The translations under genes were made by a program, and so were the position numbers. Positions 1 to 37,872 of a stretch of DNA of 37,872 nucleotides are shown here, one piece after another. Each line of letters starts with the position of its first letter. Within the stretch, counting starts at the first letter, position 1. Source of the DNA: a virus; IMG/VR virus record IMGVR_UViG_3300047491_000158, positions 1 through 37,872 of that record; one strand, written 5' to 3'. The notes beneath the pieces were generated by a model. That model was not told the origin of the DNA. It worked only from the letters and a program-made list of their open reading frames with translations, and searched no databases.

Positions 1-3000
1 GAATTCTAATCCCGTGTACTTGCTATCATTGGCAGGAACAGGTGGCGTTCCTTCGTTGAGTTTTGTAATGCCATCAAGTAAGGGTTGAGTTTGTAGGTAA
101 GTATTAGTGACTGGCTTGCCGGGGATATAAACTACTGTTACAACACTATTCTGGAAGGTCTTTTGTTGGTTTAATTCATTTTTACCAAGAGTGACGAGTT
201 GGATTGCTTGATTAAAAGTCCAATCACTACTTGTATAAATCGTTGTTCCATCTATGATTTTCCAGATATATTTTGCGAATATGTGTGTAGGCAACAACGA
301 TACGCTGGTGTTGTTAATTGTCTGAACACCCATCGTTTCCCAAGTAACATCTTCAGATAATTCTCCGCTATTGATGACATTGTAATAATTGAGAACCATG
401 TGTTGTGGTTGTATGTAATCAACCGAAAGAATCTTGTAGATTTGATAGCTAACAGCATCCCATTCTTGCCAACAAAGTGAAGTTGGTTCTACTGCACCAA
501 AAGCAACTGTGCCAAAGACATCGGCATAATCAGGAAGTCTTGGGTATTCTACATTAATCCAACCACGGGATATGGGTATCGCATGATTGTAATAAGGCGG
601 ATTAGGATAAGGTGCTGGTCTGTATAACGTAACGCCCCAAGTTGAGTTACGAACTAATTGAATATCCATAAAATCACGCCAATCCATAAGTTGAATAGAG
701 GCTAAAGGAACATTTGAATTTGAATCTGTTGTGCTGTCTTTACGGGGAATTTCCCAATTGTTGATGTTAAGTCTATCCCCACCTTTCCAGATACCTAACG
801 TGCGGTTAATCTTTGTTCCATCATCATCTGCATATTCTACATAAGAGAAAGACCGCCATTGAGTTGTGCTGGTTCCTGTTGCATCAACACCGAAAACGGC
901 TGTGTTGTCCTCTGTATCTGACACATTGAAAGGAACGATTGACAATGCCGGTAATTGAACAACGTCATCTATTGTAATGGTCACACCTGTAAGAGAGCCG
1001 TTTATTCTGTATGAATGCAGATTGCCATCTGTCCAATCAAAAGCGTAACCGCTTCCTACCGGAGTAAAAGATGAGTCACAGAGATAAACCGTAGGTGTAC
1101 TCCCTGCAATCCCAAAACGAACAAAGACTTTATATTTGGTGACAGGAATGGAAGGAGTTTGTGCAGAGAAACAGGCTCCAAAGTAAGGACTTGTTCCACC
1201 TGAATCTAATGTGTAGGTTGAAATTGCTAACCTAGCTTCTATTACACCACCCGTTTTGTAACCGGCTGGAAGAACAGTCGTATCTAATGTCTTGGAAATA
1301 CTTAATGCTTCGTCAGTTGCTTGCTTTATCCACACATCTTCTTCGTGGGTGTAATAAGTCCCACCACCAACGGAAGAAGCCCAACCTTGTTCTATTACAG
1401 GGTCAAGATACCCAACCATATTTACAGATGGGCAACTAATAATCTTACGTCTTACGCCTGTAACAGCCTGTTCATACAGAGTAAGGCATCCGAATAAAAC
1501 TTCTTTTTGCGTGTCTTTAAGGGAGATACAGCCATTTGTACCAGAACTGCCAAACAAAGTCTTAAACCTAGTTTGCAAATCTATTGTGGTATCTGCTTTA
1601 AAGAAAGGTTCTACCCTTGTATATCCGTAAGTGAGGGGTAAAGAATCGCTTGCCACGCCTTTAGTCACATAAGTTGTGTTAGCCGTGGATGGGTTTATTA
1701 GAGAGAACCCAAAGTCCTGATCCAAGAACCAAGGATTGAGTGAGTTGTTTTCTGGTAAAACATAAGGCTCTGTTCCTATTGGGTTAGTTTGGACATCAAC
1801 GATTCGTTGGTTAAGTTTGGTTTGATCTGTTGTAATGCCGTAGCGTATAAATGACCAAACGCTGGTATTCTTTGCCCACGAACTTGTAGAACCCCACCAG
1901 ATATGTCCGTAGCCTTCTTTGGGGGGCATAATGACAGATAGCAAGCTGTCAGATAGGAATGGAAAAGTTGTTTCTGTTTTATCAGTTGCTATAATCTGGC
2001 CGGATATTAAGCCTGCAACCTGTAGAGAGAAAATCTGATTTACAGGGTCAAGATTTACCCGATAGGTTATCGGCCAATGTGACCAGACAATCTCAAACAC
2101 AGCCGTAACATCTCTGTTACCATAAAGTTTGTAATCCGCAGGGAAAGTCCCATCAATAACTATTGAAGAAGTGCCGTCGCAGTTAGCAAAGATGTTTTGA
2201 ATAGTATAAACACCTGCCTGTGTTCCTGTGAATATCTGGAACCGATTGCCTTTGGATAAGCCAGAGGGCAGGTCGGCTGTTGTAAACTTAACAGCATATT
2301 GCACAACATCCAAAACCCGCAATTCTTGTATCTCACCAGCCACTTGAGGACCGAGCAACCAAGAACTTATCAGTTGAGGTTGTGCAGGATTCAGCAACAG
2401 TCCTATGTGTTGAACATCATTAGCCTTGAGTAAACCGACAAAGAATAGATATTCAGGATCGTTAATGCCAAAGCCTACGCCCGTATAAATCCCGTCTAAC
2501 GTAGTGCTTGTAATGTAAAATCGGGTTACAAAATTGACAGCGGCAGGGAAAGTCAGATCAATCTCTTTGAAGTAAGTAGCAAGTTTAGGATCAGTTGGGT
2601 CATACTCACCACTTTGATTGTCTATTAAAGTATAGGTACCGAAGTCAGCATTTACAGCACCGGAATCAACGCCTATGAGAGTCCAACCATCGGCAATAGG
2701 TGTGGTTTCACACTCATAGACAGACACATCTCCACTTGTATCCCGTTCCAGAATAGGGATTTGAGATTGTTTGGGATTCTGATTTAAACGTAGCAAGTTA
2801 GAATCATTAAGCAAAGCCGAGTACTCATTTTCAAAACCAAGATAACGCCAGCCTATCATCAAAGGTTCTAGTCTGGAAATAGGCCCAAGCACAACTCTAA
2901 ATGGGAATCGGGTTGTGTCCATCGCACCTAATGTGCTTGAAGTAGAAGTTGTATGCCTGCCAGAAGGGAAACTCCACTTGTTTAAGGCTAAACCTTCTGT

Positions 3001-4641
3001 ATTCAAGCCAGCTAAAACCATTGTAGGAGAACGCATCCAATAGTATTCAACCCGAACATTTGTAGGACTAATTACAGGGATTTGAAGTGTAATTTCTCCA
3101 ATGTAAGGATTGACCGCAGATACATCTACTAAAACGCTGTTCACATAAACTTGAACGTCTTGTTCGGTAGCCGGAGTTGCATCTCCCCATGATTTTACAA
3201 GGGGGCCATACAGAACGGTTATCAAGTTGTTAGGCGTGATCCCAAATTGTGAAGTTACATCTTCCATTTCTAATTTGGGAGTTTGGCAACCTAATCTGTC
3301 TACGGATACGCTATATGTCTGCCCTACGGCAACTTCTGGCATCCTGAATTGAACACGAAGGATGCTTGGAGCTATTTTAACTTGTGTTATCCCGCTTCCT
3401 GTGGCTGCGGAACCAACCGGCCCACCATTATTACCACATAATGTTTTTAAACGGTAATTGCCTGCATTATTACCATTAGTGATAGTTAAGATTTCCCCTT
3501 CAACACAATAAGAAAAGTCTTGAGAGGCATCTGTAATCGTATCCCCATCTATTGTAAGCGAGCCTGTAAGACCTGTGGGGGAGGTCACATAAGAAACAGG
3601 AGTTGCATCTGTATCTACGGGGAAATACAGGATGTTTTCAACCCTATATCTGCCCGGATAAGATTCGGGAGTGAAAGATGGAGTTGAGGTGAATCCTCCC
3701 CCTCCAGCCATATTAGGACCGGAGAGAAGGGTTAAAGTTGCCCCTATTGAAACAGATGAGAAATCTCTGGTCGGGTCGCTAAACAGAGTCTTATCAACCA
3801 ATGTTCTACCCGCTGTGCCGTTAATCTCTTTGATACCCAAACAGAAATGTCTAAATTCGTCATAGTAGTAGTTGCTGAAATCTATTTCACATTGAGGATT
3901 GCCGTTAATATCTACATCGGTTAAGGTCGTGAAAGCATCCCAGAACACAAAACGTAAATCATAAAGTGTGTGGGCAGGTTTTAATGCCCTCATCACAATC
4001 TGGACGTTTCGGATAAACGTAAAAATATCATCGGGGAACGTAGGCAGGGTGATAACTACATCATCTACAGTTATTTGGCGAGTATTAGTCACATTGATTT
4101 CAAATGTGAACTGATCGTCAGGCCCCCAAGCAGATAACCCTCGAAGTTGTCGTGCTGCTATTCCTTTCTCAACAATCTCAACGGTGGCATCCGTTAGTAA
4201 TTCAACACCTTCTTTAACAGTCTTTTTAGTAGAACCTTGCAGGAGCAAGGTTACCATGCGCCTTAAAAAGTCACGGTAAGAGATGTCCCCATGAACAGTA
4301 GGCCAACCATCTACAGAGGCGTTAGGAAATACCAGCATCCCAAGTATCTGGAACAATACTTCGGAACGGGTGTAGTCATACATTGCATCTTCAAAACATT
4401 CTTGGGCTGTAATCTGAAAGGTTGCGATAGCTTCTGCTATTGCTTGGAATTGAAGGGTGTAATAAGGCCCCGTTACCTGTGAAACGTAGTTGCTAGGTAG
4501 AATCTGACGAAAAATATCCAAAACTTTAGTAGTCTGAATCTGAATAGCATCCTTTTGCCTCTGGCTCGGTTCTGCAAAAGGGGCAGGATTCTGCGTGGGA
4601 GTATTAGGCAACAGAGGGATATTTGTGGGCTGATCAGCCAT
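1..4641 (-). CDS. Large baseplate wedge / tail-fibre-network protein, 3' end outside window
   Basis: An open frame of 1,547 codons starts with ATG at 4641 and reads without a stop to base 1, so the C-terminus lies outside the window. An AAGGA ribosome site stands 7 nt upstream, and the start overlaps the stop of the J-like gene (TAATG). Residues 1-190 are mostly helical, with the segments DYTRSEVLFQILGMLVFP (about 89-106) and GDISYRDFLRRMVTLLLQG (about 118-136). Position directly after a gpJ-like gene matches the gpI/T4 gp7-type wedge protein. The rest is beta-rich: small GxxxxIxxGxxAGxYxI modules near 362-407 and 789-843, and apparent jelly-roll (LamG-like) segments near 570-613, 699-749, 847-879 and 1132-1192. 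It probably links the inner wedge to peripheral fibres. The wedge role is inferred from context; the sandwich domains are read only from strand pattern and aromatic spacing. Confidence 0.72.
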   Translation of the reverse strand, partial: MADQPTNIPLLPNTPTQNPAPFAEPSQRQKDAIQIQTTKVLDIFRQILPSNYVSQVTGPYYTLQFQAIAEAIATFQITAQECFEDAMYDYTRSEVLFQILGMLVFPNASVDGWPTVHGDISYRDFLRRMVTLLLQGSTKKTVKEGVELLTDATVEIVEKGIAARQLRGLSAWGPDDQFTFEINVTNTRQITVDDVVITLPTFPDDIFTFIRNVQIVMRALKPAHTLYDLRFVFWDAFTTLTDVDINGNPQCEIDFSNYYYDEFRHFCLGIKEINGTAGRTLVDKTLFSDPTRDFSSVSIGATLTLLSGPNMAGGGGFTSTPSFTPESYPGRYRVENILYFPVDTDATPVSYVTSPTGLTGSLTIDGDTITDASQDFSYCVEGEILTITNGNNAGNYRLKTLCGNNGGPVGSAATGSGITQVKIAPSILRVQFRMPEVAVGQTYSVSVDRLGCQTPKLEMEDVTSQFGITPNNLITVLYGPLVKSWGDATPATEQDVQVYVNSVLVDVSAVNPYIGEITLQIPVISPTNVRVEYYWMRSPTMVLAGLNTEGLALNKWSFPSGRHTTSTSSTLGAMDTTRFPFRVVLGPISRLEPLMIGWRYLGFENEYSALLNDSNLLRLNQNPKQSQIPILERDTSGDVSVYECETTPIADGWTLIGVDSGAVNADFGTYTLIDNQSGEYDPTDPKLATYFKEIDLTFPAAVNFVTRFYITSTTLDGIYTGVGFGINDPEYLFFVGLLKANDVQHIGLLLNPAQPQLISSWLLGPQVAGEIQELRVLDVVQYAVKFTTADLPSGLSKGNRFQIFTGTQAGVYTIQNIFANCDGTSSIVIDGTFPADYKLYGNRDVTAVFEIVWSHWPITYRVNLDPVNQIFSLQVAGLISGQIIATDKTETTFPFLSDSLLSVIMPPKEGYGHIWWGSTSSWAKNTSVWSFIRYGITTDQTKLNQRIVDVQTNPIGTEPYVLPENNSLNPWFLDQDFGFSLINPSTANTTYVTKGVASDSLPLTYGYTRVEPFFKADTTIDLQTRFKTLFGSSGTNGCISLKDTQKEVLFGCLTLYEQAVTGVRRKIISCPSVNMVGYLDPVIEQGWASSVGGGTYYTHEEDVWIKQATDEALSISKTLDTTVLPAGYKTGGVIEARLAISTYTLDSGGTSPYFGACFSAQTPSIPVTKYKVFVRFGIAGSTPTVYLCDSSFTPVGSGYAFDWTDGNLHSYRINGSLTGVTITIDDVVQLPALSIVPFNVSDTEDNTAVFGVDATGTSTTQWRSFSYVEYADDDGTKINRTLGIWKGGDRLNINNWEIPRKDSTTDSNSNVPLASIQLMDWRDFMDIQLVRNSTWGVTLYRPAPYPNPPYYNHAIPISRGWINVEYPRLPDYADVFGTVAFGAVEPTSLCWQEWDAVSYQIYKILSVDYIQPQHMVLNYYNVINSGELSEDVTWETMGVQTINNTSVSLLPTHIFAKYIWKIIDGTTIYTSSDWTFNQAIQLVTLGKNELNQQKTFQNSVVTVVYIPGKPVTNTYLQTQPLLDGITKLNEGTPPVPANDSKYTGLEF

Positions 4642-7600
4642 TAGATATTCCTTGGGATAGTTGTTTCTGTGTCACTCGCATAAGTGAATTCCAAATTACC
4701 AAGCGTGACATAACCTAACGGACCTGGCTCAATATTTTTGACCCCCGTATCACCATAAACAACATAACTCACCCACCAAGTTGCATCGAGTGGTGTTGTG
4801 CCTTTGGGGAGAGCCACAAGAATCCTTCGGGCTGTTATCTCTATGCGCTTTGCCAGAATTTCTTTCTCTGTCACAAGATGGTAAGTGTTAATAATTGTTT
4901 CATCATCGCTATAGCCGGGGATATACATACCTGTATTACCAATAATAAAAGCCGAGTTGGGTGTGTTAATCATCGGAACACCTGAAAACACATTTGGAGA
5001 AGTGAAGTAGTTATAGAACAGGTTTTCATTATAGAATACCCCACAAGGATCATTTACATTACCCCCTCCATTAAGCGTCCCGCAGGATAAGGGATTATCT
5101 AACAAGAAAATATCAACAGTATTCGAGTGCCATCTGTTAAGCACTTCTTCTGGCTTTGTAATCTCAACAAAGTCAGAGGTCTGATCAGTTGTTATCACTT
5201 CCTGCGGGATAAGCACCCCGTCAGAAATAGACATTTGGGTTAAAGGAACAACGACATAGGATACGCCCTGTGACGCATCTATTGTTTCTATGATGTCAGA
5301 CTGTCTGACAGGTTGCCCTAAAACTAAGGAACTGAACAACCTACTTAAATTTGTTCTGACATAACTGTCAACGGTGGGGACATTGTAGTTGCCGTAGATG
5401 GCAATCGTAGCCGTCAGATTTACCCCTACCTGAATGCCCTCTTTAACAAGAACATCTGCGGTGATATGCTTGGTTTCATCTATAACGCTTTGTGCTATCG
5501 GCACTATTGAATTCATCTCATAGTCAACTACAAAGTTTTCATCGTGGGAATAATCGACAAGGAGTGCTTCTCCCTCCACTATTCTGGTTTCCGAGGTTAG
5601 TCTTAACCCTAATGGGGTGTTTTCATGTTCATCTATAAAAGTAAAATCTGGTTCTTTATCAGGCACATAAGGGCTGTTATACTCTATGGTTCTATTGTTG
5701 TTATACACCCTGACAGTAAGGGGATTGATTCCGAGATAGTCCAGATATTCAGTTGAGAACAAAAACACATGAGATTCACCGATAACTTCAATAGGCAGAC
5801 CTGAAGGGATTGTGGTTGTACTACCTATGGGCTGTGTTATCTGAACATAATTAGCTGCATCTATTGAACGTCCCAATTCCAAAGGCAAACTACCTTGATA
5901 CAGTTTATAAAGGGTTGATGGTATTGTGCCAGAACGGGTTGGATCACCAGATAAACTAATAATGTTGTTAGCTGGTTGGCTAGGCAGAACATACTTATTA
6001 CTGGTTCTGAATCGGTAGGAACCCGTATAGGAATCTGTTAAATGTATCTGTGCAGGGTCATTAGCAGGCAAGGTTGCGTCAAGTTTTATCATGTCAGGTG
6101 GAAGAATAGTTACCCCTGTTAAATCAAAAATATGGCCTGTAGTATTATCTACAAACTCCCAACCCCAAGAAGGATAGTTAAGCATTTCAATGATAGGGTT
6201 GTCATTGGTTATATTAGCGTTGATTGCTCTGAATGTTAATGAACTTGCCAATCCTGTTGGCTCAAATTGGCCGTTTTGAACAATCTCAAAGGAGAAAGCA
6301 AACACATCAGAAAGGGTTGCTGTGTTTTCTCCCCGAATCCAAATATCAACCTTACCGCCTGTATGTTTGCCTGTAGCAGGGTCGTAATCCCTCTGCATCA
6401 AGGGGTCACCACTATCAACTACGAATGCTTGTTGAACACCCGCTACTTCTATAGTCTTTTGCAGGTAGCCACGATGAGTTCCAGTATCAACCGAGGATAA
6501 AACTCCATCAGCTCTGGTTGCCAAAGCTAGATTGCTTTCTATATCTGTACCGCCAAAAGTCGGGGCTTCGTTAATAACTTGAACACCCGGAGGCCCGTCT
6601 ATGATATTCTGAATCTGGCCTATTGTCAGGTTCCCACTTGTTCCATTCGTTTCTGCCTGAATATACAGTATGACTGCATAACGTCCTGTAATTGGATTGT
6701 AAATAGTGCTGGAACCCGAAGAAGTAATTGTTGCAGATGAGGTGGTACGGAATGTCATCCCCCCACCTGTAACCACTGTACCCAATGCAATAAAACGCGG
6801 AGATACAGGGCGGGTTGTCATATAGGCAGTAACCTCACCCCTAGCCCTTGTTCCTGTTTCTCTGACAATTCCCCGCTGTGCCGCCAACTGATCGAAGATG
6901 TTATCTATTAAATTCTGAACGTCATTGTCAGTTTTCAAAAATAAAGCCTGCTTCAAGGCAATCTTGTATGGTGATTGGGATACTGGAATAGATATTCCAG
7001 TATATCCGGGGTCATCTATTGGCAATAATGTTGCGAAACTCTGTGCCGCCTGCATGAAACTTATCAAGAAACGGATACGTTCTGCTTCTGTCGAGAACGG
7101 ATCAACTACCGTATCCCTGATAACTGAACCCGGCTTAATGTCTATTTCAGGATGCGACCTGTAAATAGCCAATGAGAAATCTTTGGATATTTGGTCACGA
7201 TTCACAACAGGGATGTTTCTAATAGCCGGTGTAACTACCAAAGGAGAAGCTGCTACCTCTGGTGAGAAAGCAGATTCATATTCTTGATTATCTATCAAGT
7301 AGATTGCTGTGACTACATAATACAAAGGGTCAGTTGTAGGTATGGCTGTGAAATCTGAATTAGGGATAGCAGGGTTGATGCTAGAGTTATAAACGGAACG
7401 CCTGTCATGGATAAAAGAATACTGTGTTGTTTGAGATACCGCTTCTATATTGAAGTTGGATTGGATTCTGGTAGTGGTTTGTGGGATTTCAAGTAACTGA
7501 TTACAATCAGTTTGGTAAATTGTTCCGATGTTGTCAACCTGATCTTGTCTGATTTTAACATAATAAGGTGTAGATACCGGACTTCCATCTGGAAGTTTAA

Positions 7601-8174
7601 CTATGTTGGCATTAACAGTCATGTTGCCTAATGTAGTAAATACTTCGGTTGTATTTCCTGTAATGATTGTTTGTGGATTGATTTGGCTGTAACCCGTAGT
7701 ACCTCCCCCCGAAGCAATAGACGCATAGAAATTATAACCCACAACATAAGGGCTATCTATTCCATCAATGATGATTTTGACAGTCTGGTCATATCGTTCA
7801 ACATAAATCCCTGTTGGAGCAAGGATGCTATTGTTGATGTCTTTCTCTAATGAAAGAATAGCATTGGTGCTTGCATAATTAGTCACAGCCCCACTAGTTA
7901 AAACAGACTTGACTTGCAGGATGTTATTGCCGGGGAAAAGTTGCAAGCCATCGGGATAAGCCGCAGGGTTTGGGATTGTAAAAGTAGTTTCCTCAAAGAC
8001 TATTAAATCGGGGTCAGAAAGCCAACCACCCCCACGCACAGACACTTGCATATCTATAGTGTCAGCACTCATCCTGCCGGTAAAGAATCGAACAGACCTG
8101 TCCGTAGTGAAGATGTAATTCGTATAATACTGCCCGTCAGGGGCTAGGAATTGAGGTGTTGTGTTTACAGGCAT
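4641..8174 (-). CDS. Baseplate J-like (T4 gp6/Mu gp47 type) wedge protein
   Basis: This 1,177-residue protein is the clearest wedge component. Residues about 117-165 look like a fibronectin-III-type domain, with PTGIYVERYDQTVKI followed by GYNFYASIASGGGTTGY. From about 330 to 590 it carries the Baseplate_J pattern: a helical start (YRSHPEIDIKPGSVIRD), the strand RFIALGTVVTGGGMTFRT near 458-475, an AETNGTSGN turn, and GGTDIESN. The region near 898-925 (HITADVLVKEGIQVGVN) resembles the C-terminal domain of gp6-type proteins, which joins neighbouring wedges into a ring. In known contractile tails this protein forms the inner ring around the hub and triggers sheath contraction. At 1,177 residues it is well over twice the size of P2 gpJ, mostly through added beta domains. 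The ATG at 8174 has an AAGGAT site 6 nt upstream; the stop is TAA, overlapping the next start. Confidence 0.9.
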   Translation of the reverse strand: MPVNTTPQFLAPDGQYYTNYIFTTDRSVRFFTGRMSADTIDMQVSVRGGGWLSDPDLIVFEETTFTIPNPAAYPDGLQLFPGNNILQVKSVLTSGAVTNYASTNAILSLEKDINNSILAPTGIYVERYDQTVKIIIDGIDSPYVVGYNFYASIASGGGTTGYSQINPQTIITGNTTEVFTTLGNMTVNANIVKLPDGSPVSTPYYVKIRQDQVDNIGTIYQTDCNQLLEIPQTTTRIQSNFNIEAVSQTTQYSFIHDRRSVYNSSINPAIPNSDFTAIPTTDPLYYVVTAIYLIDNQEYESAFSPEVAASPLVVTPAIRNIPVVNRDQISKDFSLAIYRSHPEIDIKPGSVIRDTVVDPFSTEAERIRFLISFMQAAQSFATLLPIDDPGYTGISIPVSQSPYKIALKQALFLKTDNDVQNLIDNIFDQLAAQRGIVRETGTRARGEVTAYMTTRPVSPRFIALGTVVTGGGMTFRTTSSATITSSGSSTIYNPITGRYAVILYIQAETNGTSGNLTIGQIQNIIDGPPGVQVINEAPTFGGTDIESNLALATRADGVLSSVDTGTHRGYLQKTIEVAGVQQAFVVDSGDPLMQRDYDPATGKHTGGKVDIWIRGENTATLSDVFAFSFEIVQNGQFEPTGLASSLTFRAINANITNDNPIIEMLNYPSWGWEFVDNTTGHIFDLTGVTILPPDMIKLDATLPANDPAQIHLTDSYTGSYRFRTSNKYVLPSQPANNIISLSGDPTRSGTIPSTLYKLYQGSLPLELGRSIDAANYVQITQPIGSTTTIPSGLPIEVIGESHVFLFSTEYLDYLGINPLTVRVYNNNRTIEYNSPYVPDKEPDFTFIDEHENTPLGLRLTSETRIVEGEALLVDYSHDENFVVDYEMNSIVPIAQSVIDETKHITADVLVKEGIQVGVNLTATIAIYGNYNVPTVDSYVRTNLSRLFSSLVLGQPVRQSDIIETIDASQGVSYVVVPLTQMSISDGVLIPQEVITTDQTSDFVEITKPEEVLNRWHSNTVDIFLLDNPLSCGTLNGGGNVNDPCGVFYNENLFYNYFTSPNVFSGVPMINTPNSAFIIGNTGMYIPGYSDDETIINTYHLVTEKEILAKRIEITARRILVALPKGTTPLDATWWVSYVVYGDTGVKNIEPGPLGYVTLGNLEFTYASDTETTIPRNI

Positions 8175-8178
8175 TTAA

Positions 8179-9360
8179 CTATCCTTGTGGAGGGTTAATC
8201 AGAGCTAATGGAGAATTGGGAATGTTAATGATGCTTTGCCCTAATCCTGCCGCCTCAGTCCCAAGCATAAGGCCGTTGGAACCCATGAGTGCAACCACAT
8301 TAGGAACTGTATATACAATCGTTAGACTAATAGGCTCTGCTGAAGCATTTTGTACCGTCACATCAACCATATAAGTTGTGGGATCTTGCGCGTGGGGCAT
8401 CACATTCACGGCTACGATAGAGTACAAACGCTCTTGATAAGTGACTGTTTGGTATTTTGCCTGTCCTTCTTGTAAACTCTGGAATCTCGTAAGTGCCTGC
8501 CTAACATCTTCATTAATGAGATTGGCTACACCAGAAAGAGCCTTTGATCCTATACGGGAGCGGATATTAGAACCATACCAAGGATAAAATTGATTACTTC
8601 CTTTGTCAGTAAGAAGAATCTTTAAAGCGGCTTGATAAAGCAGATTTTCATTCTCTATCATCAAAGTTTGGCCGTTTGGGTCAAACCGATAGTCATTTTC
8701 TACAAATGTTGCTTGGCATCTCAAACACCTGTTTACTGTCGTGCCGTAATTTACCTTGAAAACAGGATTGGTTTTTACAGGCCGAACAAACTTGGGGTAT
8801 TTAACGGTGATAGTATTAGGAGGCACATAAAGCTGCCATCCGGGGTAAAGCACCTTTCCCGTAGCACTTCTAGGAACCCCGTTTGTACCACAATCCACCT
8901 CTCCAAACCCTAATGATGTAGCCGCACTTCCTGACACTCTCACAAAAGAATCAGGGCCAACAGTAGATATGTCCCCAAATTCTAGGTAACCATTAGCATT
9001 ATAAAGCATTCCTACGTCAAAGTTTTTTCGTAAGAGATATTGGATTATCTGGTCTGTAGTTAAACGGTTAACTCCAACGATCCCAAAACTAGTGGTGAAA
9101 GTGCCTTTAGGAGTTGCTATTGTGAGAACGTCAAAGCCTTCTTTTAAGTCAAAAGGTCCAGACACATTACTAAAAATATGTGCCGGAACACTTAATCCGC
9201 CTTGCGGGATAAAATACTCATCGTTAACTAGTATGCGAACAGTAGAAGCGTTACCTATCGGCTCTCTGGTCGGAAGTGAAGTCCGATCTGTACCTAAAAG
9301 AACGACTTCCTCAATAGTCATGTGAGGGCAGGGAAATGCTAATTGTATGTCTCTACTCAT
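8179..9360 (-). CDS. gp25-like baseplate wedge protein with N-terminal extension
   Basis: 393 residues. The C-terminal third (about 225-345) has the gp25/Mu gp46 pattern: a hydrophobic helix ending in KILLTDKGSNQFYPWYGSNI, then a helix, then RLYSIVAVNV and a last strand pair. gp25-type proteins are small wedge subunits that contact the sheath, and their gene normally precedes gpJ, as here. The usual family length is about 100-150 residues, so some 220 N-terminal residues are extra. They include LTTDQIIQYLLRK followed by GYLEFGD and SAATSLGFG (about 100-153), a small alpha-beta fold often seen in phage structural proteins. A CLRC pair (C212, C215), with C11-P-H13 nearby, could bind metal. The start is ATG at 9360 with AGGA 6 nt upstream, downstream of the longest gap in the window. 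The stop is TAG, 4 nt before the J-like start. The role is inferred from motif plus order. Confidence 0.8.
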   Translation of the reverse strand: MSRDIQLAFPCPHMTIEEVVLLGTDRTSLPTREPIGNASTVRILVNDEYFIPQGGLSVPAHIFSNVSGPFDLKEGFDVLTIATPKGTFTTSFGIVGVNRLTTDQIIQYLLRKNFDVGMLYNANGYLEFGDISTVGPDSFVRVSGSAATSLGFGEVDCGTNGVPRSATGKVLYPGWQLYVPPNTITVKYPKFVRPVKTNPVFKVNYGTTVNRCLRCQATFVENDYRFDPNGQTLMIENENLLYQAALKILLTDKGSNQFYPWYGSNIRSRIGSKALSGVANLINEDVRQALTRFQSLQEGQAKYQTVTYQERLYSIVAVNVMPHAQDPTTYMVDVTVQNASAEPISLTIVYTVPNVVALMGSNGLMLGTEAAGLGQSIINIPNSPLALINPPQG

Positions 9361-9414
9361 AAATTTTCCTATCTACATTTATATCTCTCTCCTTAAACAG
9401 ATTTTATTAAATGT
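9361..9414 (-). promoter_or_regulatory. Longest intergenic gap: start-stop mini-ORF, two Shine-Dalgarno sites, possible late promoter
   Basis: This 54-nt gap is the largest non-coding stretch in the window. Read on the minus strand it holds a strong AAGGAGAG site, an ATG-TAG start-stop pair (9378-9373) at ideal spacing from it, and then a second AGGA site (9370-9367) serving the gp25-like ATG at 9360. TATAAATG (9383-9376) differs by one base from the T4-type late promoter TATAAATA. ACATTTA (9414-9408) and TAAATGT (9381-9375) form a perfect 7-bp inverted repeat that would place the first ribosome site in the loop. It could be an internal promoter or a translation-control leader for the wedge genes. 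All three readings are inference; only the motifs are seen. Confidence 0.4.
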
Positions 9415-10302
9415 TTAACCCCCTAACGGGTCACGCCATTCAGAGGCAACATCGTTAAATGTAAACTCAAGGAAAGGAACATCGACATTAGCAGTATAAG
9501 ACCTGACTGTTCCATCTGGTTCAGTATCGTAAAGTAAAACATTCATCTCTTGGATCAGATTTTGTACTCTGATTTTAGGATCGAATCTGTTTGTATCAAA
9601 TTCGCTACTGCTAATGCTATTTAAAGCACCTCCAAAGGCTTGAACAAGAATCATATCTCTTTCTTTTTCTAATTGCTCTCGAAGATCACAAAGTTTAACG
9701 ATACGCCACTCAATATCTTGGAGTTTTTCTTTGATTTCCTGATTAGCCCATGACCTTATTTGATTCATAGAGGAAACGATACTGTCAAAATCAAAAGACC
9801 CTTTTGACGTTCTTCTACCTTGTCGGGCTGTATAATACCTCTCGGTATTCAAAAACCCACCCGGATAAGCCCCAAAACCGCTGGATGTTTCTCCGTTGGA
9901 TAAGGGTTCCATAGGTTCGGCTGACATAGGAGCCACTACGCCTCCATTAGGATAGCGGTAAATAATTTTCAAGTTGCCGTTTGCTTCTTTTTCTACTACC
10001 TCTGCACAATCGGGTTTCATAAAAGAAGATATGTCTAAAGGGTTACCTCCGTTAGCGATATAAGCTTGACAAAGGCATCCTAACGATGAGTCGGGTGTGA
10101 CTGAAAACCCTGTCCTTTGTTCTGTAGGTGCGTTAGCACCCTCATCTCTGCGATAGGTTACGGTAATGTAACCGATACGATCTAATTCTGCTCCGATGAC
10201 ACTTAAACGTGCCGCAATCTCTTTCCGATTACGAAGCAGCCAGCTTGAGTAGGCTCGAAAGTAACCTACCGGCCAAGTGTTCGTCTTGCTAAAGGTTGCC
10301 AT
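9415..10302 (-). CDS. Coiled-coil structural protein of unknown function in the baseplate cluster
   Basis: 295 residues, no family recognised. The N-terminal stretch (1-50) is basic and helical (WLLRNRKEIAARLSVIGAEL). A Cys-containing segment follows (C76, C78 and C99, with LGCLCQAY). Residues about 171-225 form a charged helix with heptad-like spacing (EIKEKLQDIEWRIVKLCDLR), long enough for a coiled coil. The C-terminus is short and beta-like. No signal peptide or membrane span is visible. It starts with ATG at 10302 behind a GAGGT site 5 nt away and begins 8 nt after the stop of the 994-residue gene, so the two are almost certainly co-translated. It is the last gene of the unassigned block before the gp25-like gene. 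A linker or trimerising baseplate part is plausible, but this is a guess from composition and position. Confidence 0.65.
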   Translation of the reverse strand: MATFSKTNTWPVGYFRAYSSWLLRNRKEIAARLSVIGAELDRIGYITVTYRRDEGANAPTEQRTGFSVTPDSSLGCLCQAYIANGGNPLDISSFMKPDCAEVVEKEANGNLKIIYRYPNGGVVAPMSAEPMEPLSNGETSSGFGAYPGGFLNTERYYTARQGRRTSKGSFDFDSIVSSMNQIRSWANQEIKEKLQDIEWRIVKLCDLREQLEKERDMILVQAFGGALNSISSSEFDTNRFDPKIRVQNLIQEMNVLLYDTEPDGTVRSYTANVDVPFLEFTFNDVASEWRDPLGG

Positions 10303-10310
10303 AATCTACC

Positions 10311-13295
10311 TCACAAGGTTTCTGGAGGAACGTCATCCCCCGGTGGTAATGCAGGTGGTGGTAAAGGCGGTCCTACTGCGGCTGGAAACGGTGGTGTTTC
10401 TGGTGCCATATACCCACTAGGTTCTTCATTCGTCCAAATGAAAAGGGCCTTTATTAAATCAAGTACGAAAGGCGCACCCACCGGCATCACTATTGCAATA
10501 CCGGCTCCATACGCTAATGGACTATCACTTGGTTTGTTCTTGGCAGATACAAAATCACTTAACAAACCATCTGTGCCATTAGATACAAGCATAAGTCCAG
10601 ATGCTTTGGGTATCTGGAAAGCAAAAGACAAGATGGATTGAATCAGGCTATTTATTCTGCGAAGTAGTTGTTGTAATTCCACAATTCTTGCCTCAATAAA
10701 CTCTATGTATTTCCTGATTGTGTCTACAATAGAGGTCAAGGTTGCTCTGACTGCTTCTACCCAATTTTGGATGGATGCGAAGAAGTCCTGCATACCCGGC
10801 AAGGTGTCGAAGAATCTATATGTGAGCCATTGACCGTCTTGTTTGGTTCTCTTTAATGCCGCAGTTGCGGCACCTAACACTAATGCTGCTTGGTCTAATA
10901 GTTTTTGATTGGATGTGCTAGAAGTAAAAAGCCCACGACAATAGATAACAGCCGCATCTTGAGGTTGCATAAATAAATTTTCTAGGACAGGAGTGTTTAT
11001 ATAAAGCACAGGTGAGCTATCAGCAGACCCTGCCCTATCATATTTATGTGTCATATCTGTAAAATAATTCTCTGCGATTGCAGGAATTTTAATAGACCCG
11101 TCAGGTTGAATAGATTTCTCATAAAAAATACGAAGGCTAGGCGCACCATATTTCATAATGGCTTCTGCTTCTTTTTTTGTTGCTGTAAGAGAAGCCGTTG
11201 AGAATGATTCGTCTGTAGGTGCCACCTCTTGCATTTGAGGCAAACGACCTTGGATAACTCCTTTGGTGGTAAACAAAGAAGATACTGAATCAGGGGTTAC
11301 ACCTATACAAAAAGGATTAATACCTATTCCACTTTCTCCATAAACAGGTGTTGCAACAGACTCCCAAAGGGTTTGTTCTCCAAATGAATTTCCTTTCCCC
11401 ATGATAAGAGTTTGTGTGTCTAAAGTCGAATTGAGTTTCATTTTATATTGATGGTTATTGTAAGAAGATTTTTCTAGCACAGTACTCCAAGTGGTTTTAC
11501 GAAGTTCCTGTGTGTTATCCACAATCATTTTTTCTAATTCAGGCATAGGACCAGAAGCATCGTACAAATCCTGAACAAATGCGTCTATGTGCTTTCGGAG
11601 GTAATTGATAAAGTCACTAACCTTGGCGTTTTTGGCTTGCAAGGCTGTCTGATAATCTTCAAAAAGTATACCTGTAAGTTGTCGGAAATCTTCTAACCCG
11701 CAACCTTCAAGACAAATACCGGGTAAAAGAACCTTGTTGTTCTTGACTGCTTCATAAAGAGTTGGAGTTAAAGTTGGTTTGATTTGGTCTAGAGGTATTA
11801 AATCAGGACGAACCAGAACCAGCAGCAACAAAGCAGTTTTGAGAGCCTTGAAATATTCCTGTGTGTTAGCGTTAGGAAAGATTACTTGCACATTGTTTGA
11901 GAAGGCACTCAAATCACTAGGGGAAGTCCCACCTTGTATTAAAGGAGCCACAGGAAAATGCAATCCTGTACTGTCTTTCATTGTCTGAAAAGCAGTTTCT
12001 GCAAAGTTGTAAACAAAACTTTCATTCTTTATTATATTTGCATTGTAACAAGAAGCGACTCTAACATAAACTGTTGTAGCAGGGCCAGCATCAGTAAGGG
12101 TCACTTGCCCTGTAACTGAATCAACTGTCAATTTAGCATCGTGAGGTAAATCGTCCATTTTTAAGTGGAACATAAATTGATTTGTAACCCATTGATTCCC
12201 TGTTTCTGCGGCTGACATATAAAACATTCTCTGGAAATAATACTTGCCATCTTTTTTCAAGTATTCCAGAGGGACAGGGGCGTTATCAGATACAGACCTC
12301 AAACCATAAACACGAGTTCTGCCACTCTTTAACTTACCGTCTTGAAAAGAATCAATGTAGTTGATGTCACTATTAACCAATACGTTATCAGCACCTCCAT
12401 AGATAACAAGAGGTTTGCCTGTATCTTTTTCCCGAACGGCACCATAGTTACGGGGTTGCTGTTTTTTAGCAGGGTCATTTGTATTAGGTGCCATCTTGGT
12501 TGATGACATTGGTCTATCAAAAAACACAGGAAGCCCATTAGGGAAGGTGGATACTGTTATGATAAACCCCTTCGGGGGCATGGCAGGAAAAGGATTGAAA
12601 GTATCAATAGGAGTTGTTTGATTGAGAGTCCAACGTATCTCTGCTATTTGGGGTGGAGTGCCATTAAATCTTGTTAGATAAGACCCCAAATCATAAGCTG
12701 TCATAATATTTGCTGTCGATGATCCGTAACTTATAGAATTTATTGAAGGGACAGGATAACCTCCCGGCTGTAAAAATTCTTGATTAAAAAACCCCATCAG
12801 TTGTTTGATATATGCGATGAGTCGCATAATTTCAGATATGTCTACGGACATATAAAAGAACATCCCAAATGTAGTTGTCAAACTTGAAACATCAGGACGA
12901 GTCGGGTCTGTCCTATCAGTCATACGGGCAATCATTCTTCGTTGATATGCTTGAAAGCCACCTTTCAAATCTTCATAAGGGTAGTTAAGAAGTTTCCAAT
13001 CTCCGGTCATATACAAACCCATCTGCCGGATGTCATTGACTAGAGCTGTTATCTCATCCAAGATAGCTTGTACCGCCGCTACAATAGGATCAAGAAACCC
13101 TATCAAGAAAGATTTGATAAAGTTTAATATCTTTAAGGCTATATCCAGAACTGAAATCAGAAATTGAAAAGCATTGTTGATGTTGTCCCGAATCGGTTTG
13201 ATGAAATCAGGGACTTCAAAGGAGATAGTTCCCCATTGATTAGTAATCTCACCAACCGCTTCCGATCCTGTTATTCCTGTCAAATCCGTAGGCAA
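10311..13295 (-). CDS. Large structural protein with helical ends and proline-rich tail, unknown function
   Basis: 994 residues, no recognised family. Long amphipathic or hydrophobic helices occur near both ends: about 30-95 (ILNFIKSFLIGFLDPIVAAV) and about 840-902 (IEARIVELQQLLRRINSLIQ). The latter is followed by a Gly-rich hydrophobic stretch (AYGAGIAIVMPVGAPFVLDL) and a Pro-rich C-terminus (GPPLPPPALPPGDD). The middle is mixed, beta-rich, with no repeats I can see. The start is a TTG at 13295. An in-frame TGA at 13307-13305 lies just upstream, and a GAGGTG site (13306-13301) stands at proper spacing, so no ATG or GTG start is available nearby. It follows the 79-residue gene after 27 nt. 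Position suggests a virion or baseplate protein. The helical ends might pack as a bundle or touch membrane, but nothing seen decides this. Confidence 0.65.
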   Translation of the reverse strand: MPTDLTGITGSEAVGEITNQWGTISFEVPDFIKPIRDNINNAFQFLISVLDIALKILNFIKSFLIGFLDPIVAAVQAILDEITALVNDIRQMGLYMTGDWKLLNYPYEDLKGGFQAYQRRMIARMTDRTDPTRPDVSSLTTTFGMFFYMSVDISEIMRLIAYIKQLMGFFNQEFLQPGGYPVPSINSISYGSSTANIMTAYDLGSYLTRFNGTPPQIAEIRWTLNQTTPIDTFNPFPAMPPKGFIITVSTFPNGLPVFFDRPMSSTKMAPNTNDPAKKQQPRNYGAVREKDTGKPLVIYGGADNVLVNSDINYIDSFQDGKLKSGRTRVYGLRSVSDNAPVPLEYLKKDGKYYFQRMFYMSAAETGNQWVTNQFMFHLKMDDLPHDAKLTVDSVTGQVTLTDAGPATTVYVRVASCYNANIIKNESFVYNFAETAFQTMKDSTGLHFPVAPLIQGGTSPSDLSAFSNNVQVIFPNANTQEYFKALKTALLLLVLVRPDLIPLDQIKPTLTPTLYEAVKNNKVLLPGICLEGCGLEDFRQLTGILFEDYQTALQAKNAKVSDFINYLRKHIDAFVQDLYDASGPMPELEKMIVDNTQELRKTTWSTVLEKSSYNNHQYKMKLNSTLDTQTLIMGKGNSFGEQTLWESVATPVYGESGIGINPFCIGVTPDSVSSLFTTKGVIQGRLPQMQEVAPTDESFSTASLTATKKEAEAIMKYGAPSLRIFYEKSIQPDGSIKIPAIAENYFTDMTHKYDRAGSADSSPVLYINTPVLENLFMQPQDAAVIYCRGLFTSSTSNQKLLDQAALVLGAATAALKRTKQDGQWLTYRFFDTLPGMQDFFASIQNWVEAVRATLTSIVDTIRKYIEFIEARIVELQQLLRRINSLIQSILSFAFQIPKASGLMLVSNGTDGLLSDFVSAKNKPSDSPLAYGAGIAIVMPVGAPFVLDLIKALFIWTNEEPSGYMAPETPPFPAAVGPPLPPPALPPGDDVPPETL

Positions 13296-13300
13296 AATAA

Positions 13301-13306
13301 CACCTC
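13301..13306 (-). promoter_or_regulatory. Ribosome-binding site deciding a TTG start
   Basis: GAGGTG on the minus strand, 5 nt before TTG at 13295. An in-frame TGA at 13307-13305 overlaps the site, so the 994-residue gene cannot start further upstream. This makes the TTG start secure. Confidence 0.7.
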
Positions 13307-13322
13307 ACCCTATCACTATACC

Positions 13323-13562
13323 TTAACTACCGCCCCCGTACTGCAACCTAGTCAACTGCTCACGCAAACCTGCAATCCTCTGATTATCCTCTTTTATTAA
13401 AGTTTCAAGGATGGTTTTGAGTTTGTTTAGGGTTTCAATTTGAGTCGCTGCCATTGGAGAAACGACAACCTGTTCTGGAGTTTCCTGCCAAGTGCCATCG
13501 GGAACCCCATGTGTCTTTAACGCTTCTTTAAGTTCTTCTGCTGTCAGTTCTTTGTTACTCAT
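13323..13562 (-). CDS. Small helical protein between two giant structural genes
   Basis: 79 residues. The N-terminus is acidic and helical (ELTAEELKEALKTHG); residues about 38-72 form a second helix with heptad-like spacing (LNKLKTILETLIKEDNQRIA), and the end is GGGS. It overlaps the 3' end of the 3,780-residue gene by 8 nt (ATGAGTAA), with a GGTGGA ribosome site 8 nt upstream inside that gene. Overlap plus a good ribosome site supports a real, translationally coupled gene rather than a shadow. Size and composition fit a small coiled-coil adaptor or chaperone for one of its large neighbours. That is inference; no family is recognised. Confidence 0.7.
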   Translation of the reverse strand: MSNKELTAEELKEALKTHGVPDGTWQETPEQVVVSPMAATQIETLNKLKTILETLIKEDNQRIAGLREQLTRLQYGGGS

Positions 13563-16500
13563 TGAGTTTGTCCACCGTTGCCATGAGAGTTGCTAGGTCT
13601 TTTTCTTCCTGTCGTTTCTTGGGTAACGCAATATCATACTGCTGTATCTGACTTAATGTGCCATAGACTTTGTTAGTTCGGTAATTAACCCAAATATAAC
13701 GGCTATCCCTGAATTTGTCCTTCTTATTTAGAATCTCGTTTATCCAATCGAGCAGAATAGGACGATCAGGTGAGGGATCACTATTAAATGCGGTATAGGG
13801 ATCAGATGGTGGAACCGCAGGCCATTTTCTCATCTTGGTTGGATTAGTAGGGTCACTAGTTAGCCAGTCAAGCCTTTCATCCCCTATCCAGAATCTCCTA
13901 TCGAGTAATGACATACAACCTGAATTGTTAGCATAGGGGGCATTCCAAACCAAGCCTGTCATATCTGCCAGCAGTTCATCCGAAGGAACACCCAAACCAA
14001 GTTCGGGGTTATCAGGATTCCCAAGATTTTCGATATGCTTATCCCGCTGGAAGATAAAATAACTTCCAGACTTCCAACCAAGCAGGAAGATGTTGATCAT
14101 CTCAATCCAAGTTAGCATACGTTCTCTGGTTGAAAGTATCACATCTATTGCTTGATCCGAAAATAGTTTGGAAGGCCGGATAATCTTATATGAGAAGGGT
14201 CTGACAGAATAACCATCATTGGCGTAGGTTCTGTTAATAATGTCCCAACTTGCAGTCGGGCGCAAGTCCATCTGTCCTTCTTCTTGATAAGGTGGGGTAG
14301 TAGAAGAAACTGTGGGGTAAACAGTATACTCATAGCCGTTACCACCAAAAATCACAGGGTCATCGAATGTGCCTGCAAATGTATTGACAGGGTTGATTTG
14401 CAGATAGGTTTCAGGGGTGTTTACTACAGATTGAACTCTGTAATAACCTCTATTGTCATCCAAAACTTTAGGGTGTCCTGCTACATAAGGCGGTGTTGAT
14501 CTGTCAGGCACAGATTGATCACCTATGGGACGGAAACCTCTCTCCGGTGGATGTAAGGCCGTCTGCCCTGTCGGAGGCGGTAACCAACCTGCGGGATCAA
14601 TTAGGACAATATCTCCTGCGGCTACACCTAATGCGCTGAACGTGCTGGTGTTACTATCATCATAAAGTTTGTTAACATCGTCAGCATAAATACCTGTTGC
14701 TTTTACATACCCACCTGTTTTGTCACTATAATGGGCATTGGATTGTAAGACTAATTTATCAGTTAGCATACCTAGTAACTGTTCGTTAGACTGTTCATGT
14801 GGCACAGGAGAATTTTGGATATATATCTCAAATCTGCTGTTGGCAGCGTCAAAAGGTTCAACTAATACAGGTGGGTTAAGTGTTATCGTATAAGCGTTCA
14901 TCACTTCTTTGATGATACGTTCTTCGATAACATTCCCGTCCTCATCTAACCTGCGGAAAGTATCGCCTGCTTTGACATTAACATCTGATGATGTGAAGGG
15001 GCCAAGATTGGTTCCATAATGGGGTCCTGTTCCGTCATACCAAACATCAGCAGGCTTCGGGTAAGAAGCATACCAATTCATATAGAAGCCGTTAGCTGTG
15101 ACAGTAGTGATTTGGCTATCAGCATCAGCCGAAAAAGAATTCATAATTCCCCTACGAATCTCATAGACATAACGTAGGGGTTCTATTTCAGATAAGCCGT
15201 TCTCTAATACTTCATGGAAGCGTCTAATGCTTTTGACGGTGAAAGATACTTTTTCAGGGGTGTTGGCAGGTATTACCGCACCTGTATCATAAGCGTTTGC
15301 CGACCGCATCCCAATATAGCGTTCGTAATCGTAATAAGTGGTGTCGGGGTCAGGTAAGAAGTTGCCGTTATAAACAACTAGAGGCTTTGTGTAATTCAGG
15401 TCCATACAGGTTCTTGGCATAGAGGGTTCTAGAAAAACCCCTTCTTTTGCTCTGAATATACACTCCATTGTAGTGGATGGCAGGATACAAGGAACAGCTA
15501 ATGTGAGCAGACCTGAATCAGTATTTATTTGTTTCCATTGGTCTGTTGTGATCTGTGTCAAATCCAACAGATATGGAACATGGCTGTATATAGGGTCTTG
15601 CGGATTAGATTTGAAATTGTAACTGAAATTATGTTCATTCAGATTGGCTTCTAAAGCTCCAACTCCAACTCCTGTTGCCGGTGTTGAAACGGGATAGATG
15701 TTGTCAGATCCCCCAACAGTAAAGGTGTTTGCACCCTTTCTGGTGAGAATTATTTGATGGAATCCAAATATAGACCCTGTACTTAACGTGTCATGTAATC
15801 CCACACAGTTGTTAGAGGGTAAATTGGGGTCATATTCAGTTATCGCATAGCTATTGCAAGACACGTTTACAGGGACATAAGACATTCCTGTGACATAAGT
15901 GGAAGCTTGAGCAATATCTCTAAAAGTTGTTGCTAGAATACTTGTACCAGCACCGTCTGTAAAATCTGTCACAGTAAGAGTAGAAGTTAGCACATCAATA
16001 TTTGTAATCTCTCCCGATGTAACCGTATTGGTTATTTGGGCGTTATCTGAAAAATCATCTCCCCGTATTATGTATAGACGTTGCCCTACTACGAAACCGC
16101 TCCCATTAAATACAGGGGCAAGATCAGTTAGAATCACATCTACAGATGTTGGAGTGTTAACGGTTGCATCCACAACTGTTGGGAAGTGAATAGGACACCA
16201 ATCAGTATTTGATCCGGTAATTGTTGTCCTTATACATTCGTAGTAATTGGCTGTGGAACTTTTTATAGCATGACGTACAATATAAGTGCCTACTTTTGTC
16301 GATGCTATATTAGTTGCATCGGCTGATTGGCTAATTACAAGGGTGTCCCCTTTTTGGACGCGATTTAAAGACCCACTCGCTACTGTTATGTTTTGTATAG
16401 TGCTGTCTAGATTACGGCAATTATTTGTTACTGCTACACTTGGGTTAAAGTAACTTTCTGTTTCTCCTGTGCCGCTACAAATGGCAAGACTGTTTCTGGA

Positions 16501-19500
16501 AGAAACAGAAGGTGCGACAGAAAACTCTGCGTTTGTTGCTGTAATAGAGGTGTTGTTATATCCCTCAAAAGCCATAACTTTCAAGGAACCCTCTTCAGAT
16601 AACAGTATTGTTTCCGCAGACCAATTGCCCCCTGCTGAATGATTTGCCACCAATTCTCTAGGCTTAAAAGTAAAAGGATAAGGGATATGAAACCATAAGA
16701 AATTAAACCAACCGTTGACCCATTTATTTATTGAAGATTCAGAGATAACTCCTGTGTTATAGCCGACAGATACTGTATTAACTACTAAACCTGTTTCCAA
16801 TAACAAACCAGAAGTCGGATAAGTATATCCTCGCTCTTTAGCATGGCGTAAATCAATTGTTTCGTGAAAGGTTAGTCGGTCAGTATCTATCCAAGCGGTG
16901 TCAGAAGCGACTGCTTCAATGTCAAATGAGTATTCAAAGCCGTATAATGTTTCCCATTTCTCCGTAGGACCTACACCTGAAACGCTGTAAGGTAAAAACC
17001 AAGCGTTAGTTGGGGGTGTGCCAACACCCCAAATCGGAAAGTAAGCATCTATGATAATCTGTTTGTTGTCAGCGGGGTTTACAACTATGGGGTAACTTAC
17101 ACCAAACTGTACGGGGTTGATAATAACACCATTGTAGAATCTACCTGCCCAATCTTCTACCTCTACAGTAAGCGTTCCTGTCCCTTTTATGGTAAAGGTC
17201 AGCACAACTTCTCCACCCGGTTGTTGCCACGGATAAGGAGGTGTTTCGGGAGGAGGTGGGTAATTTAAAATATCATCGTCCCATCGAGCTATGAGTTTAA
17301 TTTTGATTGTGTTGTCAGAATCAGACAAATAAATGTTATTAAGGTTGCCCACCCCTGACAATAAACCATTGTTAAGAGAGAAGTCGGGAACAGATGAAAA
17401 ATCTAAAATGGTTGTGGGGCGACCTGTGGGCGCATAGTTAGGGTAATAAACCAATTTAACACCAGCTAAAGGAAGATGGCTTTGAGGATGCCCATCATCG
17501 GATGAGTGTTCCCCATCAACAAAAACCATAGCGTTTTCAATAGTATATCCAACAGGAGAACCCGTATTTGGTAGTGGAGGTGCTATGGGAGGTGTTGTTT
17601 GTGTGACAAAGCGTGGAGGTTCTATCAAAGAAACCTCATTTGCTGCGTCATACGATACATCCCCGATAGTCCAGATACCTTGAGGCCCACGAACAGGGAC
17701 TCCATTTGAAAACTTACTTGGTGCTTCTGATTGCACAAAAAGCAAATCAAACTTATCAGCACCTTTAAGGGGTGCTGCTGGTTCCTCATTAACAGAAGTC
17801 ATAAGTGTTGCTGGTATTTCAGTTGGGGAAGCGTAAGTATCTACTACCCAACCATCAATAGCAAGTATTTCTTGAGGGTAATCCTCAAATTCTATGATTG
17901 GCATAGGGGATAATATAGTAGAAAGGGATAAGAATTCTGGCATGACCGATAGGCACTTGTATTCAGAATTACCTGTTGCCATATAGGGGATTTGATAATC
18001 CCCAGAATCGTCTTTATCCGAGCCATCTAAAGCAGGAATATGTAAGGGCTTTGCAGAATCATAGAAGAAGTTAATCTCCCCACCAATGTAAGACATAGGT
18101 AAAGGCGGGTTTTGCCCTAGTAATTCTTTAGGTGCTAACGGATTGTTAGGGGTAGTATCATACTTTGATGGGAAAGTAGTGTCTATTATTTTACCGTCAC
18201 TCTGAACAAGCAAATCAAAACCATTTCTGTATCCGGGTAAAACTTTAGCTTGATCCTCTGTGGATATAGGTGGTGTTATCTCTTTGAGTAAAGAAGGAAC
18301 CTCAAAAATTGTATCTCCCTGCCTAATTGGAAAATTATCAGCCTGTATACTTGTTGTATCTGTTATGCTGACACAAACATTGTTCGGTGCAACTACTGCG
18401 GTGCCTTGATCATTTTTGAATAGTATTACACAACCATATTTAACCTCTTTCACGAACAAACCCATATAACGAGTATCGTACACCCTAGCCGTTACCGCAG
18501 GATAAATGCTCCCATCTGGTTGCCCCCAAGATACCTCTGATCCGGCTGTGAAGCCGGGAACAAACATAGAGGGGTCGCCTTTGTTGGCATCAGGCACCGT
18601 TCCGGTGCTTGTTAGAAGTTGGTATTGGTCGGGGAACCCCGTTTCTGGATTTATTGGCACATCCCCTAAATTACAGGGGAATGCAATCACACAAGGTTCT
18701 AAAATAGCCGGAGAGGGCAGGGGTGGCGTATCATCAGTATAAAATTTTCCTGCTTCTATGCCGTTAGGGAAATAACCCCATATTCTCGCTCTTGCCCTTC
18801 GCTGGCTTAAATCGGCAGTAGATACATTCTTTATGTCACCCACGACAGGGTTCTTTAACTGCCCTATCGGTTTACCTGTGGTTGACCTTAACTTGCCGTT
18901 ATACATCCTGCCTGCTGAATAGAAGCCTACGTTAGAAGGCGGTACAGCCCCAATACCGGGGAAGGTCATAGAGAATGATTCTGTTTGAGTTGGGAACAAT
19001 CTTGAGAACTGTTGTGGCTCAAACATATGTTTATAAACGCCATAGAGATTCAAGTTTGTAATATGAGAGTTGTTGTAAAAAACAGACTCTAATACAGGCT
19101 CTCCCGCCCCTGTAAGAAGTAGGTCGTCTATATCATTTCTGACTAAAGAAGCTTGAGCATACATAAGAGGGTCTAATTGCTCCAAATTTATAGTAATATT
19201 TTTAACATCAGCTAAAATTCCCGAAGGAGCGTATATCAACTCATCATTCAAGTAAGCCGTAGCAGGGTCTATTAAAGGGTCTGTTGTCTGATAGATAAAC
19301 CAAATCCCAGACTGCGAGGAGAACACCTCGGAGAACAGGTTTCTGGTTATTAAATTGCCAGAGATAGAATCTTCATATCCGGGGGCAGGATATTGCATCC
19401 CGTAGCCAATCCAGAACCGGAATTTACCATCTCTATCGCCTATGTACCCACCTGTAATTGCTTCTTCTATCTGTTCAAAATATACAATAGTAGAATTGTA

Positions 19501-22500
19501 AAAATCTAATATTCTACGAGCCGCCCAATCTTTATCACAAAGGTCTTGGCGTTGAGCTATCAACCCTATACGTCCTTGATCCCAATTCTTACTGCTGGAT
19601 GTTGTTCTAACCGGCCCATTAGCTGCCTTGCTTGCCTGCATTTCTTGAACGGCTTGTTGAGTCACTTCCCCCACATATTGTTTCATCGTAGGGATTGCAA
19701 CATAGTAAGTATCAGGATTCCTGTAAGTGTAAGTGCCAGATAAAGTGCTACCTAACACTCCATTGACATCATCGGGAATGATTCCATTCAGGAACTCTGC
19801 GGAGATGCGTGGGCAAATCACAGCACCGTTAAGTATAAATGGCTGTAATGTTGCCTGCTTAGTAAAAGATAGAATGAGTTTCTGATAGGGTTGTAGAGCA
19901 TTTTGCATGGGTGAGAGTAATTCTATATTTCCTGTGGTGTAGTCTATTTTGTAATCAGTATTGGGAGTTAATGTTTGCCCCGGAATACCTTCGCTGTAAA
20001 GAATCAAAGTTACAGGTTCAGTATCTAATGTAGGCCCACAGCCTATGAATTTTCTTGGTTGAGGTGGGTAAACAGGTCTGTAAGATAACTTGATAGTAGG
20101 ATTGTCTGCCACCGTGAAGTTTTGTTGGAAGGTAGAGGTGACCGAAATGCTTGTGTACATCCCGTCATCAGAGAGTTTACTTTCGGCTATTGTGAAAGGG
20201 CAGTTAGCTACTTCTAATAGATTCCCCGGAACCGCAAACTGCATCAAGTCGCCTTGAAAAACAATGTTTCTTTGACCCTTGCTGACCGGCTGGAAAGGGA
20301 AAACAGTCAAGTCTATAGTTGACATGAATCCTGCGGGGGCAGTCGTTAGAATTGGATTTAAGGGATCATCAGGGTTAGGCACTTGTGTTGTAACCGGCTC
20401 TGCTGAAACTACGGTAATGATGTCATTACCGGGCGCACGACTTCCAACTTCATTGACCGTTGGGGGGTAGATATAGATGCCTGTGATGTTACTCTGTTCT
20501 GTGCCATCATAAGGGTAATACTGCGTCTTTTGGATATAGAAGCAATCTTCCCCTATACGGAGCATCTGACCTGCTACAAACTCGTTTGCCCTGTCACCTC
20601 TTAAACCAAAGCGTTTCTGCCCCGCTGTGATAAAGAAAGGAGGACGGTAAACAGGTTTCAGGCTGGATTCGTAGCCTCTCTCACCACCAAGGGCTTCCCA
20701 AACCGCATAGTTAACAACTACTTGTTGGTAATCGGGGAAAGTTTGTGCTGTGAACGTGATACAACCTAAACCATTTAATTCAGGTGGATAAGCGACTACA
20801 AAATCTGTTCGTCCAAAGTTTTGTTGAACAGCACCTACTGTTACTATCGGCTCAATGCGCTGATCAACTGTTCTTTTAGCGGCATTGAACGTATAAGAAT
20901 TAGGACCTACTTTCACAGCAACTTCGTTTCTAACAAACACAGGCAGGAATTCTGTGATTTGCGGTTCTACTTTTGCACCGGACAAGTCAGCCATCCAGTA
21001 TTCAACTTCAATAGCTGCACCTGTAGGAACCGGAGTAGAGAAAGAGAAGGCACCGAGTAAGGGGCTGATAGCAACATCCTTACGCCCCTCTGTAATCATC
21101 TGCTGGACAAAATAAGCTTTTATCCCGTTAAAGGCATCCATATCTTCTTGGGAGAAGTTCAGGTAACCTGTAATAGGACTAAACTCGACTGTTAAAGCAG
21201 GGACATCAGTTGCTGGCTGAAATTCTTCAACATAAAGAACATCAGCCGAGTTATATTGGGTCAGAATCAGGCTTCCAAATCTAATTGTTCCGGTTGCATA
21301 AGTATTCCAAGGACTGATTAAATATTCAATGTGATCGTAAGGGTCTGTGCTGAAAGCAGTAACCCCAACCAATTTGCCGCTTGCATGAGTGAATGTATCT
21401 GCCCCAAGCTGTAATGAGAATGAACCTGTGGTGAACCGTGCGTTGGTTGTATTTGGGATGACAAGAACATTGTTGGCAATCGTACCTAATGAAGTTTTAG
21501 TCAATGCGACCATCTGTGCCGTATTGAATGCTGTCGCTTGCACAAGACCATATCTGATGTTGATAGGTCTGCCGCTGGCAAGAGCCTCAGCCACGTTTGC
21601 TTTTAACGTGGGAGTTGTTTCCGTTGCCGGTAAAACACCTACAGAAGAAAGCATCCTGACTTTGAAGGGTTCAGTCAGAAGATGATTAAACTCCTTATAA
21701 ATCATATCTGCTACTAGTGAGGGGTCATAAACACTATCAGGATAACCTGTATAGGCTCTCCAAACTACAGGTGTATCCGGTGTTGCGGCAACAGGGATGT
21801 TTAGTTGCAATTGATGGTTTGTAATTACCTGTAATACAATGTATGACCCTGAAATACCTGTGTTATCTATGTCTATCCTGTAACCGGCTTGAATAGGATG
21901 TGTTACATCAAGGAAATCAACAGAAGTGTCAGTAAGAAGGTCACTTCCTTGTATGACAATGCCTTGTGCGCCAAAAGTAACATAAGCACCATAAGTTTCT
22001 GTCAGTATGGCTGTGCCGGTAGTACCACCTTGAGGCAGGATAAAATCAGTATCTAATGTCTGGAATTGTAAAGTCCCACCATCTTCTGTGACATACAAGC
22101 CCTTACTTATTTGCGGATTGCCATAGAAAGATTCAGGAACAATTGCGGTTTTGCCGAAGGCTATTGTGGACGTGGCTTTCTCTATTCTCGCCTTGGAAGA
22201 AGATGCCTCTATCCAATCAAATTTCTTTTGGTCAAACCTGTAAATAACATCTTCACATTGGATGAGATATTTTTGAACAAGTAGAGCGTCCTCATCTTCT
22301 TGTGTGGCTACGAGAGACTGGCTGAAATAAACACCATAATCGTAACCGGGAACATCCTGTAAAGGAACATGATCCAAAAATACATAAGGGGTTCCTGATA
22401 CGGAGTTTTGCAAAACCTCATCTGTGATTCTGATTTCATTTTGAACATCAGGAATGGGTAACGTGCTGTCAAGATTAGCAGGGTTGCGGAAGAATCCAAA

Positions 22501-24897
22501 ACTGATACCAGAATCAGGAAGCCAAGAGGTGCAAGGTTCATAAGGGTTAGTTGCCGCCCACCAACCGGGGATAAAACCTAATGCTGTTGCACCAGACAAA
22601 TCTATAGGGTCAGTAGGAAGATTGTTCCAAAGGATGCCGATAGCAATGTTACCACTTTGGGGAGAAAGAACTAAATATCCGTTTTCAACAGTACAGAGCC
22701 ATTGATTCCCTACAATTAAATCAAAATTGTCTTTTACTTCCTCTGCGGTATAAAAGGGTTTCCAAGGGACATCATCCCATAAATAATAAGACGACCAAGT
22801 TCTTACAATAAAAGTAGAACCATCAAACAACCCCACATAAAGGGTATCACATTCGGCCTCATTAGCCCCGTATTTGAATCGGAAAATATCCCTGTTACGG
22901 GAATAGAGCTTGGGTTTTGTATAAGTAGGAGGGTAAATCATAGAATAGGCAGGAGTGAGTGACGCCTGTAAGAAATAGAGTTTTTCTCCCTCAAGTTGCT
23001 GTCTTGCCTCTGTACCTATCTCTACGGGAGAACCTAGATAATTACCTACCACCCCATAATTATTCTTGGCAATATAAACATCCCCAAAAGGAATCAAATC
23101 CTGATTTGGAAAATCTTGGACAATAGCGTCTTGGAAGTCTACTGTATGGAGATTAGGAAAAGCACCTTGACGAGTAAATACTATCGTATCCCCAATACCA
23201 TCGTCTATTTGGCGTATCAATCCTGTATTTATCTCATCTACTTTATCGCCTTCTGGTCTGACAGATGCCGCTTGATATGTATCAAAACCATCAAAACCAT
23301 TAGGGATAGAACCCGTCCCATCGGGAACCTCCAACACACCTGACTTACCTAACCCTTGCGAGGGACTTGTAAACGCACCTTCTTCTGGTAAGAAAAAAGC
23401 ATTTCCAAGATACATACTAGAACCGGCATCTATGCTGTCAGTTATGATTCTTGACGGACGCAAAGGTTGTGGCACACTATTAAGTGCCACCCCATCGTAA
23501 ATCACATCATTAGAAAGATACTGCTTGTCAAACAAGGCACTATTTGGGTTTGCTAGTGCTATGTCATTAGGGTTAAAACGTATCTGCCCTGTTGTCATAG
23601 ACACAACAGCCGAACCTTGGGTGGGGAAAGTGTTTAATAGCGTCTGGTCATTACTTACAAGTTGTACAGTTAGGTATTTCCTGTTTCCAAATCGAATAAG
23701 AGGACAACCCATCGGGTCAGGTAGGGGGGATAAGAATAAAGGTTGTGAATCAGCACCTAACATAGAACCCACGATGCCATCTGATTTTCGGTCAAAGTTG
23801 CGGTAGTAATACCAAAGAGTCTTGCCTGCATGAAGTTTCACATACGCAGGATTGAATTGTAGTTTGCCATTGAATTGCCCCATAACACCGGATAGTTCAG
23901 GATACGGGCCGAAGTCAAAATCTGAATCAAGCATGTTATCTGCAAAGACTTGTATGCCCTTAAAAGACCCGTAACTCTGTTCATCTCCTATGCCGATACT
24001 GCTGGCGGCACTAGGATTAGAACCTAATCTGAAAACGGAAAAGGTGTCAGAAAAAGTAGGGTTTCCAATACCAGATAAGTAAGCTCCTATTGGTAAGTTT
24101 GCTATGCGGGGATACATTTGATACTTTAACCCAAGCATCAAAGGCCCCAAGTTCTTAGGTGATCCGCCCTTAAAAGGCTCCCATCTTAAAGCAGTAGCAT
24201 TCCAACCGAAGCGGGTCTGATAACGGTCATTTCTGCTCCACCAGAATGTAGCGGGGGCTAAAACGTATTGGACTTGAATAATCTGGTCACCACGCTCTGA
24301 TGAGATGCCACCACCTAATGAAGTTATGTCTGCTGAATCTGTTATCTTAAAAGTGTTATTGGTTGATGTAGGGTTATCCGTTTGTAAAAAATAAAGATAA
24401 GGTTTAGTCCCATTCCTACCTAAACTTGGATCGTCAGGATCAACCCAACCCTCATCATTGTAGTCGTGAACATCACCACGAGCTACGACCAACGATATAA
24501 CGTGATCAAGAAGTTTACTCTCGTTATTGGTAACTCGAACAGCAAGAGAACCGTCAGTATATGTGCCTACAACAAGAGTATTTGGGACTACGGTGTAAGT
24601 GCCGGTATCAATCCACCAATCGTTATCTGTGCTATAAGCAAGTTTACCGGAATTAGCTACCCAAACAAGATATTCTATCGGGGTTGTGCCGGGAGCATCA
24701 AGAGAAGCTACCCTATATTGGTCTGCGGAGGCATCTGTAAAAATAGGATAGGAATCTCCCTCAAACAGATAAGGATCAAGACTTCTAGTTTTGCTTATGC
24801 CCCTAACAACACCAGCATTTACCTCGCCTGTTGTGGCGGCATTTACAGGTGAAACTCTTGCACCCCTAATGACTTTGCCAGCAAATTTTGTACTCAT
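13555..24897 (-). CDS. Giant (3,780-residue) beta-rich virion protein in the baseplate cluster
   Basis: An uninterrupted frame of about 11.3 kb. The ATG at 24897 is preferred over the adjacent in-frame TTG at 24900 because GAGAGAG then has better spacing. The 203-residue gene stops 9 nt upstream. The protein is almost wholly beta-rich, with no signal peptide and no membrane span. Short modules recur: strand-turn motifs such as MTTGQIRFNP, PITGYLNFSQ and DYTTGNIELLS, and 'GDxLxI...GxYxVxxV...LxL' modules near 997-1050, 2843-2897, 3303-3362 and 3427-3530. The last 200 residues turn helical and charged (TLMATVDKLNE at the end). Similar small beta modules appear in the leftmost wedge protein, supporting a baseplate role. 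Because it lies between spike and gp25 genes, it could be a peripheral baseplate ring, a fibre platform or a long flexible fibre. No catalytic motif is evident and I recognise no family for the whole protein. Confidence 0.8.
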   Translation of the reverse strand: MSTKFAGKVIRGARVSPVNAATTGEVNAGVVRGISKTRSLDPYLFEGDSYPIFTDASADQYRVASLDAPGTTPIEYLVWVANSGKLAYSTDNDWWIDTGTYTVVPNTLVVGTYTDGSLAVRVTNNESKLLDHVISLVVARGDVHDYNDEGWVDPDDPSLGRNGTKPYLYFLQTDNPTSTNNTFKITDSADITSLGGGISSERGDQIIQVQYVLAPATFWWSRNDRYQTRFGWNATALRWEPFKGGSPKNLGPLMLGLKYQMYPRIANLPIGAYLSGIGNPTFSDTFSVFRLGSNPSAASSIGIGDEQSYGSFKGIQVFADNMLDSDFDFGPYPELSGVMGQFNGKLQFNPAYVKLHAGKTLWYYYRNFDRKSDGIVGSMLGADSQPLFLSPLPDPMGCPLIRFGNRKYLTVQLVSNDQTLLNTFPTQGSAVVSMTTGQIRFNPNDIALANPNSALFDKQYLSNDVIYDGVALNSVPQPLRPSRIITDSIDAGSSMYLGNAFFLPEEGAFTSPSQGLGKSGVLEVPDGTGSIPNGFDGFDTYQAASVRPEGDKVDEINTGLIRQIDDGIGDTIVFTRQGAFPNLHTVDFQDAIVQDFPNQDLIPFGDVYIAKNNYGVVGNYLGSPVEIGTEARQQLEGEKLYFLQASLTPAYSMIYPPTYTKPKLYSRNRDIFRFKYGANEAECDTLYVGLFDGSTFIVRTWSSYYLWDDVPWKPFYTAEEVKDNFDLIVGNQWLCTVENGYLVLSPQSGNIAIGILWNNLPTDPIDLSGATALGFIPGWWAATNPYEPCTSWLPDSGISFGFFRNPANLDSTLPIPDVQNEIRITDEVLQNSVSGTPYVFLDHVPLQDVPGYDYGVYFSQSLVATQEDEDALLVQKYLIQCEDVIYRFDQKKFDWIEASSSKARIEKATSTIAFGKTAIVPESFYGNPQISKGLYVTEDGGTLQFQTLDTDFILPQGGTTGTAILTETYGAYVTFGAQGIVIQGSDLLTDTSVDFLDVTHPIQAGYRIDIDNTGISGSYIVLQVITNHQLQLNIPVAATPDTPVVWRAYTGYPDSVYDPSLVADMIYKEFNHLLTEPFKVRMLSSVGVLPATETTPTLKANVAEALASGRPINIRYGLVQATAFNTAQMVALTKTSLGTIANNVLVIPNTTNARFTTGSFSLQLGADTFTHASGKLVGVTAFSTDPYDHIEYLISPWNTYATGTIRFGSLILTQYNSADVLYVEEFQPATDVPALTVEFSPITGYLNFSQEDMDAFNGIKAYFVQQMITEGRKDVAISPLLGAFSFSTPVPTGAAIEVEYWMADLSGAKVEPQITEFLPVFVRNEVAVKVGPNSYTFNAAKRTVDQRIEPIVTVGAVQQNFGRTDFVVAYPPELNGLGCITFTAQTFPDYQQVVVNYAVWEALGGERGYESSLKPVYRPPFFITAGQKRFGLRGDRANEFVAGQMLRIGEDCFYIQKTQYYPYDGTEQSNITGIYIYPPTVNEVGSRAPGNDIITVVSAEPVTTQVPNPDDPLNPILTTAPAGFMSTIDLTVFPFQPVSKGQRNIVFQGDLMQFAVPGNLLEVANCPFTIAESKLSDDGMYTSISVTSTFQQNFTVADNPTIKLSYRPVYPPQPRKFIGCGPTLDTEPVTLILYSEGIPGQTLTPNTDYKIDYTTGNIELLSPMQNALQPYQKLILSFTKQATLQPFILNGAVICPRISAEFLNGIIPDDVNGVLGSTLSGTYTYRNPDTYYVAIPTMKQYVGEVTQQAVQEMQASKAANGPVRTTSSSKNWDQGRIGLIAQRQDLCDKDWAARRILDFYNSTIVYFEQIEEAITGGYIGDRDGKFRFWIGYGMQYPAPGYEDSISGNLITRNLFSEVFSSQSGIWFIYQTTDPLIDPATAYLNDELIYAPSGILADVKNITINLEQLDPLMYAQASLVRNDIDDLLLTGAGEPVLESVFYNNSHITNLNLYGVYKHMFEPQQFSRLFPTQTESFSMTFPGIGAVPPSNVGFYSAGRMYNGKLRSTTGKPIGQLKNPVVGDIKNVSTADLSQRRARARIWGYFPNGIEAGKFYTDDTPPLPSPAILEPCVIAFPCNLGDVPINPETGFPDQYQLLTSTGTVPDANKGDPSMFVPGFTAGSEVSWGQPDGSIYPAVTARVYDTRYMGLFVKEVKYGCVILFKNDQGTAVVAPNNVCVSITDTTSIQADNFPIRQGDTIFEVPSLLKEITPPISTEDQAKVLPGYRNGFDLLVQSDGKIIDTTFPSKYDTTPNNPLAPKELLGQNPPLPMSYIGGEINFFYDSAKPLHIPALDGSDKDDSGDYQIPYMATGNSEYKCLSVMPEFLSLSTILSPMPIIEFEDYPQEILAIDGWVVDTYASPTEIPATLMTSVNEEPAAPLKGADKFDLLFVQSEAPSKFSNGVPVRGPQGIWTIGDVSYDAANEVSLIEPPRFVTQTTPPIAPPLPNTGSPVGYTIENAMVFVDGEHSSDDGHPQSHLPLAGVKLVYYPNYAPTGRPTTILDFSSVPDFSLNNGLLSGVGNLNNIYLSDSDNTIKIKLIARWDDDILNYPPPPETPPYPWQQPGGEVVLTFTIKGTGTLTVEVEDWAGRFYNGVIINPVQFGVSYPIVVNPADNKQIIIDAYFPIWGVGTPPTNAWFLPYSVSGVGPTEKWETLYGFEYSFDIEAVASDTAWIDTDRLTFHETIDLRHAKERGYTYPTSGLLLETGLVVNTVSVGYNTGVISESSINKWVNGWFNFLWFHIPYPFTFKPRELVANHSAGGNWSAETILLSEEGSLKVMAFEGYNNTSITATNAEFSVAPSVSSRNSLAICSGTGETESYFNPSVAVTNNCRNLDSTIQNITVASGSLNRVQKGDTLVISQSADATNIASTKVGTYIVRHAIKSSTANYYECIRTTITGSNTDWCPIHFPTVVDATVNTPTSVDVILTDLAPVFNGSGFVVGQRLYIIRGDDFSDNAQITNTVTSGEITNIDVLTSTLTVTDFTDGAGTSILATTFRDIAQASTYVTGMSYVPVNVSCNSYAITEYDPNLPSNNCVGLHDTLSTGSIFGFHQIILTRKGANTFTVGGSDNIYPVSTPATGVGVGALEANLNEHNFSYNFKSNPQDPIYSHVPYLLDLTQITTDQWKQINTDSGLLTLAVPCILPSTTMECIFRAKEGVFLEPSMPRTCMDLNYTKPLVVYNGNFLPDPDTTYYDYERYIGMRSANAYDTGAVIPANTPEKVSFTVKSIRRFHEVLENGLSEIEPLRYVYEIRRGIMNSFSADADSQITTVTANGFYMNWYASYPKPADVWYDGTGPHYGTNLGPFTSSDVNVKAGDTFRRLDEDGNVIEERIIKEVMNAYTITLNPPVLVEPFDAANSRFEIYIQNSPVPHEQSNEQLLGMLTDKLVLQSNAHYSDKTGGYVKATGIYADDVNKLYDDSNTSTFSALGVAAGDIVLIDPAGWLPPPTGQTALHPPERGFRPIGDQSVPDRSTPPYVAGHPKVLDDNRGYYRVQSVVNTPETYLQINPVNTFAGTFDDPVIFGGNGYEYTVYPTVSSTTPPYQEEGQMDLRPTASWDIINRTYANDGYSVRPFSYKIIRPSKLFSDQAIDVILSTRERMLTWIEMINIFLLGWKSGSYFIFQRDKHIENLGNPDNPELGLGVPSDELLADMTGLVWNAPYANNSGCMSLLDRRFWIGDERLDWLTSDPTNPTKMRKWPAVPPSDPYTAFNSDPSPDRPILLDWINEILNKKDKFRDSRYIWVNYRTNKVYGTLSQIQQYDIALPKKRQEEKDLATLMATVDKLNE
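13571..13576 (-). promoter_or_regulatory. Ribosome-binding site for the 79-residue gene
   Basis: GGTGGA on the minus strand, 8 nt before ATG at 13562. It lies within the last codons of the 3,780-residue gene and supports coupled translation of the small downstream gene. Confidence 0.55.
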
Positions 24898-24906
24898 CAA
24901 TCTCTC

Positions 24907-25518
24907 TCATATCACCACGGAGTTACTAACTCCGGTTCCGGGCAAGGGTGGGATAGATGGTGTTCCTACTACCGTTCCTATTCCTGCCCCTTGCATGAGT
25001 AATGAAGCAATCCCGTTTCCTAACCCCGCACACATGGACGGTAAAACCGCCCCACTTCCTCCCATCATCCCTGACAAGTTTGCCAACAGTAACGGTACAA
25101 GTGTCCCTGCATTAGACACAATTATTTTAGAACTATCGACACCTATCCCCACACCTCCTACAATACCAGAATATTGCCCTGCGGAGTTAAAAGCCTGTGA
25201 AATACCTAATGTAACAACCGTTGCCAAACTAGGCATAAGTTGCCCATTGAAACCAGCACCAGCCAAAGCACCTGTCATAATAGGAATTGTTGGGGGAATG
25301 ATAATTTTGCTTGCTGGCACAGCTATCGTTCCTGCCCCTAAAGTTCCTGTTGCAATCCCCATCAAAGCAAGATTTTGAGGTTGGTTTATTGCCCAAGAGG
25401 ACATGGCATTAGAAAGTCCCCAAGCGAATTGATCAAATAAAGAACCCATAAAAGCAAACCCACCAGAAGCCCTATTTGCTGCTAATGGCCCATAAAAGAT
25501 TTGGGGGGAAAGTGCCAA
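24907..25518 (-). CDS. Gly/Ala-rich hydrophobic repeat protein next to the spike; candidate spike-tip or baseplate part
   Basis: 203 residues, rich in Gly, Ala, Leu, Ile and Pro with almost no charge. Two units of about 60 residues are visible (70-129 and 130-189), each opening with SKII and carrying a PS turn, a G-I/L helix and a Gly-rich end. A weaker third unit (10-69) shares the helix: GLSNAMSS, GISQAFNS and GLGNGIAS align at 34, 105 and 165. The C-terminus is GTPSIPPLPGTG. The start is TTG at 25518, 2 nt after the spike gene's stop, with GGAG 7 nt upstream. Tight linkage to the spike gene suggests it works with the spike. A three-unit monomer could cap a trimeric spike as PAAR proteins do, but no PAAR motif is present. 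Alternatives are a membrane-active protein or a cytoplasmic assembly factor. Confidence 0.7.
   Translation of the reverse strand: MALSPQIFYGPLAANRASGGFAFMGSLFDQFAWGLSNAMSSWAINQPQNLALMGIATGTLGAGTIAVPASKIIIPPTIPIMTGALAGAGFNGQLMPSLATVVTLGISQAFNSAGQYSGIVGGVGIGVDSSKIIVSNAGTLVPLLLANLSGMMGGSGAVLPSMCAGLGNGIASLLMQGAGIGTVVGTPSIPPLPGTGVSNSVVI
24952..25311 (-). repeat. Two diverged 60-residue coding repeats in the 203-residue protein
   Basis: Residues 70-129 and 130-189 align with SKIII/SKIIV at exactly 60-residue spacing and GISQAFNS/GLGNGIAS also at 60. The DNA itself is diverged, so the duplication is old. A third, weaker copy may precede them. Confidence 0.55.
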
Positions 25519-25520
25519 AA

Positions 25521-27947
25521 TCAGGCTCCAATTATATGGGATTTAGCTCCAAGTCCCCAAGTTGAGTAGGGAAGCCCTGTTAATACTTCCAGCGACCCTG
25601 CACATATTATTGGGCCGGAATCTGGGCCTGAAAGTGGGCCCCCCAAATAGACTCCTGCCGTTCCCCTAACAGTTGCTGTACCCCCTGTAGCAACCAAACT
25701 GGCCGATGTCTGTCCCGTCATAGAAGCTGCACCCGCTGTTGCAGTTAGAGAAACAGCACCCGCTGTTGCTGTCCCTGTGATACCGGAAGCACCCATTGTC
25801 ATTGTGCTGGACACCGCTTGAACCGTCCAGACACCCGACAAAAGAGTGTAAGTCATATTCCCCACAAGAACTTTTGTTGTATGGTTGCCTAATCTAAATT
25901 CTTCTTCCCGATCTCCAAGATTGTAAGTAACCTTTTCACAAGTCATACCCGGATACATCGGAGTGTAAGACCTGTCGTGCAAAGGCAGATTAGTAGGAAG
26001 AAGATACTTGGGGCCGCTGAAAGATTCTTGGCACTTGCCATTCACAGAAGATACTAAATTATCTGTGGACATATTTATCTGTTTAACACCGTCAAGAGAG
26101 ATGCCATCGTTACCTATGAAGTTGATTTGGGAAGCGTTACCCTCAATCGTATCACCTTTGATAAAGATTTTCTTTTCGGCTTTAACCCATACGTTAGTAC
26201 GTCCCTCAATGTCTACCGAAGGTCTATCTGTATCGCCTCCGTTTGTACCTGAAATGCGCTCGATGGTAGCAGATTCATCGTTAGTAGTTCCACCACCATA
26301 AATCTTAACCGCGCCTTGTTCTGATTTAAGGTCAAGACTGTTTCGAGATGTTGTTGTAAAAGAATAATGGCCTCCAAGTAACCAAGTTAAGTCCCCTCCT
26401 ACTGCAATCTTTAACCCGCCTGTTAAATTGATCTCTGCGGAATTTTGTTTTGGGTCACCCCCGATAGATGCCTTGAATTGACCTTGTTTATTAACACCCC
26501 AAAAGGTTTCTGTGCCTGCTAGTGCTAAAGGTGGCGTTAGATGAAAAAGAGTTGCAAGTTGATCTCCCATTGTTGTTGGAGCGGCAGGAGAACCCTCAAG
26601 TGGGATGCTTGCGGCTTCTAATCTAGGAGCCGGAACAATCCCATCAAAGATAGTAGCAGTAAGAGGCATTCCATATTGGGCACGTCCTTTTTGTGAGAAA
26701 GGATCATTACCCACAACACTCCCAAGCACCCACTCTATAAAGGGCTTGTTACTTGGAAACTGTCCTTCCCCTGTATTATCAGAGCGATTAGGTAATCTTT
26801 CAGCATCGAACATATCTGTCTGTTCTGTAACGGGTAAAATGCCATTAGAAGTATGAGTTACTTCAAGACGATATTCTGTCAGAGTCGGTGTTTTAGGGTC
26901 TAAAACTGCATTAGAAGCACTTTGAGCCGCAACCCTGAAGATTGGTTTGCCCCCATAGATAGCATTAGGGAGAGTTCCGTTTGTGGCGTATCCTGTATCA
27001 GTAATAAAGCCACCGTTCTTCAAGAACACATAAGGGTCAATATAAGGGTCAGGATTTAAAAGACTCTTGCCTAAAAATCCTTTTTCCGCAGATTGAATAT
27101 TTTTCCTGAATATCCTAGCTGGAGTAAGAAGTCCATTAGGCGCAGTTTCATCGTCTGGCAACTCCGCTTCAGTAACAGGATTTCCACTTATAACCTGTTG
27201 AGGTCCGTCCCATTCCTTTCCATCTGAAACCATCATAGGAGAAAGGAAGGTAGCATCTCTCTGCACCATACCTGCATAAAGACGTGTGCCTGCCAAAGCA
27301 TCAAAACGTTGTAAGGCTCTTGTAACTGCGGCTTGGTCTTGATCCCTTAATCGGAATTCGTTGCCTCGCCTGTTGGCAAGAGTCACGCCTTCATCAAGCA
27401 CAAGGTCTGAACCTTGAGCCGAAGATGCAACTATGTTTCCGGGTTGGATATGCCGAAGTTTATGTCTGATTCGTCCAAAAGCAGAACCATACATATTTTG
27501 AAGTCGGGAAGTACCTGTATCACACTCATCAACCGTAACTGAACAAGAAGTTAGCCACTCACGTCCTAACCAAGTTCCCGGAATAATCCAATTCAAAATT
27601 ATAGGTGTTTGCGTCTTTTTAGGAGCTGAACTGTTTTGTGGCACCCAACCAACAACACATAAATCCCCTATCTGTGGTAAGGCACCAAAGAAATGTCGAT
27701 TGCCTGCACCCGGAAAAGTCATAGGGATAGGCACTCTTTCGAATGTTTGAGAAGTTCCTACGATAGTATGAAGGGTTACAAAGAGTTCTTCATAGTCAAT
27801 GTTAACGACTTTGGCGATGCCTAAACCAGAATTAGCCTCTGGCACTTGGGTTTCGTTTTGCACATCAGCACGAAGTTTAGAAGCATCTACTGCACCTACT
27901 GTTAGTCCACTTACTTCGGATAAAGGTCTACTACTGCGTTCTTTCAT
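25521..27947 (-). CDS. Baseplate spike protein (gp5/VgrG/Mu gp45-like) with OB fold and beta-helix
   Basis: 808 residues. Residues about 41-128 look like the OB fold of tail spikes: GLGIAKVVNI, a loop, then PQIGDLCVVGW and TPIILNWIIPG. Residues about 515-620 contain short strands alternating with Gly/Asn turns (GGDLTWLLGGHYSFTTTSRN, SVDIEGRTNVWVKAEKKIFI), the pattern of the triple-stranded beta-helix in gp5 and VgrG. A second low-complexity stretch at about 716-772 (GITGTATAGAVSLTATAGAA) continues it with Ala/Thr/Gly. Such spikes are trimers that sit under the hub and puncture the outer envelope. About 380 residues between OB fold and helix are unassigned, making it longer than typical gp45-type spikes. 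No lysozyme domain is visible here; the hydrolase is in the hub instead. The ATG at 27947 overlaps the hub stop (ATGA), with AGGTGA upstream. Confidence 0.83.
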   Translation of the reverse strand: MKERSSRPLSEVSGLTVGAVDASKLRADVQNETQVPEANSGLGIAKVVNIDYEELFVTLHTIVGTSQTFERVPIPMTFPGAGNRHFFGALPQIGDLCVVGWVPQNSSAPKKTQTPIILNWIIPGTWLGREWLTSCSVTVDECDTGTSRLQNMYGSAFGRIRHKLRHIQPGNIVASSAQGSDLVLDEGVTLANRRGNEFRLRDQDQAAVTRALQRFDALAGTRLYAGMVQRDATFLSPMMVSDGKEWDGPQQVISGNPVTEAELPDDETAPNGLLTPARIFRKNIQSAEKGFLGKSLLNPDPYIDPYVFLKNGGFITDTGYATNGTLPNAIYGGKPIFRVAAQSASNAVLDPKTPTLTEYRLEVTHTSNGILPVTEQTDMFDAERLPNRSDNTGEGQFPSNKPFIEWVLGSVVGNDPFSQKGRAQYGMPLTATIFDGIVPAPRLEAASIPLEGSPAAPTTMGDQLATLFHLTPPLALAGTETFWGVNKQGQFKASIGGDPKQNSAEINLTGGLKIAVGGDLTWLLGGHYSFTTTSRNSLDLKSEQGAVKIYGGGTTNDESATIERISGTNGGDTDRPSVDIEGRTNVWVKAEKKIFIKGDTIEGNASQINFIGNDGISLDGVKQINMSTDNLVSSVNGKCQESFSGPKYLLPTNLPLHDRSYTPMYPGMTCEKVTYNLGDREEEFRLGNHTTKVLVGNMTYTLLSGVWTVQAVSSTMTMGASGITGTATAGAVSLTATAGAASMTGQTSASLVATGGTATVRGTAGVYLGGPLSGPDSGPIICAGSLEVLTGLPYSTWGLGAKSHIIGA
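25526..25531 (-). promoter_or_regulatory. Ribosome-binding site deciding a TTG start
   Basis: TTGGAG on the minus strand, ending 7 nt before the TTG at 25518. It lies in the last codons of the spike gene. With no ATG nearby, it supports TTG as the start of the 203-residue protein. Confidence 0.6.
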
Positions 27948-30900
27948 TTTTTCACCTGATCAGTTGCGATGTTCCACGCATTTTCAATTTCATTAGTTAA
28001 TTGGTCAGCCTTGTTCGCTAATTGATCGGCTTGTTGCTCATAAGAAGCGGCAACAGATTGTATTACAGATACCAAGTTACTTCCTTGTGTGTCTAACACC
28101 TTACCCCGTAATGCTGCCTGTGAAGCCTGCCAATTGGCAGTAAGCCTCATGCTGTTAGCAATAAGTTGTTTGGTCGGCTGGTCAGTATCATTAGCAACAA
28201 GTGCTTGTGGAATGGCTGTTCCGGGTGAGGCGTATTTAATAAACTCTGCTTGTGACACAGAATCCAACAACACGCTGGCTTCTGCCAAACGGCAAGAACA
28301 TACCTTACCTTGTTGGTCTGCGGGTTTCAATGATGCTAAAGAATAAGCGGCATTGTTAATAGGAAGTTTTTGTACTCCATCTTTACCTTTGTCAGCAATC
28401 CAGTTGGCTAGGTTCATTTGTATCATATTCGGGTCGCCTGTTTTAACTGCCAATCCTAAATCAAGTAATTGTGTGTCACTTAATTTACCATTTAAGTTGG
28501 CAACGACCTCTTTTTCATTAGTAGTAGCTGCATCAGTACTTCTTAATGTTTCTGATTTGGTTACCAAGTTGCCTCTGGCATCTTTCATTGGTTTTCCGTC
28601 AGCACCTGTTACGTTAGTCTTAACCATTAAAGGTTTTCCTTCAATATAAGAATCTATCAATTGCGTTATCAAACTCTTATCCAATAGACTTACAGGGTCT
28701 TGGTTTGCCAGCACATCAAACACTCCATCGGGTTCTATGGTAATATCCCGGCCATAACGATAAAGGCCATAAACTTCATAACCATTAGCATCAGACACAG
28801 GAATAACAGGTGTAAATCCTAACTTCTCCTGATTGCTGGTTGTCGCCTGTTGTAATTGAGTAACCGGCTGTACCGTTATATTAAAAAAAGCTGCTATGGA
28901 TTGATTAAATGCGGCCATAGTTTTCTGAAAATCTGCGGGTTCTGTTGTTTCTTGTAAATCTAATGCCCAAGCATTTTTATTTTGCACAAGATTGTTAGCA
29001 ACACTAGCACCGTAAAATTTACTCAAAGTTGTCCAAACACTAGATAATGATTTTTGCTCTGAATAAACAAAAGCATCACCTTTCTTGCCGGTGTTGCCCA
29101 TATAATTGTAAGATGAAATAGGGAGGTCAGTATTAACAGAATAACCCCCGTCCGTAACGATAACAGTTGGTACTTCAAGAGCCTGTACGGGATTTGTAAT
29201 TATAGAATCAGAAGCCTTAATAGCAGCTTCGGAAGCAGCTTTTAAGGACGCTTGCACTCCTGCAAACCAATCTCCCATAACTTCATTAAGTGTTGCGCTG
29301 GATGCCGCACTATTTCTGCGGGATGCCGTTTCAATTGCACTTTGTTTTATTGCATTGATAAGTGGTAAATCTACAAATTGCACATTAGAAGCTTGTGTCG
29401 TATTAGTTACAGGAACCTTAAAAGATGACCGTGTAACAGCATAACCAAATTGACGGAACTCGCTCGTAGGCACAACAGCATAAGGCTCATCTTTTTTACC
29501 CGTAGCGATAGTAACCCCGTTCTTTGGCTTACCTACACCTAATGAGGCTTCTGGCAGTAAACCATCAGTTCTTTTAACAGGGTTCTTCAAAAACATTTTT
29601 ACGTTGGCAGGGTTTTTTAATTCAGCATCGGCAGTATACGTCATACCGTTATTGTCGAAAGTCAGTAGTTTCTGACCTTGTTGTAAAGGCTCTGGATGGG
29701 AGCAAGAATAATATCTATAATCTCCTGATATATCAACTCCGCTGAAAGAGGCTTTCTTGTTTGACAAGAGATTCAATAGTGTTGTTGTGGATGCCTTATC
29801 TATATAATCCCAACTGATTCCTGTCGTAAGCCCATATTTTTCAGTCATAATTTTAAGCACTTTATCCAAAGCGGCTATGTTTATTTTAGTCGCTCCGGTT
29901 AAAGTCTGGTTGAAGTCATTTTCCACACTAGCTATTTGCTGTGTTAGTTTCTGTTGTTCAGCCTTACGAGTTGCGATTTGGGTATTAATATTATTTTTTG
30001 CTTCTTGATCTGTTGGTGAATCTGTTAACCCAACCTTTCCTTTTGCAAGATTGTTTATCTCTGTTTGTAATTTGCTGATTTGTTTTTGGTATTCTGCTTG
30101 TTTCGCAGAAATACTAGCCTGATTTGCCGCATAGTTTTTAGCGGCAGCAGTCAAGTTTATGACGTTATTTATATTTGATTTCTTGGGCGGGTCTTGGAAA
30201 GAGAATACTATGTCTGTTGTGTCACTATCAGACATAACATAAGTCCCATCTTCATTGACTCTCAATATCTTCGATGTAACAGCCGCACTTATGAATCTTT
30301 GCAATACTTCAGGGTCGTCTAACTTGTTTAGAGCAACACCCCTTAAAGTTTCAACAGGGCTTAAATTATCAGGGTCAAGAGCCATCACTACATTAGGGAA
30401 CCCAACCATATGTATTTTGCCACCGCCATCTAATGTCGTTAGAGGCTTTTTTGGCAGGGTGGGATTGCTTAAATCTATAGCTTCTATCCCCTCTTTAGTT
30501 GGGTCACCGGGAGCAAAAAACTTCGCCCGTTTTGCTACCAACTGCAAAGTGGTAGAACATTGACCACCCATACTGAAACTGTGTGATACAGAGGTCACAT
30601 AATAATAAGTGTCTATGCAAGAAATGTAAACTGGATATCCAGGTCTGATTTCAGGACGAAGAGGAATAGTAACTGATCCAGCGTTCATACCGGCATTAAG
30701 TATTGCCATTTGGCTAATAGCCATGTGCTGTACCCCTAGTGGGTCAGATACAGCCGTAGTTTCAAAAGAACCCTCACGCCAACCGAATTGACTAATCAGC
30801 TTGTAATCAAAGAAATCACCACCCGGCTTATATTCATTCTCTAAACCTAATTGAATACCGGCAATCGTTTCTCCCTTGCCCCTCATATAAGTCACAGAGG

Positions 30901-32950
30901 GTTCTTTCTCATCGAAAGTCAAATTGATAATATCAATATCTTCTATGCGATAAACTCGGGACGACTTGGTATCCAGATTATACATAGGCGGCTTGAACAC
31001 AAAGTCACCATCAACGTCTTGGTAAAACTCAAAACCTGTGACTTTCAAGACATTCTGGATAACATCCATTTTAGTTTCGTAGGTGCTTTCAAAAAGGGAT
31101 AATTGCCCCAACTTGCCGGGGTCCCAAGCATAAGCTATCATGTCCAATACATTAGCCGTTAGTTCACCGCCTTTAACATCTTTCTTACTTATGGTGCCAT
31201 ACTTGAAGTCATCTTCGGCAAATAGACTGAAGCCGTCTATATTACTATCCGACCCTTGACCGGCTGGTTTGAATTTTGCTCTTAATGCTCCTGTCTTGTT
31301 CTTGCTGTTAACACGCCCTAAAACTTCTGCCTGAATAGAGTTATAAAGTTTGCCTGTAACACCGTGCATACGCAACTTGGCTATTCGTGTACTGAAACGC
31401 TTTTCCCAATACTTTTGAATCAAAGAATACATTTGAGCTTGTAATACGCTGGCATCTATATTTGTTTTTTGTTGAATAGCAGCAGATACGCCTGCGGCAT
31501 CTCCGACTGTATTGTGAACAAGATAGTAAACAATACTGTAAGGAGTCCAACCTGTTGTTTTGGGGCCTGCAAATTGAATATCGTTACCGGAATTTGGGGG
31601 TTTGTTTGCTATAACGGCACCTTGCATAGCTGTCTTTTGGAACTGCCAAAAGTGTAACATAGATTGACATTGAACAGTTATCGTTTGAACACCTACGCTT
31701 TGTGTGCAGCCTACTTGTATGATGATTCCATGAAAGACTTGGTAGTAAGGGTAAGCAAGCACTTTCTCAATGTCTTTATTATTCAAGCCAGATTTTTCAA
31801 GGAGAGAGGGGCCTAATTTGGGGTCTTTTAGAGGTTTTATATCTTTAGGGTTTGTACCTGTATTTAATTCTTCAGGAGGTGGAGGCAAATTATCTGCTCC
31901 CGCAGGAGTCAAACCTTTACCGGCATATTCGGATACTTTATCTGCATTAAGAGCTTTAGCAGGCCCATAACAATTAACTGTGTCAGAAGGTTTAAAATTC
32001 CAATAACTATTTTTTTCTTGGAGACTACCATCAGTACTCCATTTAGGAGGAGGGTAACTGCCCATGCTACCGGGATGATAAAAATGAGTTGTATTATAAC
32101 CATTGTCAGTTCCATCAGATGCTCTTTTTTGAAGTTCAGAAATAACAAGATCGCCATAGTTAGCTAACTCGCTAGGGGTGGGAGCCTGCGCTGTGCTGTA
32201 ACCCGGAACATAACCGTTTGGACCTGCTTCATATTGAGGTATTGTTCTATTCGAACCGCTACCTCCCATCGCAATATCCCAAATAGATTTATCATTTTGA
32301 ACTTGTCTGTTAAATAAAGTGGCAATTACCATAGGTTGTTGAGCAGGTAAGGTTCCTACTTCTGATTTAGTGACAATGATAGCAGTTAACACATCTAAAG
32401 AAACACCTATCCGTTCAGCCCAATCTTGCATTTCTTCTTTTGTATAAGAAGTGTATGTAAATTCATTTCCAGCAGGGTCTGTTATAACATATTTAGTTCC
32501 TTCTGGTGGTTCTGCTTCCCAATTCGGTGTGCTATTATTAGTAAAACCCCCTCCGTTACGGATTAGGGTTGCCCCCGAGGTACTAACAGCACCTTGATAT
32601 TGTGGTTCTGCTATGGTCGAATACATCCCTTTAACAGCAAAGTACCCCCTATAATAAATGTTCACTTCCAAGCCGGGAGTGATAATAAACTGTGCATCTC
32701 TGATAAATGCTTCGTTGCCGTGCATAGGAACAGACAAAGAAAAGTTAGCAGACATAGAACCCGGCTCTACCCCTGCTTCTACTGAAACTTCTGTCACATA
32801 CTTCTGTACATCTAGATTTCCTTTGCACTTGGGGCAACCGGGGATTGACAAATCACCATTGATGTAAACAAGTGCATCTGGGGTTTGTTGGACAACTTTC
32901 TTTGTCCTCATCTTCCAAGAGCCGATATAAGGTCTTGACTCTATGCTCAT
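27944..32950 (-). CDS. Baseplate hub (gp27/gpD-like) with inserted SleB-like cell-wall hydrolase and long C-terminal extension
   Basis: 1,668 residues. Residues 1-115 and about 400-810 show the hub fold: SMSANFSLSVP, GLEVNIYYRGYF, YYQVFHGIIIQVG, TITVQCQSMLHFWQ and, at the end, YVTSVSHSFSMGGQCSTTLQ. Between them, about 165-320, sits a domain like SleB/Hydrolase_2 lytic enzymes: TAIIVTKSEVGTLP with likely catalytic E197, TLFNRQ (211-216), PTPSELANYGDLVISEL and TTHFYHPGSM (287-296). It is bounded by a Gly/Asn-rich linker and a PPPPEE linker (356-361). A CPKC pair (C39, C42) may bind metal. After the hub fold come some 850 further residues, starting with a coiled-coil candidate (about 930-985, AEYQKQISKLQTEINNLAKG); they match nothing I know. 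The hub is the trimeric centre of the baseplate; the inserted enzyme would open peptidoglycan during penetration. ATG at 32950 follows AGGGG by 8 nt. Confidence 0.85.
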   Translation of the reverse strand: MSIESRPYIGSWKMRTKKVVQQTPDALVYINGDLSIPGCPKCKGNLDVQKYVTEVSVEAGVEPGSMSANFSLSVPMHGNEAFIRDAQFIITPGLEVNIYYRGYFAVKGMYSTIAEPQYQGAVSTSGATLIRNGGGFTNNSTPNWEAEPPEGTKYVITDPAGNEFTYTSYTKEEMQDWAERIGVSLDVLTAIIVTKSEVGTLPAQQPMVIATLFNRQVQNDKSIWDIAMGGSGSNRTIPQYEAGPNGYVPGYSTAQAPTPSELANYGDLVISELQKRASDGTDNGYNTTHFYHPGSMGSYPPPKWSTDGSLQEKNSYWNFKPSDTVNCYGPAKALNADKVSEYAGKGLTPAGADNLPPPPEELNTGTNPKDIKPLKDPKLGPSLLEKSGLNNKDIEKVLAYPYYQVFHGIIIQVGCTQSVGVQTITVQCQSMLHFWQFQKTAMQGAVIANKPPNSGNDIQFAGPKTTGWTPYSIVYYLVHNTVGDAAGVSAAIQQKTNIDASVLQAQMYSLIQKYWEKRFSTRIAKLRMHGVTGKLYNSIQAEVLGRVNSKNKTGALRAKFKPAGQGSDSNIDGFSLFAEDDFKYGTISKKDVKGGELTANVLDMIAYAWDPGKLGQLSLFESTYETKMDVIQNVLKVTGFEFYQDVDGDFVFKPPMYNLDTKSSRVYRIEDIDIINLTFDEKEPSVTYMRGKGETIAGIQLGLENEYKPGGDFFDYKLISQFGWREGSFETTAVSDPLGVQHMAISQMAILNAGMNAGSVTIPLRPEIRPGYPVYISCIDTYYYVTSVSHSFSMGGQCSTTLQLVAKRAKFFAPGDPTKEGIEAIDLSNPTLPKKPLTTLDGGGKIHMVGFPNVVMALDPDNLSPVETLRGVALNKLDDPEVLQRFISAAVTSKILRVNEDGTYVMSDSDTTDIVFSFQDPPKKSNINNVINLTAAAKNYAANQASISAKQAEYQKQISKLQTEINNLAKGKVGLTDSPTDQEAKNNINTQIATRKAEQQKLTQQIASVENDFNQTLTGATKINIAALDKVLKIMTEKYGLTTGISWDYIDKASTTTLLNLLSNKKASFSGVDISGDYRYYSCSHPEPLQQGQKLLTFDNNGMTYTADAELKNPANVKMFLKNPVKRTDGLLPEASLGVGKPKNGVTIATGKKDEPYAVVPTSEFRQFGYAVTRSSFKVPVTNTTQASNVQFVDLPLINAIKQSAIETASRRNSAASSATLNEVMGDWFAGVQASLKAASEAAIKASDSIITNPVQALEVPTVIVTDGGYSVNTDLPISSYNYMGNTGKKGDAFVYSEQKSLSSVWTTLSKFYGASVANNLVQNKNAWALDLQETTEPADFQKTMAAFNQSIAAFFNITVQPVTQLQQATTSNQEKLGFTPVIPVSDANGYEVYGLYRYGRDITIEPDGVFDVLANQDPVSLLDKSLITQLIDSYIEGKPLMVKTNVTGADGKPMKDARGNLVTKSETLRSTDAATTNEKEVVANLNGKLSDTQLLDLGLAVKTGDPNMIQMNLANWIADKGKDGVQKLPINNAAYSLASLKPADQQGKVCSCRLAEASVLLDSVSQAEFIKYASPGTAIPQALVANDTDQPTKQLIANSMRLTANWQASQAALRGKVLDTQGSNLVSVIQSVAASYEQQADQLANKADQLTNEIENAWNIATDQVKK

Positions 32951-32951
32951 A

Positions 32952-34358
32952 TTATTTACCCCTAGTAAACAAGAATAAACCTTTACCTGTCGCTTGTTCT
33001 ACCTGTCGCTTTTGTGTACTGCTATTAGCCGATGAAAACCCGCCACTTTGGGCTTCTGGTTGATTCAGGGATTCCAACCCCTTACCCACTCTTGAACCTT
33101 TGGGTAGGAAAGGAGTGTTCATAACTGTCAACCCTTGAGAACTCAAACGAGGATAACCGTCCCCATCTATTCCAATAGAATAATTTCCCGGTTGATTTCT
33201 GGCTTGGTTCTGTATGCCAGCATAACGAGGGTCACTTAAACTTGGGATGGGAGATTTCATAGGCAGAACGGTAAACACTTGCTGTGCCAAATCTACCATG
33301 CTTGATGCTACAAATTCAATACTAAACTCCATCCCGCCTTGCTGTGTGTTTTCATCATAGGCGTATGTGAAAGACTCCATGTGTCCGTAGTAAATCCAAT
33401 TATCATAGCGAATAGATAAAGCCCCTACAAAGTGATTGGCAAAAGACCTTCCTATCGTGTCATAAATATAACCGTTGTTACGGTAAAAATGATACATATT
33501 CATCCAGTTCTGCCAAGCCGCTGAATCCCTTTTGCTTGAGAACTGATAACCACGTTGACCTGATACGAACCCACCACATTTGGCTGTGATAGATAATTTA
33601 ACCTGTTCTTCACCCCACGCTTGAAAAATGTAACCATAACGGGAACGATCACTAAACTGTTGGACTTTCGTATAGTTAATAGTCAAAGATGAGGGGTTAA
33701 TCAACATGACCAAAGGCGGTGTGTTAAGGGATACCGATAACTGCCAAGCAATATCCACAGCCGCATACATATCTGCTATGGCAGGTTCCCCCAACCGTCC
33801 TATTTTATTGCCTTGATTATCTGTTTTCTCTCCCGTAGATGTGATATTAGAACTAACCCCACCCGAACTATTTTGAGTGATAAACTCCCCCACAGAACCT
33901 ACGTTATACTTGAGATTACTTAAACCAGAAGCATTAAGTGCCACTCTTGATGCTGTGTAACCGTCATTATTAAGAGGGGCAGAGGCCGCAGAGATAGCAT
34001 CAGGTGACCAGATGCCGTTAGCCTTTTGCTGATTTAAGAAGCCTCCATCTTCACCGTAAACCAAAGGCGGTTCAAGTTGGACAATAAAAGGTGAAAGCTG
34101 CCGAAGCATCGGCTTGGTGGCATTGATAGGAACGGTAGTATTCTGCTCATAGTCTATTTTAAGATTGGGGCCAACCTGCATCCCCCTATAAGCCAACGGA
34201 TGCAAGCCCTGATAAGCCTGTGATGCACCTGTTTTTTGGACAGCCGAAGTAAAGCGTGTTTCTTCATTTTGAGAAGCTGCCGCTATATCACGGGTTTCAG
34301 GGGGGACAATAACCGGATATTGAGTTGTTCCTTCTTGTGGTAAATTAGCCAACGTCAC
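32952..34358 (-). CDS. Tail tube/hub adaptor candidate, larger of two paralogues
   Basis: 468 residues. Residues about 215-365 share a domain with the 240-residue protein encoded just upstream: NPSSLTINYTKV (221-232), FQAWGEEQVKLSI, RNNGYIYDTIG (303-313) and DNWIYYGHMESF (329-340). The first 210 residues are polar and unmatched; the C-terminal 90 are Ser/Gln/Gly-rich and probably disordered. Located between tape measure and hub, it occupies the place of Mu gp43 or T4 gp48/54/53-type proteins, which join hub, tube and tape measure. No LysM motif is obvious. Start choice is open: GTG at 34358 overlaps the previous gene by 14 nt but leaves only 2 nt after GGGGAGG, whereas the in-frame TTG at 34352 has the usual 8 nt. 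The hub gene starts 1 nt after its stop. Confidence 0.68.
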   Translation of the reverse strand: MTLANLPQEGTTQYPVIVPPETRDIAAASQNEETRFTSAVQKTGASQAYQGLHPLAYRGMQVGPNLKIDYEQNTTVPINATKPMLRQLSPFIVQLEPPLVYGEDGGFLNQQKANGIWSPDAISAASAPLNNDGYTASRVALNASGLSNLKYNVGSVGEFITQNSSGGVSSNITSTGEKTDNQGNKIGRLGEPAIADMYAAVDIAWQLSVSLNTPPLVMLINPSSLTINYTKVQQFSDRSRYGYIFQAWGEEQVKLSITAKCGGFVSGQRGYQFSSKRDSAAWQNWMNMYHFYRNNGYIYDTIGRSFANHFVGALSIRYDNWIYYGHMESFTYAYDENTQQGGMEFSIEFVASSMVDLAQQVFTVLPMKSPIPSLSDPRYAGIQNQARNQPGNYSIGIDGDGYPRLSSQGLTVMNTPFLPKGSRVGKGLESLNQPEAQSGGFSSANSSTQKRQVEQATGKGLFLFTRGK

Positions 34359-35067
34359 TACCTCCCCTAGTATTTGTTACGGAGGCAGGCATTCTTACTG
34401 TTGTTTCATTAGTGTTTTGTGTTAAAGGTGACACATTTTCAGTCAGATTCTTATAAGGCATAGACCGGAATCTTTGAACTTCACTCTCTACTTGAAACGA
34501 AGCTGTGAGGGAAAACATATAAGGCTGTTCTACTGTTTCTGTCACGTTGAAGTTATTGAACCAACCGTAGTAAATTCCCCCATCAAAAGTCACTTTGATA
34601 AAACCTTGAAAAACTATCTGCCCCGAAGCATCATAGATACTGCCATTGTTATGAAACAACGCAAGCATATCTAGATACTTGTCATAGGCAATAGTTTCTC
34701 GTCTATTGCCTTCTGTATTGATTGCACCCAATCCCCCTGTGATATTAGACATACCCGAATAGAGGCGTACAAAGCCTCCTGTAGCCATGTTAAACTCGAT
34801 AGTGCTTAACCCTTCACCCCAATGCTGTTCTACGAAGCCACCTCTTGTATTGATGCGCTGGATGACTTTAGCGTAGTTGAGAGACATAGAAGCAGGGTTG
34901 ACATGAAGCACCATCACAACATTGTCAGGAAGGATGCTGGTTTCATGATCGGGGGCAAGTATATCAAAGACAACTGGTTTCCTGTTTAATTCAGGAACAT
35001 AACCATCAGAGGGCGCACGGAAAGCCGACTTGAAGATTGGAATTGGCTTTTGTTTACCTATGTTCAT
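34345..35067 (-). CDS. Tail tube/hub adaptor candidate, smaller paralogue
   Basis: 240 residues, almost entirely the domain shared with the following 468-residue protein: NPASMSLNYAKV (57-68), TRGGFVEQHWGEGLSTI (74-90), NNGSIYDASG (140-149) and GGIYYGWFNNF (163-173). Both copies end with a strand containing FQVE or IEFV and a short Met/Pro-rich tail. The pair looks like a gene duplication followed by growth of the second copy. The position after the tape measure and before the hub suggests tube-terminator or hub-adaptor rings stacked on the hub. The ATG at 35067 overlaps the tape-measure stop (ATGA). The nearest purine-rich site (AGGGA) is about 13 nt away, so translation probably depends on coupling. 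Function is inferred from position. Confidence 0.7.
   Translation of the reverse strand: MNIGKQKPIPIFKSAFRAPSDGYVPELNRKPVVFDILAPDHETSILPDNVVMVLHVNPASMSLNYAKVIQRINTRGGFVEQHWGEGLSTIEFNMATGGFVRLYSGMSNITGGLGAINTEGNRRETIAYDKYLDMLALFHNNGSIYDASGQIVFQGFIKVTFDGGIYYGWFNNFNVTETVEQPYMFSLTASFQVESEVQRFRSMPYKNLTENVSPLTQNTNETTVRMPASVTNTRGGSDVG
34361..34367 (-). promoter_or_regulatory. Strong ribosome-binding site for the 468-residue gene
   Basis: GGGGAGG on the minus strand inside the 3' end of the 240-residue gene. It is 2 nt from GTG at 34358 and 8 nt from TTG at 34352, so spacing favours the TTG and would shorten the protein by two residues. Confidence 0.6.
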
Positions 35068-37872
35068 GGTGTGTTCAGAATCCCTGCATCTTTAGCCTTC
35101 TGTAAAATTCTCAAAGCATCGGCTCCACCGTTATAGACATGAAGAACATAAGTTGGGTTGTTAGTAGTTGTTCCACCTCTCCCACCTGTACCGGGTTGCA
35201 TAGCAGCTAGTATATCTCCTGCGGCAAATCTATAAGGCTGTATACGTCCATTACGTTCTACAAAAAGGGCGTCTTGGGTTGATATAGTAGGTGCTAACCC
35301 TGATTTATTTACAGCATCTGCTGCACTAGAATTAAGCTTGCTTGTATCTACAGGTAATCCCGCTATTATGTCATCAACAACAGACAAAGCATCTTCATAA
35401 GACACATTGTTCTTGCCTAACAAACTCATAACATCAGCTCTTTTCCTATCCCTTTCTAACTTTGCTGCCAAATCATCATTGATAAGTTTATCCCGTCTTG
35501 CTTTTTCTGCTTTGTCAGGGGTTTTCTCATCAATAGAAGATGTGGCATCCCCTATTATGCCTTCTTGCTTGTATATATCCAAACGGGCTTTTTTCTCTGC
35601 TTCATTAGCAAGCTTATCTGCATATTCTGCATATTCTTGACTATATCCTACTTGTCCTTTATCGTAATCTTTTATGGCATCTTTTCCTGCTGCTTTTATT
35701 TGGGCTTCATACTTTTCAACTTTTTCCATCCCCACTTTATCTATAAGTGCTTTTTGAAGTTGAGCAGCTCCCTCCGTATAAACCACATCCTCAGCAGTAG
35801 TCACTCCTTTTTTAAGAGTACTACTTGCCACAGTATCCCTTATACTTCTTCTGGTCTGTATTAAATTTTGATTTACATTTTTGCTTTTCCTTGCCGCATC
35901 AATTTTATCTTGTATTTCTTGTTTCTGTCCAGGCTTTGCTTTCTTTAACTGCCCTGTTAAATTTAGTATTTCAGAGTCTAGTGCGGCATTTCTAGCGTTT
36001 AAACTTTCTATTTCTTTTCCTATATTTGTTATGGCTTCATCCTTTGCTTCCTTTTCCTCATTTTCCCCAAACCCTAATATATTTGCTATTTTTGCTACAT
36101 TCGTATCAATCTTTGAAAGAATCCATTGAACACCCTGTTCTAATAATTTTGTCATTTCACTAGTGTTACGCGCCACCTCCTGTGCCAATTCTAAATCCTT
36201 ACTGATTTGTTCTTTATCTGCTGTTTGAGCAGTCCCCCAAGCCATCGCAAAAGAATTAAAATCTTTATCAACTTTTACATTTTGTTTTATAGATTCATCC
36301 AAGCTATAATCGCCAAATTTGTCTTTAAATGCTTTTATCCAATTTCCTTCCTTATCCATGAAAATACCTAATTGATTTACTAACTCTGTATTTTGATTAT
36401 AAGCGTCAGGATCAGTTTGTTTTTTTAATCTTTCAAAACTTGCGGCTATGTCAGACAAAGCCGATTTCATAGCCATAATTTCTTCTGTGCTTTTACCTAA
36501 TGTGTTTTGAAAACCTATCATTTCGGCTAGAGCCTGATCGCTATTCACATTCATATTTTGTAAAGATTTCTTATTAGCCGCCCACAAAGCATTAGCCTCT
36601 ACAAGTAAAGTACCTATTGGACCCATCGCTTGTAAATTACGAGAGGCACCCGCTAAACCACCTATTGTTTTTCCTTGTGCCACATTCCAAGATGCTTTGA
36701 TCGACCTGACTAACTCATCATCAGTCCCTTTTAAGGTAAGCATCAAATCTGCAATTTGTTTTTCAGATTGAGAACCTAATTTTTTGATTACATCATCGGT
36801 GCTTGTTTCTTTTGTGATGCCTATTTTACCTAAAGCGTCCCAAAACAACTTGGCTTTATCTTCTGGTTGTGCTTTTAGTTTTCGTAGCATTTCATTAACA
36901 TTGGCAGTAACATCGGCAGATATTATTCCCATAATATTGCCTAAATTACCACCACCGGACATAAGAGCTTTTTTGACTAAATCCGTATAGTTTAACCCTT
37001 TAAAACCTTTACTCAAAGATTGAGTCATTTCTTCTGCTTTTTTCTTACCAACTATTTTGCTCAAATTAGAGAGTAAGCCAACTGTTTCCTCTATACGAGT
37101 GTTATACTGACCCATCCCTGCTGTTGCCTGCATCACTATGCCAAAGAATTTCTTGGTCGAGAAATTAGATTGTTGTGCTGCCATAGCTATCTCACTAAAT
37201 CTCTCATTCACACCTTGCAAAGTCATTCCAAGTTCGTTCATATAATCAGATGTAGCACCAGCAAGATCACCTGTTGATACTCCTAATAACTTCGTATAGG
37301 TCAAAGCACTTTGAGTTGCTTCTTTTAGATTCTCAATTTCGCTGGCACCTCTTTTAGATTCTGTGGCTATCTTTCTAAATGATATATTAGCGTCAGCATA
37401 AGCACCTAATATCTGTATGTGATCTTTTGCTGTTGTCCCCCATATCCTGTTGAAATTGAAAGCCTCTGCAAAACCACGACTTATCTTATTTAAACTCTCT
37501 CCCACACCTTCATATCGCTTTCCCAAATCGTTAGCTGCAACTCCTGAATCCAACAAGGTTTTATTTAACTCTTTGGTTTGAGCGTCAGCATCTATTATTA
37601 TCTTTACGAGTGCTGCAAACCCCGCAACCAAAGCCCCAATAGCCATAATAGAAGGACCGATTGTTTTAAGCAGGCTTCCTATACCTTCTGTACCAGCAAA
37701 CTTCTCCGATGCTCTCACCCCTATATTAGACAGACCCTTGCCCATTCTTTTAGCTATTACGTCAGATATTCCCGCCATATCTTTGGAAAAGACACCACCA
37801 ACAACACCCTTAACATCACCTTGAATTGCTTTGTTTCGTTTTAAAATAGATTTCTGATGTTTTTCTAATCCT
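35064..37872 (-). CDS. Tape-measure-like protein, 5' end outside window
   Basis: The frame is open from the right edge through at least 935 codons, so the N-terminus is missing. An ATG at 37778 is internal: the frame continues 31 codons upstream without a stop, and no ribosome site precedes it. Counting from that Met, residues about 37-63 are hydrophobic (a likely membrane-inserting segment), followed by long helices rich in Ala, Lys, Glu and Gln (FSEIAMAAQQSNFSTKKFFG) typical of tape measures. A charged coiled-coil region spans about 560-800. The end (about 840-904) has the recurring tape-measure C-terminal pattern: DALFVERNGRIQPYRFAAGD, a Gly-rich stretch, then YVLHVYNGG. Such proteins fix tail length, fill the tube and dock on the hub. 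The C-terminal docking role fits the adaptor and hub genes immediately downstream. The 3' end is TGA, overlapping the next start. Confidence 0.78.
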   Translation of the reverse strand, partial: GLEKHQKSILKRNKAIQGDVKGVVGGVFSKDMAGISDVIAKRMGKGLSNIGVRASEKFAGTEGIGSLLKTIGPSIMAIGALVAGFAALVKIIIDADAQTKELNKTLLDSGVAANDLGKRYEGVGESLNKISRGFAEAFNFNRIWGTTAKDHIQILGAYADANISFRKIATESKRGASEIENLKEATQSALTYTKLLGVSTGDLAGATSDYMNELGMTLQGVNERFSEIAMAAQQSNFSTKKFFGIVMQATAGMGQYNTRIEETVGLLSNLSKIVGKKKAEEMTQSLSKGFKGLNYTDLVKKALMSGGGNLGNIMGIISADVTANVNEMLRKLKAQPEDKAKLFWDALGKIGITKETSTDDVIKKLGSQSEKQIADLMLTLKGTDDELVRSIKASWNVAQGKTIGGLAGASRNLQAMGPIGTLLVEANALWAANKKSLQNMNVNSDQALAEMIGFQNTLGKSTEEIMAMKSALSDIAASFERLKKQTDPDAYNQNTELVNQLGIFMDKEGNWIKAFKDKFGDYSLDESIKQNVKVDKDFNSFAMAWGTAQTADKEQISKDLELAQEVARNTSEMTKLLEQGVQWILSKIDTNVAKIANILGFGENEEKEAKDEAITNIGKEIESLNARNAALDSEILNLTGQLKKAKPGQKQEIQDKIDAARKSKNVNQNLIQTRRSIRDTVASSTLKKGVTTAEDVVYTEGAAQLQKALIDKVGMEKVEKYEAQIKAAGKDAIKDYDKGQVGYSQEYAEYADKLANEAEKKARLDIYKQEGIIGDATSSIDEKTPDKAEKARRDKLINDDLAAKLERDRKRADVMSLLGKNNVSYEDALSVVDDIIAGLPVDTSKLNSSAADAVNKSGLAPTISTQDALFVERNGRIQPYRFAAGDILAAMQPGTGGRGGTTTNNPTYVLHVYNGGADALRILQKAKDAGILNTP

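Follow-up and report, generated by a model that had tools for sequence, protein, structure and literature searches.

The window studied here, that is the whole stretch of 37,872 bases that was analysed, comprises a complete virus record and is probably a fragment of a larger genome. All of its large genes lie on the minus strand (Table 1) and follow the overall order of Mu/P2-type contractile tails, in which tape measure, adaptor, hub, spike, gp25, J and wedge genes succeed one another. The spike and gp25 genes of Mu are adjacent, but in the window they are separated by 16 kb containing five genes, termed here g203, GIANT, g79, g994 and g295. The preliminary description of this DNA had reported five tightly coupled genes (of 203, 3,780, 79, 994 and 295 aa) exactly at the spike/gp25 junction, and the coordinates of the reading frames and their spacing agree with it. 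The gaps comprise 2 bases between spike and g203, 6-9 between g203 and GIANT, 27 between g79 and g994, 8 between g994 and g295, and 54 between g295 and gp25; GIANT and g79 overlap by 8 bases, and the putative hub and putative spike genes by 4. Terminator-like sites were not in excess (11 observed, against 17.1 expected from shuffles). The GIANT frame more likely starts at the ATG at 24897 than at the TTG at 24900, since the other six members of its alignment also have methionine there. A start of g994 at codon 14 was rejected, this codon being GTT, and a 66-base gap derived from it is void.

Table 1. Genes of the window, listed from the tape measure to the wedge
Gene	Coordinates	Strand	Length (aa)	Remarks
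Tape measure	35064-37778	-		PhageMin_Tail match, below cut-off
Adaptor	34345-35067	-	240
Adaptor	32952-34358	-	468
Putative hub	27944-32950	-	1,668
Putative spike	25521-27947	-	808	named from gene order
g203	24907-25518	-	203	directly after the putative spike
GIANT (G3781)	13555-24900 (TTG) or to 24897 (ATG)	-	3,781 or 3,780
g79	13323-13562	-	79
g994	10311-13295	-	994
g295	9415-10302	-	295
gp25-like sheath initiator	8179-9360	-		N-terminal extension present
J-like wedge protein	4641-8174	-		TIGR02243 match below cut-off, and phage homology
Wedge protein	1-4641	-		truncated at the window end

The baseplate genes that the preliminary description had recognised on either side of the block were correctly named, though the support from family models is weak. 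The gp25-like protein matched the Pfam model Sheath_initiator at E 1e-4, under its curated cut-off, and the J-like protein and the tape measure matched TIGR02243 (E 3e-6) and PhageMin_Tail (E 1e-5), likewise under cut-off. By tblastn, we identified relatives of gp25 and J in Bacillus phage G (gp187 and gp188) and in Tunturiibacter phage Tunturi_5 (ORF242 and ORF241). A gp25-like gene followed by a J-like gene is a feature of contractile tails of the Mu/P2 type, and was found in the window and in 81 of the 83 gp25 clusters defined below. The spike had no Pfam or PHROG match and the hub no Pfam match above cut-off; the hub matched a "tail protein" of Tunturi_5 (E 2e-20). Both identities are putative, drawn from gene order, from the Tunturi_5 match of the hub and from sequence character.

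Several further features of the flanking genes were observed. Within roughly its first 400 residues, the hub has a stretch that resembles a lytic transglycosylase by eye, without confirmation by Pfam, and the shorter hub of locus L019 aligns from about residue 393. The two adaptors (468 and 240 aa; 32952-35067) are related to one another (hhalign 100%, E 8e-69). The wedge gene extends beyond the window end and reaches its full length of 2,031 aa in contig L024 (10960-17055); this contig (L003/L024) is 100% identical to the window in g994 and J. Wedge homology is divided between two open reading frames ~0.6-3 kb apart in several relatives (e.g. L025, L027, L028 and L030), and in a gp25 relative of L069/L070 (7703-9199), residues 103-184 of the N-terminal part resemble the wedge (E 2e-19).

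Proteins encoded by the five genes

The earlier statement that none of the five proteins matches a known family held in Pfam, PHROGs and NCBIfam, weak matches of g994 and g79 aside. GIANT, its alignment members included, gave nothing usable in these collections, and neither did g203 nor g295 (the latter also via its alignment members); g79 had only short matches below cut-off. A profile search of PDB chain sequences with GIANT, g994, g295 and g203 yielded nothing credible.

GIANT is a protein of 416 kDa and pI 4.6. Its full length is 35-44% identical to the window protein in a seven-member alignment, and its C-terminal part is alignable across 18 members at 18-42% identity. Nine of the 13 distinct complete open reading frames of the family measure 3,525-3,837 aa and two measure 2,115 and 2,189 aa; the remaining two (366 and 1,589 aa) could be pieces. 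In a search of whole records, the GIANT frame spanned 3,525-3,939 aa in 12 of the 13 matching records and 2,262 aa in the other. We modelled the C-terminal 1,181 residues, obtaining a weak model (mean pLDDT 57, pTM 0.39) that is beta-rich with a helical end, and whose best PDB fold match has a Z of 7.5. At E<=0.001 this weak model also matched viral folds in 23 rows, of which five are named tail-fibre, J-like or wedge-initiator and most others are unnamed or uncharacterised; their TM-scores are 0.04-0.10, and therefore the rows indicate at most a common build with the GIANT C-terminus. PDB rows for ATP synthase and EF-Tu (small domains, Z under 8) were left uninterpreted, and the same low weight was given to phage baseplate and tail-tip chains (Z 6.3-6.9). 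No known fibre or adhesin gave a profile match to GIANT, and the fold rows are weak and concern the C-terminal 1,181 residues only.

We additionally identified similarities between GIANT and the proteins encoded downstream of the block. Residues ~660-795 of GIANT resemble residues 57-189 of the gp25-like protein, in its N-terminal extension (hhalign 88.7%, with an E of 2.6e-6 that is the value for that single comparison among 378), and another part of GIANT resembles the wedge (hhalign 61%). The wedge profile also matched GIANT relatives in L114, L116 and L191 (E ~1e-6), of which L114 and L116 share their layout.

For g994, a model of mean pLDDT 70 and pTM 0.53 was obtained, with long helices predicted towards each end and, within residues 178-474, an FnIII-like fold (VIA, rmsd 2.5 over 94 residues, at a Z of 8.6 that is barely above the best values of 7-8 common for this fold search). 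No viral fold matched the model at E<=0.001. Residues 17-87 matched a tape-measure PHROG (phrog_4200, E 4e-4), as did 5 of 20 alignment members; the match is limited to 71 of 994 residues, whereas a PHROG 4200 tape-measure protein should match over most of its length. Distant g994 relatives in two large genomes contain Ig/HYDIN stretches (PF22544), seven in G009 (E 6e-57) and four in G010 (E 6e-29), mostly N-terminal of the g994-matching region. The g994 relatives of L076 (2673-7364) and L077 (3200-7009) have seven and four HYDIN/ASH-type Ig stretches, respectively, and the L068 copy has a weak tblastn match to phage hydrolases (E 2e-6) inside its Ig repeat region. In L234 (9728-12520) a single open reading frame covers g79 and g994, reflecting either a true fusion or a sequence error; L240, of similar layout, has two frames, and the single frame was given no weight as evidence.

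The remaining products are smaller. g79 is charged and ends in a C-terminal GGG, a motif found within the last six residues in 71 of 75 distinct complete members. g203 is rich in glycine and alanine and strongly hydrophobic (GRAVY 0.79). A 1,046-aa "g203" of L108/L124 was considered as a spike-g203 fusion and rejected, as the spike profile misses this frame and the spike match lies in a different one. g295 is conserved, with a charged conserved stretch at ~180-220 in the alignment inspected by eye; a match to yeast RSC8 (PDB profile, E 8e-4) covered only ~40 residues and was dismissed.

Gene order among relatives

We investigated the distribution of the block in IMG/VR and in other collections. 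A scan with the single g994 protein returned one contig only, 100% identical in g994, and alignment queries reached far more. The first alignment-based scans yielded 13 loci for GIANT, 3 for g994 and 52 for J; with larger alignments, the best 80 of 141 (spike), 95 (g994) and 181 (g295) stretches were kept per query, so that the sample is skewed towards closer relatives. Within the phage collection, the 485-kb uncultured record LR745208.1 was the sole one with tblastn matches to both g994 and GIANT of the window (E<=1e-3). A scan of bacterial and archaeal genomes found one locus (L084, 1-6930), a 6.9-kb contig in an Actinomycetota MAG with the order GIANT end, g79, g994 and g295. This contig may come from a phage and have been binned wrongly, and its binning is possibly a hint of the host.

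Families were assigned by iterated HMMs on the open reading frames of 305 loci (L001 excluded). Anchor genes were clustered at 90% identity, and a cluster was positive if any member had the neighbour on the same strand within a set distance; the denominators below count clusters with enough sequence, and the counts are not independent of each other, as anchors come partly from shared contigs. The relatives, mostly from IMG/VR, showed the recurrent order HUB-SPIKE-g203-GIANT-g79-g994-g295-gp25-J. Hub was followed by spike in 63/68 clusters, and spike preceded by hub in 60/64. Downstream of spike we found g203 in 53/64 clusters and GIANT within 5 kb in 52/60, while g203 and GIANT were linked in 60/63 clusters read forwards and 59/60 read backwards. 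GIANT was followed by g79 in 73 of 76 clusters and by g994 in 75 of 76, and g994 had GIANT behind it in 62 of 65. The linkage of g994 to g295 (78/83 forwards, 75/84 backwards) and of g295 to gp25 (79/83 and 79/84) was similarly frequent. Many of the misses had no recognised family nearby, including all nine for g295 to g994. A gp25 gene within 3 kb downstream of spike, as direct adjacency of the two would give, was found in 0/64 clusters, and one within 2.5 kb of hub in 2/67.

Twenty records were additionally searched whole with profiles. We identified g203 in 15 of them, g994 in the same 15, the C-terminal part of GIANT in 13, spike in 14, hub in 14 and g295 in 17. The full HUB-SPIKE-g203-GIANT-g994-g295 order was present in nine records (G001, of 536 kb, G006, G011, of 358 kb, and G014-G019). 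The synteny comparison recommended in the preliminary description thus places the block genes together between spike and gp25 in most of the sampled relatives.

Departures from the contiguous order

We also compared the window with individual phages. LR745208.1 has relatives of all five block genes (GIANT at 3,642 aa) and of gp25, J, wedge, hub and spike, but they are dispersed: the core lies at 230-244 kb on the plus strand and g203 at 227 kb on the minus strand, inverted relative to GIANT; g295, gp25, J and wedge run from 269 to 259 kb on the minus strand, hub is at 315-320 kb and spike at 470-473 kb. In LR745208.1, G002, G005 and G013 alike, the GIANT-(g79)-g994 core is located elsewhere, on the strand opposite g295, and g295 keeps gp25 as its neighbour. 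The idea that the five genes form one unit is therefore not supported: they occur together in most relatives, but the core and g295 are separate in these four records. Scattering in related phages, named beforehand as grounds for abandoning the idea, was seen for part of the group, and the core was intact in those four records. As g295 retains its gp25 neighbour where the core has moved, these arrangements suggest that g295 is mostly better counted with the gp25-J-wedge group, and that the movable core is GIANT-g79-g994, usually with g203.

Two distant records, G009 (211 kb) and G010 (416 kb), keep the order of the nine records above; their g203 and g295 matches are weak (E 8e-5 for g295 of G010), and an additional gene of 482 or 467 aa lies between spike and g203. 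Their giant slot is filled by proteins of 1,976 and 1,442 aa, respectively, for which hhalign found no credible relation to GIANT (best value 35%, between a piece of the G009 protein and gp25), and the slot is therefore better conserved than GIANT itself. Among the other whole records, G003, G004 and G012 have g295 without the core and G007 gave no match to any gene searched for; all four measure 24-96 kb and may be fragments. In a further lineage (L051, L052, L053, L065 and L074), the hub adjoins gp25 with no block between them. Its member G008 (53 kb; L052, 4282-13504) has the hub directly before gp25, and block, spike and g295 were not found there. L051 has a partial g295 relative (19616-20035) ~10 kb from J on the opposite strand, an exception to the linkage of g295 and gp25.

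In Bacillus phage G (gp183-gp189), relatives of the 468-aa adaptor, hub, gp25, J and wedge occur in the same order, but a single gene of 334 aa (gp186) lies between the hub-like gp185 and gp25. GIANT, g994, g203 and g295 were not found within the 50 kb searched, and gp186 was not picked up as a spike (hhalign 3.6%). Tunturi_5 shares the gp25 and J relatives, and has large genes (1,003, 1,246, 1,969 and 1,106 aa) between its hub match and gp25. Six of the intervening proteins were compared with the block profiles by hhalign, and none matched credibly (best ORF252 with g994, 30%); the words "mass spectrometry" and "baseplate" are absent from the main text of the Tunturi_5 paper (PMC11924767).

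The direction of change was considered on a quick tree of J, with a midpoint root for drawing only. It comprises 54 rows (41 different), after removal of 12 loci that were duplicate or partial and of J fragments below 700 aa, among them that of phage G; 28 rows were labelled as block, nine as no block upstream (two of them from one genome), four as hub-gp25, one as other and 12 as undetermined. The nine no-block-upstream loci fall within one 14-row clade (SH-aLRT 99), the other five rows of which carry the undetermined label. Block loci occupy deep branches, and block versus no block amounts to one change, other labels uncounted. Since the loci without the block form a single clade and contiguous loci occupy the deeper branches, contiguity looks ancestral in this group, with relocation as the derived state, if the root lies outside the 14-row clade; a second departure would be the hub-gp25 lineage. 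The proposal that the block was acquired later accordingly finds no support within the group, its contiguous order looking ancestral on the J tree with that root. An insertion between adjacent spike and gp25 genes before the group arose is compatible with the single 334-aa gene of phage G.

A possible role in the baseplate

It is reasonable to read these gene arrangements as a conserved structural module, since the genes lie at the exact spike/gp25 junction and occur together in most relatives. Position, coupling, conservation and domain similarity together make a structural role in the baseplate the best reading, and we put the probability that the block supplies the contractile-tail baseplate with an additional structural part at roughly 0.6. 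The near-zero gaps, the shared strand and the location inside the baseplate cluster support this role, as does the core staying joined where the remaining cluster is dispersed. The predicted FnIII-like fold of g994 and the Ig stretches of its relatives might fit an exposed structural protein. Evidence to the contrary comes from the weak model of the GIANT C-terminus, the lack of a viral fold match for g994, the slot proteins unrelated to GIANT and the hub-gp25 lineage without the block. Under the baseplate reading, GIANT (~416 kDa) would form with g79 and g994 a ring or set of arms, plausibly outside the spike and hub; g203, encoded next to spike, would be a small hydrophobic partner, and g295 a wedge-side component acting with gp25. 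The products would be in the virion, on the baseplate, where they may aid attachment to the host surface and relay a trigger to gp25 and J, leading to sheath contraction. More tentatively, GIANT, g79, g994 and g203 could represent an undescribed baseplate layer, built as a ring or set of arms on a protein of >400 kDa and already present in the ancestor of a broad group of large uncultured phages.

The size of GIANT, the beta content of its modelled part, the Ig/FnIII domains of g994 and its relatives, and a few tail-fibre rows among the weak viral fold matches would also suit a receptor-binding apparatus, in which GIANT is an unusually long fibre or adhesin and g79 and g994 are connector and adaptor, with no baseplate ring. 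Adhesins usually have variable ends, whereas GIANT aligns over its full length at 35-44% identity and in its C-terminal part across 18 members, and we consider such an apparatus rather unlikely. It is improbable that part of the set leaves the virion along with the DNA or serves as tape-measure or chaperone-like proteins, with g994 and g203 active at membranes. The long helices of g994, its weak tape-measure PHROG matches (E 4e-4; 5/20 members) and the strong hydrophobicity of g203 agree with such roles, but the PHROG match spans only ~70 residues, g994 has an FnIII-like domain, and the window encodes a distinct tape measure (35064-37778, PhageMin_Tail below cut-off). The least probable explanation, in our estimation, is non-structural cargo that landed by chance in the baseplate cluster; the lack of family matches, the relocation of the core in one clade and the hub-gp25 lineage with nothing in between would be expected of it, but the order is kept in 75/76 and 78/83 clusters, the block persists in deep branches, and there is domain similarity to gp25 and wedge.

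The baseplate of contractile tails is commonly portrayed as a small conserved core to which fibres are added. In these uncultured phages, which include huge ones, the five-gene run probably supplies the injection machine with an additional, as yet undescribed component, and a conserved module around a ~3,800-residue protein without a family model in the libraries searched points to a large and unstudied portion of that machine. Among the titles and abstract openings of open-licence PMC literature on jumbo-phage baseplate order and giant baseplate or tail proteins, we found no description of the block. A survey of huge phages (PMC7162821) mentions in passing predicted proteins as long as 7,694 aa, some of which it tentatively regards as structural, and the block assigns a place to one very large protein of this kind. 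If the reading as an undescribed baseplate layer is true, the slot between spike and wedge would be a recurrent site at which large phages enlarge their firing machinery, since in distant members this slot holds other large proteins (1,442-1,976 aa).

Follow-up and report, generated by a model that had tools for sequence, protein, structure and literature searches.

In phage T4 the lysozyme belongs to gp5, the spike. In phages that infect Gram-positive bacteria, tail-associated lysins (Tal) are hub-like proteins with wall enzymes, mostly appended after the hub part. Another arrangement is known from the Anabaena myophage A-1(L). In the available parts of its published description, gp15 is a trimeric hub with an N-terminal lysozyme (residues 56–265) and endoglucanase (266–430), plus a peptidase (736–899), two of these three domains having been shown to be active, and the spike is described without an enzyme (PMC10966104). 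Exchange of enzymes between relatives of this hub is not described in those parts. Domain recombination in phage tail proteins and in lysins and endolysins has general precedent (PMC10684548); where the accessible portion of that article turns to baseplates it treats spikes and fibres, and it yielded no example of a hub slot that unrelated wall enzymes occupy in turn.

We analysed a 37,872-nt stretch of viral DNA (hereafter, the window), which encodes a hub with a predicted wall enzyme. The likeness to gp15 (PDB 8kea) lies in the gp27-type hub and in wall enzymes placed N-terminally and near the C-terminus; the enzymes and junctions are different, and the hub has otherwise diverged. Because A-1(L) already has a wall enzyme on its hub, this part of our finding joins a known type, and the initial annotation, which had called a hub-borne enzyme beside an enzyme-free spike a different solution, overstated the case. 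Modular exchange in tail proteins and lysins is likewise known in general. The new part is the interchangeable slot; we found no description of a conserved hub slot refilled by unrelated enzymes in the open-access literature, which is weak evidence of novelty. Our favored reading, which we consider probable, is that the window hub has a slot beside the spike holding a divergent SleB/MltG-type enzyme, exchanged as a cassette among related phages.

The hub gene and its neighborhood

The ORF at 27944..32950 (minus strand, as are all window features below) encodes 1668 aa, with a gp27/gp44-type N-terminal half and a long C-terminal extension. An AlphaFold2 (AF2) model of residues 1–845, based on an alignment of 60 sequences, had a mean pLDDT of 68, with values mostly 80–95 in the conserved parts, and displays the two tube-like barrels with a domain between them that characterize the hub fold. 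Fold comparison gave Z scores of 23.9 for the Milano hub, 22.3 over 299 residues for Mu gp44 (Foldseek E 5.7e-9), 19.5 over 309 residues for T4 gp27 (Foldseek E 2.2e-5), 18.8 for the cyanophage A-1(L) hub (8kea chain A) and 11.7 for NF5 Tal; VgrG and pyocin R2 also matched. The match to solved hubs covers residues 22–808. Together with the matching of phrog_196 'baseplate hub' by 21 of 60 relatives, these fold matches show computationally that the modelled protein is a gp27/gp44-type baseplate hub, as the initial annotation had proposed. The start of the hub fold (residues 1–118, 32597..32950) is kept in relatives, as are the EFYQDVDGDFVFKPP and RPEIRPGYPVYI blocks of its remainder (residues 397–840, 30431..31762).

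The position of the gene also fits a hub, with the tape measure three genes upstream and a probable spike next downstream. The order is tape measure protein (904 aa, 35064..37778; PF10145 at E 1.3e-5, below the curated cut-off), a 240-aa protein, an upstream baseplate protein of 468 aa (32952..34358), the 1668-aa hub, the 808-aa probable spike (25521..27947), a 203-aa protein and a 3781-aa ORF. This last ORF (13555–24900) lies downstream of the spike region; in relatives there are mostly ∼2290 aa there.

The 808-aa product may be the spike. It is without Pfam match and of steady length in relatives (homologues of 798–831 aa); one of 20 relatives matched phrog_9992 and one of 20 matched phrog_694. 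The spike had initially been described as lacking an enzyme. No enzyme family was found by Pfam in 25521–27947, in agreement with that description; it is the identification of this ORF as the spike that stays tentative.

An insertion at one site of the hub

Computation shows that residues 119–396 of the hub (31763..32596) are a real insertion, at what we term site A. They were missing from the first six relatives found, and the 98 hub sequences compared fall into two length classes here: 242–326 aa in 32, 2–30 aa in the other 66, and nothing in between. In some relatives unrelated enzymes take the place of the window cassette. In the AF2 model this cassette sits between strand 95–101 and strand 402–418, early in the hub fold. 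The insertion had already been recognized, at residues 165–320, which do correspond to window positions 31991–32458 on the minus strand, and the Gly/Asn-rich and Pro-rich linkers ascribed to it are present (residues 119–164 and 336–396). Its range, however, was drawn too small, the whole being 119–396 and the catalytic part ∼165–335.

The cassette begins with the N-terminal linker (residues 119–164, 32459..32596), which is Gly/Asn/Ser-rich in sequence with pLDDT mostly <50. The predicted SleB/MltG-type lytic transglycosylase domain, assigned by profile match, follows at residues 165–335 (31946..32458); helices 171–228 and 259–279 are mostly at pLDDT 73–89 in the model of residues 1–845, while residues 280–305, including the HFYHP part, fall below 50. 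Residues 336–396 (31763..31945) form the C-terminal Pro-rich linker, with PPPPEE and repeated PK/DPK and again pLDDT mostly <50, and end in a docking segment, GPSLLEKSGLNNKDIEK. Many hubs filled at site A share this SLL..GL...IE segment, regardless of which enzyme they carry. The GC content of the window insert equals that of the hub (40% vs 40–43%), so the insert does not look recently arrived.

Nearly all of the relatives are uncultured contigs, and we asked whether chimeric metagenome assemblies could mimic the exchange of enzymes described below. We regard this as extremely improbable: the pattern is all-or-none at a single site, inserts occur in 32 of 98 hubs from many samples, reading frames are open through both junctions, and the flanks and docking segment are conserved.

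Site A of one related hub (L028, 2343–6626) comprises 25 aa, with a docking-like segment (STAKDLGLDGVGLED) among them and no enzyme; its slot has been emptied or was never filled.

Identity of the window insert

Homologous inserts were found in three other hubs (L010, L029 and L041), and wider searches yielded no further members of this family of four. The motifs pointed out in the initial annotation are correctly placed: K195-S196-E197-V198-G199, N214-R215-Q216 and H289-F290-Y291-H292-P293. Residues invariant in all four inserts include the predicted catalytic acid E197 (32360..32362), N214-R215 (32306..32311), W224, Y251 of a Y(S/A)(T/S) motif (32198..32200), and F290 and H292 of the aromatic/His motif F290-Y291-H292 (32075..32083); H289 and P293 vary.

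Single-sequence library searches with the window insert returned no curated family match above threshold, and the match to Hydrolase_2/SleB or another family that might have been expected from the initial annotation did not appear; Pfam SleB (PF07486) matched neither the window nor any of 41 related records. MltG/YceG (PF02618) did not exceed its cut-off in any of the four inserts, the L010 insert alone reaching E 0.005–0.065, below cut-off. Queries with single inserts or homologues against Pfam, PHROG, PDB, phage-record, viral and bacterial collections gave nothing new. Weak matches to p300, patatin, DUF724, DUF3606 and Hedgehog were judged to be chance or fold-level only.

A profile was therefore built from the four inserts and compared with profiles of 30 SleB (PF07486) and 30 YceG/MltG (PF02618) stretches from bacterial genomes. 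Against SleB it scored 28.9 over 100 columns (column shuffles 9.3 ± 1.7, maximum 17.4), and against YceG 27.8 over 38 columns (shuffles 12.9 ± 2.2, maximum 21.5); six further enzyme sets taken from the hub sequences gave 10.9–18.5. Because hhalign's own probability for the match is 28%, we take it as support and not as proof. Searched against 398 bacterial genomes, the insert profile gave only chance-level matches. The low hhalign probability, and scores near background for single insert sequences against the enzyme profiles, would suit a domain that binds a receptor or has a structural role, has nothing to do with peptidoglycan and resembles SleB/MltG by chance. We consider this very unlikely, as 0 of 300 column shuffles reached either the SleB or the YceG score, and the slot is otherwise mostly occupied by wall enzymes.

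The acid, NR and aromatic motifs stand in SleB order along the 100 aligned columns; N214-R215 falls on the NR of both profiles and the aromatic/His motif near the SleB a-h-h motif, although E197 does not line up precisely with the SleB acid. The acid of E. coli MltG is known from its E218Q variant, which is inactive (PMC8135044). E197 may correspond to E218 by local motif and by spacing to NR, a correspondence that rests on a short motif; the Glu-to-NR distance is 17 in the window and L041 inserts, 16 in L010 and L029, and 16 in MltG. The insert thus shares the order of E, NR and aromatic residues with MltG and SleB, yet unlike them it falls below every curated cut-off, has a different middle part, and lacks the MltG motifs YNTY and GLPPG, with YST and then APTP in the window instead. 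Since both profiles match, the spacing fits the MltG acid, and the active sites of MltG and SleB overlap or are shared (PMC11533991), we name the insert SleB/MltG-type and leave the choice between the two open. The initial designation as a SleB-type hydrolase thus survives in this broader form, to which motifs and profile point, with no curated family at threshold behind it. The sequence evidence supports, without proving, a divergent SleB/MltG-type lytic transglycosylase.

Folded alone by AF2 from the four sequences, the insert gave a poor model (pLDDT 59), and a fold search with it returned no match and no SleB/MltG entry, which is an absence of information and not counter-evidence.

A decayed, inactive domain kept for wall or sugar binding would also be divergent and without a family match, and flexible linkers are as compatible with a binding module as with an enzyme. 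We think such decay unlikely. The acid, NR and F-x-H are kept across four inserts, even though the other three are only 27–33% identical to that of the window, and elsewhere the slot is filled by recognized enzyme families.

Enzymes at four baseplate sites

What the initial annotation missed is that this position is occupied in relatives by unrelated enzymes. Site A holds Peptidase_M15 (Peptidase_M15_3; L016, E 1.7e-12) in a cluster of 16, Phage_lysozyme2 (L047, 1.6e-11) in a cluster of 6, SLT (L044, 1.4e-19; L034, 3.2e-6) or Amidase_2 (L031, 5e-9). The site-A insert of L032 (10355–11014) is family-less, with a weak Glucosaminidase-like match at E 0.15, and is a possible unknown wall enzyme.

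Three further sites, all empty in the window, are filled in some relatives. At site B (window equivalent 29534..29653) there is Glucosaminidase (L006, 1.1e-7; L074, 9.9e-8) or M15 (L083, 5e-4; L080, 4e-4, both below cut-off); the labels of SLT-like (L058, L066, L069, L076, L085) and some M15-like (L059, L064, L079, L145) occupants come from motifs or mutual similarity, not from above-cut-off family matches. Site C (28931..29293) holds N-acetylmuramidase (L061, 2.2e-4, just below cut-off) or a CHAP-like domain (L084, similar to the insert in L039), the CHAP-like label in both having the same basis of motifs or mutual similarity, below family cut-offs. Site D lies in the protein just upstream of the hub (window residues ∼101–150, 33909–34058) and has M15 in L033 (1.1e-12) and M23 in L133 (3.1e-10).

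Sites A–D are almost mutually exclusive. When a hub has an enzyme at A, the other three sites are free of large inserts, with the sole exception of L038, where M15 at site A is accompanied by a 443-aa insert at site C (14003–15331) for which no family was found. No enzyme was recognized in the hub or its neighbors for 39 of 90 tree rows (see below); at most one enzyme per phage is therefore supported, exactly one is not, nor do these rows support a need for a wall enzyme.

Several individual loci deserve mention. L001–L004 form an insert-free hub clade nested among site-A carriers, with no wall enzyme recognized in the hub or neighboring ORFs examined. The hub homologue (14647–17298) of Tunturi_5 (L007), an isolated Acidobacteriota jumbo phage, is annotated 'tail protein with lysin activity'; it has no site-A insert and no Pfam match. 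In the upstream protein of L036 (7908–9995) the site D insert consists of two similar repeats of ∼110 aa with no Pfam match. An extra 323-aa ORF (9024–9995) lies between upstream protein and hub in L055, with no Pfam family above cut-off.

Exchange at site A

On a hub tree of 90 rows, made by a quick method without bootstrap and with the insert removed, site-A enzyme types require at least 14 changes; five would suffice if each had arisen once. On this tree, enzyme type does not follow hub ancestry. Hub pairs about 70–80% identical outside the slot bear different enzymes: L018 (M15) and L023 (lysozyme), like L017 (M15) and L020 (SLT-like), are 77–80% identical there, and L011 (M15) and L041 (SleB-like) 78%. 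At site B, L069 and L079 differ in enzyme with hubs 84% identical. For six such pairs DNA identity, linker excluded, was 0.60–0.87 in the flanks vs 0.32–0.39 (near chance) in the inserts, and the junctions were sharp. These computations show that unrelated enzyme families interchange at site A of related hubs, which suggests that the phages exchange the wall-cutting enzyme like a tool bit, leaving the surrounding machine unchanged.

The match of the hub model to the A-1(L) hub, and the lysozyme, endoglucanase and peptidase with two demonstrated activities reported for its gp15 (PMC10966104), could instead mean that the window hub simply has a fixed enzyme domain of the usual kind and that the slot is nothing special. 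We think this unlikely, because close relatives have at least five recognizably different enzyme types in the slot, with repeated changes on the tree.

A model for the slot and its wider reading

On the reading of site A as an interchangeable enzyme slot, the gp27/gp44-like ring protein of a large myophage-type virus would hold that slot in its first, tube-like part. In the window it would contain a divergent lytic transglycosylase of SleB/MltG type, with E197 as the catalytic residue and the two flexible linkers as a tether. By analogy with T4 and A-1(L), a trimer would surround the spike and so place three enzyme copies beside it. Tail contraction would drive the tip into the envelope, the tethered enzymes would cut peptidoglycan locally, an activity predicted from motif and profile likeness, and the tube would then pass. 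Related phages would have replaced the cassette at this position with M15 peptidase, Phage_lysozyme2, SLT or Amidase_2, or would bear the enzyme in other baseplate slots. Exchange probably accompanies encounters with hosts whose walls differ in chemistry, which would link slot content to host.

The likeness to T4 gp5–gp27 lies in the hub fold and presumably in opening peptidoglycan for the tube; the predicted window enzyme is inside the hub chain, whereas that of T4 is in the spike. Tal proteins are also hub-like with wall enzymes; the difference is that the window domain lies within the hub fold.

More broadly, we lean towards the view that large phages of this group keep standard baseplate slots: one early in the hub fold, two towards the C-terminus of the hub and one in the upstream protein. 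Recombination would plug unrelated wall enzymes into these slots, with a phage almost always having a single one. The enzyme would change and the hub stay intact, with the docking segment marking the slot.

The wall must be cut at phage entry, and little is known of what fits the entry enzyme to a given host. Exchange of whole enzymes in a fixed slot makes such matching testable, because the enzyme found in the slot can be compared with wall chemistry where the host is known. The slots also point to possible wall enzymes without known family, such as the L032 type and the L036 insert, and site A marks a place in a hub where nature tolerates insertion of a domain.
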